Origin: Cliona cf. orientalis
Taxonomy: Eukaryota > Porifera > Demospongiae > Clionaida > Clionaidae
Length of the DNA: 64,000 bases
Assembly (NCBI GenBank): GCA_963930775.1
Contig: OZ005689.1
Coordinates: forward strand, 36,162,694-36,226,693
Reading direction: 5' to 3'
Shown here: positions 1 to 64,000 of the stretch, piece by piece
Layout of the letters: every line of letters begins with the position of its first letter
Position numbering within the stretch: position 1 is the first letter of the stretch
Translations under genes and position numbers: made by a program
The notes under the pieces: generated by a model
What the model saw: only the letters and a program-made list of their open reading frames with translations
The model's database searches: none
Told to the model about the DNA's origin: nothing

Positions 1-298
1 CCTGGATCCTCTCTATCCTCACGGGGTCCAGCTTCCTTTTCCCTTTCCTTCCCTCACAATTACTCCCTATCCACTCTCCCTTTTCAAACATCTTTTCTGC
101 CTGATACAAGGCAAACTTCCTACGTGAACAGCTTTCATTCTTTATGAGAACCAGGTCCTCCTTTGAAATTTCATGTTGGATGATTTCAGATGGGTGGGAG
201 GTGGAGAATGGTTTGGGATGTTGATTTGCCTGAGAGGAGGTTGTTGGACCAGGTGGTGGGAGTAGTTGTGCAGGACACATTGTAGTAGATGTTGATGC
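1..298 (-). CDS. BEN domain exon (partial at window edge)
   Basis: Acceptor TTTCTTTAG|GCATCAAC at 300/299. The exon begins with a Ser/Thr/Pro linker ('LLPPPGPTTSSQ') and is open to base 1. The last 60 residues match the start of a BEN domain: 'SCSRRKFALYQAEKMFEKGE', then 'SNCEG' and 'KLDPVRIERIQ'. The S-x-R-x-F-A-x-x-L start, S-N-C/V-x-G turn and L-D-P-x-R/K-x-x-x-I helix are the family's hallmark positions. The rest of the domain lies outside the window. Confidence 0.8.
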
Positions 299-2399
299 CT
301 AAAGAAACAACAGAAAGCGAAAGCGTACACATGTACATGTATGTACCTCTACAGTGTCATAATAATATTATGTCTTTATGTACACATCTATTATGCATAT
401 CTTCACTATGTATAAATGTAATTTCAAGTATAAAATACCTTTGAGTGATGGCTGGGGGTCAGAGGAGGTTGGACATGACGCATATTTACGCCATAGTCAC
501 ATGACCTTGGTATGCAATTATGCTGCCACGCGTTCAAATGAATGCCATTTGCGAGTGTAGCTGATAGCTAAAATGTTTGCGTTTGTGAACTATGGCCAAA
601 TCTGAAGCTGAAACGGAGACGAATCGTGTAGATCTAATGTTATAACGGCGAAAGAAGCTGATTGCAATCGACAAATACTGTTTTTGATGTTGCCATTCTG
701 AGGAACGAGTTTTCTCGATTTGCAAGAAATGTGAGGGGTGGATGGGCGGGGTATGGCGCTGGATCTTCTTTTCTCATGGATTTCAACTTGCTTTCACATT
801 TAAAACTGTCGTCAAGGCTTTAGATCGTGACTTACATTTTGTACAGTGTTATATATGGGGTAACACGCCCACTTTTTGTGCGCACGTGATCGTGTCCAAC
901 CTCCTCTGGCTGGGGGTTGTTGGACCAGGTGGTGGGAGTAGTTGTGCTGCCGGGAGCTGCTGATGTGCCAGGGGACAGTGCCACGGTTGGATTAGTGAGC
1001 TGTTATGGAGGTGGTGGTGGTGGGGTGAGTGGAGATAGAAGTTGGACATTTGACGGAGGAGCTATTGCAGGATGCACTGGAGTAGATGTTGATACCTAAA
1101 GAAACAACAGAAAATGAATTTGTACTTACATTTGTCAGTTTTACATGTACATGTACCTATCTTTGTATGCACATTTACATGTATTATCTTCACTATATAA
1201 TGACATTGTATTAGAATACCTGTGAGCGATGGGTGATTATAGCATCAAAAGCCAGATTCAGTTGTCCCATCAACCTCTCAAAAGACGTGTCTACTGGGCT
1301 ACTTAGGGTCTGCACGAAGTGTATGAGTTGAGTTATTGCTGCAATGGCCTCCTCACATCTGCAATATGGTACCACATTGGTTTGTGTGCCAACGTTTATC
1401 ACTGACTCCTTAGTGGACAAATCCACATCGATCGTGATAATATTTGATTCAGAGCGCACAATAACATCTGACCCATCACTTGAGCTGAAATTCGAATCAT
1501 CCAATGTTTCCTTGGGACCTGTGGTAAGATCAAGAGTGTGTGGTTCAAGATACCACTCTTTCGATGCTTTTGGAACCTGTAATGGTTGTTGTTCAGAAGA
1601 TTGCTGAGAGGACTCACCATTGACTGGCTGTTCATTGGGACTAGTTGCTGGCTTTGAAGATCTCTGAGAAGGCTCTTGATTGGCTGGCTGTTCACTGGGA
1701 CTAGCTTCTTGCCTTGAAGATTGCTGAGAAGGCTCCCCATTGGCTGGCTGCTCATTGGGAAAAGCTGCTGTATTTGAAGATCTCTGAGAAGGCTTTTGAT
1801 TGGCTGGCTGTTCACTCAGACTAGCTTCTTGCCTTTAAGATTGCTGAGAACGCTCTCCATTGACTGGCTGTTCATTGGCACCTCTGTTATCTATGTTGGG
1901 ACCAGCTGCTGGTTTTGAAGATCTCTGAGAAGGCTCTTGATTGGCTGGCTGTTCACTGGGACTAGCTTCTTGCCTTGAAGATTGCTGAGAAGGCTCTCCA
2001 TTGACTGACTGTTGGGTTTGGGTTTGGGTTTGGGTTTGGCAGTGGCGTAGTCCTGGGCGATTTCTAGCACTTTTGTCTCGTACCGGCAGCCACCTGTCCA
2101 ACAAATGACGCAAGAATCACCGGTAGCAAGTGCACCAGCTGCCGGCTCGACGATCCTCTTAGATGGAATTGCGAATATGCACTGATCCTCAGAGAATTTG
2201 ATAACGAAATAGCTAGCACCTGTGGCCTGGACTGCGGCCGGTAACTTCTGACGATCAGTAGTCATGGTGACGTGGGCTGTGTTGATGAATAGAAGAGTTT
2301 CAGGATCGCAGGAGATATCTCTGGAGAAACTGTAGAACAGCTGACTAAAATCCCCCTTGGCTTTTATAGGCACTCTACACTCAGTGAGCATTAACACCT
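1..2399 (-). CDS. BEN-domain protein gene, 3' part, frame disrupted
   Basis: Multi-exon gene read on the minus strand and cut by the left edge of the window. From 5' to 3': a globular N-terminal domain (2399 to about 2040), a Pro/Lys or Gln/Thr hexamer repeat, a Ser/Gln/Pro-rich 20-residue repeat array (about 2010-1612), a conserved-looking acidic segment (1610-1220) and, after a 921-base intron, a BEN domain exon (298-1). BEN domains bind DNA or chromatin proteins and usually act in transcriptional repression, so a nuclear chromatin role is inferred. The frame of the N-terminal domain does not continue into the frame of the repeat array: the two meet at the GGGTTT repeat. A TAA at 1835-1837 also interrupts the repeat frame. 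The gene could be a pseudogene, carry an unrecognised intron, or contain assembly errors. The start is not certain: a CAG acceptor-like site lies just before 2399, so this may be an internal exon. Confidence 0.7.
300..1240 (-). repeat. Duplicated intron/exon segment, second copy degenerate
   Basis: Bases about 876-1240 repeat the arrangement of about 240-460: the same acceptor (CTTTAG before a VSTST or ASTST start), the same 'LLPPPGPTT' proline-rich exon text, and the same flanking 'cttcactat' and 'gatggctgggg' intron text. The 876-1098 copy does not stay open: its acceptor frame reads V-S-T-S-T and runs through a poly-proline stretch into TAA. It is best read as a tandem duplication of the BEN exon start and its upstream intron that is skipped in the mature transcript. 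Confidence 0.55.
1220..1834 (-). CDS. BEN gene exon: repeat end plus acidic segment
   Basis: Open in one frame from the TAA at 1835 down to a donor at 1219-1214 (CAG|GTATTC on the minus strand). After the repeat units the protein turns acidic and serine-rich ('SSSDGSDVIVRSE'), then has a hydrophobic segment with 'CRCEEAIAAITQLIHFVQTL' that could form a helix. The exon ends in phase 0 ('HRSQ|'), which matches the phase-0 acceptor of the BEN exon at 298, so the two splice cleanly in frame. Confidence 0.65.
1612..2010 (-). repeat. 60-base coding tandem repeat in the BEN gene
   Basis: About seven 60-base units arranged as a 120-base two-unit alternation. In the coding frame the units read as NGEPSQQSSRQEASPSEQPA followed by NQEPSQRSSKPAAGPNEQPV, a low-complexity Ser/Gln/Pro-rich linker. 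One unit carries a G-to-T change on the plus strand at 1836 that turns a serine codon into TAA. One unit (about 1880-1905) carries a different insertion. The neighbouring GGGTTT array at about 2012-2040 encodes Gln-Thr or Pro-Lys depending on frame. Confidence 0.85.
2036..2399 (-). CDS. N-terminal globular domain of the BEN gene
   Basis: About 120 residues from the possible start (ATG at 2397). The segment has the look of a small beta-barrel reader domain: alternating hydrophobic strands, a basic 'PSKRI' stretch, then 'GDSCVICWTGG' and 'YETKVLEIAQD'. This hydrophobic-W-x-G-x-x-Y-E-x-x-V pattern is typical of Tudor-, chromo- or PWWP-like barrels found ahead of BEN domains. It is followed directly by the hexamer repeat. 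The family assignment of this domain is inference from the strand pattern only. Confidence 0.55.
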
Positions 2400-2588
2400 G
2401 TCAAACTAAACGACCTTTGAATGGTAAGTGCTACGTAAGCGCCTTAAGCCTTTGATCTTCAATCAACTACGTCAAGTATTTTGCATTCCAACTTTGTACC
2501 CTTGCCCATTTTTGTGATGACCATGGCCAGATCTGACCCTCCATGTTTTTGTACAGTACAGTCATGACTATTCCATAATGATGATTAC

Positions 2589-2810
2589 TACCGTATAGCC
2601 AGAAAATTTGGCAGGGAATTAAATTTGGCGGTTTCGCGATTCTATATTACAATCGCTAAATTAAAATACGCCAAAATTTCCTGCTCGCATATATATATAT
2701 GGCGATCCCGTACCGAACCGCCACATTTAAATCCGCCAATATTCTTATAATAGCGATTTTGGGCTTAACCGCCAACTTTTATTCCCGCCAATATTTCCGG
2801 CTATACGGTA
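2589..2810. mobile_element. MITE with TACCGTATAGCC termini
   Basis: A 222-base non-coding element. The left end TACCGTATAGCCAGAAA and the right end TTTCCGGCTATACGGTA are near-perfect inverted complements, and inner GGCGG/CCGCC blocks extend the match. Outer TA dinucleotides fit a TA target duplication as made by Tc1/mariner-type transposases. It lies in the gap between the BEN gene and the Penelope remnant. Confidence 0.8.
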
Positions 2811-3841
2811 TTCAACAAATACAGTATACCTGCACACATAATGTCATTATTACTGCTAACACAATAAATCATAATTTCATGCAGTTATTATCATAATAAT
2901 TTTATATTGCAATAGTCCTATGTGGCTAAATGAAGTGAGGATATGGACACATTCACCTATAGCCCGATCCAATGAAGAGAGAATGAGGGTCTATACCACC
3001 AGCACATGTATACTGCTCCTGATCAAGATAAAGGAACAGCAGCCATTTCACTTCCTCTCAATATTTCAGCATGTCACCCCCACCCTCTGACATCAGCATG
3101 CGCCCCACACACATGCATGCACAAATCATGCATTATGATTATTAACCTTTTATTTCTCGCAGTCCTCTCAAACGTCAATAATCTCCTACACCCAAACAGC
3201 CTCATCTACAACAAAGTCCACCCACAGACTTTATGGAAGCCCTCACTGGACTCATTAATACATATTCAAAAAACTGACCACTGGAACAGTGACGACAGTA
3301 CCAATACACGTATCAACAACGATCACATCAACCGAGCAGAGGAAAGGGTCCTGCTTTCCAAGGAAGGGCACACCTCAAGACGGACATTAAAGAAACGAAC
3401 AATATACAGGAAAACAGACATAGACAGAAACTTACACAAACTAATAGCATTTCACACAATACTAACCATGACAATATTGAGTGCCAAAAAGATAGTAATA
3501 TTATAATTATCCACACTACAGACACTAAGGATGATGACTCTTTAGTCATATTAGCAAAACAAACATCCCTGACTGATTCACAGAAAAATGTTCTTAGAAA
3601 AAGGTCTAAAATTTATATCCAAACCTAAGAGCCTACCTATACAGATACTCTACATACAGACATTATGAATTTAATGCACAGACTAAAGACTATATATGAA
3701 GTAAGAACAACCAATAGACAATAAAAGAAATATACAGAACCTAAAGATCCATTTGCACCAAAACGTAATCACACTTATGACCCAGAAAGGTTATCCGACA
3801 ATGGTACCCTAGACACTTTTCTACATAGAGTTAGAGTAGAA

Positions 3842-5177
3842 ATGCTGAATACAGACAAACATAAACAAGACAAGCAGGACAACCTAACCAGAAAAGAGAG
3901 ATTAGCTCTCAGAGAGCTAATCAATAACCCTCGTATAGTAATAAACAAAGCCGATAAAGGCTCAACGATAGTCGTAGAAGACAGAGATGAATACATTAGT
4001 AATGCAATGGTACACCTAAACAAATCTTAACGTATACGAACCATTACACATAGACATCTCTCCCACACTAAAGGAACTAATCACAGAAAAACTTAAAGCA
4101 TTGAAAAATGATGGTTTATTAAAACAAGCATGGTTTGAATTTTGCAAACCTCTAAATCCGACACGCACATCCAGACTTTACTTCTTGAAAAAAAAAATTC
4201 ACAAGAATCCTATGGGAATAAGACCAATCGTATCCAGTTGTAACAGTATCACAGAACCCATATCACAATTTGTTGATAGATGGCTACAACCACATGTAAA
4301 AAGCTCCCTTCATATCTGAGAGACTCAACGGAATTCCTCAAATTAATAGAAACCATAAAAATACCCTCAAATTGTTTACTAGCATCCATAGACGTATCCT
4401 CACTGTACACCAACATTCCACACAGTGAGGGTAAACAAAGTGTACTATACTATCTACAAAACAATTCAGATAATTACACACGACCCGAACAACCAACACC
4501 AGACGTTTTAGTCGAATTGATTGATATTAAAACCGTTATTTCTTCTAAAATTTCGTCATGAAAATAATAATATTGCTTTAGCTTCGCCGAATTTTTAGAG
4601 ATTAATATTCAACATTCTGTCTGCATGCGCATTCCATTCCCGTTTATAGCATATACGCATGATAACCTTTGCCGAAAAATAGAGACTATATTTAATCATT
4701 TGGTAAAGGGTGACGAATAATTAGAAGGGCCGAATTTTCAGAAGAAATACGGTAGTCCTAAAAAATAACGTATTTGAATTTAACAATAAGTCTTACCTGC
4801 CAATCCAAGGAACAACAATGGGTACGAAAATGGCACCAGCATAAGCAAACCTGTTTATGGGAAAATTAGAAGAAAGTTTGAATGAATTAGGCAAATCACA
4901 CGTAATGCTATGGAAAAAGTTCATAGATGACATTTTTGTCATCTGGACCGGATCTGCATCCGAATTCACAACATACATGAATGCAATCATCCAATTACAC
5001 CACACAATCAAATTCACATACGAATTAAGTGAAACAGAACTCACATTCCTAGACATAACCCTGTATAAGGGTGACCGATTTGACAGAAATCAGATCCTAG
5101 GCATACGAACCCACATAAACCAACCAACAAACAATTATACATCCATGCATCCTCATACCACCCCCAACCACAATTAA
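3842..5177 (+). pseudogene. Reverse transcriptase of the Penelope-like element
   Basis: Residues for the RT core are spread over frames at 3842-4030, 4101-4319, 4280-4561 and 4755-5177. Motif A is 'ASIDVSSLYTNIP' (about 4382-4420), with the first catalytic Asp present. The 'GTTMGTKMAPAYANLFMG' block lies at about 4806-4859. Motif C 'FIDDIF' with both Asp residues lies at about 4920. The following 'SETELTFLDITLYKG' is the conserved block after motif C. The catalytic residues survive, but the frame is broken by small indels and by the MITE insertion between motif A and the GTKMAP block. Confidence 0.85.
4532..4754. mobile_element. MITE inserted into the Penelope-like RT
   Basis: Inverted ends: ACCGTTATTTCTTCTAAAA on the left and TTTTCAGAAGAAATACGGT on the right, a 223-base non-coding insert. 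Removing it brings the two halves of the RT (ending 'VELIDI' and starting 'VLKNNVFEF') back next to each other, so the insertion came after the retroelement. Confidence 0.75.
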
Positions 5178-5446
5178 TGCCATAAGCAAAGGTAAAGTTG
5201 AGAGAGAGTTCCGAAATATGAAACAAAAATTAACAAACAGACTTTTACAAAGAGGATATGAACACAAACAAATCTTGCCACATATCAATGCCGTCAAATT
5301 TAATCAAAGACACCAGATCTTATTCAAAAGAAAACCAAAAAACAATAAAAAGAAATTGCTCTTTGTCACACAATTTTGTGATGACGCTCAAAGACTTAAA
5401 CAAATACTCAAAAAACACTGGAAATTAATCCAAAATTAATAGAACA

Positions 5447-6057
5447 TTGAGCCATATTTTCCCGGAACCCCCAGTAATAGCATACAGAAATAATCCATCC
5501 CTACGACACAAACTAGTCCGAGCAAAACTAAAACCTATAGATGAAGGCATCCAAGTAGACAACACACAACCAAATGTCAGTGAACCCGAACATACCACAC
5601 AATCTTTACCTGTCGGATACCCACACACTATATTCAACAATACACTACAAAATTTCAGAATCTCCATTAAACGCTGCTGTCATGCATGTGCAATATGCCC
5701 TCATTAATAACAAGATGATTTGCAGAAAGTACAACCCTTAAACAGAAAGTTCCAATAAACCTACCCCATCCTAAGCAATTCACTGTAAATCCAAAAATGT
5801 TATATACCTTATTATTATATTATGCATAACACATGGTTGTGAAGCACAATATGTAGGCTACACCACCAGGGGCATCATAAATAAAATATCCGAACACTTA
5901 AACTAAGGCCCTATGATCAACCATGTCAAACACGAAAACCACGACTACAAGAAAATTAGATTCCAAATCTTAGCCCAGGTACCAACCCATGAAACTAACA
6001 GAGCTCTGGTTAAAATGATTATGGATATGCTGATTAGGCACATTAAACAAATTAAAT
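5447..6057 (+). pseudogene. Linker and GIY-YIG endonuclease of the Penelope-like element
   Basis: The linker has 'PPVIAYRNNPSLRHKLVRAK' and a Cys-rich 'CCHACAICPH' block. The GIY-YIG domain starts at about 5796 with 'NVIYLI', continues with 'HGCEAQYVGYTTRGIINKIS' and ends near 'HVKHENHDY'. Y-x-I and Y-V-G-x-T are the signature positions of the fold. The endonuclease is used for target nicking by Penelope-type elements. Several stops and frame changes (for example after 'SEHLN') show it is inactive. Confidence 0.8.
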
Positions 6058-6244
6058 AAAGGCCTAAACAAATGATATAATATTATGATCCTATTTTTCA
6101 TACCAATACAGATGTCTAAAGAACACTTATTCAAAAGCGCGAGTGATCATCATCCACCACTGATAATAATCACAATAAAGTAGATAATGTACATGTACAC
6201 ACATCGAGAACTAAATTAAGAAAAGGACAAAATTAATAACCAAA

Positions 6245-6660
6245 TAGTCCTACATTGACTTCTACAACTTTGGGAATTACTTTTTTCAGATGTCCTATGT
6301 ACCTGCTACAGATTTCGGGAATTAGTGGTTCCAAATATGCTTTTATACCTTTTGGGAGGGTTGTACTCATTGCGCAGGAATTCCCTCAATGTGTGCCAAA
6401 TATGCTCAATTGGGTTAAGATCAGGGCTAGATGCTGGTGTTTTCCACCAATTGATCTCATTGTTTTCATACCACCACTGAGTATACCGACTGGTGTGCTT
6501 GGGATCATTGTCTTCCATATTATAATATTATTGGTGGCCATCTGGATATGCAGCCTCCAAGAATGGCAGGAGATTATTCTTGCTGCAAGAATTCCAGTGA
6601 ATATCACACGAGGAGCACCCCTGCGAGAGATTCCTTGAGATCCCAGTCCTGATTTTAGGG
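6245..6660 (-). pseudogene. Tc1/mariner-type transposase remnant
   Basis: The C-terminal catalytic half of a Tc1-like DDE transposase on the minus strand. The second Asp block reads 'MEDNDPKHTSR' and the third acidic block 'WKTPASSPDLNPIEHIWHTL', both in the frame ending at 6306. Upstream text with 'SQGCSSCDIHWNSCSKNNLL' carries a TAA just before the DNDPKH block. Downstream, 'YIGHLKKVIPKVVE' (about 6247-6300) continues the family C-terminus in another frame. The DNA-binding half and terminal repeats were not seen. It is a dead fragment. Confidence 0.85.
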
Positions 6661-6728
6661 ACCCGCAGCTTGCACATCTCTGAAAGCACATCTCCGAAGA
6701 CACAGCACTCTCAAAATTCCGTCCCTGG

Positions 6729-6990
6729 TCAGAGTGCAGGATCTACAATGAATCTCCTGATGAATTCTCGAATTAAAACTTCAGCCACTGTGACTGCCTC
6801 CTGGTTCACCAGAGGATAGGCTTCCACCCACTTGATGAAGTAGTTGGCTGCGATCAAGATGTATTTATTGCCTTGTTTGTTCTGTGGAAGTGGTCCGAAA
6901 AAGTCAATAGCCAGCCGCTCCATGGGTGCTCCAACGTTGTTCTAGCTTAGCGAGGCTCGTATCTTCCTTGCTGGACCCCGTCTGGAAGCA
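6729..6990 (-). pseudogene. Ty3/gypsy integrase remnant
   Basis: A minus-strand integrase start: a Cys-rich end of the zinc region ('CASRRGPARKIRA'), a stop, then 'MERLAIDFFGPLPQNKQGNK' with the first catalytic Asp of the DDE core and 'WVEAYPLVNQEAVTVAEVL'. The fragment ends near 'RRFIVDPAL', before the second Asp. It adjoins a possible leader and primer-binding site, so a large internal deletion removed gag, protease, RT and RNase H. Confidence 0.8.
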
Positions 6991-7260
6991 CATAGGTCAG
7001 AAATCTTGCAGAAGGCTTTGACATCTTTGCTTTCAACTCAAGGCTCTCCCACTGCATCCAATAAGCTTTTGTTACTTCACTGTAGGGTGCAGCCGTCTGC
7101 CAAGGTGGTTTGTCGTCACCAGCTTCCTTCCATTGAAGTAGGGGCTGGACGTCCGAGTCTCCTTGTTGGATCAGTAGCTATCCCACTCCTGACACCAGTG
7201 TTACCGTTTGCGTTGCTAGGCTCGCGTAGCATTAGCCAGATGCAGAGCTTATGAGATTAT
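6991..7260 (-). mobile_element. Possible gypsy leader and LTR edge
   Basis: Next to the integrase remnant. On the minus strand TGGTGTCAGGAGTGGGA (complement of 7181-7197) looks like a tRNA primer-binding site lying just inside an LTR end, the usual layout of a Ty3/gypsy element. The LTR itself would extend to higher coordinates, but no second copy is present to confirm it. Confidence 0.35.
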
Positions 7261-8472
7261 ATTTCTTTCTCTCTTATAATGAACTGAACACATGTCAGGT
7301 GCTTTTATAGAGCCCAGTAATTGTAAGGGGTGACAGACACACAGACACAACTAGTGCATTGACATGTGTGAATAATTAATCAATGAATAGGTAACTAATG
7401 ATAGCAGTCATAATATCTGCGGCTTTCCATTATAATAGACAAGCATGCCATGCTATTGCAAGGAAGTGTGGTTTGCTCCTGTGCGAAAGAAATTTCAACC
7501 ACTAGCAGCTATTGTCATAAAATTAATGATCACATGAACTTGGAGCATCCTGTATGAACTGTAAATCCCACACGTAATAATCACATGAATGAATTGTTCG
7601 TGTAAGCTTGGCATGATTTATAATCAGAAGCGTACTCTACTCAAATATCATGAAAGTGTGCCAGATTTGTATGAATTTACGTCTCATTTGAGATTATACA
7701 TCATTTTTATTGTCTCAAAGAGTGATATCAGCTACCCCAGCAACTAGCTTTGAAAACAGAATTCTCCCATAGCTAGTAGTGTTATTAGCACCTAAAAATA
7801 CAAAAATTTTATTGTTTGCATAAAGCATTTGGTATCATAATATTTAATTAATTTTATGTGATAATACTACATAATATTTAGAGTATATGTTCTCATCCTT
7901 AATGCCACCGTGCAGTGGGGTAATTAGTGGGTGTGGTAATTTGCACACCTGCTACATACATGAGATGTGTATGCAGTAGCACTGGGCAAGTAATGGAATT
8001 TCCTGGTTTATGGTCGTGATACATTATTGTATATTATGATACATGATCTGCTGTCTTCTATTGCAGTATATCTCTGTGTTGATAATAATATTATTGTTGA
8101 TGATGTAATTATCACAGTGTTTTGTTAATACTAAGTTGTATGGAATGATGGCTAGCTGGCATTAATTTTATAGTTATGGGACCATTAATTCACCCCAGCT
8201 CAGTGATGATACTAGTGTGTGCAATATGTACTGCACATTGTTTCATTTATAGTTCAGGGATAACGTCATGCACTCTACATCCTCACACTTGCATTTCTCT
8301 ATTATTGTACATGTATTATCATTGTTTTTGACTCCCATATGGGAAAGCGAATACTTCTGATTCATTATGTTGATTCAGTATGTTGATGCTATCCTTTCAG
8401 TCTTTTTGGCTCTGTATGTGGGAGAAATTCCTATATTTGATTTGTGAGGGGTTGCTTCCTGCGCCCCATATA

Positions 8473-8590
8473 GCTACTCAAAAGCAAGCGTAGGGATGTA
8501 TGCGATTGTCACTACAATTCTTGCTTGTGATTATTTGGCACTGTCATCCCTACTTTTTCTTTCAACTTTTGTTACTATTTGTTTTCATTA
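8473..8590 (+). mobile_element. Half copy of the AGCAAGCGTAGGGATG inverted-repeat family
   Basis: Shares 'agcaagcgtagggatgta', a block like 'tttggcac' and 'catccctactt' with the arms of the elements at 39880-41701 and 51814-52088. Only one arm is present, suggesting a solo or truncated insertion. Confidence 0.6.
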
Positions 8591-8984
8591 ATTCATAATA
8601 ATATGGTATATTATGGTAACTGACAGTCTCATCCTATTCTAGTACTACCATCTCTTTCCTAATATCACTATGAAGCTTCAGTTTGTCTCAATCCTTGATT
8701 TTCTCCAATGATCTCGTTGTGCTGTAATCACAATAATTGTATGCATAGCTCTATGGAAGCCTTGGGAGGTCCACGGATTAAACAATGTTCACATCTCATT
8801 CAATATCTACACAGGGTAAACTGTTAGTTTGTAATTGGAATGAGGAATTGGAGATACTCAGAATTATTCGTTTTAAGGTTAATCGATACTGTTCTCCTGG
8901 CCCAGCTAAAATTGACTCGAATGATGTTTAGTCCACACTTGGTGGTTGCCTAACCACATAAATGTTTTTGGTGTCAGTTTTTGC

Positions 8985-9200
8985 CTACTAATTGGTAGTC
9001 TACTTACGACCCTACACTTACCCTTCAATGCAGAGGTAGGGTGTACTTCATTATCAGCATCATGCATGCATATTATGTACGGAACCAACTCTGTTTCTAT
9101 TCTTTTTGCTAGCATGTTTGTTCATATTTGTTGTTACTATAATAAGGATTCACCACTGCTCTTAGTAGTAATAATATTATTGATTATAATCAGTTTAGCC
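8985..9200 (+). repeat. Dispersed repeat, copy 1 (copy 2 at 16776-16890)
   Basis: Text such as 'attggtagtctacttacg', 'acttacccttcaatgca' and 'ataaggattcaccactgctc' recurs in the same order at 16776-16890. Copy 1 carries about 100 extra bases between the second and third blocks. No coding potential was seen. It is an unclassified interspersed repeat. Confidence 0.75.
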
Positions 9201-10226
9201 TTAATTGGCTTGACCATGGAGCCGAGGAAACCATTGTTAGGAGGCTGGAGTGACCACTGCAAAATCTAATCTAAATCATCATTCTTCTCTTTCCTCAGAT
9301 TAGTTTTGAGTTTATTTCTCCACAGCTAGCTAACATAAACCTTAAATCTAGAACAATATTTTATAAATTAGCACCAATTCTCTCTTATAGATCTTAAATT
9401 TACTTTCTCCATATCTGTTGTATTGAAGTCTCAGTATGTGTGTACATAACCATGTTTATGTATGTGCATTTGTGACTGAATTATGTGTAGATTACTATTG
9501 CGTGCCTGTAGCTATGTACCATCATGAGCGTAGTAGGAGAAAGCTCATAGCATTGGGAATAAAAATGATACCTACAACTACACAGAGCCGCAGCATGCAT
9601 GTATGTGCCATCATCGTGTATGTATCATAATATTATTATTTGTAAATTATTTTCTGCCAACTGGTGCACGGAAGTCATTACTACGATATACAGGGGTAGA
9701 TATTGGGTGTGGGGGGAGGGGTTCAATTCCTCCGCTCCCTAAATCATTCTGAGCAGCCCCTTGGTGACATTAGCATGTAAGGTACTAGCTTGGCATTATT
9801 ATATTAGCTGCAACAGTGTGATCAGCAGCAGACAGACTGTGTAGCATATATTTATTGGCCTAAACCAACAGGCGATGCACGGTGGTTAGTGGTACAACGA
9901 TAAGGAGTCAGCCATGGTGCATGGTGTGATATAATATATATACTTGGTTTGAAGACTGCTACTGCATGCACTCAGATTGGCACACCAAACAAGAGCTCAT
10001 GTCCCTGGTGACAAAGGTACCAGAAATAAGATCTAGGGAGGGTGTCTGTTACTGAACTGCGATGATAGCAAGCACTTAAGCAACAAAAAATTGCACTGTG
10101 CCAAGTCTTAATTCCTTCTATTGACCTTGGGTTCATGTCGTATGGATCCAAAATTCAATCTTCTTGCAGGCTACTTTTCAAATATTTCAGAATTTTGGGG
10201 GTGATTGATTGGGAGTGCATTATTAA

Positions 10227-10490
10227 CCCTCGGCGCATGCGCCGTAGGGTTACGGTAGTCGTTCTGTGTGTCTGTCTCTCTGTCTGTCTTTCTGTCTGTC
10301 TGTAAACTCGCTAACTGCTACATACCTCGTCTGCGAGCTTCAAGGACGGTGTTATATGATTCTTCATGGCGTTTCAAACGCATGTATTATGTGGATTTCG
10401 CTGAAAACACTTTGTTCTCCAGTTCTGGCGGCATTTGCCGATTCTAAGCTTCTTGATTTTGCCCGAGCTAGCGATAGCATGACTTAACGT
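10227..10490 (+). repeat. Interspersed repeat with CTGT microsatellite and palindromic head
   Basis: Begins with AACCCTCGGCGCATGCGCCG followed by TAGGGTT, a near-perfect palindrome, then a CTGT/CTCT microsatellite (10263-10310) and a GC-richer body. A related head, AACCCTCAACGCATGCGCGG, occurs at 10531. The structure suggests a non-autonomous element that carries its own microsatellite seed. Confidence 0.5.
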
Positions 10491-11653
10491 ATAAATAGGT
10501 TGCGCGCTATATACGGTATGTACGTCAATTAACCCTCAACGCATGCGCGGTTGCATCAAATTATCCCGCCGCTCAGTCCACTTGACGATCGTGGGATGAC
10601 AGTGGCTTCTTTTCAACGCTTAGCTGCCTGTATTCTTGTGGTACCTCTGGCTTGTATGCATGCATGGCATTACTGTAACAGTGAGTTGCAATAATATTGG
10701 ACGTGCAATATTGCTCACTGTACTTCAGTCTTGTGCCAATGTGCATGCTTTGCATCATAGTCCTTCAAGTTAAGATGTACCTATATTATACCTAAGTCCC
10801 CAAGAATTGGAGGTTAGGCTACAGTGACGGAAGTTGAGTTGATGTCGACACCACAGCGTGGAGTTCGATAGAATACACTAGGGTTGTTGCTGCTATGAGC
10901 CGTTGAACCTTGAATAACACTGCTGTGCAAGTAGCTATAACATTAGCCTCATCCCTATCTCACCCCGGCCCCAGCCCTTTAGCTACCCACTTTTCTGCAT
11001 GCAACTGTTGAAGCATGTAGCTAATGCCATGCAACGCGCCGAGGATTTTGTGCTCGAGAGAGCTCTAGTTAAAAGTATGCATTGATATTTCCTACCAGTT
11101 AAATTAGAGGTGGCACAAATTTGTGCTGCTATTACTGATACATGGCCCGCTCGATGCTGTGTGCACTCATGAGTCAGCATAGTATACTCGCTTCTGGTAG
11201 ATTGTTGATAACATTCCAGAGTACCAGTTAATTTTAGAATGTCTTGGCATAGACTGACTGCATAAAAAAAACACTGATCACAATTAATGCCTGTTTCAGT
11301 TTGATGCTGTTTTCGAGAGCCATGCATGAAGGAAATACAAGCCTGTGCTTGTATTTGAGCATATATGGCACTAGAGAGTTCTAGTTTATTCCTTAGGTGG
11401 TCATTTAATTAAGCCTAGGCTAGTATGATGGGGCAGTGATTATGAGGGGGAGTCAGCTACACCCATCACACTAACTAGCACTACTAGATGGAAATATCAC
11501 TGTTTTTATGCCTCTTACTGTATCTGATGAGTTTAGTCTCCTTTAAAAATTAAAATTTGGTTGCTACTCTCATTTAAGCATTTAGGCTGCCATTCAGCAC
11601 TTTGATATGGGCTGGGGAACATATTTTACACAAAGCGATGTGTATACAGTGGT

Positions 11654-11912
11654 CAGGGTTGCATACAGGGGGGGGGGCGCACTGGGATCTCCCCCCCCCC
11701 CCCCCCAGAATTCTATAATAATATACATGTAATATATACAGCATAAATAATACACAAGCAAAAAGAAATCACAGCATTATTGTGTGATTTATTTACTAGT
11801 ATAATATTATATGTATGGCAGCGGCGGATATACATACATAAGTCATCTGTGAGATCGCCCCTCCCCCCCCCCCCCCCCCCCCCCAGAAAAAAAAATCCTG
11901 TATGCAACCCTG
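11654..11912. mobile_element. MITE with CAGGGTTGCATACAGG ends and poly-C tracts
   Basis: The first 16 bases CAGGGTTGCATACAGG are the exact complement of the last 16, CCTGTATGCAACCCTG. Long G and C homopolymers sit just inside each end (11667-11677, 11692-11706, 11862-11884). Non-coding. The CAGGG end is reminiscent of hAT or Kolobok termini, but the flanking target duplication is not clear. Confidence 0.75.
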
Positions 11913-12143
11913 GTGGCTTTCACATTTAACATAATATATAGCAATATTTCATTGCAAAATCTACTCCCAGTGATCCAGGTGTATATTTGGTTGTGTCTCC
12001 ATGACTACAATAATATCATAGTAATGCAATTATACGATCACAAATTATACTTGTTGCTGCTTCACTATCGTGGACTCGGGTTGTTAAGCACATACTGTTT
12101 CTTTTCACAACCTAAGGTGTTTTATCGCATATTATGGGGGGAG

Positions 12144-12320
12144 TACCGTGTTTATGCTAATAGAACGCGAGCTAAAAAAAGTTACGATTTTAAATTTTGC
12201 GCGATTTTTTGGTAAAGGTTGTCATGTGCTCCGATAAGATACACTATGAAAAGTCCTGGAATGTGAATTTTGTTGCACTAATTAGATCATGTGTTGTCAA
12301 TGATTAGCATAAACACGGTA
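12144..12320. mobile_element. MITE with TACCGTGTTTATGCTAAT ends
   Basis: A 177-base element. TACCGTGTTTATGCTAAT at the left is the exact complement of ATTAGCATAAACACGGTA at the right. The outer TA suggests a TA target duplication. Confidence 0.85.
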
Positions 12321-12439
12321 TATAGTATTAATATTATCGTCTAATATATGTATACAGTGGCAGACCCGGGGGCTATGTGCCCTGGGTGCCTTAGCACTAT
12401 ATCTAGGCTCCAAGGATCTTATATATTATTTTGGTCAGA

Positions 12440-12690
12440 CATTTAGAGTAGGCACCTCCCTTAGGCCAAGAAACTTCAATGTTTTTGACTAAAATGAGTC
12501 TATATAGTCTATCACTATTAAAATAACTTTTATTAGCAAACAACTGTAGCTTCATCCGACAAAACTATGCATAGCAGCATTGTACTTGGACTACGAAGCA
12601 CTGTACGCTATTGTATACCTAATTCAGATCACCATGGTCCTTGTATTGTGCATTAATTTTGTAATTCATGTTGCCCCTGTCTGTGTTACC
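12440..12690 (+). repeat. Intron-derived duplicate lacking the ankyrin exon
   Basis: Matches the two flanks of the ankyrin exon at 14133-14234: 'gcacctcccttaggcca' (12451; also 14003) and 'actatgcatagcagcattgt' (12564; also 14342). In this copy the two flanks lie about 70 bases apart with no exon between, whereas the other copy has the ankyrin exon in the middle. It looks like a duplicated exon-plus-intron unit whose exon has been deleted. Confidence 0.65.
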
Positions 12691-13984
12691 CATAATTAGG
12701 TACATACCACCCTGATTGTTGGTGCTGCTGCCATACATGTAGCTGTACCACTTGCCCCGCTATCAACCTGCTGGTCATGCATTGCTGCTACCAGCAAGCT
12801 GGCTGGTCATCATTACTGCTCTCTAGCCCACTGGCCAGTCATCGCTGCTAATGTTTGCTGATCAATCTACTGCTGCTGCCCTCCCACTGGTGGGCGTTGT
12901 TCTTCCCTCTATTGACTTCTTACTGCATTCTTTCCCCTTATGTACTATGGATTACCATAATTTGCACCCTTACACACTACCCTGTGTGGAACTCTTATTC
13001 TATACCCTCTTACTCTCTCAGATCACTTAACTGCCATGGGCCCAAGTGCCTATTAATTTCTTCTCCTTTTGCCGAAATTGGGTGGGAAGCCAAACTTACA
13101 CAGGTCTCGTACTATAACCTTGCTTTAACTTATTCTACACACTGTTGTATGACACTGGCACCCCAACAACCCGCTTTTAATGCTGCTGCTGCACATGTAC
13201 TGCTTTCCACTCATGTTCTGTTGTTGGTCCTTACAGGAGTGGTTGTGGTTCTGGGGATGTGGTGGTTGCTTCAACAGTACCTGTTCTTTTGGTGTGTAGT
13301 AATTACAGGTACCAATTAACATTCCACAAACTCTATATTGTAGAGCTTCTTGGTTGGACCGCTAAGTACGTTGGAGCCAGGAATCCTAGATCACTAGTTG
13401 GCAACAGTCCCCATACATCTGCTTCAATTCTCCTCTCTGATTTTAGATGGCAGATAAGTAAATTCATCCATGGATATATAGGATATATCAAGCTAGCTTT
13501 TGTGATATTCAGCACAATTACGCTATTTTACACAGAAGGTCATAGTTCAAGTGAATTATCGAAGTTGTTTATGCCTGCCAACAGTGTGTGTATCAAAGAA
13601 ACTAAAGCTACTGAAATGCACGATAAAGACTCGAGAACACTCCTTAGCCATGCATGTGGGGCACTGCTCTAATAGTAACACAACTGTGAGAAACTTGCAG
13701 CAATAATTCCTTGGGTGATCTGGCTCTAGGATTAGAGGAGCACTATCCCACACCTTAATTGAAAGACTACAATACACATAATGTAATAAAACAAGCCAGC
13801 AAGCCAAGCAATGATAAATAAAATCATCGGAAAATTTTCTATTGGATGTTCCTTTCCCCTTTTATAATCATTGTATGTGTGTGTGGGGAGGAGGGGTATG
13901 TCAGCAAACAGGTATAACAGTGGTGCATCCAGTAGTGGTGGTATCGAGGGTATCTGGACACCATCCCAAAGATCAGAGATATTT
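12691..13984. other. Gene-free stretch upstream of the first ankyrin exon
   Basis: Longer ORFs here (for example 12855-13319 plus) have no domain-like sequence and lack good splice context. The 5' exons of the ankyrin gene could be in this region or further upstream, but none was recognised. Confidence 0.4.
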
Positions 13985-14132
13985 TTGTCAGACAGAATAA
14001 GCACCTCCCTTAGGCCAAAAAAACTTGAATATTTTGATTAGAATATGAAAATACTTACCACTGTTGAAATAACCTTCATTTCAATAATATTAGTCATTAC
14101 TCGTGTGTGTCTCTTTGTTAATGTCACTGCAG

Positions 14133-14234
14133 TGGTGGTCACCTTGATGTAGTAACCTTTCTGGTTACTACCGGCCATGCTGATGTCAACTGCAAGAATA
14201 ATGAAGGAGAGACTCCATTGCACAAGGCTTGCGA
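14133..14234 (+). CDS. Ankyrin exon A
   Basis: Acceptor TCACTGCAG, donor GTGAGT. Encodes one repeat with 'GGHLDVVTFLVTTGHADVN' and 'EGETPLHKAC'. Its flanks are duplicated at 12440-12690 without the exon. Any exon upstream of it was not recognised. Confidence 0.85.
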
Positions 14235-17200
14235 GTGAGTTCACATAACATTATTGCAGTTCCCTTTACGTCTGTATTTTGAGTGCTTGGGATATAGCAT
14301 AATATTTTACATAGCGAACAACTGTGGCTGCATCAGACAAAACTATGCATAGCAGCATTGTACTTGGACTATGAAGCACTGTACATTAGTTTATATCTAA
14401 TTTAGAATCACCATGGTACCCAATTCAGATTCACTATGGGCCTTATATTGTGAATTAATTTTATACTTCTTGGAGTGTTCTCATTACTCTGTTGTATTCA
14501 TCTGAAGTAGTGATTATGTCCATTGCTATTAGGCTCATAATAATCGGGGATGAAAAATGAAGCAATACCATAACTATGTGCTTAGAGTTAATGACCATGC
14601 ATACAAGACAACAGTGTGTGATTAATGCACCACTAAACATTCTCTCCATTTTCTTAGCTTCATTGAGCAGTTCATTGTAAGACATGGTGGCCATGTTATG
14701 GCATGCTATAGTAGTCCCCTTCTTGGAGTGTTTATTCTGGCATGTGTAGTGCTGTGTGGTGTGTTAGCCATTATGTTATTGATCATCTACTCAATTTTCT
14801 CTTCATCTAACTTCAGCAAAGGGCATATCGACATCTCAAGGTTTCTCATTGAAGAGTGTCATGCCAGTGTCAATGCTACAGATAATAATGGATTTACTCC
14901 ACTGCACAATGCTTGTTGGTAAGTTTGGTACAGCAATATTTATTACATGGGTGTAGATAATGTTTCTGTAGTGGGGGGGGGGGGGGGGGGGGGGCTTGTG
15001 TTGCCATGCCCAATTTTGTGCCCACTCCTACTTATTATTGGATTGCCACCGTGGCAATGGTTTTATGAGTAAAATTAATTAAAGAGAGTGGACGTCCCTT
15101 TTGACAAAATTGAAAATATTATACCAAGGGTGTATTGAATAACAGATTGAAAAGCCCTTGATTGTACATAGTTTATGCTGAAAAATTCCTCCATTATCTA
15201 CACCCTTGTATTATAATGATAATTATCATGACTAATTTTAATGTTGCTAGTTCAGTATCTGCTGTCAGTGTACATATAAATCAACCCCAAACACTCTACT
15301 TGGTGTTAATTTCAACCAATCGATTTCATAATTATTGCTCTGAAGACTCTTCTAATTATTGGTTCACTTTTGTGTCATCTGAAGGAACCTCAAAGTCTGT
15401 AATGAGCATTAGCATGGCAATTCTAAATGGCTTAGGCAGGTAGCTTACTTGGAGTCTGACATTATATTACATCAAAATGCTAGCAGCTTACACTCTCATT
15501 TTCAGAATCTAGATCATTCATCAAAACCGTAGTATATTATGTCAGAACCATAATACGTAACTGTCAAGATAACACAAAATTAGTGTACCACTGCACTGCG
15601 TGCTACCAAGTGGAGTAGATTTATACTAAAATGAGCACTCAGGACAGTCTAGCGTTAGCCCTGAAAATGAGAAAGAAAGAAAGAAAGAATGACAAATGGC
15701 TATTTTCTTGAACATATATGTTCAAGAAAATAGCCATTTGTTTTCTTTCTTTCTTTCTCATTTTCAGAGCTAACGCTAGACTGCCTTGAGTGCTCATTTT
15801 AGTTTGAGTATAAATCCACTCCACTTGGTAGCACGCAGTGCAGTGGTATGCTAATTTTGCGTTATCTTGACAGTTACATAATTGTGGGTGTGTACTGCAC
15901 ATTAAGGATTGGGTGTGTCTGATATACCATTTTGTGATATAATACGCATTCTCAGAATGTGTTGCTATGGTGAAGTCATGTGACTGTAGTCAGCGGTGCA
16001 CGCCACGGCATCGATTAGCTACCTAGCTAGCATGCAGTGCACAGCGCTAGCATTGTTACAGGCCGGCCAGGCGCTAGCCTCCTAGGCCAGTGCGAGAGAC
16101 ACTAAGCTAGCTATAGTGGTGGTGGCTACACTAAGGCTTAGATTACCACAATAAGAAAAAGATGTCTACTAAATCCCCCTAGCCCAGTACCTATCACTCA
16201 GGAAATTACGTACTAGGGTCTATATTTGTATCTAAGCCACCTAGCTTATGGTACACCAGATAGGGGTCAGTGTCTTGGAGCGTGATACCTAGATTCTCTG
16301 TCACATTATATACCAATGCATGCAAGTTGCATGTACTAGGGCATATACGTATGACAGGATAGCTACTCAAAGAAGGTAGCTTGCCCAAAGTTTCAAGTCT
16401 GTACCAGGGCCACCCAGCATATTGCGCGACGTTGAGGGAGAGAGCTCTGGTGACAAGGCTGGAAGATAGATACAGCTACTGGTATCAGCAAATAAACCTT
16501 TTCAGATGAGGCTGAAGCCACTATAAACATACATACAATAAGAACTCAGTCTCATTTTTGCCTGTGCTTTGAGCCATGACAGTGGGCGTGGATAATAGGC
16601 GGGACCAGTAAAACAAAGACAGTCCAGGTATTTCTACTATTTCCATCCATTGCACCTCATTATAGAGCCTCCAAATGTGCGTTTTAGAACAAAATCTATC
16701 GATCCAGTAGTCCAGTCCACTAGTCGAGTCCACCAGTTCAGTCCACCGATTGTATACCGCCATTTTCGCCTACAGATTGGTAGTCTACTACCTACTACCT
16801 ACGACCTACAATTACCCTTCAATGCAAAGAAAGTGTTACTATAAGGATTCACCACTGCTCTTAGTAATAATATAATCAGTGTAGCTAGCCTTAATCAGTC
16901 CAGTAATCCAGTCCACCAGGCCAGTCCACTGATTATATACAGCCTGTTGACCAGACCTGGTCAACAAAACTTAAATCATAGTTCAGTTTTCAAGCAGGCC
17001 TTCTGTGATTATCGTCTACTACGCTGTGAGCGTTGCGTTGGCTTTTGATAGACTAGTATCCCCATTAGAATGTGTGCATATAAAGGATGTGATATGCCTT
17101 GCTACTGTGTCAGTTAATTATGTAACAATGTGAGTTGTAGATCGAACAGTGGATTATCCAGGAACCTCAAAGTTTGTGGTGAGCATTAGACAAGCTACAT

Positions 17201-20200
17201 GGAGGAGTCCAAATTCTTTAGTTGCTTAGGCAGCTATATAGCTAGCTTGTTTGGAATCTGAAATCATATTATATTAAATACTCTAGCAGCTCTCACTCTG
17301 CATGTAATAAACTTGAGCCGTTAGCTAGAGCAGCTACGTATAATTATTACATGCATGCAAGTCCATACTCTGGAAAGAGTAGACTATCATTAGCTTTAGC
17401 ATCAACACATCACATTAGGCTTACATAGGAGGGATTCAACTCGGGTGTGCTATTGGTAGTAGAAGATAGGTCTATTAAACTTTCGTAATTAATGATAATA
17501 GGTATACACACACTGGAGAAGAGAGACTACTATTGTGTGGGAAGGCTGTTGAAGGATGTAGTATTATTCACATAAACAATCTGTTTTAATCCAAGGGCTT
17601 AGGAGGCTATAATCTTTAGCACCTGCCAACTTATGCTGAAATCTTTTGTTTTTTATCCAACTTAAAATCATTGTTGTCAATGAGAAATGTACCCTGTATG
17701 ACTTGAGTCAGAGATGATAAGTAGTTGTGCCTTACTGATGATATTATTGATGATGTACACATCCATCACTGTATTTATGTCCTTTGATGCAGGAGTGGAA
17801 ATGTAGACCTTGTTTCCTATCTGATAGATATGCACAAATACAGTATCCAAGCTACAACCAATGATGGATCTACCCCACTTCACATTGCTTGCTGGTAATT
17901 TAATTCAGTTGTATGGAGTCATGGCTGGCTGGTGTCTATTGTTATACCAGTAAATTTAGCCTTTGTGCATGGTTGTCCTTTTAGTTCACCTTTTTCTCAG
18001 CTACACACCTCCTGGTACTTTACTTTGTCAGGCACAAGAACGTGTGGGGCATAGCTACGAATTTTGCACACACGCGAACCTTTATGGTTCAAATAATCAA
18101 CAACATTACCATAGAAATGGGCACCATTGCTGCTAGATGCTAAGAACTGTAGGATTAATTTGCTGTGCATGTGGAAATTTTCATGGGTAAGAAGTTTGTG
18201 AAATGTATTTGTATTGCAAAAAAATTCTTGAACTTTAATCCATGTAGTGGAATGTATGCATGGTTCACAGTTAAGCATATTATAAGAATAATGTAATGTA
18301 CATAATATAGGTAAATAATAATAGACGTGCATGTAATATAATCTAAGGGAAGGAATGTGAGACCACATAAGTGTATGGAAGAATGAAATGGGTGTGTAGA
18401 ACGAAGGTAGAGGTAGAAAGACACAATTATGTACAATAATTATTATGTGATGTAAATCATTGAGGGGGCAACCCTTTATTCACAGCATAAGTAAAAGACT
18501 TAGTAAAAATGGAGGATTAAGTTTAATCCAAAGTAGCTATATCACAAGTAGCAACAGCTGTCTGTCATTCAGCTGATTCACTGAACACAATCTACTGTTG
18601 CTAAGGATAAACATATCCTCGCAGGGATGAGCACTCACTCCCTGACGTGTACAGACTGTGATATTGGTGTGTAAACGGTTTAGCCGTGGCATCCTCTGCA
18701 TGTGTATCATAATAATCATAATGTTAGCTATTGTTTTTATGCCACGTAAAGCAGTACTAGTGTTGTGTGGATTATGATAGAGAGAGTATAGAAGGGTGAG
18801 AGAGTAAAAAGGAGAATACTGACAGAAGAGTAGATTGAATAAATAAAGGAGGGGTAGCTATAGCTCATTGCCTTGGTGTTTGCACGGGTGGAGAGAAATT
18901 GATCCTCGTGGGATTTGAACCAGTGCACATAGCTATTTGACCTTGCTTCGAAGACCCTGAGCTTATTGTAGGCATTAGACAATCTAGACAGTAGTATGGT
19001 TGTGGCTTTTGTGTTTTGACAAGGACATGTTTGCTTATTACAATATTGAATAATAACTGTGTTATGACAATAGTTTGCTGGCCATAGTGAGCTGTCTACT
19101 AGACAATGATGATACACATCACTGTATTCCTCGAGTTCTTAATTAATGCAGGGGTGGACACTTGAATGTCACTTGCTACCTGATAGAAAAACATCAAGCC
19201 AGCACCAGTGCTACAAATGAGGATGGACAAACACCGTTGCATGATGCCTGCAGGTACATGTAATGATATTATGTATGTCATGCCACAACACTGAGTCACA
19301 ACATTCTCGCAGTCACTTTTAGGAACAAATGTTTATTTGAAGGCATGGTAATGTTACTATGCATTTGTACAGGGCTCAATAAAACTCAGACTGATTAGAA
19401 AAATCAGTCCTAACCAGCTGAAGTTACCATACCAGTCTGACTGGTTACTGTAACCAGCTAGCCTCATCCCTAGGCTTCCTGAATGGGGGTGGAGGGGGGG
19501 GAGTAGGGCTGGGGTGGAAGGCCTGGTACCCATTGTTTGTGTGTGTACTTTTATATTATTCAAATGTTGAATTTACGTATCGATATATTTCCTAGTATAT
19601 ATCCTTCTTCACCTTTATATCCTAGGAAGCAGGGGTGGTTCATAACCCTCCCTCTGGCAGCTAAAATCCCTTGTTCGGTAACAACAGGTGTCCAGTGAGA
19701 AACAGTGTATTAATGCATAATGACAACACCAGATTCACTTGTATGTACTTCGCTTGTATTGAGAGTGGGCTAGGGCAGCCATTATAGATATCGATGCAGT
19801 AAGCAGGCGCACTTCTCACTTGCCAGTACAGTGGGTGCATGGCTAGCCCTAGTCGCACGAGTGAACTATGTGAACTAGCTGGATAGAATTCTAAAACTAG
19901 GTGGCATTCATTTCAACAAGCTACTTACACAATGGATAATACAATAGTCAGCTGCTGTGCCACAAAATTCATATCGTGGGGCGCTCTATTTTGCTCCAGT
20001 ATCTTCATACATGTAGAAGTAAGCAACAAGAAGATAAGATTCTTTTGCATTTTGAAAGCTGTCTTTTCTTGTTATATACTATAGAGGAATATCCATGATT
20101 CCTGGTACATGTGTAGTACCAATCAAACATAGCCCAAACTCGAACCACAGTCACCATGGATTTATCGCAGAAAATCACACCTCTCCCTTGGGTCTAGGTT

Positions 20201-23200
20201 CATGAACTATTACACGAACAGCATAATAGCTAATCACTTGTGTAGAATATCATATTTATTGGATGGGAGTTAAGAATACGAACACAATGTCATATTATTG
20301 ATGGAGATTAATGATTCAATGACATTACTACTCATTATTTCATAATTACCAGGTTCATACCCCTCTCCAATATTTATCTCAAATCCAGGTTGTGCATTGA
20401 AATAGACAATCTTAGTCAAACATACATGCATGCCCTATTGCTTCCACTTCAGAATTCATTATCTTCCCTTTTACTCACAGCCATACTAACCATGTAGGTC
20501 ATTGCTTGTTTTTAGATAATGAGAAGAATTATAGTGTAAATATTATTGTTTGCTGGGCAATATTCCATAAGATACTGTTTGCTCTATTTATCACTTGAGA
20601 GTAAATCTACTACAGCGAAGTTAGTGGTAGACTAAGTTGCAATTTCAAATTATCAGCTCTGTATGGCTATGAGTATAAGGGTAGATAGTGGCACAAATTT
20701 TCTGTGGTGAAGCCATGGCAATCATTGCATACATTTGCCAAGGTTTGTGATTGCAGACAGTTATAGCTATAGCTGTGTTTAATAAGTAGTTATCACATAT
20801 TGTTGATCATTGGTATATAATTGGTATCCAGTAAACCTAAAAAGTTGACTGCATCTCGTGCTCGCAGGAATGCTAGGCGCTTACAAGCCTTTCTGGAAAG
20901 AAAGCAGAGTGCACAGCCTGTTAGTGAGCGGATGGACCCGAATGAGCTGCAACCAGCTCCTTTGGATCACCAGACGGAGCAAGCTCATTTGGAACTTTTT
21001 GATGGCAACATTCAAGTTGATCAGGGCTCTAACCTAGCCTGCGAGCGATCCGATGTAGTTTTAAAGTCATTTATTGATAACAAAGTTCAGTGTGTTGATT
21101 TTCACCTTGATGGAGGGCCTGGGCTTGACTTGGAATTAAACTGTGGTGAAATAGTTAGGAGACCAATTGATGTTGCGAGACCAAATTCTGATGCCCAGCC
21201 TTTAAGTGGTGTTAGTCATAAACTGTCAGTGGAAGAGCTCATGAAGTTTGATGATATCGAGTTTGAAATGCGTGATGGTGATGGCTCTCCTGGGTTGTTA
21301 CTGAAGAAAGACAGTCATGTTACCTGGACTCCAATTGCCAGCAGGACTAGGTCTAGGTCTAGAGTCTCTTCTAAAGATTTATTATAATATAATACTGCTG
21401 CACCTTTTCAAATAATAATAATAATAATATTGTTTTACAGCATATCAAATAGCTAGCTAGCTAAGAGCAGAAGCTACCCAGCACGAATGAGATAGAGTAC
21501 AGATCAGGAGTGTGGGCTCAAGATTCAGCCTGAAGCTGTGATGAAAGTTGGACATAATTTGAAAGAGAGTTGCCAAGTTTCAGCTACAGTTGTTTTGTAG
21601 ATAATGATATATAGCACTGTGCTTATTAAACATTTACAATGGCATCACATAGCAGACATAATTATCAGTAACCTCATTTTAATAATATTATCATAGTGAT
21701 CGATGTTCAATACCAAAGCTCAGACACCTCTTTTGTCCTAGTTCCTACTCTGATACTTGGTCTGCTAAATGTCATAAAGTCTCTTCAAATTCTGCAGTAT
21801 TAAAAGTGAAGCAAATATAGCTCTACTCACAATTAAGCCTTTGAATGTCTGATGTATGTGTGATATGGGACCCCCCATGTCGGGTGTCCCCATTCATGTA
21901 ATACATGGATCAATTATATTTTATTTTTTTAGTGCAATAGCTAGCAGGGACCCCTCAGTACTGAAGACACCTACCGCTAGGCTAGCTAGCGAAATGGGGG
22001 TCGGATCTAGCACCTATTGTAGGAGCCATTTGGGAAGGGAGATAGTCTGGTGTGGCTGGAACGGCAGCTGCCAATATCTTTCCTATTAGTATACTGCTAA
22101 AGGCCAGCCTAGGCTACATATGAAGCCCAAAGAGGCACAATCTGGCCCATGGAAAAGGTAACACACCAAATAATAAATTATCCTTACATAAAGTGCCAAG
22201 GTACATGTACATACAGCATGAGGTTTAATAGCATTCAATATTGGAAGCTGAAAGACCCATTTTGTGCCCATAATATTTTTTTTTTCCCTCCTGCATCAGT
22301 TTGTGCTCGTCCTTCTTTTATTTGCTGCCACTGGCTAGCCATAATTCGATCGAGTAGAGAAGACCTGCATGTCTTGGGCACTGAATATAGGTCGTCACAA
22401 AACACACTCGGTGGGCGTGGTCATTCCACTATTCCATTCCATTCCATCGTTCAATTCCGCTGAATAAAGACACCCCATATAAAACTATATCATTGGTAGT
22501 ATTGAGCCCAGAATTATACACACCCTATGCTAGTATTGTATGGAATAATGCACTCTCGTGTAATCACATACAGTATTAGTAGGAGTATATTAACTGTAAC
22601 TTATAGCAGTGATTGTAATGACTACATATGTACTTGTCTGTTTATTTACACATTTCAGTTGGGGGAAACTGGATGTGGTGAAGTACCTGGTAACAAAGAC
22701 CAACTCCGATGTCAACTTAAAAACTAAAAATGGCAAGACTCCATTGGACCTTGCTCGAGGGTAAGCTTATACATAATGTATTCTTTCACGTACCATGTAC
22801 CATAGTGTTAATTAGTCACACTATTGCATGTGAATATTGGCATCCCAACCTGCATCAGTTTCTCTCCTGCTTGGCTTTAAAGTTTTGATTTCACAGCAGA
22901 AATGGTATTTTTCATGTTCACCAATAATTTTAATAGCTGTTTTTGTTAGTACATTTTTTTATATTTCTAGTGTGTGTTTGCATACCCTTTACGCATATCC
23001 CTGCTTCCTGTCACTGTTCTCATAACATTATTATTTTGGCCGTCACTAGAGGATGAGACGGTCGCAAAGCATAGTACACATGCTGGTTGTTGTTAAGCCT
23101 GCCATCCTATGTGTTAGGCCTGATGAGTAAGATACCATTGGGGACCATCCCCACTAATGAGGTGGGTTGTCTGTGATGGGCTGGCATATTATTTGTGATA

Positions 23201-23514
23201 TTTGCCTAATTGAGATGTTTGTGGTAAAGTCCGGTAATGAAAAGAATCTTGTGATTACCTCTCTATTGACCCAATTGAGCTGGGCTCATAATTCTTTGGT
23301 CTACTTTAAATCACTTATCCAAACGAGCTATGTATATTGATCTCATAATTAAAATTAATGACCTAATTACTTGCACAGTCTACTTAGAGCCAATCATGAT
23401 ATGTATTGCTATTAGTATTGCTGAAGCATTATGTTTTGATATAAGATGTAGCTACTTCTTACTAAAATTCTATTAACCTGCAGCTACACACCAGCAGAAA
23501 TAGTTCAAACTTAG
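14133..23514 (+). CDS. Ankyrin-repeat protein gene, 3' part
   Basis: Five exons of exactly 102 bases (14133-14234, 14817-14918, 17793-17894, 19152-19253, 22659-22760), each with one base before and two bases after whole codons, plus a terminal exon 23484-23514 ending in TAG. All splice in frame, and each 102-base exon encodes one ankyrin repeat. Motifs include 'GHLDVVTFLVTTGHADVN', 'NEGETPLHKAC', 'NNGFTPLHNACW', 'DGSTPLHIAC' and 'DGQTPLHDAC'. The last repeat degenerates to 'GKTPLDLARGYTPAEIVQT' and stops. Ankyrin arrays are protein-binding scaffolds. No partner domain or 5' end was found, so total length and role are unknown. Flanking introns share sequence between exons, showing growth by exon-plus-intron duplication. 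Confidence 0.85.
14817..14918 (+). CDS. Ankyrin exon B
   Basis: Acceptor CTAACTTCAG, donor GTAAGT. Encodes 'KGHIDISRFLIEECHASVN' and 'NNGFTPLHNAC'. A 22-base G run follows in the intron at 14973-14994, a likely slippage hotspot. Confidence 0.85.
15557..15877. mobile_element. 321-base palindrome (hairpin element) in an ankyrin intron
   Basis: Two arms of about 155 bases around a centre at AACATATATGTT (15711-15722). Ends are GTAACTGTCAAGATAAC and its complement GTTATCTTGACAGTTAC. Arms carry GAAA/TTTC repeats. Flanking sequence and one arm resemble the elements at about 38727-39200 and 50270-50790, which have only one arm. Near-identity of the arms implies a recent inverted duplication. Confidence 0.85.
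16776..16890 (+). repeat. Dispersed repeat, copy 2
   Basis: Matches 8985-9200 in order ('attggtagtctact', 'aattacccttcaatgcaaag', 'ataaggattcaccactgctc') without the roughly 100-base insert of copy 1. It lies in the intron between ankyrin exons B and C. Confidence 0.75.
17793..17894 (+). CDS. Ankyrin exon C
   Basis: Acceptor TTGATGCAG, donor GTAATT. Encodes 'SGNVDLVSYLIDMHKYSIQA' and 'NDGSTPLHIACW'. The intron just upstream (cacatccatcactgtattt) resembles the intron upstream of exon D, so the two are recent duplicates. Confidence 0.85.
18880..18980 (-). other. tRNA-like promoter boxes, possible SINE remnant
   Basis: On the minus strand, AAGCTCAGGGTC resembles a Pol III A box and, about 40 bases on, TGGTTCAAATCCCAC resembles a B box. 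The intervening sequence does not fold into a tRNA cloverleaf. A decayed tRNA-derived SINE head is one possible explanation. Confidence 0.25.
19152..19253 (+). CDS. Ankyrin exon D
   Basis: Acceptor TTAATGCAG, donor GTACAT. Encodes 'GGHLNVTCYLIEKHQAST' and 'EDGQTPLHDAC'. It ends in phase 2, compatible both with exon E at 22659 and with a cryptic acceptor ahead of the ORF at 20832. Confidence 0.85.
20832..21387 (+). CDS. Uncharacterised ORF, gag-like or alternative last exon
   Basis: A 185-codon open frame ending in TAA inside the intron between ankyrin exons D and E. It starts with a basic helix ('KPKKLTASRARRNARRLQAF') and continues acidic and soluble, ending in an Arg/Ser tail ('SRTRSRSRVSSKDLL'). 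The first ATG is at 20932 (151 codons); there is no ATG for the basic part. Two readings are possible. The basic S-R-x-R-R-x-x-R-R motif resembles C-terminal gag-like segments of retroelements, suggesting a remnant. Alternatively, an AG at 20830-20831 would accept exon D in phase, making this an alternative 3' exon. No family match is claimed. Confidence 0.45.
22659..22760 (+). CDS. Ankyrin exon E
   Basis: Acceptor ACATTTCAG, donor GTAAGC. Encodes 'WGKLDVVKYLVTKTNSDVN' and 'KNGKTPLDLARG', a capping-type last repeat in which the usual TPLHxA has become TPLDLA. Confidence 0.85.
23484..23514 (+). CDS. Ankyrin gene terminal exon
   Basis: Acceptor TTAACCTGCAG. Completes the split glycine codon and adds 'YTPAEIVQT' before TAG at 23512-23514. 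This is the start of a following ankyrin helix, cut short. A decayed copy of this exon lies at 27261-27285. Confidence 0.75.
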
Positions 23515-23549
23515 CAATTCATGTCTGAAACCACCACTGTGTGTACTGT

Positions 23550-24800
23550 GTTGCTGTGTACGTGCATTGTATGCGTCTAATAATATGTTTACTGTTTACC
23601 TTGGTTAGCTTCTCTCTGCTAGCTCCTTGTCTCCCACCACGTACAGACCTCTCATTATGCTTAACCTCATCGTTGAAGCGACTTTCCACATAATGCACAC
23701 ACCAAAATATTTGCGTTCATGGATGATATCAATTTAACCAACAAATCAGGTTTGAGCATTGAAATCTGTTGTTGTCTTTAAAATATGGGTGCCAAAATTT
23801 TATCCGTGCAACTGCACCTCCACCATGGGTGTAGGAAGTCTGGGCTTATCTGATATTACAATAGAAATGTTCAGATATCCAACAAATGCAGTACAAATAT
23901 TTTGTGATGGCCAGTTTGATAATTATCTTATCTTTAGGTATGGATAGCCACTATAGTAAGATTACTGATAAGAAGAATCTGTGCCTGAAAGTTGAATGCT
24001 CTGGAGAGCTAGCCTCGGCTGGCAGATTTAAAATTTAATGTGCACATGAAGCTATCTGCCATACCAAGTGTTTAATTTCAGACGATCAGCCCTTATTCTA
24101 TGACACAATTCCTTTAGGTTTGACTTCAGTTTGAAATGGAGATAACCTGTGTATGGTTTTTCTTTAACAGGAAGTTCTTTAGTGCCACACTTTGTTTACT
24201 ACCACTGTGCATTGTATGCGTCTAATAATATGTTTACTGTTTGCCTTACTTAGCTTCTCTCTGCTAGCTCCTTGTCTCCCACCACACAAAGACCTCTCAT
24301 TACACTTAAGCTCATCGTTGAAGCAACTTGCCACACAATGCACATACCAAAATATTTGCGAGCATTGAAATCTGCTATTGTATTTTAAAAAGATGGGTGT
24401 CAAAACTTTTTCCATGCAACTGCACCTCTACCATGGATGTAGGAAGTGTGTGCTCATCTGATATTACAATAAAAAAATTTCGGACATCGAACGAGTGCAG
24501 TGCAAAAATTTTATGATGGTCAGATCAAGAATTCTTCAATCTTCAGGTATGGATAGCCAGTATAGTGAGATCACTGATAAGAAAAATCTATTCCTGAAAG
24601 TTGAACATTCTGGAGAGCTAGCCTCAGCTGGTAGATTTATATGTGCACTGGAAGCTATCCACCATACCCAGTATTCATTAATCACCGTTGCATTCAGACG
24701 ATCAGCCCTTATTACATAACACAATGCTTTTTAGATTTGACTCCAGTTTGAAATGCAGATGATCTGTACACTTTTTCTTTGACTGGAAGTCCTTAAGTGC
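23550..24800 (+). repeat. Roughly 620-base tandem repeat, two units plus a distant third
   Basis: Units at about 23550-24160 and 24190-24800, with a third at about 27330-27930 in the second segmental copy. Shared landmarks are 'gcattgtatgcgtctaataa', 'agcttctctctgctag', 'tcatcgttgaagc', 'caactgcacctc' and 'agaagaatct' or its variants. Short ORFs in the units are not conserved across copies, so the repeat is probably non-coding, perhaps part of the 3' flank of the ankyrin gene. Confidence 0.75.
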
Positions 24801-26199
24801 CACACTTTATTTACTACCACCTTATCCGCCTATTCATGTTTGTAATTATGCCTTTCATTCTCAGTAAATGAGGCTGATAGGTGGGGAGGGCAGGCAATTA
24901 AGTATGTTCAGTGGCATATCTGGCATTAGACTTATGGAGATGTAGCACCCCCTCAACTCAGTAAGCTCAGTAAAAAAAAGTCGTTGATGATCGATTATTG
25001 GCCGCTACTACCATCAACAAACTTAAACTTTGCTCCGTAAATGGAGGTTCTCACCACCATTAGGCCTAAAACAGCAATTCTGGTTGACCAGCTAGGGGCT
25101 CGGTAAATATTGTTGGGGTACGGCTTAAGAATTTGCCTGCACTTTGCCAGCAATCAACCTAGTACCTCTCTTCTTCAAATCCTGAATATACCATTGAGGC
25201 TCCTATTTCTCTTACAATAATACTAAGTAGATTATTGGTATGTTATGATCATGACTAAAACAAACTAATTAAGAGCCCTGGAAATGGTACACAGAATTCT
25301 TGTTTTCTTACCCGTAGTTTGTTCTTGTGTAATTAAATACCTGTTTATGTCTCCATTGGTTGTGTGTCTATCATGTGAAGTTTGTACCTTTTGGTCCTAT
25401 GCCCTTATAGTGTTATCAGGAGTACATTACAAGGAGTGTGCAACCCATGGCTTCGTGGTTTTAGCAGTTGCAACTTAAGTACTTGTTAATGATATTCAAA
25501 TCCACATGCACATATGGTTGTGATGTCAGATATGGAAACAGATGTTTGCACTACTACTGTGTGCATTGCACACTCCTTGTGTATCAGCAGAGCAGCCAAT
25601 TCAAAGAGAGTAACAGTCTCTAAAATTTAATTATCCTCATTGACTATGTTAAAGCATCCCTGCAGCCATTGACTATTCTCAGCAACACTCATGCTCGCTA
25701 ATATTGCATGCAAAGTTGCTCATTCAATTATTAATATATAGCAATGTATGACTCTTAGACTATGAGTGTATACCAATCAATCACAGCAAATATTATAATA
25801 GCAGTGTTTTCAAATTCATTTAGGATACTAGTGTACATCACATCCTCTAAATAAATGGCAAAGGTTGGTTTACCATGATAGCATGCTTGTAAGTATAATA
25901 TTATGCTTTAAGACTAATTTGACAAAGTAATCTATTGAAGCATACTCTTAAAGTAATACACACTTTCAGTATGACATTAGTTGTATCTGGAGTATGGCAG
26001 AGAGTGGCACTCAGTTCAAAAATTGACAAGATCACCGTTAAGCCATCTAAAGCATGCCATCTGACTTACTCACAACACATAATAATATTGATTAATTTAT
26101 TAGGTTTTGAACATTTAAGTGTCAAAGTTAGTACATTTTTACATTTCAATGAATCCCTACCCTATTAAGGATTATTTATAGTCAAAGTGTGGCAAACCT

Positions 26200-26280
26200 C
26201 CGAGATAAGGACAACCTCCGAACAAAGGACAAAGGACCCTTTCCCAAAGTATCCTTTGTTCGGAGGGTCGACTGTAGTAC
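26200..26280. repeat. Small inverted repeat (CCTCCGAACAAAGGA)
   Basis: CCTCCGAACAAAGGA at 26214 pairs with TCCTTTGTTCGGAGG at 26252-26266, a hairpin with 15-base arms and a short loop. Likely the core of a small non-autonomous element. Confidence 0.6.
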
Positions 26281-26427
26281 CTGTTGAGTGTGTGGAGGTA
26301 GCCATCAGATATCGCTTTCTTGGCCGCTTCTCGAATAATAGCACCCCATTTCTTGGTTGCCTACTAATTATAGCAGAAATGGTGTAGTAGCTATAGTCCG
26401 TACCACGTTTTTCATTAATTTGGCTAT

Positions 26428-26530
26428 TAGTTAGACACTGTTTGGAGATTTTTAGAGAATGGAAAGATATAGAATCCTAAATGTAATGAGGATTCTATGA
26501 GAGCCCTGAGGTCTTGTAAATCATATAAAA
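26428..26530. mobile_element. Degenerate MITE of the TTAGACACTGTTT family
   Basis: 'ttagacactgttt' at 26431, 'agccctgaggtctt' and a degenerate right end match the element at 57705-57845. The right inverted end is decayed. Confidence 0.5.
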
Positions 26531-26689
26531 ACTAACATTGGTATTGTTAGAGCTGAAGGTCAAACGTGTAGGTGGCTATGAAAATCTTGTTGGTGACTAT
26601 GAGAAACTTGTAGGTGACTATTACACCTAGTATCAATAGTTTGTGATTTAATAACTATCAGTGCATTCTTAACATTTTGTATAGTGTGC

Positions 26690-29180
26690 ATGCTATTTGC
26701 ATAACTTTCATGCCTATCCCTGCTATTATCTGCTCTCATAGCATTACTGGAATTATTATTTGTTGCTACAGTGGTAGCAAAGCATCGTACCTCATGCAGA
26801 TTGATATTATGCCCACCATCCCCATGTGTTATATGTATTGGGCCTGAGGAGTAGTATCTCGCTGGGACCATCCCCACCAATTATGTATTAATTTTATTGA
26901 CATGCGGTGGGGTGCCAGTAGGCCAGCTGTAGCTAGCGCTGTTAGGATACTTGTACTAAACTAGGTTGGCAAATTTAAGATATTTGTGATCAAAAATAGT
27001 ACTTCTGTACTCACCAAAGTTTGCTGAGCTCATAATTAATTGATATTTCATTTAGCCAAACAATGTGCAGTGATATCCTTAACTTTAAACATAGCTACCT
27101 CAGAATCGAATTGTAATGACTTGTTAAGGGTCCGCTCAGAGCATCAAGTGCCTGAAATAATGCTATGTATTATTATTCATATTGCTGAAGCATTGTGTGA
27201 TATAAGGTAATTGTTTCTTACTATGCTACATTGTATTCAAAACCTCAATTAGAGAAGCAGCTATATGATGGCAGAAACAGTTTAAACTTAGCAAAGGCAT
27301 ATCCAAACCTACCATATGTAATGTGTAGCTATATTGTGTGTGTGCATTGTATGTGCATTATACCTTAGAGATATGTGTGCTTGCTGGTTGCCTTATCTAG
27401 CTTCTTTCTGCTAGTTCCTTGTCTCTCAGTATGTATCTCTTCTGTTCACACTTTAGTTCATCGTTAAAGTAACTTGCCCTATAATGCATACCAAAAACAT
27501 TCTCAAGCGATTGAGTGTGGGTAATATGGATCATTGCATGCTAATAACGTTTAACTGACCAATAGGGTTTTAGTATTGAAATCTGCTAAGTCTCTTTTAA
27601 AAAAGATTAGAACAGTTACTGGACCTTTTGCTACTGCGGATTTAGGAGGTATGGGCTCATCTGGTATTAATTCTGTCCATTGGATATCTAACACATGCAG
27701 CGCAAAGGTTTTGTGATTATCAGGTTAAATATTCTTCTGTCCTCAACTGTGGATAGCCAATAATATAATAAGATTACAGATAAGAAAAGGTATACAATGC
27801 CCAAAAAGTTGACTGCTTTAAAGAGCAAGCCTCTAAGCCTCAGTGGAAGATTCACATGCACTTGAAGCTATCAACCATAAACAGTTTCATTAGCGTCACA
27901 ACTATCCCTTTTTATTACTTATTGTCCAGTGTTTCCACTACTATACTTAAAAGGAGCGCCCCGCCCTCTTTGTGAGTGGCTGGTTTGCAAAAATGCCGAC
28001 AGCTGCAACAGTGGTTTGCAGGACAGCAGTAGCTCCCAAGTGGTTGTGGGTATATTTGACTTCCCACAATCAGCTCAGAGACACACTACTAGTGGTTGAA
28101 ATGTGGTTGTACTAGTGTACACAGTACATGCACACATAGTGGATTGTGCATACACAGTGACTATCCAAGTGCACATTGCATAATTATGCCTGTAAAGCAA
28201 ATCATTCCCTCTTCATGGCCAATATAATATCCCATAATAATATTCAATGATAGTATAATGTTAACACTCAACCACCCTGTTTGAATTCAGTCCTAGAGGA
28301 AACACTGTTGTCTGGAAGTCTTTTCAACATTAATTTTATTGCAATCCTATAATTCTCATGGTTGATTGGAATGTTCATGACTGATCTTTTTATTCTTGCT
28401 AATGAGGCTAATGGGCAGGGAGGCAATCTGGTATGTTCAGTGCATGAGGCTCAGGGAGGTGGAGCACTCCCTACCCCTCAGCTCTGGCACAAAGGCCAGC
28501 TAGCTCAGTAACTCAATGATAATCATAATCAATAGCTTGCAGCTGCTGCCAACAACATGCTTACTAGCCTCTAAAATTTGTGCTGTTAAAGTATCATCAT
28601 TTGGCCTAAAACAGCTTTCCACTGTGAGCCATCTATCTTCAAGAGCACATTAATGAGAGGCATGATAAACATTAAATTTTTGGGAATGTGGCTAGTAATT
28701 ATTGCACATGCTTGGCCAACATTTTATCCAGCACCTGCATTCTTCAAATCCTGAATATGCCACTAACATTCCTTTTCACTTACGATAATAATACTAGAAA
28801 CGTATAATATTATTACTGTGTGATGATCATTCCTGAAGTAGAAGAGCCCTGAAATTGGTGCACACAACTTGTTTGTCTTACCAGTAATTTGTTCTCATTA
28901 TAATCAAATACCTGTTTTTGTCTCCATTAATTGTGCATCATGTGAATTTCTTTTAACTTGATCCTTATGCTCTTAGAATATGTGATAGTGTATGATTAGA
29001 GCAGCCATTTCAAAAAGCTGCAGAGTCTCTTCAGAAATTATCCTCATTGACTGTGTTGAAGTACCCCTGCAGCCATTTACTGCTCTCAGCAATACTAGTA
29101 CTTGTAAATGCAATGATGCTCCTTCAATTACTAATAGCATGCATGTGTGTACTGTATTTACTCTATCAGATGCTGCTCTT
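26690..29180 (+). repeat. Segmental duplication, copy 2
   Basis: Diverged duplicate of 22900-25760. No intact ankyrin exon is included. The copy of the terminal exon at 27261 reads two Met codons instead of Thr-Pro and stops three codons early (TAA at 27283), so it is non-functional. Confidence 0.8.
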
Positions 29181-30588
29181 GACTAGTCATCGCTCTCAAA
29201 TAGCTGTAGCTAGCTACAGAGATGACAATACAGTAACTTATTTTGGCCAGCATGACATTGTCACGAGCCTACATTTTGACGATATTGTACTAGTTGTGCA
29301 CATGAGCAAAAGTATATGGCCTGCATGCATGCAATATGCATTGAGTAGATACTATTGATAGGCGTGGCTATTGTAGCCTAGAAAATCACTATTTGTGATA
29401 CTTGTGGAGCGTATCACACTGAAGCCACTTTTAACCAAATTCACTATCATGATTAAATTTTGTTATGTTTACGAGTGGCTCAGGTGCTAGATCTAAAAAT
29501 ATTTTTTTGGTGTTCACAATGATGACAACAATGACAATGATATGAGCAATTACTTTATCCCTTGCACTTGTGCATGGGGTATTAATGCAACTACAATAAT
29601 ACAGGTATGTGAATCGTTAATCAACAATTAGGTATAACATTAACAAGGTTATTCATGTTTTTTAAGGCATCACTATTATAGTTACATCATGCTAACGAGG
29701 GCTGTATGAGATTAATTTTCTGAGCCCAAAGACGAAGGCAATTAATCCGATGCGACCAGAGGGGGCTTAGGGTAACTATGGATGGGGTACAACCACATAA
29801 TTTGAAGTGGATCGCATAATTGCTATGGTAACTGCAAGTGCTCCATTCCACCCGAAAGTATGCTGCATGCTAGCTATGTAAGGATAGTGAAAATGACTTG
29901 AGCAAGTAGTATTTCTGACTATCGATCGTTGACCATGCTGAAATCATAACTTTTTGGTAAAGCAAGTAAAGTGGTTAAGCAGAGTCCCTGCAATTTAATA
30001 TGCTGCATGATTCTATGTGATTAAGCTTTTAGTAGGGTGTATGCATAGATGTATGAGTGAGAGGGTATTAAACATTTTTTCGAGTTTCTGGGCCTTTGGC
30101 TTGATACAAACGGATAGTACAACATAGCCTATATATAGGCATTGTGGGCTTGTCACACATCACTTCATAGCATTGTGCCTGGAAGACTGATTTCTACATA
30201 ATTATTATGATTAGTGTATATTATAGCTGTCAGTAAAACTAGAGATTCAGTCGATAGTCAATGATTCGATTGGCCAAAAGAAGAAGCACTATATCTATTG
30301 CCAAGTGTTTTAAATCTGTTTCCTTGGTGATATTCGTATTCCCCTAATTGGAACATGAATAATGCCGTATGCCATATTATGCATGCGCCGCACTGCGTTT
30401 TCACTAATATATCTTTTAGCCGAAGTGTTTGATCCACCCACACAGTAATCTTTAATATTATTTCCTGAGAATCAAAATAATGTTCATGTACTATGAATTG
30501 TATATGTGTCCCTGATATTCTGTTATTTTAATGCTTCATGTAATCATAATACAGTTACAAACGTTGGAGTATCAAAATTAATTATTAA
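29181..30588. other. Gene-free stretch upstream of the multidomain gene
   Basis: No exon recognised. It separates the second segmental duplicate from the start codon of the gene at 30589, and so contains that gene's promoter, but no clear TATA box or other element was identified. Confidence 0.4.
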
Positions 30589-31942
30589 ATGACTTTCCCT
30601 ATTAGAAAGTCTCATAGAGAGGAATATCGCAAAATTGTTTCATTTCTTGAAGAGCACCTTGACATTAAAAGTGATTCATCAGAGCCACAATCAGAAACAA
30701 GTGAGTATTTATAGTCATGGCTATTGTTACATTATGAAATATCCATAATAATAATGTGCAAGTTAGTTCTTGAGCAAATACTGGAAATAGAGAAAAAATG
30801 AACAGCTACAATAATAAAACATACTATGACAGTCATCAACATATAATTGTCGTGACTATAGCAATAATTAGTCCATTAACGTATAGTAATAGTTTCAACA
30901 AACAATAGAGAGAAGCCAATTGAATGTTTTGCACAAAATATATTAGACAATAATTATTGCAGTGTCCTGGGTGAGGTCCATGGGTACTCCACAGTAACTA
31001 AAGTTTTCACTATCTGAATTCTTAACTGGTACTAGGAGTGTATATACCTTGTGCCAATCAGTGAGTGGAGTTGATGTACAATCACAATCACGATAGTAAC
31101 TTTATCTCGATAGAGAATAAGGCACTAACTATTTCATCAAGTATAAGAACTACTTACACTAAATTGGTTACTAAGTCTCAAATCAGCTGTTGGTAATGCA
31201 TAAGGTCGATGCATCATGATTGAGCTAACTGTTGGCTACACTGCATGTAGCTATATATGTTGAGTGGAATATGATAGATACGATACTAGGCAATCAATAA
31301 GGGGTGAACCACAATAAGACATAATATGACTGCTAGCTCACATGAACATAAAAAGCCTGGACAAGCCTTCATGGAAAAACCATTACAATAAATTTCAAGT
31401 CCGAATCAACATAGGCAATTCAGCTTTGTACTGTACCATAGGTCGGGTTTTGAATGCGTAATTAAACAATTGCAAATGGTACTATATAATTTTCTGAAAA
31501 ATGTTTTCGTTGTTTATACCGTAGTGTACTGGGAAAGCACCCACTCCTGCATATTATAGCACATTTCAAGGGGTCAATGTAACAGCTTTTATACAAACGT
31601 ATGAAAACTTATATCTCGGGTAAGTGCCCATGCAGGCCAAAATCATGAGTTATGTTTAAGCGCCCATGGGCGCTTACCTGAGATACTACAGTAGTATAAC
31701 AATTTTAATCACAATGACTATCTATAAAATCATATCCCTAGATGTTCACCCACCCCTAACTGACAATGAGATGAGGATTCTCAAAATACTGCTGGCGGAG
31801 CACTTGGACCAACTTAATGAAAATGGTATCAGCCTCAACGTGGCTCTCTCTGGAGCATTGGTGCTATCGAAACAGAGCGTAGTTGAAGGTTTACACCACA
31901 TCGGACAAGTCAGCATGGCAAAGATTCTTGGCAATAAGCAAG
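30589..31942 (+). CDS. N-terminal exons 1-2 of the multidomain gene
   Basis: Exon 1 (30589-30700) encodes a charged helix ('REEYRKIVSFLEEHLDIK') and an acidic Ser-rich end. Exon 2 (31742-31942) encodes an all-helical 67-residue segment ('LTDNEMRILKILLAEHLDQL' and 'GLHHIGQVSMAKILGNKQ'). Size and amphipathic pattern would allow a small death-fold-like or other helical bundle, but no family was recognised. Both junctions are phase 1 and fit the FN3 exon. Confidence 0.6.
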
Positions 31943-34900
31943 GTAAGTTGTCACCCTCCACGACAAAACCATGCACTGGATATCAATCTGAGATACAGGC
32001 CAAAATAGTTGCCTAAGGTGATGATCCTCATTTTTGGTATGGATCGATAGGGAATCATTTGTAGCTTCTAAAATGCTATACATACCAAGTTATGACTCGA
32101 AGAATTTGGCCGTTTAGCCAACATTGACCGTCCATGATACGGCCATAGTTGCAGTTAGGCAAGCACAGCAGCTACAAAGTCTCCAGTAACTTATTTGTTT
32201 GATTTTGTGTACTAACGATCTATAGACATGCTTATCTTTTCTTTCCTTTCCATCGAAACGCCGGCTGCCGCTCTCTTTTAACGTTTTGGCATTGATTTAG
32301 TGTGTATGGCCATGTATTTTGCCTAAACAATGAGTATACCGACTTCCACGTTAGCAATGTTTCATCAGGCTTGCTGCAATTTTTTACAGAATCTGATGAT
32401 CTGGGTACATTTGGCTCATATCTCCATAACTACACACTTCAAATTTATAGGAGCAATAGTTCACAAGGTTATAGTTGATAATGGTGGCCTTATTAAAATC
32501 GATTGTCTGTGCAATATGGTTGGTTTTGTCATGGAAGATCATATTTAATAAGTAACAGTTATCTCATTAATCGGTGATAGGGGTATTAAAGTTTTATGTT
32601 GGCACACTGGACTCTTTAAAACACTCGCTATGTATGAGCCAAGGGTGTAGAAGTGTCCCTTAACTTTTTGAGAGAAAGTTTATTAATAGTAATTGTATAA
32701 GGCCGTTTATACACCTTGCCTCTATAACACTAACCCCTCGTGCTCGTCAACAACCGATCACCGAAACCCAAACCCATCATCAACAACCGATTACCGAAAC
32801 CCAAACCCCCGCTAGCCTACTAGTTGCATTTGCCATGTATTGCATCGCTCAGTAATAGCTTGTACTATATTATTATTAGCTACCTATACATCCCGTGAGC
32901 TATGCCAGTTCCTTAAGCCTTATACTTGGGTGCCAGTGCCGGTACTCTAGCCATAGCGATTGTATAATGAGGCAGTATGGTTCTTTAAGTTAAAAGGCTG
33001 CGCCCAGTTAGCTACTATTTAACACAAAGAAATATATATACCATAGAATCCCGCGATTACGCCCTGTAGTGTCGTGGTTAGTGAACGTCGCCGTTAGTGA
33101 AATGACAATTATGCGCATGCGCACGTGCGACCAACGCGGGTGCAATATTAACCCTATTAAAACTCCAAAGTCCGTATGTACGCGCTAGCAACCCGAATTC
33201 CCTGCGAGGGCGTGGTCTGGGGACTATACCAGTATCGCCGAGTATCGCGCCTATGTTTCTGAGTAAATCTAAGGATGGGCGCCTATAAAAGGCTCAGCTC
33301 AGAGTAAGCGTACTACCCCCAGGTTAGTCTCGAACTCAGACTCTGAGCGTGGGTTCGAGGCTACCCCCTGATAGGCCCTGCATGCATGCATGAAGTTTTT
33401 GTATAACTGTAATGCATAATTATTAATGCATAGCAGCAATAGTTATTCATCCGGCTCAAACGTAGCTATACAGATTAGGTGGTCAACTATCAAGTTCCCT
33501 ATAAGCCATTTATTGATGTTCACTAACTGCAGCAGCTTCAACAAAGGGGCTGTGGTTAGTGGAAACATTGATGAGACAAGCATAATCAGATGCAATGCTC
33601 GCTAGATAGGTGGTCGGCTATACATTATACATTTTAATGTTCACTAGTCTAACTGCAGCAGCTTCAACGAAGGGGCTGTGGTTAGTGGAAACATTTACGA
33701 GACAAGTATATTCATATGCAATGCTCATCATGTCAATTACATATAGATTAGGTGGTCAACTATGCACTATGAGCCATTTTGTTGATGTTCACTAACTGCG
33801 GCAGCTTCAACGAAGGGGCTGTGGTTAGTGGAAACATTTACGAGACAAGTATATTCATATGCAATGCTCATCAGGTCAATTGCATATATTAGATTAGGTG
33901 GTCACCTATGCACTATGAGCCATTTTGTTGATGTTCACTAACTGCGGCAGCTTCAACGAAGGGGCTGTGGTTAGTGGAAACATTGACGAGACAAGTATAA
34001 GCAGATGCAATGCTCATCAGGTCAATAGCATACAGATTAGATTAGGTGGTCACCTATGCACTATGAGCCATTTTGTTGATGTTCACTAACTGCGGCAGCT
34101 TCAACGAAGGGGCTGTGGTTAGTGGAAACATTGACGAGACAAGTATAAGCAGATGCAATGCTCATCAGGTCAATAGCATACAGATTAGGTGGTCACCTAT
34201 GCACTATGAGCCATTTTGTTGATGTTCACTAACTGCGGCAGCTTCAACGAAGGGGCTGTGGTTAGTGGAAACATTGACGAGACAAGTATAAGCAGATGCA
34301 ATGCTCATCAGGTCAATAGCATACAGATTAGGTGGTCACCTATGCACTATGAGCCATTTTGTTGATGTTCACTAACTGCGGCAGCTTCAACGAAGGGGCT
34401 GTGATTAGTGGAAACATTGACTAGACAAGTATAAGCAGATGCAATGCTCATCAGGTCAATAGCATACAGATTAGGTGGTCACCTATGCACTATGAGCCAT
34501 TTTGTTGATGTTCACTAACTGCGGCAGCTTCAACGAAGGGGCTGTGGTTAGTGGAAACATTGACGAGACAAGTATAAGCAGATGCAATGCTCATCAGGTC
34601 AATAGCATACAGATAAGGTGGTCACCTATGCACTATGAGCCATTTTGTTGATGTTCACTAACTGCGGCAGCTTCAACGAAGGGGCTGTGGTTAGTGGAAA
34701 CATTGACGAGACAAGTATAAGCAGATGCAATGCTCATCAGGTCAATAGCATACAGATTAGGTGGTCACCTATGCACTATGAGCCATTTTGTTGATGTTCA
34801 CTAACTGCGGCAGCTTCAACGAAGGGGCTGTGATTAGTGGAAACATTGACTAGACAAGTATAAGCAGATGCAATGCTCATCAGGTCAATAGCATACAGAT

Positions 34901-37900
34901 TAGGTGGTCACCTATGCACTATGAGCCATTTTGTTGATGTTCACTAACTGCGGCAGCTTCAACGAAGGGGCTGTGATTAGTGGAAACATTGACTAGACAA
35001 GTATAAGCAGATGCAATGCTCATCAGGTCAATTGCATACAGATTAGGTGGTCACCTATGCACTATGAGCATTATAATATTTATGAGCACTAACTGCGGCA
35101 GCTTCAACGAAGGGGCTGTGGTTAGTGGAAACATTGACGAGACAAGTATAAGCAGATGCAATGCTCATCAGGTCAATTGCATGTAGATTAGATGGTCACC
35201 TATGCACTATGAGCCATTTTGTTGATGTTCATGAACTGCGGCAGCTTCAACGAAGGGGCTGTGGTTAGTGGAAACATTGATGAGACAAGTATAATCAGAT
35301 GCAATACTCATCAGGCTCAAATGCATACAGATTAGGTGGTCAACTATGCACTATGAGTCATTAACTTATTGATGTTCACTAACTGCAGCAGCTTCAACGA
35401 AGGGGCTGTGGTTAGTGGAAACACTGATGAGACAAGTATAATCAGATGCAGTACTCACTACTATTAGGTCCAAAGTTGTAACAGATTAGCTAGGTGGCCA
35501 GCTATACAGTATGAGCCATTAATTTTTATTGATGTTCACTAACTGCGCCAGCTTCAACGAAGGGGCTGTGGTTAGTGGAAACACTGATGAGACAAGCATA
35601 ATCAGATGCAGTACTCACTACTAGTAGGTCCAAAGTTGTAACAGATTAGCTAGGTGGCCAGCTATGCAGTATGAGCCATTAATTTTTATTGATGTTCACT
35701 AACTGCGGCAGCTTCAACGAAGGGGCTGTGGTTAGTGGAACACTGATGAGACAAGTATAATCAGATGCAATGCTCATCAGGTTCAATGGCATACAGATTA
35801 GGTGGTCACCTATGCACTATGAGCCATTTCATTGATGTTCACTAATTGCGGCAGCTTCAACGAAGGGGCTGTGGTTAGTGGAAACACTGATGAGTCAAGC
35901 ATAATCAGATGCAGTACTCACTAGATGCAAAGTTGTAACAGATTAGGTGGTCAGCTATGCATTATGAGACATTTTATTGATGTTCACTAACTGCAACAGC
36001 TTTATTGAAGGGGCCGTGGTTAGTGGAAACACTGATGAGACAAGCATAACTAGATGCAGCACTCATTGGATGCAAAAGTTGTAACAGATTAGGTGATCAG
36101 CTATGCAAAATGAGCCATTTTATTGATGTTCACTAACTGCCGCAGCTTCAACGAAGGGGCTGTGGTTAGTGGAAACACTGATGAGTCAAGCATAATCAGA
36201 TGCAGTACTCACTAGATGCAAAGTTGTAACAGATTAGGTGGTCAGCTATGCATTATGAGACATTTTATTGATGTTCACTAACTGCAACAGCTTTATTGAA
36301 GGGGCCGTGGTTAGTGGAAACACTGATGAGACAAGCATAACTAGATGCAGCACTCATTGGATGCAAAAGTTGTAACAGATTAGGTGGTCAGCTATGCAAA
36401 ATGAGCCATATTATTATTGATGTTCACTAACTGCCGCAGCTTCAACGAAGGGGCTGTGGTTAGTGGAACACTGATGAGACAAGTATAATCAGATGCAATG
36501 CTCATCAGGTTCAATGGCATACAGATTAGGTGGTCACCTATGCACTATGAGCCATTTCATTGATGTTCACTAACTGCGGCAGCTTCAACGAAGGGGCTGT
36601 GGTTAGTGGAAACACTGATGAGTCAAGCATAATCAGATGCAGTACTCACTAGATGCAAAGTTGTAACAGATTAGGTGGTCAGCTATGCATTATGAGACAT
36701 TTTATTGATGTTCACTAACTGCAACAGCTTTATTGAAGGGGCCGTGGTTAGTGGAAACACTGATGAGACAAGCATAACTAGATGCAGGACTCATTTGATG
36801 CAAAAGTTGTAACAGATTAGGTGGTCAGCTATGCAAAATGAGCCATATTATTATTGATGTTCACTAACTGCCGCAGCTTCAACGAAGGGGCTGTGGTTAG
36901 TGGAAACACTGATGAGACAAGCATAATCAGATGCAGTACTCACTACTAGTAGGTCCAAAGTTGTAACAGATTAGCTAGGTGGCCAGCTATACAGTATGAG
37001 CCATTAATTTCTATTGATGTTCACTTAATGCCGCAGCTTCAACGAAGGGGCCGTGGTTAGTGGAAACACTGATAGATTCCTAGCATCAGAACGATTGATT
37101 TTGACCAAAAATAGTATAGTATTATTATTATTATAGCTAACAAACTTGAAAATAAACGTCCAAAAAATTAATAATAATAATGTGTGATCAATAATAATAT
37201 TATTCTGCATTAAGTATAACTATGCTTTCTCTAAAAGATGCGTGTATAATAATGAGGTAACAGCTCTTAATCACCGTTACAGGCACAAATCAATCAATTT
37301 TAAACTAAATATTGAAAGGTCTATCGTTAAGCGACCTCATAAATCTTTAGTTTAAAACACTCATAGCCCAATATTTATGCCATTTAAAAGTCTGCACTCA
37401 AGAGCTTGACTGGTAAATCTTCAGCAGCTTTATGTCAACATCATGTATACAAATGTTGCATAGTTGTCAATAATCCCCAAAATTTAATGTTCAAGTATGC
37501 ATAAAATATTATTGTTGTATGCAGTTCTTTACCATTGCCCTCCTCCCACTGGGCTGAATGTCACTCATGAGCTTCCAACCTCAGCAGAGATTTCCTGGAA
37601 AACTTTACCAGAAGGAGAACAGAGCACTGTCATCACTGGATACTCTGTGCAGGTGGTTGGGGCTGGCTCAACACGTGAAATTTCAGTTTCAGATGCAAGA
37701 ACTACATCTGCTGCAGTATCAAAGCTAAGACCTTCTACGTCATACACCTTCAATATTAGTGCTGTGACACACACTGGGAATGGACCGATTGCAACTATTA
37801 CATCCACAACACCTGAAGAAGGTGAGCCTGCTAAGTATAAGTGAGGATATTTCTTTCTTCTTGTTAAGTGCGGGATGCAGTGTGTGAACACCAATAATAA

Positions 37901-40900
37901 TGATGCCAGGAGTCGTGCAGCAGTTAGGGTTCTGCACTCCAGTGTATTAGTGACGTTAACGGCCTTTAGCTCCACTTGTTGCACCCTCAAGTCTAAACCA
38001 AAACATCTATTGATGAATATCTAGAGCTGTTCTTTTATGATGCCTAAGTTTCCAAGCGCTTGCATATTAACGGTTTGTGTTGAAAAGAATAATTACCGCA
38101 CATAAATTTTATTGTACATTAATTTTATTATTCTAAATCTGTATTTTTATTCACACATGTATGTGTTCGTCATTCACAGCCTACTAAAGTATAATAATTA
38201 TCATACATATGCACTCACATTTAATTTTAGAATCAATAAAGTCAAGCCTATCATCAATTCCTTCAGTTCAGGTAAAAAACATATTATATTTTAATCAATG
38301 CCACACCCAAGTATTCCAATAATGATCACATTTTATCCTCTGCAGTGTCCTGTGTGTCGGAATGTTCTAATCGACCCCTGCACACTGCAGTGTGGTCATA
38401 CCACCTGTCAGCTGTGCTTGGCAAAGATGTGGGAGCACAATGATACAATGTGTCCCCTATGTAAGGAGCCATGGCAAGTACTTCCTTCAATCACCATTGA
38501 CCTCAGGTAACTAAAGAATAACTATTATTGCTACTCTTTTATTTTGAATAATAATTCATGTTCCTAGAGATAATATTGCAAGTGCTCACAGTGATGAAGT
38601 AGCTCTGTTAAAGAGTCAGTATTCCGATGAAGAAAAGAAAGCAATTGAAAAATTTTTGCAAGCAAAGAGAACTTTAAGACAAGAAAATATACAAAATGGT
38701 CAACACAAAGGAACTGGTAAGATAATAATCATAGAATCGGTAGACTCTATAAGTAGGGATGGCACGGATACTCCATATATGTAATACATTATAAATATCA
38801 AAATATCTCAAAACAGGTAAGTTTATGAGATTTCTAAGTGTTAAAATCAGAATCTACAGCAAATTATCTATCTAACAAGACCAAGATCATTCATCAATTC
38901 CATTGTGTATGCCAGAACCAGATGTTCAAAAAAATAGCCATTTCTCAATCTTTCTTTCTTTCTGTTTTCCTGGGCTAACTCAAGACTGCCTTGATCGCTC
39001 ACCTTAGTTCGAGTATAAATCCACTTCATTTTGGAGCGCGCACGTCTGTGGCACGCTCATTTTGTGTTATCAGGACAAGCGATTTAATTGTGGGTGTATC
39101 TGATTAGCCATTTTGTCATATAGTGCGCATGCTCATACGGCGTTGCCATGGTGAAGTCATGTGACCGATGTCAGTAGCGCGCATGCGCCGGGACCTGCTC
39201 GAGCGCTCAAGCGCTCAGCTCGACGCTCAGAGCTGATCGATCAGCTCAGATTATGGTGGCTACTACCAACAGTAAACTTACTGGCCTATAAGATACGCTC
39301 CCGAAACAGAAGATTTTCGTCACTACTTGGTTCTAAACGGCCTTCTTTCAACTTCACGGTCAGCCAGCTTCAGGATCGAGATAACGAGGGGCGTGGTTTC
39401 ATTCGCAGGTCAGTTTAGCTGGTTACCTCGAGAATCCCACTGATGTATGTTCAATAGTGTGTTATGCAAAAGAAGACGTCCTAGCTAGCTATCACACGAC
39501 TGCCTGAGATTTGCACTTACAGGAATATTCAAGTTTGAAATCAATGTGTGTTGTGGTCACCATAGCTCAGGCCTGACACAAAGGCTAGGATCACATAAAC
39601 ATGCTTAATCAGTGGTCCAGGTGTACCTACTTCCCTATAATATTGTATTATTGTTGGAGCACAGTTGGATGTAGCTTGGTCCAGAAAAAAAACTAGTTCT
39701 AAGCATTTATAAATAACAATGAATACGCAAACCATAATATCAGGTCACCATGGCATGTAGAGTGTATGTAGAGTTTCATGCCCGGCCTCTGTCCCCACGA
39801 GATTAGACAGCTAGGTGGCATTGATGAAATTAATGACAATCATAAACTACCCCGAGGGCTCTAAAAAAAAGAACAGTAACAAGTATAAAAAGCAATTGAA
39901 TAAAATTGAAGGATGAAGTAGGGATGGCAGTGCCAAAAAGTACACAAACAAGATTTGTAGGGACAAAGTATCACATCCACTATACATCCCTACGCTTGCT
40001 TTTCTCGATAATTAATATCATACACTTCTGATTCAGAATGTAAAGTATTGCTATCCATGGGTTTAGTACGGTGGCCCAGAAGGGCCATGTCCATTACCCG
40101 ATACAATATTTCCCATTACCAATTTCGACTTTTCTCATTACCAGCTTCCAATTTGGTTATTTCTCGTTTCCAATTTTGAGTTTTCTCATTACCAACTTCC
40201 AATTTGGTTATTTCTCATTTCCGATTTTGAGTTTTCTCATTATACTAGCTAACTTCCAATTTGGGTTTTTCTCATTTCTGTTATTAACTGGGATATTTCA
40301 ATGTGGATTCTCTTTGCAAGTATAATTAACTATCATAGGCGCCAGTTGTATGCATGTGCCATGTGCTCTGATCCACATTAATTTTGTGCAACATGGAGGC
40401 TACATGTTAGTCTTGTGCCCAGCCCCCTTCGTGCATGCAACAGTGAAGGGGGCTGGGCACAAGACTAGTGATATGTCTAGCTAAACCTCCGTAGACCTTT
40501 TTTATACGATGACTGTTTAGCGTCATTATAATAATAATTATGATGTTAAGGGGGAAGAGGTTGAGAGTCAGTGCCTGTCAGGTATGACAACAGCATGGCC
40601 TTTGGAGCCACCCACACCCCTCTATGCTTAAATTGCATTACAGGTGTGTGGCTCCATGACTGCCATGACGCTAACTTAAAGGGGGAGAGGAGAGGGTGTC
40701 CAAGATTTAATTTCATAATGATATTAGTGCCCCCTTAATCAAGGGTAATTCAGAAAGTTGTCAGAAGAAAAGGGTCTTTAGGTAGCTATAACATAGGCAG
40801 TACTGTGTGACCTCAGCCATAGGGTAGCTATACTGTATAAATAGTATTTAACGACCAGTTTCCGCCTTCAACGCATACCTGTCCACCCTCTCTTGTGTAC

Positions 40901-43900
40901 ACGCCTATCAATACTATGATCAGGCCCGTAGCCAGACGTTTTAAAAGGGGGGTGCACGTGTGTATGGGTTTAATTACTATAATGTACTCGCAGGGTTGGG
41001 ATGTTAACTCACAGCTGCTCAGTCACATGACAATCACAGAAGTAATTATACATGTATTGGTCACAACTGCTTATTGATTGAGGTGTGACGTTAATTAGCT
41101 GCACTAAGTGTGGTTTTGTCAAGCTGATAGAGAGGATAGCATGCAGCCTCAGTCTATTGCTCATGCAATTAAGAACTTATGTGAAATGACATGCAATTAT
41201 TAGGCTGAAAAAGCGGGGTGCACGTGCGCCCCCCTGCACCCCCCCCTGCCTACGGGCCTGATGATACTTCACTAACCCCGCAAAGAGTACCTACCCAAAT
41301 TGAAATAATTTTCCAAGTTAGTTATAAAACGAGAAAATTGGAAATTGGAAATAAGAAACACCCAAATTAGAAGTTAGTAATGAGAAAACTCAAAATTGGA
41401 AATGAGAAATAACCAAATTGGAAGCTGGTAATGAGAAAAGTTGAAATTGGTAATGAGAAATATTGTATTGGGTAATGGACATGGCCCTTCTGGGCCACCG
41501 TAGTTTACGGTATTGATTTCCATTCCTGCATGTGCCCCATATATTATAATAATATTGTGTGTGTGCACGGCTACTCAAAAAGCAAGCGTAGGGATGTATA
41601 GTGGATGTGATACTTTGTCCCTACAAATCTTGTTTGTGTACTTTTTGGCACTGCCATCCCTACTTCATCCTTCAATTTTATTCAATTGCTTTTTATACTT
41701 GTAATATATCAATCATGCTATGATAGACTATTATCTAGCTGCACCATATCCTATAAAATTTGAATTTATATTCTAACCAATACCTTTTTTATGCATAAAC
41801 AGAACTACTGATAACAGAGCAACCACAAAGCAACACAAGCATAAAGTATGGGGAACATATTAGTCTATCTGTGTCAGCTACTGGAGCAGAGAGTCTGGTT
41901 TACGTATGGAAGAAAAACAGAGAAGATCTGACCGGCCATGGCAATCACTATATTGGAACTAATACACCTACTCTAATAATTAGTGAATTTTTTCCAGATG
42001 ACCAAGGTAAATATGTCTGCATTGTCAAGAATTGCAACAGCTCTATTGAGTCAGAGCCAGCTGACCTGAAACTAGGTACCTTAATCTCAATTGAACTACT
42101 ACAAGACAGAATATTATTGTCCAATACACTACAGATTTCCAGGTCTTTGAGCACCCAAAGAGCACAGGCTGTGACTACCATGCTCCAGTGTCTCTGACGG
42201 TGTCAGCTGTTGGGCCAGGACCCTTAACTTACCGATGGAGAAGAGGGAGAGCTGTCATAGATGATGAAGATTGCACAGGAGTTGATGAAGCAACCCTCAC
42301 TATCAGATCCTTCTCACAAAGACACGAAGGGGACTACTCGTGTCAAGTCAAATGTAATAAAAATTCAGTTGAGTCACATCCTGCTAAACTGGAATTAAGT
42401 GAGTAACAAATATGCTGTACCCACATATTATATTATTGGCGGGGAAAATATAATGGTTAAATATTTTGTTCTATAATTATGCAGATTTTCAGATAATTGA
42501 GCAACCGGAAGAAGAATTGTTTGCTAGCTGTGGTGAGAGTGTGATTATACATGTATCTGCTGTTGGATCAGGACAACTCTTGTATGAATGGAAGAAAAAT
42601 CAAAAAGAAATAATAGATCGTGATCATTATGATGGAATTGAAACAGCAGCTCTAACTATTACCTCCTTTTCAGACATAATATGTCAGGGAGAATACTCGT
42701 GCATCGTGAAGAATAATCATGATGTAACAATTGAATCAAAGCATGCAAAAGTCGAATTAAGTAAGTGAATCTGAACAATAATATTATATCCAGTTTAGTG
42801 AAATACACCGCTAGCTGCATTCATAATAATTTCTCTAAATATCTAATTTTACGTAGAGCTACAGATGATAGACCATCCGAAAGGGAACACAAGCATACAG
42901 AATGGTGAAGATGTGACACAGACTGTATCAGCTGTTGGACCACAACACCTAACTTATCGGTGGATGAAAGACGGACAGGAACTTCACAGTGCAGAGGATG
43001 CTGGCAAACTAACTATACCTTCATTTTCCTCTGAGAAGGAAGGATACTACTCATGCATCATCAGTAGTAGTCTGCAATCTGTTAAATCCAAGCCTGTTTT
43101 ATTGGGATTAGGTACACTGGAATTAACTACATGGGACCACTGGGGATTTTCATATAATTAGGCATGGATTAGGTGACTGAGCACATGCTCAGTACAATAC
43201 CATACCCATTGGATGTGTTGTTGCTCGAACCTGACCGACCCAGTCATTTATCTGTGTATCAATACATAGTACGCATGCATGCTTAGGTGTAAAGGCCTTT
43301 TGATACTGTCATAACTTTTTTAAACACTGAATGACGATTTTAATATCATTTTTGGCTGCAGTGTGGAAATTACCTGGTGTGGAAGAGTGTGGTGAAACAG
43401 ATGTGGTTGTACACTCTTTTCAAGGTCAGCTTGTCGAGTGGAATGGCTTAAAGCTTCAGATCCATGCAGGCAGCTTACCAGAAGACGTACAGCAATGTAC
43501 CGTTTTCATCAAAGCTTCTCTTGCTGGGGAGTATGAGTTCCCTGAGAACACTAGTCTAGTCAGTGCCATCTATTGGCTGCGCTGTGTGCCACAGCGTACC
43601 TTCATTAAACCTATCACAGTTGAGATCCAGCATTGCAGTACTAAACGGGACCCCTCTAAGCTTAAAATAGTACGAGCATTTTGTAGTCAGAAGTCCCTCC
43701 CCTACAAGTTCAAATCGTTGGGAGGTAGCTTCAATGCTGACACATTTTATGGAGTTATAGATATGAAAGGTTTCTCTGGAGTTGGTGCAATTGAAGAGGA
43801 TCCAGATTCAGAGAGAATGTACTACAATCAGCTATTCTACCGTAGTCTCAGCCATCAGCAGAGGCACGAGATTCACATAATTTTCACTTGGAACACTGAA

Positions 43901-46900
43901 TTACATCTAAATGTAATGCAGTCATTCTCTGTATGTATAATCATGCTTACTGCCAGTAATCTTTGTGCACTTGCAGCATGTAAGCCAGAAATACCCTGAG
44001 GATAGTTTCCTTGCTGGCTGCCACAGGGTCATTGAGATAGAAGGGAAAGAAATTGAGGTAGCACTTGACATAGCAAACTGGACCACAGTGATGAATGGTC
44101 AGTGGGAGATTCATCCAGCTCAACCAATGGTATGTATAATTAATTTATAAAAATTAAATTGTATTGCTATATATACGTAGGTGACCAAAGCTGAGCTTGA
44201 TGACTTTAAACCGGGTAGAGGGTTACCTGGCTGTGTACTGGAGGCACGCCCTCTCTGTGAAGATTTCCCTCAACTTTTACACCAGGTCATCCTCAATGGG
44301 ATTAGGTCACCACATCACAAAGTTGTTCTATCTTACAATGTCATGCCTTCAAGAGGTAAGAGGTACAGTCAATCTTTTAAGATGGCATTGTTATATTTAT
44401 TTGTGATGCACACAGATTATTCAAGTGGTGCGGCTACTCCCAGAACTACACAGCATCAGTTAAGCTCTTCTACGATTGGACAAAAAGCAAAAATCGGTAG
44501 ATCATAACTAGTCGCATCATGTGTGAACACGTGATGCACACACCATACACAGTGTATTGAAGGCATATCACCTGCTTAATTTACCCATTGTGTCAAGATT
44601 GTGAGCACACGCTCCTTAATGAACCAATTATTAGTAGATGAATTAGCTTAACATTCAAAGTAAGAAATTGAATTTCCAGAGGGGAAGATGACCACATCGA
44701 AGGAAATTCTGTACTAAAGGCTTGTTGGGCCAATATTCCTTATACCTTATGCCTTATGCATGTATACTCGGGAGAACACTGTACTACACACATGACAGAT
44801 TATTATTTCATCTCAACAATCAATAAATGTTTGTAGATCAACATAGTGACCCTTCTGATGTACCTTCAGCCACACATAATCTGACATTTAGCAGTTCCAT
44901 GCCTGATGAAGATTTTTTTAAGTGGCTTAGATCAAAGGGAATAAGTGATAAAGACTGTAAGACTCTCTCTGGTAAGTACAAACTGTCACTGACTACTATT
45001 TCATGAATATTGCCATCACAAGTAGTGTTTTTCTTGATTCCCTGTAGATAGTGGTATATCTTCTTCTGGGTTTCTTCTGTGTGATGTGGAGGATTTTGAC
45101 GGACTAACTAAATTTGGAAAGAAACAGATTTTAAAGATTTCTATGGAAGTTAAAGGTATAGTTAATCTCAGGTCAAGTCTATCTGCATGATAATTAGTGA
45201 TTCATAATAATCGTGACACATAGCTAGTACATTATCGTGATTTTGTCCACTCTTATACACACAGGCGAACATTCTGATCAACAGCCTTCAGAAAGAGACT
45301 GTTCCTATGTGGGATCAAGGTGTCACGCACCTCAGCATTCCAGTCAAGCGGAGGGAAGAGATCAACACACAGTCACTGGTAAACTGGAGTAGTTACATCA
45401 TGTATACACCCCTGGCACATACATTGCACCAATGATGCTTGCAGCATACACAAGTACATCTCAGTGCATTTAAAGCATGTCACCTGCTAAATTTACCCAT
45501 TAATTTTTGTCAAGATTGTGAACACAAAATCCCCAATGAAGAAATTAGGAGGATGAGCTAGAAGAAAGTTAGAAATTGAGTTTTCCAGAGGAGAAGATCA
45601 CTATGAAAATAATAAACATGGTCTAAATTTTTGTCAATGAATGAATTCTGTAGTTGAAGATTTACTTACTGGAGCCATTGAGTCACATAAGGCTGTCTAT
45701 AAGAGTATGTCTGCAAATGCATTTTAAGAATGCCTCTTATTAACAAATTTCATTACGAGTGCCTTTTATCAACAGCTGGTATATATTATCAGCAGCCTGT
45801 ATACTATTAAATTTTATGCTTTTTCTCATACTACATGCAATCCAAAGAAAGAAACTACTAGCTAGCAGGCACACAGTCAAAAGCTATTGAAAGCAACTTC
45901 ATATTCGAAGGTCAACTTTTCATGTGTCACTTGCCAGGAGTAAGTCAGGAACGACACCATTGCGTCTTTGCCTTTAATCTGACCCCCTCCCCTTGAGGAT
46001 CTCTGAGGCTATAATTTGCTTGCTGAGGCATAATTTAATAATAGTCTTATGTGTACATTTTAGTGCATTGAGCATAATTCTATAATAATAGGCTCAGCCT
46101 TTTAAAGCATATTTCTATACTACTAGGCTACCCAAGCATAATTCTAGAAGAGCTAATAGGTTCAAATTTACCCATTTGAAGGTGTGCTTAGGGAACTTGG
46201 GTGTAGTGAACTTGACTCAATACCAATTGTGGCATTCATTCTTTAGGCCACTCCAAGTGGTATACCGGTTTCTGGTCAGGTCCCAAGTTAAGAGGAGGGA
46301 GCGCGGGTTAAGCCATTATGTCATTACCAACTTAATGCGGAAGAAGACCACAAAAATTCAAGCTGCATTTTAATACGCATGTGTTTTAATCATCAAAATC
46401 AACGCAACAGGTTGGTTGGATATCACAGCTGTTCAATATAAAAACAGATATTATAATATAATTGTGAAAAATCAGCCTTAACACGTAGATTCAGCTAGAT
46501 CAGCAAGGATACAAAGCTTACCTTCGAGGCTGACAGCAGTACAAAGGGGATGTGGCCGATGTTTTTCGCATGCGCAGAAGGAATAATGGCCAGAAAGTGT
46601 AGCTATCTTCCTGAGATTGATGCGGGCGGCAGACCAGAAACCGGGATACTACTTGGAGTGGCCTTATGGCAGTTACACAACAAACATAATATTATTGCTA
46701 TATTGATTAGTGACAATGCAAACAAAACAAGTGTATACTATTACCGTACCCTCATGAAAGAGGCCCCATGGGCGGTGCACCTTACATTGGGCCAAGATTG
46801 GGGGATGGGACGATATTCGAGGTATCATGTCACGTTTATACGCGAAAGAGCGCCCAGGTAAGTTACCCACGCTGGCTTCATAATTTTGAACAGTAGTTGC

Positions 46901-48382
46901 GGCTACTATTAATTTCAGCCTTATTCAAGCACGGTTACCAAACCAAAGCAAGGGCGGCCACGATACTTCACTGTGTGTCGTTGAGTGCAGCCGTATTAAG
47001 TGGGCGTGGCTATGATCACTAGCCGTGTACGATCGTTTATTTGTGCTGAAACGTGGCATAAAGCTAGCTAGGCTTAGTTTTACAGCTGTTCAGCACGTTA
47101 TTTATCGATCTTACATAGGCTATTCGAAGTTCAGTTCTCATAAACCAGCCGTTTGAGCTGCGTTTTCAAGGGCAAGTACACATGGGCGCATATTCGAGTA
47201 AACACTAGACCTTACTGCAGACTGTCCAACCGTCCCGATATTGTCGGGACAGTACCGATTTGAAGGCTTGGGTCCCGAATCCCGCTTAAACCTTAGCCAG
47301 AACAACGAATGTCTCGCGATCGGATTGGCGCGGATAGCTCGAGTATACATGCATCACGATGCTAGCAATTATTGAACTACAATGGGCGTGGCGATGTAAG
47401 CTCAGCGATCGCGCGAGCTAATAAGCTCGCGCGAGTGCTCAATAATAGTGCTAGGCGCTAGGATATAGATAGCCTCGTGCCCAAAGGGCCTGGGCACGAG
47501 GCTAGGATATAGACTAAGACGTATACGCTGCGCTCGCGCACGATTGCATAGTATATACAGCTAGACCACTTGATGCTTTTTGACATATTAAGTTTCTTTA
47601 CTGTTACAGTATTAAAGTACTAAAACTGAGTGAGAATTGCATTAAGTGTACCCCTAGGCCCTAGAGTCTAAACTTTTAATTGAAGGCGTGGCTTAAAATT
47701 AAGCCACACCTTCAATTAAGAAGCCTGCGTCTTCAATGTCCCTACTTGTGTCATTCTCAAGGTTGGACAGTCAGGCTTAGCAGGAAATTGAGCCCAAAGT
47801 GGGGGGTGGGCCGACATTCCGTAGTGGGGCCTCTTTCGCGAAGGTACGGTAATGGGCTTTTCCATTTAATAGCCATACACCCCCATGGAAGAGCCATAAT
47901 TACATCTGAGGGGTCTAAATTTATTAATAATTATCACTTGATTACATTAATTTATTGTAATAGGTATATTGCATTGTCGGCCACAAGAACATCAATTGGA
48001 TCTGGGTCTAAATTTATTAATAATTATCACTTGATTACATTAATTTATTGTAATAGATATTGGAGATATATTGCATTGTCGGCCACAAGAACATCAGTTG
48101 GATCTTGTTGAAGAAAATGGAAAGGAAGTTAGGGTGATTAAAGCGATAGCATCAAGGTGGCAGGACGTGGCTACAAGGCTGCACTTTGACCTTAATGATA
48201 TCAAATGTATTAAGAGAGATAATCATCACGAAAGTAAACCATCCTGTCATGAGATGTTGAGCCTGTGGCTGAATGGCAAAGGTCGACAGCCTGCTGATTG
48301 GGAAACATTGATCAAGGCTCTCAAGGAGGCTGAATTTTCTGAACTCGCAAAGGAATTGCAAACTAGCTATACTTTTATCTAG
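30589..48382 (+). CDS. FN3-RING-Ig(4)-ZU5-SAM-like-Death domain protein
   Basis: Eighteen exons: 30589-30700, 31742-31942, 37525-37821, 38231-38271, 38346-38506, 38568-38716, 41803-42075, 42135-42398, 42485-42760, 42857-43111, 43362-43912, 43977-44129, 44181-44355, 44416-44496, 44837-44971, 45048-45155, 45265-45378, 48057-48382. All donors are GT and acceptors AG; every junction keeps phase; the total is 3,672 bases (1,223 codons plus TAG). The start ATG has an in-frame TAA directly upstream. Approximate residues: N-terminal region 1-104, FN3 108-203, RING 218-265, Ig domains 321-676, ZU5 677-860, UPA-like 861-969, SAM-like about 1020-1077, Death about 1130-1215. No signal peptide or membrane segment is visible, so a cytosolic adaptor or E3 ligase is inferred, with the Death domain as signalling output. 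UNC5 and ankyrin proteins share ZU5-UPA-Death; MALT1 shares this kind of Ig. Unseen small exons or a wrong fusion of two genes remain possible, most likely across the 5.6-kb second intron. Confidence 0.75.
31517..31693. mobile_element. Possible MITE just upstream of exon 2
   Basis: TACCGTAGTGTACTGGGAAAGCACCCA at the left and, complemented, TACTGTAGTATCTCAGGTAAGCGCCCA at the right: imperfect inverted ends of about 27 bases around a 177-base unit that ends 48 bases before exon 2. Written motifs are abbreviated by position; see 31517-31543 and 31667-31693. Confidence 0.5.
31943..33429. other. Intron 2, 5' part, no gene seen
   Basis: No exon recognised. It holds a short direct repeat at about 32750-32815 ('accgaaacccaaaccc' twice) and an imperfect inverted repeat at 33317-33371 (tctcgaac and gttcgagg). 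A missing exon in this stretch cannot be excluded. Confidence 0.4.
33430..37072 (+). repeat. Satellite array of 25 units with hairpin core, in intron 2
   Basis: Twenty-five tandem units, mostly 143 bases (core starts at 34084, 34227, 34370, 34513, 34656, 34799, 34942 are spaced exactly 143), with longer and shorter variants at the ends. Each unit has a core beginning CACTAACTGCGGCAG and ending GGGGCTGTGGTTAGTG, about 41 bases, that can fold: CACTAAC pairs with GTTAGTG, CAG with CTG and CTTC with GAAG around an AAC loop. The core is more constant than the spacer. The middle units (34.1-35.0 kb) are almost identical; units at 35.7-36.9 kb form a two- to three-unit higher-order repeat. No coding frame runs through the array. 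Confidence 0.92.
37525..37821 (+). CDS. Fibronectin type III domain exon
   Basis: A single 99-codon phase 1-1 exon, the classic module unit. It shows 'PPTGLNVTHELPTSAEISWK' (A and B strands with the conserved Trp), 'VITGYSVQVVG' (C strand with Tyr), 'LRPSTSYTFNISAVT' (the L-x-P-x-T-x-Y-x-F signature) and 'GNGPIATITSTTPEE' (G strand). Confidence 0.9.
38346..38506 (+). CDS. RING finger exon
   Basis: C3HC4-type RING: 'CPVC', then 11 residues to 'CTLQCGHTTCQLC', then 'MWEHNDTMCPLCKEPW'. All eight zinc ligands are present (Cys pairs CPVC and CPLC, the C-x-H, and the C-x-x-C). Such domains recruit E2 enzymes, so ubiquitin-ligase activity is a reasonable prediction. The following exon 38568-38716 is a charged helical linker. 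The RING sits between FN3 and Ig domains, an uncommon order. Confidence 0.9.
38727..39200 (+). mobile_element. Non-autonomous element related to the 15.6-kb palindrome
   Basis: Shares in order with 50270-50790: 'gtagactctataagtaggga', a 'tatgccagaa' block, 'gagtataaatcc' or its variant, 'gccattttgtcatat' and 'gttgccatggtgaagtc'. The later half also matches 15770-16000 ('gagtataaatccact', 'aattgtgggtgt', 'atggtgaagtcatgtgac'). It lies in the intron between the RING linker exon and the first Ig exon. Confidence 0.75.
40408..40467. repeat. Perfect 23-base-arm hairpin
   Basis: TAGTCTTGTGCCCAGCCCCC plus TTC is exactly complementary to GAAGGGGGCTGGGCACAAGACTA with a 14-base loop. Its arms share the core TAGYCTYGTGCCC with the hairpin at 47470-47504. 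Confidence 0.85.
40921..41260. mobile_element. hAT-like MITE nested in the inverted-repeat element
   Basis: A 340-base unit with ends CAGGCCCGTAGCCAG and CTGCCTACGGGCCTG. The CAGG...CCTG ends are of hAT type. Subterminal G- and C-runs with 'gggtgcacgtg' extend the inverted match. It lies in the loop of the larger element and is therefore younger. Confidence 0.75.
41803..43111 (+). CDS. Four Ig domains, one per exon
   Basis: Exons 41803-42075, 42135-42398, 42485-42760 and 42857-43111, each phase 1-1 and separated by introns of 59-96 bases. Each has a C-strand Trp ('YVWKK', 'YRWRR', 'YEWKK', 'YRWMK') and an F-strand 'YVC' or 'YSC'. The B-strand cysteine is replaced by valine in all four ('LSVSATG', 'LTVSAVG', 'IHVSAVG', 'QTVSAVG'), so no canonical disulfide can form. 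That pattern is known for Ig domains of cytosolic proteins such as MALT1. Confidence 0.88.
43362..44355 (+). CDS. ZU5 domain and UPA-like region
   Basis: Exon 43362-43912 begins 'VWKLPGVEECGETDVVVHSF' and has 'GQLVEWNGLKLQIHAGSLP', the ZU5 pattern of G-x-L, a short strand and L-x-I-x-x-G-x-L, then 'SLVSAIYWLRCVPQRTFIKP', the usual L-x-S/x-P-x-x-x-F-x-x-P block. The next exons 43977-44129 and 44181-44355 encode a beta-rich segment ('HRVIEIEGKEIEVALDIANW', 'FKPGRGLPG', 'SPHHKVVLSYN') in the place of a UPA domain, as in UNC5 and PIDD proteins. The UPA call is by position and strand pattern. Confidence 0.75.
44416..45378 (+). CDS. Linker exons with a SAM-like helical domain
   Basis: 44416-44496 is a Ser/Thr-rich linker. 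44837-44971 and 45048-45155 together encode 'MPDEDFFKWLRSKGISDKDC', 'SGISSSGFLLCDVEDFDGL' and 'KKQILKISMEV', a W-L...G-I...L/F...D-L...G-K-x-x-I-L pattern typical of SAM domains. 45265-45378 is a polar, His/Gln-rich linker. All junctions are phase 1. Confidence 0.6.
44530..44710 (+). repeat. Interspersed repeat, partial copy
   Basis: 'atcacctgc', 'aatttacccatt', 'gtcaagattgtga' and 'gaaattgaatttccagaggg' match 45440-45600 in order. Confidence 0.65.
45430..46190 (+). repeat. Interspersed repeat, long copy 1
   Basis: Collinear with 58380-59370: 'catgtcacctgc', 'gttagaaattgagttttcca', 'ctaaatttttgtca', 'gaattctgtagttgaaga', 'aagaatgcctcttatt', 'gagtgccttttat'. A partial third copy lies at about 44530-44710. 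These two copies occupy introns of the multidomain gene. Confidence 0.8.
46244..46666. mobile_element. Harbinger-like MITE, TTA target duplication
   Basis: Inverted ends of about 30 bases: the left starts GGCCACTCCAAGTGGTATAC and the right is its near complement, ending CTTGGAGTGGCC. Both ends are flanked by TTA, matching the 3-base TWA target of PIF/Harbinger transposases. A small ORF inside (46550 onward) has no recognisable domain. Confidence 0.75.
47470..47504. repeat. Perfect 13-base-arm hairpin
   Basis: TAGCCTCGTGCCC and GGGCACGAGGCTA around a 9-base loop, inside the TACCGTACC element. Confidence 0.8.
47676..47719. repeat. 44-base palindrome
   Basis: TTAATTGAAGGCGTGGCTTA and TAAGCCACACCTTCAATTAA with a 4-base centre; one mismatch in the arms. 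Inside the TACCGTACC element. Confidence 0.8.
47912..48109 (+). repeat. 93-base tandem duplication over the Death-domain splice acceptor
   Basis: The block from GGTCTAAATTTATTAATAAT to 'acatcaattggatct' is repeated at 48005, with 12 extra bases in the second copy. Each copy contains the branch/poly-pyrimidine region, a TTATTGTAATAG acceptor and the first Death-exon codons. The second copy leads into the Death domain; the first runs into a TGA within the duplicated intron text. Confidence 0.9.
48057..48382 (+). CDS. C-terminal Death domain exon
   Basis: Acceptor TTATTGTAATAG. Encodes 'IKAIASRWQDVATRLHFDLN', 'IKCIKRDNHHESKPSCHEML' and 'LWLNGKGRQPADWETLIKAL', with W-x-x-L-A/V in helix 1, the I-x-x-I in helix 2 to 3, the L-x-x-W-L helix 4 and T-x-x-x-L-x-x-A-L helix 5 of Death domains, then 'LAKELQ' and TAG. 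The acceptor and first 14 codons are duplicated just upstream (47912-48109). Confidence 0.88.
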
Positions 48383-48792
48383 AATGTAATGATGTTTGTT
48401 GTAGTTCTGAATCAACGAGGTAGCTAGCTATTTTGTCCTCACAGTTTAATGTCATTTCAATAATAATAGTATATTGCTATGTTTTGTCTATAGTGTGAAT
48501 GACACAGAATGTTGGAGTGAAAGCCTATATTAATAATGTTGAACGTTTTTATGGATTTTGAATATTTTTCAAGAGCATAAAATGATCATAATAGGGACTA
48601 TTTTGCAGGCATGCTAGAATAATAGGCAGAGAACTCTGAGTATAAAGAATAGAACAATAGGACAATTTTCTAGCATAATTAGCTACATGCATCAAAGCCT
48701 GACAACAGTACGTATTAAATAGTGCCACTACCTAGTAAGTTAAACTAGCATAATATCATGAATGCATGGCAACTTGGCTCTAAGAATGATGT

Positions 48793-48925
48793 ATATGTTA
48801 TAGTTATAGCACGGGGCCAGGGATTTATGGCAGTAAACCGACCCGAGTCCGAGGGCGTAGCCCGAGGACAAGGGCGGTTTACGTCGCCATAAATCCCTGG
48901 CAACCGTGCTGTAACTATTATATAT
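48793..48925. mobile_element. 133-base palindromic element
   Basis: 'ttatagttatagcacggg', 'ccagggatttatggc' and 'gtaaaccg' on the left pair with 'cggtttac', 'gccataaatccctgg' and 'ccgtgctgtaactatta' on the right. Typical of a hairpin MITE. Confidence 0.8.
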
Positions 48926-50269
48926 CCCACCTGATTGGCTAAAAGTCACGCGCACCGTAGTCTACATGCATAGCTAGCACTAGCAACAACCGCTCCAACC
49001 TAGCAACAGTTCTGAAGTTGAACAGAAAACAAACCAGCAAAGAAACAGCCGATGACGGATGGCTTGAGTCGCGGAACCATGCCATGGCTAGTTGAATCAA
49101 CCAATGCTTCTGCTTTCCATGAATAGAAGACAGTCAGGTAGCTTCGAAAACAAGTCTAGAATAGTTTCGCTGTTCAACAAACTCCGGCAATGGCTACTGA
49201 ATGGATTTACGCTATCTAGACTTGGACTAGCAGCTAGCACAGTTCACTTGCCATTGCACTGTTGAACTTGCCACGTGGCAGAACTGTCAGATCGAGAGAT
49301 AGCTAATTGGTTCCTGATTAGTGTCAATTAGTGCGCGTGAGTTTCCGTGTCTGTGTAAACAATGTCTACTGTGCATGGTGCCTTAGTGCTGTGCACACGC
49401 AAATGTATTAGATATGATGACATGATTGCTTGTGTGAACTAAAACAGTGGCTCTGGTTGGTCAAAACAATAGCCAGAGGGAGGAATATATGGATCATATA
49501 TTCCCTTGTACCCCTCAGGGAGGGAATATATCACAGTTATACCCCACTTGTTATAGTACAAGAGTATACATAGGTGGGATATATAGCTAGCTATAGGTAT
49601 TACTATAACTAGCTATGATGGTACAGGATTAAAGCTTGAACCTTATAATTTTTTGGCAATCACAATAAAACAAATTAATGATCATAATCATTGTAGTACA
49701 AACTTACAGTACCACAAATACACTAAACTAAAGGTTGTATAATAGGTAGTACAAAACAGTCATAATAATCATTATTGTATATACGCATATATAGGCAAGT
49801 GTGTGGAAGGTGAACGTGATCTTAAAGTATTAGCTACGATATTCCAACAACACTAACAGTTACTGGTAAAAAGGGTAAAGTGAGTCACTATCACAATCCA
49901 ATGCAGTAAGGATACTAACCTAGTAGATAGATGACTGCATGGGAAGGAGAGTGATTATCTCCTTTGCAACTTGTGCTTATTGTGTGGGGAGTGGCAGACT
50001 GAGCCCACTCTGTCCAAGAACCCTGCATCAAGAAATATTGAGCTTGACAACCTCATACCAGGTCCTCATGTTTTCAATAATATAATCTGCTGCTTGCAAT
50101 GCCAAATCATGTGGGATGATCTGGGTGAGAGTATGAACCGATGTTAAAGTTCCCTTTCTCACCTTAGTAGCTAATATTAGAAAACTTCTAGTATGGCCGG
50201 AAGTCCACATGCATGTACATGATATTGTGGCAAAGGGTCACTAGCTACAGAGCACTAATTTTGCAATAA

Positions 50270-50790
50270 ATAATCATAGAGTCAGTAGACTCTATAAGTA
50301 GGGATGGCCCGGATATGTAATACAAAACAAAAATGTTAATAACTCTGAACGACTTGAATTTTAAGATTCTTAACTTTCATATTCGTGATCTATGCCAGAA
50401 TATCTATATATCAAGCCCCGACACATCCATGGAAACAATCAGATACGCCTGAACCATCCGTTTTCAAGTTTGTAAAAAAAGTGCAATTCCTCATTCTTCT
50501 TTTGTTCATCTTGTCCAGGGCTGGCTCAAGACTAGTATGACTTCTCACCTTAGTTTAAGTAGCTATAAATCTACTCCATTTTGTTAAGCGTAGGTCCACG
50601 GCACGCGACTTTTGCTATCGTGACAGTGGGTGAATCGTGGATTTACACAGCGTATCTAAAAAGTGGGTGTGTCTGACACGCCATTTTGTCATATAATGCG
50701 CATGCTCCTACACTGTTGCCATGGTGAAGTCTTGTGACCAAAGTCGGTGGCCCATAGGCCACGGTGCTCGAGCGCTCAGCTCATACTCAG
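50270..50790 (+). mobile_element. Second copy of the 38.7-kb element
   Basis: Collinear with 38727-39200 but diverged (for example 'gtagactctataagtaggga' and 'gccattttgtcatataatgc' are shared). No ORF. Confidence 0.75.
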
Positions 50791-51169
50791 ATAATGAAAT
50801 AAGTGAGCTTCATCAAGTGCAATTAGCTAAGCAAACTCTGTTTTCATCAATTAGTCGATTTTAGCGCAATTGTTCTGAGCATGTGCACTTGCGCGTGCGC
50901 GATCATCATAATAATGATTCAGGCATTTGAACAATGTTTCACATAAATCTTTCCTTTAGTATTAACTAGTGGTATCTACAAGAGGAGAATTTATGCAAGA
51001 TAAATTAAATTCAAGGAAAATCCCCTAGTCACTGTTAGAATGATATTCATAGATAATTAAACATCAAATTTCAGGTTTTACTCTGTAGATGTGTTTTGCA
51101 TAATTCCTTCCCATAATAATTATATCTATGCTGATATTATCCAGGATTTATGCAAAATGTGCCTTGCAT

Positions 51170-52531
51170 AATTCTATCCCTAGAGTAACCCAAGGTGAGT
51201 TTTGCATAATTCCTCTCCTAGAGTAACCCAAGGGAATGCTTGCATAATTCAATCCCTAGAGTAACCCATGGATTTTTTCATTATTTTATGCAAAAAAGTA
51301 TAGGACCTGTGACCTTTGTTCTTCAATATGGGTTCATTCATAGTCATGCATAAATACTAGCCTGCATGGTACTAGATCGTGTCCAGTCAGTTCAATATTA
51401 TAAACAATGTTTGGGCTACCATGCAGTCCAGGGTCTTCCGGCGGTCCTGTAACCTGAAATCAAAGGTATGTTTATAGATGCAGTACTAGAACAACCTTTT
51501 GATATTGATGGGGGTGTATGCAGGAACGATATTATGCTTCAGAAGTTGCCCGATTCTCCTGAACACAACTAGATATTACATACAGCATACACACTACTCG
51601 CACACATTATAAACGTAACTTAACACATCACAGACCAATACAACATGCAGGAAAAGAAAGAAAACATTGAGATTGAATCTGATTACGGTAGTCTTAACCA
51701 TTGACAATGAAGTTAATATTAATTGAATGGGCAAACCATGCGAGGTGGTATAATTTCTGAAACAACATATGAATCATTAGTTGCCCAGAGAGCAATAAAA
51801 AAAGGAACAGTAACAAGTATAAGAAAAATTAAAAGATGAAGTAGGGATGACAGGGTCAAAAAGTACACAAACAAGATTTGTAAGGATAATATTCATCCCT
51901 ACGCTTGCTTCTAGACCACTTAGTGACTAACATAATTAGGTGCATGCATGATAATAATATTATTGTGAAAAGTAAGCAAGCGTAGGGATATAGAGTGGAT
52001 TTGATATCCATACAAATCTTGTTTGTGTACTTTTTGACCCTATCATCCCTACTTCATCTTTTAATTTTTAATTCTTTTTTATATTTTTATTATTATGGAT
52101 TTGATGATCACTATATAGCTACCTTGGTCGCTATACAACCGATGTATCTGCAAGCATTAAATGAATGCACAGGAGTGCAGAACCCTCACCGCGACATGCA
52201 TGCATATAGCATAATATGGCTCACTGTGTATGATACTATGCATGTTCAATGCCAGGAGTATTGAACTATATACCCTGCACCTGAACAGGGTTATGGTACT
52301 ACTGAACTACATACCCTACACCTGAATAGGGTTCTGGTACTAGCTGTTCTCTAGTTGGGAGGAAGCACCTGGCTATGCCACCTTGTATCCCACCTATGAC
52401 GTAGATCAAAGCTACCGCCAGGGCAATATACTGGATATTGCCCTGTGGCTAGGGCAATAGCTATCATGATATTGCCCTATGGTACTAGGAATTATGCAAA
52501 ACTCACCTTGGGTTACTCTAGGGATAGAATT
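51170..52531. mobile_element. Element bounded by perfect 42-base inverted repeats
   Basis: 51170-51211 (starting AATTCTATCCCTAGAGTAAC) is the exact complement of 52490-52531. The interior of about 1.3 kb contains the shorter inverted-repeat element 51814-52088 and 'gggcaatat...atattgccc' hairpins near 52413-52480. No transposase frame. Whether the 42-base repeats are true termini or a folded-back duplication is uncertain. Confidence 0.65.
51814..52088. mobile_element. Hairpin MITE of the CAAGTATAA...GTAGGGATG family
   Basis: Arms of about 110 bases: 'gaagtagggatgacagggtc', 'acacaaacaagatttgta' and 'atccctacgcttgctt' on the left, complements on the right. A compact relative of the 39880-41701 element. 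Confidence 0.85.
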
Positions 52532-53039
52532 ACTAGGAAATCCAATATTGAGAAGTTGTACGTTAGATGAGGTTTAATTGTATGCAATTAAAGCAGGTTA
52601 ATTGCAGCACTATCCCTGTTATATTCTAAAGGGATGCAGCCCTGCGCGAGCAGGCTGGTGCATCCTGTAGGTCCTTGCACTAGCAAGGGCTTGGAGACAA
52701 GCTGGCTTATGAGATTATCAATGTTTCCATAACGCGGGGTGCCTTTACGACAGTGTGTTGTCTAGTGTCTGTGGAGACAAACAAACGAACAAACACTATG
52801 GTATGGCAGGGCTGCCTGTCACATGTGCATAGGGCATGCAAGCGTGCAGCCAGCAGCTATAAAAACTCACTCAAACGTAACAAAGAGTGAAGTTAGTGAA
52901 GTCTCAGACAGAGCTTGAGGAGGAACTACAGTATCTTGTGTTTGCACACTTGTAGCTACCTGCATTTTAGTTAGTTGTCAGTTCAGCAAAGTTCTGCTCA
53001 AAGACGGATTTCTATCTGTAGCTAGCTAGAATCTATATC

Positions 53040-54444
53040 TTTGCTAACTTCTGCGCAAGCCGAGGATGTCAGGATGTCATCGTGTTGCAGCAAAACTCAC
53101 GCCAACAGGGTTGACCCCGAGCAACTGCCTCTTACCCCAGCGGATCCACCTCCTTCGTAGGAGATGACGTCAAGTGTCCTGTAGAGGCTCGAGGGAACGC
53201 AGCAGCTCAGCAGGTGCATGCTGATCCATGGGATGAAGTAGACGGTACCAAAGATTTATCGAGTACTCGTTGCTGTTGTTTAACTGGGCACCAGCCAAAG
53301 GTTAGAGTTCTATTTTGTTCGCGGCTGCGGCTTACGAAGCCTCCCCGCTTGGGGATAGGCCTCGCTCATCAGGGCTGGCCTTGTTGGGACTCTCTCTTGC
53401 CCAGAAGGTGAAGGTCCCCGCATGGCTGTTGTGGGCTTGACAGCCTTGTCGAGCAAGAGAGAGCTGTAACTACACAGTTGAGTCTTTTGTGAGCAACTGG
53501 GCACCGTTCTGCCTCACTGGACGGTTCTCTCTTGCCCCAGCTGGTGAAGATCTCCTCACTGCTGTCGCTGGCTCGGCCGCTTTGTCAAGCAAGAGAGACC
53601 TGTGCGCAGCTGTTGTGTCTTCGTGAGCAACTGCGCATCCATTTTTGTCTCACTGGACGGCTCTGGAGACTCCTCCAGTCCAACACAGACAGCTGGATTC
53701 TCCCTCGGGCATGGCTTCCAGCTCAAGCTAAAGGTCCATATGGCTAAACTGCTACCTGACAACTTTGAGCTTGCTTGCCGCACTGCCGTACCTCAGAGAT
53801 CTGCTTCATGTTCTTTAGAAGGTCCCCAAATGAGTGAATTAACTGAGGATGTGAAGGGCCTCATGGCCTGGTCAGTCTGTTTCGTAGCATACGTAGCAAT
53901 AATCTCTAATGAACACCACGAGAAGTTCCAGTAGCTTTTGGTGTATCATGTCACCATCCTCATCGAAGCGCTTCGATTCGGTTGGAAGGGATGGATAAGC
54001 TACGACAAGATGTTCTGTGTGCACATTAAGGAGCCCACCTCTAGCTGGTCCATGCTCCATTCAATGTTGTATATAGCCCATCGTTCCTGATAGAGAGTCA
54101 AAGCTCTGACATGCCCTCGATGCATGGTTCCAGATCATTAAAGTCATACTCTGACTTTTGCCCTCACTAGAGCCGGCGCCAGCTCAGTACTTGGCAGCCT
54201 GAAACTGGAAGACAACCGGGTCTATTCTGAAAGCGTTTTCAGCGTGATAGTGTCTCGGAGTTCCAAGCAGCACCGAAAATCTTTCTGCTTTTCTTACAGT
54301 GAGAGGCAATACTTCTGCTATCCCAATCGGTGTGATTGGGAATACAAAGGCATCCGCTGTATAGGAAAGAACACCACACGGTGCATTGACTACACTGCGT
54401 CGTTTGTCCCCACTACGTCAGCTTTAAGCTGTGACTTGGAATAA
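53040..54444 (+). pseudogene. Gag-like region of the DIRS-like element
   Basis: The best piece is the frame 53602-53934 and its continuation: 'LPDNFELACRTAVPQ', 'WSVCFVAYVAIISNEHHEKF' then, after a stop, 'WISYDKMFCVHIKEP', matching the gag capsid-like pattern of DIRS elements (helix, ...hPe, ...W-x-x-Y-D-x-x-F). 54244-54444 has spaced Cys/Tyr ('CYPNRCDWEYKGIRC') in the place of a nucleic-acid-binding knuckle. Two copies of a roughly 130-base segment at 53390-53520 and 53525-53650 ('aagcaagagaga', 'gtgagcaactg', 'ctcactggacgg') show an internal tandem duplication. Confidence 0.65.
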
Positions 54445-54671
54445 GTGTACTTCTTATAGCAGTTCTGGCTCTTGTATTATCACAGCTAGCTGCCCAGCTG
54501 TGATTATTTCTTAGTAATAATATTATATTATTATTATAGCTTGCACGCATGCGTGCACAGAAACCATTCTATGATTTTATTTGTTCTTCATGTTGGATCT
54601 CTCTTGCGTTCATGCATACACATACATGTGTATATGCAGCCAGCAATGTCCTCCATGGTCGTTGATTATAC

Positions 54672-56350
54672 ATGGAGGACTTGCTAGTACTGAAATCAGC
54701 CACACCTTTCACAATGTCTTTGTCTGAGGATTGCTCCGTAAAATCCTCCCCACTTAAAGCTGACGTTTGGGAGCGTCTCTCATCAGCACATCCAGAGAGG
54801 CGTTATGCCATGTTCTCAAGCAAGCAGAGACGATCTTCATTCCTCTCGAAACAGGCCAGTGGCATACAACAGCGATGCTGTGGTAAGAAAGTATCTGAAT
54901 GAAGAATCGGAGTGTGGTTGTCTTGTACAAGTGCAGCCGTCGTATTAAGCGATGTCCACATCTCGAATAAATTAAGTTGAGTGTGATCCCAAAGATACGT
55001 CAGCAAAGATAAACAGCGACTAATCGTCGATCTCTCTTCTCCTAAGGGAGTAAGGATTATAATTTCGTTGATCCTTTGTTATCCTCTTTTACATATGTCT
55101 CAGTCTGTCGAAGATATAGAGGCGGCAGCGTATGTCTTAAAGGTGGGGCAAAGAGCCTATTGGCTAAGCCGGACATTAAGTCAGCTTACTGCAATGTCCC
55201 TGGTGCACCCAGGAGATTTCCACCTGCCAGATATCTGCTGGCAGGGAAAGACAGTTGTGGACAATTGTCTGCCATTTGGCCTTTTGCTTTTGTTCCAGAA
55301 TCAGCCACACCTTTCACGGTGTCTGCCAGAGGATTGCTGTGTAATATCCTCCCCACTCTAAGCTGACATTTGGGAGCAACTCCTGTCAGCACATCCAGAT
55401 AGCCGATATGCCAAGTTGAATTCAAAGATGTTTCAGATGCCCTAAAACGGGTAATTGCAGAGCAAATCCGCTGTCGACTTTGTCACATGCTACCTGGATG
55501 ATTTCCTCTTTGGTGGGTGTCCAAAGTCAGATTTCTGTAGCAGGGTGCTGAACCTTGCCTTATGTCTGTCAGGAGACCAGTTTTCCAGTAATGGCAGAAA
55601 AAGCTGGTGATCCCATACAGAAATCAATTTTCTTGACCTCATTGATAGTCCTTATCAATACCATTCTAATAATATGGTCAGATTGCCTGTCGAAAAATTG
55701 TCTCACATTAAGCAATTAATTGCTCCAGTCTTGGAGAAGGAGAAAGGGATGCTCAAAGCATGAGCTCCTTTCACTGAGTGGCAACTGGCAGCATGCTAGC
55801 TCAGTCGTGAAGACAGATCGTACTTTTCTTCGGTGTGTGATTGACCTGTCAAAGCATCAAGTACATTTGAATGGGCATTTGATATTGAACACTGAGTTCT
55901 GTGCAGATTTGCAGTGCTAGTGGGCAACATTTCTTGAGTTATAGAATGGTGTCTCGGTCATCTCTGCACTGTGTAGTCTAGACGTCCTATCTATTCCAAG
56001 CTGGTCTCTGATTCCTCAGATTCATGGGGTTGTGGAGTTTATCTTGTCATCAAGTGGTTCTCTCTCCCATGGTCATCTTGTCCTGCTTGGTCGGAAGTGC
56101 ACATTAGTGTGCAAGAGATACTGTCAGTGGTTATCTCTTGCACCATATGGGGGAGTGAAATGACCAACTGTCGCACTCGATGCTGTTGCAACATCGCGAC
56201 TGTCGTAGTCATGATCTATAAGCACACTAGCAAGAATCCAACAGCAATGCTTCGGCTCAGAAGTATTTTCTTAATTTGTGCACAATTTAACACTGGCTTG
56301 TCTGCAGAGCACATAGCTGATGTCAGGAAATACGCAGCTGATGCTCTTTC
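54672..56350 (+). pseudogene. RT and RNase H of the DIRS-like element
   Basis: RT start: 'LKADVWERLSSAHPERRY'. Motif A: 'KPDIKSAYCNVP' (about 55165-55200) followed by 'WQGKTVVDNCLPFG'. Motif C: 'YLDDFLFGG' (about 55490-55516), Asp pair intact. RNase H: 'SSDSWGCGVYLVIKWFSLPW' with its Asp at about 56008, and 'ISVQEILSVVISCTIWG' with the Glu, then 'SAEHIADVRKYAADALS'. Frames change repeatedly. Bases 55298-55410 repeat 54698-54810 and replace the RT segment that should follow 'LPFG'. Confidence 0.85.
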
Positions 56351-56449
56351 AACAGACAACGTATCCTTCCTTCAAAGGGTTCTTTTCGCCTCCAGAATAC
56401 CTGAAATAATTGTCAAATGGAAGCGGACTGGCTACTACTTGGGAAGGTC

Positions 56450-57180
56450 CAGCACAGTTGATGCTGAACCCCACCAGTCAGGGTTCAAGCATTGCATGAA
56501 TTATTTTTGCAGGAAGATGAGCACTGGACCACTGCCAGCTTCAGAAAGCAGTCTGTCTGCTTTTGTGGCTTCACTAGCCAAGAGGGCCTCAGTCGCACTA
56601 CCATCAGGCTCTATCTCTTCGCGATACGTCATCATCACATCGGCAGTGGCCGGGATGATCCAGGAATTACGAGCATATCCCACCTGGAATATATACTGAG
56701 GGAGTTAAGAGAGAAGAAGCTCATTCCTCAGTACGAGGGAGAGACAGCCAATCACCCCTGTACGTAGCAAGAAGATATGTCTGTGGATGACCGTTTAGGT
56801 CCAACAAGAGTTGATGTTCATCTGAAGCAACACAAGACTGTTCAGCTGAGGAAGGAAGTAGCAGTCGTTTTGGGGAAGACGATTCAGTTCCCTTTGTGTC
56901 AAGTTGCCACAATTTGGGACTATTTGGTTGGGAGAGATATGGCTGCAGGGCCAGCCTTTATATGGAATAATGACGACTATTTAACACATGCTCATTTGTG
57001 TCGGAGATAAAGAAAGCACTGAAGATGGCTGGCTCACGCTAGTCATTGTTCAATAACCATAGCTTCCAAAGAGGAGCAACATCAATCCACAGTGGCTGCT
57101 CGAGGTATGGAGGAGTGTTAAATTAATTAAAGTCTTAGCGGGATGGGAAAGCACTGCCTACAGGTATGTGTCGAAGATAT
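56450..57180 (+). pseudogene. Tyrosine recombinase of the DIRS-like element
   Basis: SAM-like N-terminal core ('LSAFVASLAKR', then 'LSRTTIRLYLFAIRHHHIGS'), then 'RVDVHLKQHKT' and 'LGKTIQFPLCQVATIWDYLV'. Box II reads 'NHSFQRGATSIHSG' at about 57050-57090 where H-x-x-R is expected, so the catalytic Arg position holds Gln. The tyrosine block is 'GWESTAYRYV'. The segment with the first catalytic Arg, between 'KLIPQ' and 'VDDRLGP' (about 56740-56780), appears deleted. Confidence 0.8.
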
Positions 57181-57215
57181 GTTAAAATCCCCATGCAAAT
57201 GCTGAAAAAGTACTA

Positions 57216-58379
57216 TAAGACTTACGCTAGCTAAGTGCTTAGTGTATATAGTTGCCTTGTGTTTTAGTCCGGGAAAAAAGAAATAATGAATAGAAAATTG
57301 ATGGATAATCTATTGCTTTAGAGGTAGCCATAATTAATGAAAAAAAAAATATGTATGTAAATATGGCTTGGGGGCACTTCGTCGCTTGGGTGCAGGGAAG
57401 TGGTGCCACTTCCCCCTTTTTATTTCGGGAACCCCAAGCCTTTGTGTGAAGGTTTTTGCTGCGGCAAGATTGAGGATGATACCCGTCAAGCGTCTATCCT
57501 CTAGCCAACAGTCTTGCCAGTTCATATGCAGCTAATGGGGAGCCTAGGCACCCAGCTGACTACCTGGGCTTCCTGCAAACAACAACTCTGGTTAGCTGCC
57601 TAGCCAGCGGACTTAAACTTCTATGACAATTGGGAAAGGATAGGCAAGCAATTAACTACAGTTTGTGGAATATTAATTGGTAATTACCACAATGTTATAT
57701 TAGTTTAGACACTGTTTAGGAGGCTTCTACATGATTTAAAAGACCATGCAAAGGGCTCTGTGTAGGTAGAATCCCAAGCAAATTCTACTGAGCCCTGACT
57801 CAGAGATCTTCTAAATAATGTAGAAACTGCCTAAACAGTGTCCAAAACCTGACACACAAGCTGCTGCCTAGCAATAACAAATTTTACTTGCATTTCTACT
57901 GTAGAGCTTTATAATAAAGGTCTTACATGAAGGATAGATACTTCAGTTTAATCAATCAGATCACAGTATTTAGATTTAAACACCAAATAACATGTTGAAG
58001 CAACCACCATAATCATGGCCCAGAAGCACAACCACTTCCTGCAGGACCACAGAACACTGAAACTCAGGCAGTGGTGTCGCCAGGGGGTGCATATGGGTTC
58101 ATATAAATGCACCTGTGCACCCAACCCATGCATGTGTAATTCTGTTAACCTATATCCTGTCACAGTATACAACACTGCCACAGCCAATTATGTAACATGT
58201 CATGTAATAGCTATATCACTATAGCTACATGTAGCTACGTAGACTGTCAGGGGTTCATCCAGTGGGGAGGAGGGGGGGGGAGGACAGGGGGGAAAGCTTC
58301 CCCCGCTAAGAATTTGATTTAATTAAAATCAAATCACTAACATTAAGCTCTGCCCAAAACTGAAACAAAATAAAACATG
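57216..58379. other. Gene-free stretch with one MITE
   Basis: No exon recognised between the DIRS-like remnant and the long interspersed repeat. It contains the MITE 57705-57845. Confidence 0.45.
57705..57845. mobile_element. MITE with TTAGACACTGTTTAGG ends
   Basis: A 141-base unit: TTAGACACTGTTTAGGAGGC...TTCTACAT at the left and ATGTAGAAACTGCCTAAACAGTGTCCAA at the right (57818-57845) are near complements. A degenerate relative is at 26428-26530. Confidence 0.8.
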
Positions 58380-59370
58380 CATACATGAGAACACCTCAGT
58401 GCATTTAAACCATGTCACCTGCCCATTTTGCGAATACAAAATCCTCAAGGAACACATTAGGAGATAAGCCATCAAAGTTAGAAATTAAATTTTCCAGAGG
58501 AGAAGAATAGTATACTGTAAGAACACTTTTGTTTGAGGGTACTAAATTTAGTGAAATTAGCGATTTACCCAATTTTTGAAAATATTGTACCTGCTAATAT
58601 CAACATTATCGAGTAATTTTGAAAACTTGCTAAAATAAGTACCTGCTAAACGCACTATTTCCAAAATCCACTAAAATTTATATCCGCAAATAATCATTAC
58701 CAAAAGGTAGGTGTTCTAAATTTTTGTCAGTAAATAAATTCTGTAGTTGAAGAGGTACTTGCTAGGGCCACTGAGTCACATGAGGCTGTACATGTCTATA
58801 AGAGTACGTCTGCAAAAGCATGTAATTAAGAATGCCTCTTATTGACCAATTTTATTACAAGTGCCTTTTATTGACACTAGGTATATATTATTGGTAGCCT
58901 ATGTATTTCTTAATTATGCTCTGTGTTTATAGTACATGCAATCCAATAAGCAAGACACTACTAGCTACCAGGTGCATAGTCAAAACCTTTTGAAGCAACT
59001 TTATATGCAAAAATGACCCATTTTCATTTTTCATGCATGTAGCTATCACTTTCCAGGAGTGATTCAGGAACGACACCATCGTTCACATCTTTTACCCTAT
59101 AGTGAGTTGGCTTTGCCTTTAATCAAAACTATTATTGTATAGAATAGAATTGCTGTGTGTAAGAATGCATACAGATGCCTTTATGGGATGCTCTAAGCTA
59201 ATCTTTAATTTTGGATTATACATTTTGGTGGCATTGTGATACTATATGGCATTGAGTATAATTCTAGAATAAAAGGCTCAGTCCTTTCAAGTATAATTGT
59301 ACTGTAATAGGCTTCCTATTCAAAGCATAATTCTAGAATAATAGGCTCACCCATTTAAAGGTGCGGTTCA
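58380..59370 (+). repeat. Interspersed repeat, long copy 2 with insertion
   Basis: Diverged duplicate of 45430-46190. Relative to that copy it carries about 200 extra bases at about 58511-58710 (starting 'tactgtaagaacacttttg'), a probable younger insertion. Confidence 0.75.
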
Positions 59371-59637
59371 GGAACTTGATCCAACCGTATTCATTCTTCC
59401 TAGAGTTACACAATAGCAACCAGCCTATATTCATGCAGCACCTTTCTGCTACTGGCCACCAACCACAATTTGGTTACTAATAATTAACCAATGCATGTGC
59501 CAATTTGTATTGTTGGTCTATTAGATATGCATATAACTGCTAAATGGCTAGTGAAGTTGTACTACTAGGCTTTACTTGTAGGCTTCCTCCCCATGACCAC
59601 ACTTATGCACACAATACCTCGTATTATTTACTTTTGT

Positions 59638-60363
59638 CAGGAGCGCATAATGAGAAGAGGAGGGAGAGGGGAGGAGCGTGACACGACCACGCACTTAATT
59701 AAAATTCAAGTTTTTACCCACGCTAGTCGCGTTACTAAATTTAGCATGTTATTTTTAAGACAGCAGAGAAGCTTGGAGTTTCGACTTGTACGGCCAAATG
59801 ATAAGGCTTTGGGAGCCTTTCCGTGGATCTGAGATCGTATTGAAGCTTACCGAAGTCCAAAGAACAGACCTAAAGCTTTTTATGGAGCCTTGAGATCGCC
59901 TGTAAGTTTTTCTAGCCACGCGATTTAGCCATTCGCGTCGATCTGCCAGAAATGATGCTTGATCGTTCTTCTAGCATAGCCTCGACCCTTGGGTCCCTTG
60001 AAAGAGAGCTTAGAGTAGTCAAAGCTACTAGAATTGACCATCAAGCATCATTTCTGGCCGATCGATGTGAACGGCTGAACCGGTGCGGCTAGAAGTACAA
60101 CTTACAGATGATCTCAAGGCTTCCACAAAAACAGGTCTGTTCTTTGGACGTCGGTAAGCTTCAACGCGATCTCAGATCCACGGAAAGGCTCCCAAAGCCT
60201 TGTTGTACAAGTAGAAACTCCAAGATTCTCTGCTTTCATGTTGAAATAAACGTGCTAAATATAGTAACACGACTAGCGTGGGTAAAAACTCGAATTTTAA
60301 TTAAGTGCGTGGTCGTGTCACACTCCTCCCCTCTCCCTCCTCTTCTCATTATATGCGCTCCTG
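59638..60363. mobile_element. 726-base foldback element
   Basis: Ends CAGGAGCGCATAATGAGAAG and its complement. Two arms of about 320-340 bases match almost throughout: 'cttaattaaaattcaag', 'acccacgctagtcg', 'aaggctttgggagcctttcc', 'tggatctgagatcg', 'gtccaaagaacagacct', 'ccagaaatgatgcttgat' all recur inverted. The loop is about 60 bases near 60000. No ORF for a transposase. Confidence 0.88.
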
Positions 60364-60916
60364 CTTTTGTTGAGCTTAACGGAGTTCTATTAGATTAAAA
60401 ATTGTTTGACACTCAATTCACTGCAGCCATGGTAGCTAGTCAGGTTGTCTACAGCTTCCTATATTTTAAGGGATTGATTATGGATAAGCCTGTCACCATG
60501 TTAATTACTGTATAGACCCCCCTTAAAATTTGCTACTAGTGCTATGTTTTTCTTAATACTATATATATCATGTACCCGTTACATAGCTTAACATACCTTT
60601 AATTCACTCCTTCTTTCAAGAGTTTGCTTGAGGACCAACTAGAGGGAGCATCTCTTTAAGATCATCCTCTTTCAAGAGCAAGAAATATTCTCCATCCACT
60701 TCTTGAGCTGCACATGCACACATTAGAAATAAAGACAGAGCTTCTTAATTACAAGTTATAACACCATCAAACATAACAGTAGTAATAATATACAAACAAC
60801 AAATATTATTACAATACACCATGCACTATAACACACGAATCTGTCATAGTGACCAACCATAAAAATTTAATTTGAAAGCTGCTACCGTCATGTATTGTGA
60901 CCTAGAAGTCATACTA

Positions 60917-61322
60917 CAGTGTATGGGTGTTCAAGGGCACCGTCAGGTGTCTGTTATCTAGCATAGACCACGAGCCAACGTATAACTACCTGAATTGGTA
61001 GTTACATGATGCTTTGTCAGCAATAGGTTATAGATAAACTACACACTACTGAGGTTATCACACATACAGGAGGTGATTATGCATATTATAGACACTGAGG
61101 CGGAGCCAAGGTAGCTATCTATTTGCATAACCGCCGAGTATATGTGTGATAACCGCAATATAGTGCACGTGTAGTTTGTCTGGCTTGTACTACAGCTATA
61201 GTTTAACTACCATCTATTGTTGACTAAGCCTAGTAGTACTGTCCTAATTGGCAGTTAGGCTACACCTTGGTGGTCTATGCTAGACAAACTTTAGGCGGTG
61301 CCTTTGATGCACCCACACACTG
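60917..61322. mobile_element. Inverted-repeat element with nested hairpin
   Basis: Outer ends: CAGTGTATGGGTG and CACCCACACACTG, with 'tctagcatagaccac' mirrored by 'gtggtctatgctaga'. An inner inverted repeat (61037-61177: 'aaactacacactac', 'gaggttatcacacata' and complements) fills the middle. Confidence 0.7.
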
Positions 61323-61360
61323 AAGTACAAAGATACAGCTATTGTACAAGCCCGATAAAT

Positions 61361-61482
61361 ATACACACTACTGAGGTTACCACACAATGTCATAGCTACA
61401 TGCTAACAGACACCTCAGCTCCGCCCCGGTGTCTATTAGTACAACCACTTTGTGTATGTGTGACAACCTTAGTAGTGTGTAG
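61361..61482. mobile_element. Solo copy of the inner hairpin
   Basis: 'acacactactgaggtta' and its complement 'taacc..agtagtgtgt' at 61467-61481 reproduce the inner repeat of 60917-61322, with an inner 'gacacc...ggtgtc' pair. It lies 38 bases beyond the first element. Confidence 0.7.
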
Positions 61483-61704
61483 TTCATCTATAATATTATT
61501 TACATACACCCCAGGGTGTATGAGATCATATACATGGGCTTTGTACTAGGGTTTTTTCCTTTGAAGTATGGCTTCATCATAGTACAAAATTATATATCAT
61601 ACTCCAGTGATACCCACTGTTGATAAAAACCATGCATGCATGCCGCAGTCAGCTGATTATTATTGTTGTTATTATTATTATTACTCTATTACAGATTTGA
61701 TCAG

Positions 61705-63284
61705 GACGGTCTAGTTCTCCAGTGTGGATAAACTTAAATTGCATGTACAGCATAAGCGAAACAAGATACTACTGTACCCACAATGGTCTTGGAATCACTA
61801 GCTGCACCCACCGTACAGATATTGCTCTCTCTTGCCTTGATGGTAAGAATCTATATTCCTACATTTCCAACTCTGTCAGCTCTGCTGTAGCCTAGCTATT
61901 TGCACACCACATCAGCATCAGTCATGCTGAAGAAATCATCACAGACTGTCCCCCACTGACCACTACTGCAAGATGACCAGCAGTGTCACAAGGATCAGTA
62001 GCTAGTTGATGGAAATGCATTAGAAACTAGTCTTGTTGCTCCATCTGTACCAGAAAGCACACTATAAAATGGTCAAGAGTTAATGATACAGTATGCAACA
62101 GTCTATAGCCACAATAAAATCATACATAACAATTATTTAAAATGCCTAACTCTCGAAAAATTTAATTTTTATTGCTGGAATCATGGAGTTGTATAATATT
62201 ATTATGTAGCTATTGGACACTCATAGAGTCACTGCATGCAACTGCAAAAACTGGTGGGTCATATATTACCCTAACATGGGTTATCTGAGTTGCACTTGCT
62301 TCTAGCACATGCGAGTCAACAAAATGCTGACAAGAAATCATCAGATCCTTTCCTTCACTTTCCATTGTTACATAATAGCAATTGTTTTCATTATATTGCA
62401 CAATACTGCAGTCCATAAATAAAATGTTAGTTCCAAAAAAAACATGTTTATGCTAAATCAGAACTTAGATTAGATAATGCCAAGTATAGAAAGCAGTATT
62501 GTGCTTATTGATTAATACTGTAGAAATAATCAATGTAACAATGGAAGGTGTACCAATTAATTATAGTGACTGCAGCATTTTGTTGATTCACATGTGCCTA
62601 GAAGTGAGTGTAACTGAGATAACCAATGTTAGGTTAATATGACCCAATAGCTTTTACAAAGCGCACGCACACATAGTACAAGAATAACTATCGCAACCCT
62701 CATAATAATTTTGGTATACACATTGTGGAGAATTTGAGTGAGCATAATCTTTTAATTATTTATAATATACTACAATAATTATTACATCACCCTGTAATTA
62801 GGTACACTCAGGGAACAGACAGGATATGGCTGGACAGTGTTGGATGTAATTCAACCAGCATCACTCTCGCTAATTGCTCTCATGGAGGCTTTGGAAATGA
62901 GGACTGTACACATGCTGAGGACGTTGCCATCTCTTGCTCTCTGAGTAAGGACAGCTAGAAATAAGTTGGACTAGCTGTGACATGCATACACCTATTATGT
63001 GTTGATCATGAAAATTTAATGTGATTACATCTATTATGAGACATTGTGTTGAAATGTACTTGTTTTGTTGCTATTACTGTTATTATAGGTGAACATGACC
63101 TGGGTCGCCTCAGGTTTGTCAACTCTAGTTACATATTTTCCACCGCTGGACGTCTTGAGATCTACCTTGATGGTCACTGGGGAACAATCTGTAGCGTTGG
63201 ATTTGGAGCAGAAGAGGCAACGCTGGCATATAATCAGTTAGGATACAGAACATATGAAAGAAATGGAACTGTTGGACAACTGGG
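61705..63284 (+). CDS. SRCR-domain receptor gene, partial
   Basis: Three exons of scavenger-receptor cysteine-rich domains: 61705-61842 (C-terminal half), 62812-62944 (C-terminal half; an alternative start is 62802) and 63089-63284 (N-terminal half). SRCR modules are extracellular, disulfide-bonded ligand-binding domains of secreted or membrane receptors used in innate recognition and adhesion. Motifs: 'PVWINLNC', 'CTHNGLGITSCTH' and 'DIALSC' in the first; 'DRIWLDSVGCNS', 'CSHGGFGNEDCTH' and 'DVAISC' in the second; 'GRLEIYLDGHWGTIC' and 'YNQLGYRT' in the third. Exons 2 and 3 join in phase 1. No N-terminal half was found between exons 1 and 2, so either an exon was missed or the gene is damaged. 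The matching C-terminal half of the third domain, membrane segment and both gene ends lie beyond what is visible. Confidence 0.8.
62168..62173 (-). terminator. Polyadenylation signal AATAAA
   Basis: AATAAA on the minus strand downstream of the stop codon of the possible terminal exon at 62210-62405. Such hexamers are common by chance in AT-rich DNA. Confidence 0.25.
62210..62405 (-). CDS. Possible terminal exon on the minus strand
   Basis: After an acceptor TTATGGACTGCAG, a 65-codon frame is open to TAG at 62212-62210. Sequence looks protein-like, with mixed hydrophobic and charged residues ('NNCYYVTMESEGKDLMISC', 'TQITHVRVIYDPPVFAV'), and AATAAA follows 37 bases after the stop (62173-62168). 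No family recognised and no upstream exon placed. It would lie within an SRCR intron on the opposite strand. It could be a chance ORF. Confidence 0.3.
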
Positions 63285-63489
63285 GTAGGTATAGCTAATG
63301 CTATACGCAGTAGTTCCTCAAGGCTTAGTACAGGTGGACCAGGGCTTTAATTTAACATTCATTCACATCTGTGCATGTTTGAATACCTCTCATCAATCTA
63401 TGAGAGTTGTAGATGGCTTGATCCTGCAGGTGAGAAATGTAGACAAGCTGGCTAATGCATGCAGAGAAAAAAATATATATGCTTAAGAA

Positions 63490-63730
63490 TGCAGCAAAGC
63501 AATACGTATGAGATGCACAAGCCAACACCATGCACCAGTAGAAGCATAACAAAAATCAGTGGAAACGCCTCAAACTAGCATCATGCACCATGTACCAGTA
63601 GAAATAATAAAAAAAAATCAGTGTACAGGCCTCAAGCTAGCACCATGCACCAGTAGAAGCACAACAAAAAATGGCCTCAAGCTAGCTAGCACCATGCATC
63701 ATACGCACCAGCAAAAACACAATAAAAATT
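63490..63730 (+). repeat. Degenerate minisatellite
   Basis: Four to five imperfect units of about 45-70 bases built on 'gcaccatgcaccagtagaag', 'acaaaaa' and 'ggcctcaagctagc'. It follows the last SRCR exon and probably lies in its intron. Confidence 0.7.
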
Positions 63731-64000
63731 AGGCACGAAAACTTGCCTCAATCCAACGATATACACCAGCAAGCGACTCCCAAGATAATCTGAGATCCAA
63801 TAGAGAGGTACAGCAATTCCCCGAATGCGGTCCGGGTTTGGTACACGGTCGTCTCGTCTGAAAGTCGTACCAGACGCACACGACAAAACCACGAGCAGGG
63901 TAACGGCGGTAAATGAAAGAGAGCTTCTTCTCTATGTATGGAAATCCAAGCGCCATGATGTAGGGCTGCTCAGGTGAAGGACTGCGATGGACTGTTGATT

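Follow-up and report, generated by a model that had tools for sequence, protein, structure and literature searches.

The locus described here is, on balance, probably an intact-looking derivative of a duplicated family of cytosolic proteins with an ankyrin-Roc-COR-RING-ZU5-SAM-Death plan, one that has lost its Roc-COR part and carries a Death domain of the type belonging to other Roco genes. It lies in a window (the whole stretch of DNA that was analysed) of 64,000 nucleotides from the sponge Cliona cf. orientalis, and the gene is a member of a large family, partly arranged in tandem and partly dispersed, rather than a lone oddity. The many-domain protein is best read as the product of one gene that starts upstream with ankyrin repeats. 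As paralogues carry this series of exons in an unchanged order, and as dN/dS against one of these (copy B) is 0.30 (0.23-0.39; 593 codons), the exon set of the window is beyond what chance would assemble.

Gene model and domain content

The preliminary description had proposed a single frame of 18 exons at 30589-48382 on the plus strand. Rebuilt exon by exon, this model comprises 3,672 nt including the stop and encodes exactly the 1,223 aa claimed, with no internal stop, GT-AG borders at all 17 introns and phases that agree; the frame stands, whereas its 5' end does not. Exon 1 is preceded by an acceptor AG at 30604-30605 in phase 2 and is therefore an internal exon, and its homologue in copy B has the acceptor and lacks a Met at the equivalent place. 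A gene start at ATG 30589 is thus ruled out by the preceding acceptor, by the Met absent in copy B and by ankyrin exons upstream. Five of these, each of 102 nt and phase 2-2, lie in the window at 14133-22760, and one further ankyrin exon and a start exon (C1:36154876-36155012, 7.8 kb outside) precede it, placing the predicted start about 38 kb upstream of the one first proposed. The joined repeats match Ank_2 in Pfam with an E of 2.5e-52.

The extended model runs from ATG to stop over 24 exons and 56 kb, giving 1,429 aa with no stop or frameshift; its 5' end is predicted, and still farther upstream are another ankyrin exon and another start-like exon, which could represent an alternative start or a separate gene. 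Exon 17 is omitted from this model. It is 114 nt long and of phase 1-1, such that skipping it keeps the frame; it is absent from the models of copies B and D, and in copy A the frame first proposed contains a stop, another frame being the conserved one. Its coding in the original frame is doubtful. The parts of the locus are collected in Table 1.

Table 1. Features of the locus, in window coordinates
Feature	Position	Strand	Basis
Ankyrin-repeat exon, 102 nt, phase 2-2	14133..14234	+	Pfam Ank families on joined repeats
Ankyrin-repeat exon, 102 nt, phase 2-2	14817..14918	+	Pfam Ank families on joined repeats
Ankyrin-repeat exon, 102 nt, phase 2-2	17793..17894	+	Pfam Ank; similar repeat in copy B
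Ankyrin-repeat exon, 102 nt, phase 2-2	19152..19253	+	Pfam Ank; similar repeat in copy B
Last ankyrin-repeat exon, 102 nt, phase 2-2	22659..22760	+	Pfam Ank; similar repeat in copy B
Linker exon after ankyrin repeats (exon 1 of the 18-exon model)	30606..30700	+	Acceptor 30604-30605, phase 2, frame checked
Helical module (exon 2 of the 18-exon model)	31742..31942	+	34 genome matches
143-bp tandem array, in the intron that holds Roc-COR in most relatives	33649..37073	.	Repeat analysis
FN3 exon	37525..37821	+	Pfam; 94% identical in copy A, 90% in copy B
Small linker exon 4	38231..38271	+	14 aa identical in copy A
RING exon	38346..38506	+	Complete C3HC4 ligand set
Helical exon 6, after RING	38568..38716	+	Present in copies A, B
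Insertion in intron 6; inverted-repeat arms 39879-40003, 41578-41702	38738..41694	.	Absent from copy A
Ig 1	41803..42075	+	Pfam; copy A
Ig 2	42135..42398	+	Pfam; copy A
Ig 3	42485..42760	+	Pfam; copy A
Ig 4	42857..43111	+	Pfam; copy A
ZU5 exon (exon 11) and start of next region	43362..43912	+	Pfam ZU5 E 0.02; similarity via relatives
Exon 12, conserved segment following ZU5, in the UPA position	43977..44129	+	Copies A, B, D
Exon 13, conserved segment following ZU5, in the UPA position	44181..44355	+	Copies A, B, D
Linker exon 14	44416..44496	+	Homologues in copies A, B
SAM domain, first half (exon 15)	44837..44971	+	91% in copy A; profile comparison
SAM domain, second half (exon 16)	45048..45155	+	95% in copy A; profile comparison
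Exon 17 of the 18-exon model, doubtful	45265..45378	+	Stop in the original frame in copy A
Terminal Death exon with stop codon	48057..48382	+	Pfam Death

The domain string first proposed was FN3, RING, four Ig, ZU5, SAM-like and Death. Pfam analysis of the joined 1,223-aa frame recovers fn3 at 111-198 (E 3e-13), a RING of type zf-C3HC4 at 218-256 (E 4e-7, above the cut-off) whose C3HC4 zinc ligands are complete, four Ig stretches (best Ig_3 E 7e-35) and Death at 1145-1218 (E 1e-10). ZU5 stays below the cut-off, as it does in copy B, and neither SAM nor UPA finds a Pfam match in that frame. The putative ZU5 and SAM assignments instead draw on relatives, which support both: exons at C12:6460217, C7:1088245, C1:9578360 and C11:9129493, all of which pass the ZU5 cut-off, share 53-55% identity with the ZU5 exon, and a profile comparison of exons 15-16 with the SAM exons of paralogues, two of which pass the SAM_2 cut-off, gives a probability of 95 over 43 columns. 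Exons 12-13, which occupy the UPA position, are conserved in copies A, B and D and have no match in Pfam or the PDB. The helical module is all helix in a structure model made from the single sequence, with low confidence.

The paralogue family and its Roc-COR exon

Three relatives are most informative for the window gene. Copy A (L039 and L041) is a tandem copy about 97 kb upstream, in which FN3, FN3, exon 4, RING, exon 6, four Ig and ZU5 follow in this order with a DNA identity to the window of 91-96%. In copy B, about 140 kb downstream, the helical module is followed in turn by FN3, RING, exon 6, ZU5 and exons 12-14, with no Ig between exon 6 and ZU5; with chosen splice sites this copy yields one open frame of 1,950 aa that holds ankyrin, Roc-COR, Ig, SAM, FN3, RING, ZU5, two SAM and a Death-type exon, the poor FN3-RING junction of this model being due to omission of the small exon 4. 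Copy D (L040) is compact and places a FYVE finger (E 2e-8) before the helical module, followed by Roc-COR, Ig, SAM, RING, ZU5, two SAM pairs and a terminal Death exon that passes the Pfam cut-off. The plan of the family is ankyrin, helical module, Roc-COR GTPase, Ig, SAM, (FN3), RING, (Ig in varying number), ZU5, SAM and Death. There is also a partial copy, consisting of two ankyrin exons (L025:8116 and L026:3031), a FYVE exon (L026:6763-6906) and the helical module (L026:6969-7172), with no match to Roc-COR, RING or ZU5 before the ankyrin exons of copy B.

Searched exon by exon, the genome gives 34 matches to the helical module, 63 to RING, 115 to ZU5, 60 to the Roc piece, 64 to Ig and 154 to FN3. 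RING loci were counted from the 34 of 63 RING matches that start at query residue 1 with E <= 2e-8, and exon order was scored with 34 of 34 helical-module, 38 of 115 ZU5, 32 of 60 Roc, 45 of 64 Ig and 10 of 154 FN3 matches. Among the matches included, the helical module lies upstream at 25 of the 34 RING loci, Roc-COR upstream at 27 and ZU5 downstream at 26, and 20 loci carry the helical module, Roc-COR, RING and ZU5 in order on one strand. How many Ig exons separate RING from the next part differs from locus to locus, with none found in many loci and 2, 4 or 6-11 in others; three similar copies at C1 12.19-12.48 Mb have 6-11 Ig exons after RING and a Death exon of the copy B type, with no ZU5 match within 6 kb. 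Many copies, spread over several contigs, share 80-92% identity and a low dS in their ZU5 exon, and neighbouring exons differ far more, a pattern that reads as exon-wise homogenisation.

The Roc-COR part is seen in copy B as a 770-aa exon between the helical module and FN3, which matches COR-A and Roc below the respective cut-offs. For COR-A, copies B and D score 24.4 and 28.9 bits, and the relative at C1:12200353 reaches 36.2 bits against a cut-off of 35.3; for Roc, the scores are 17.8 (copy B) and 20.6 bits (copy D) against a cut-off of 27. The copy B exon contains GVPRTGKTT, DVGGQ and THVD, which we take to be GTPase motifs. Roc-piece identity is 81-100% among copies on C1 and C6 and about 64% in D-type copies. 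By the Roc-COR tandem, as read from sequence, the paralogues qualify as Roco proteins. In the window, by contrast, the Roc piece has no match and the 770-aa Roc-COR frame has none by tblastn, and the window gene, lacking the tandem, falls outside the Roco proteins. Among the matches included, 21 loci have the helical module, RING and ZU5, and of these the window alone has no Roc-COR; compared with copy A, it is also without the N-terminal Ig and SAM exons, one FN3 (the second) and one SAM. The Roc-COR exon has probably been lost together with the adjoining Ig, SAM and second FN3 exons, plus one more SAM.

In the genome at large, 150 of 290 COR-A candidates were scored and, among the matches listed, all but the last three are above the Pfam cut-off. 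This expansion is well above the 9-47 ROCO genes of brown algae given in the available text of PMC11378527, with the COR-A matches counted exon-wise, such that broken or allelic copies may be included.

Intactness of the locus and alternative readings

A serious rival to a functional gene, albeit an unlikely one, is a copy in decay, which would have arisen by recent duplication, lost Roc-COR and begun to drift, with its frame open only due to the short time elapsed. The exons of copy A missing from the window (Roc-COR, N-terminal Ig and SAM, one FN3 and one SAM) fit such decay, as do the 3.4-kb tandem array and the 2,957-bp insertion in the introns and the state of the neighbouring copy A, which is broken by two stops in Roc-COR, one in Ig 2 and a frameshift in ZU5, and has its Death exon on the opposite strand. 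A branch split with copy B as outgroup (515 codons) assigns 13 synonymous and 22 replacement changes to the window and 18 and 29 to copy A, with 7 ambiguous (Fisher p 1.0); as copy A is broken, there is no sign of added constraint on the window after the two diverged. What speaks against decay is that the 24 exons are free of stops and frameshifts, compared to at least four lesions in copy A over a similar length, that the RING ligands are complete, and that the pairwise dN/dS against copy A is 0.40 (0.26-0.59; 790 codons). Against copy D, dN/dS is 0.25 (0.18-0.33; 453 codons). The dS against copy B differs strongly from exon to exon (FN3 0.18, RING 0.20, ZU5 0.16, helical module 1.37, exon 12 1.63), indicating gene conversion among the copies and weakening any dating. 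The inverted repeats of the intron-6 insertion are 100% complementary, and the element is therefore probably young. We consider it fairly likely that the window copy makes a working protein at all.

The Death exon raises a separate question, as it could belong elsewhere, with the gene ending earlier or with an unseen exon, which we judge to be quite improbable. It lies 2.7 kb from exon 17 with repeats between, a 93-bp local duplication of the acceptor region (47911-48105) occurs at its 5' edge, the Death exon of copy A is inverted, and its type differs from the one usual in the family. That usual type, the copy B Death exon (>=47% identity, <=13 kb, same strand; 41 of 150 matches used), occurs at 20 of the 34 RING loci and not in the window; in copy B itself the exon has no Pfam Death match. 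Relatives of the window exon reach 50-52% identity; a COR-A domain precedes 6 of the best 30 by 0.66-0.99 kb, which assigns the window's Death type to other Roco genes. Its place at the end of the window gene is favoured by its phase-1 acceptor, which fits exon 14 or 16 just as the Death-type exon of copy B fits exon 14, by its strand, shared with the other exons, and by the last position of the Death-type exon in copies B and D. Window segments 45605-46160 and 58708-59478 are both similar to a dispersed repeat, L041 868-1639.

It is very unlikely that the Roc-COR exon is real and was merely lost from the assembly through misassembly of the tandem array at 33649-37073. The array does occupy the intron that holds Roc-COR in most relatives, here the one separating exons 2 and 3, but copy A's Ig, SAM and second FN3 exons have no counterpart in the window either, and a single collapsed repeat would therefore need to hide about 4 kb. 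The array holds about 23 copies of its 143-bp unit, a 33-base piece of which has no copy in the 41 loci examined.

Two separate genes, FN3-RING and Ig-ZU5-Death, as the 3.1-kb window intron between the RING side and the Ig exons might suggest, can be rejected as extremely improbable, because the gap from exon 6 to the first Ig exon is 151 bp in copy A and that from exon 6 to ZU5 about 450 bp in copy B, the long intron 6 of the window being the 2,957-bp insertion (38738-41694) missing in copy A, and Ig exons 7-9 hold no in-frame Met. The single frame from FN3 through RING, Ig, ZU5 and SAM to Death, as initially described, is upheld by this spacing and by the ZU5 exon found within 6 kb downstream on the same strand at 26 of the 34 RING loci.

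Predicted function and known systems

The first description placed the protein in the cytosol, and the sequence supports this location. The predicted 1,429-aa frame has no membrane helix (top 19-residue hydropathy 1.35) and no signal-like start, and all four Ig domains have Val at the canonical position of the first Cys of extracellular Ig domains, with the second Cys kept. A secreted or membrane Ig receptor is ruled out by the hydropathy and the absent first cysteines. Most likely, the window protein is a cytosolic ubiquitin ligase or scaffold with a Death-domain output and without a GTPase switch, and it may have ligase activity and an immune or cell-death role. The ankyrin, FN3 and disulphide-free Ig domains would bind a partner in the cytosol, and the SAM, ZU5 and Death domains would bring about self-assembly and the recruitment of Death-domain partners, after which the RING could ubiquitinate either the bound molecule or the assembled complex. 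Where relatives have Roc-COR, this process would be under the control of a nucleotide switch; without it, the window protein might be an always-on adaptor, or a partner or decoy of its full-length relatives.

A broader and tentative suggestion, which we hold to be somewhat doubtful, is that the family plays in an animal the part of NLR-type intracellular immune receptors. It would be a Roco family that shuffles its parts fast, with ankyrin repeats, 0 to about 11 disulphide-free cytosolic Ig domains between RING and the next part, a built-in RING ligase and exchangeable Death exons around a Roc-COR switch, and its switch-less members, such as the window gene, would act as helpers or decoys. If the family is read correctly here, single polypeptides of one animal genome would combine three signalling logics that are usually found in different proteins (the GTPase switch of Roco proteins, ubiquitin ligation and Death-domain scaffolding), with the recognition part varied through exon gain and loss. 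The window copy would then represent a stage in which the switch is gone and the ligase and Death output are retained, and the family would offer a testable case of early animals building intracellular immune or cell-death receptors without NLR parts.

Several known proteins share parts of this architecture. Canonical ankyrins consist of ankyrin repeats, a ZU5 pair, UPA and Death; the window protein likewise has ankyrin repeats, then a putative ZU5, then Death, and by sequence its C-terminal part is matched best in the PDB by the Death domain of ankyrin-1 (E 0.009), but it has few repeats, one ZU5 exon and no UPA match, with RING, FN3, Ig and SAM between, and its relatives carry Roc-COR. UNC5 and PIDD have ZU5 followed by Death, UNC5 also with Ig, and the ZU5 of PIDD carries an HFS autocleavage motif. 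The window protein, with its putative ZU5, shares the ZU5-Death order with both and Ig with UNC5, while it lacks the membrane helix and thrombospondin repeat of UNC5 and the LRR and HFS motif of PIDD; its 1,429-aa frame contains no HFS and one GFS. Cytosolic Ig together with Death recalls MALT1, a chain of which is matched by the window Ig part (E 1e-5), but there is no Pfam match to a caspase-like domain, Death stands last, and FN3, RING and ankyrin repeats are present. Among solved structures the window RING is closest to that of TRIM21 (E 9e-9); unlike in TRIM proteins, it is not N-terminal, and the joined frame has no B-box match at E up to 1.

Among Roco proteins, DAPK1 carries ankyrin repeats. 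Its group (group 3 Roco) is described in the available part of PMC6337361 as having a Death domain and a kinase before Roc-COR. The family plan of ankyrin, Roc-COR and C-terminal Death resembles DAPK1. The C-terminal Death domain of this group is found by Pfam in the window protein as well; the window gene model has neither a kinase, its start exon being of the ankyrin type, nor Roc-COR, and the family adds FN3, RING, Ig, ZU5 and SAM. The brown-algal ROCO genes, which undergo exon shuffling, are proposed immune receptors and are said in the same partial text (PMC11378527) to exceed those reported in other organisms, likewise form an expanded Roco family, but there the LRR is variable, whereas here ankyrin, Ig, SAM and Death exons vary. 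The text also gives Trichoplax at least 17 ROCO genes with LRR, TPR, CARD and Death (PMC11378527). The actiniarian NG3, with kinase, Roc/COR, Death and TIR, likewise combines Roc-COR with Death in an early-branching animal, but with other partner domains, RING, Ig and ZU5 going unmentioned in the portion of PMC5094078 available. In the parts of PMC8195603 available, bacterial AP-GTPase-COR conflict systems have variable ends and another Death-linked family is expanded in the sponge Amphimedon; the sponge NLR repertoire is treated in PMC12909245, likewise available in part. The domain arrangement of the window gene and its family is not described in the accessible portions of PMC6337361, PMC11378527, PMC8195603, PMC5094078 and PMC12909245.

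In practice, an unexpected single gene from an intron-rich genome is best judged by comparison with its tandem copies, from which exon boundaries can be settled and a false start, a questionable exon and missing parts can be recognised. Elsewhere in the window, open frames on the minus strand at 1214-2039 contain a 60-bp tandem repeat encoding a 20-residue repeat, and an SRCR domain exon (Pfam E 1e-6) at 63040-63285 marks the start of another gene or gene part.
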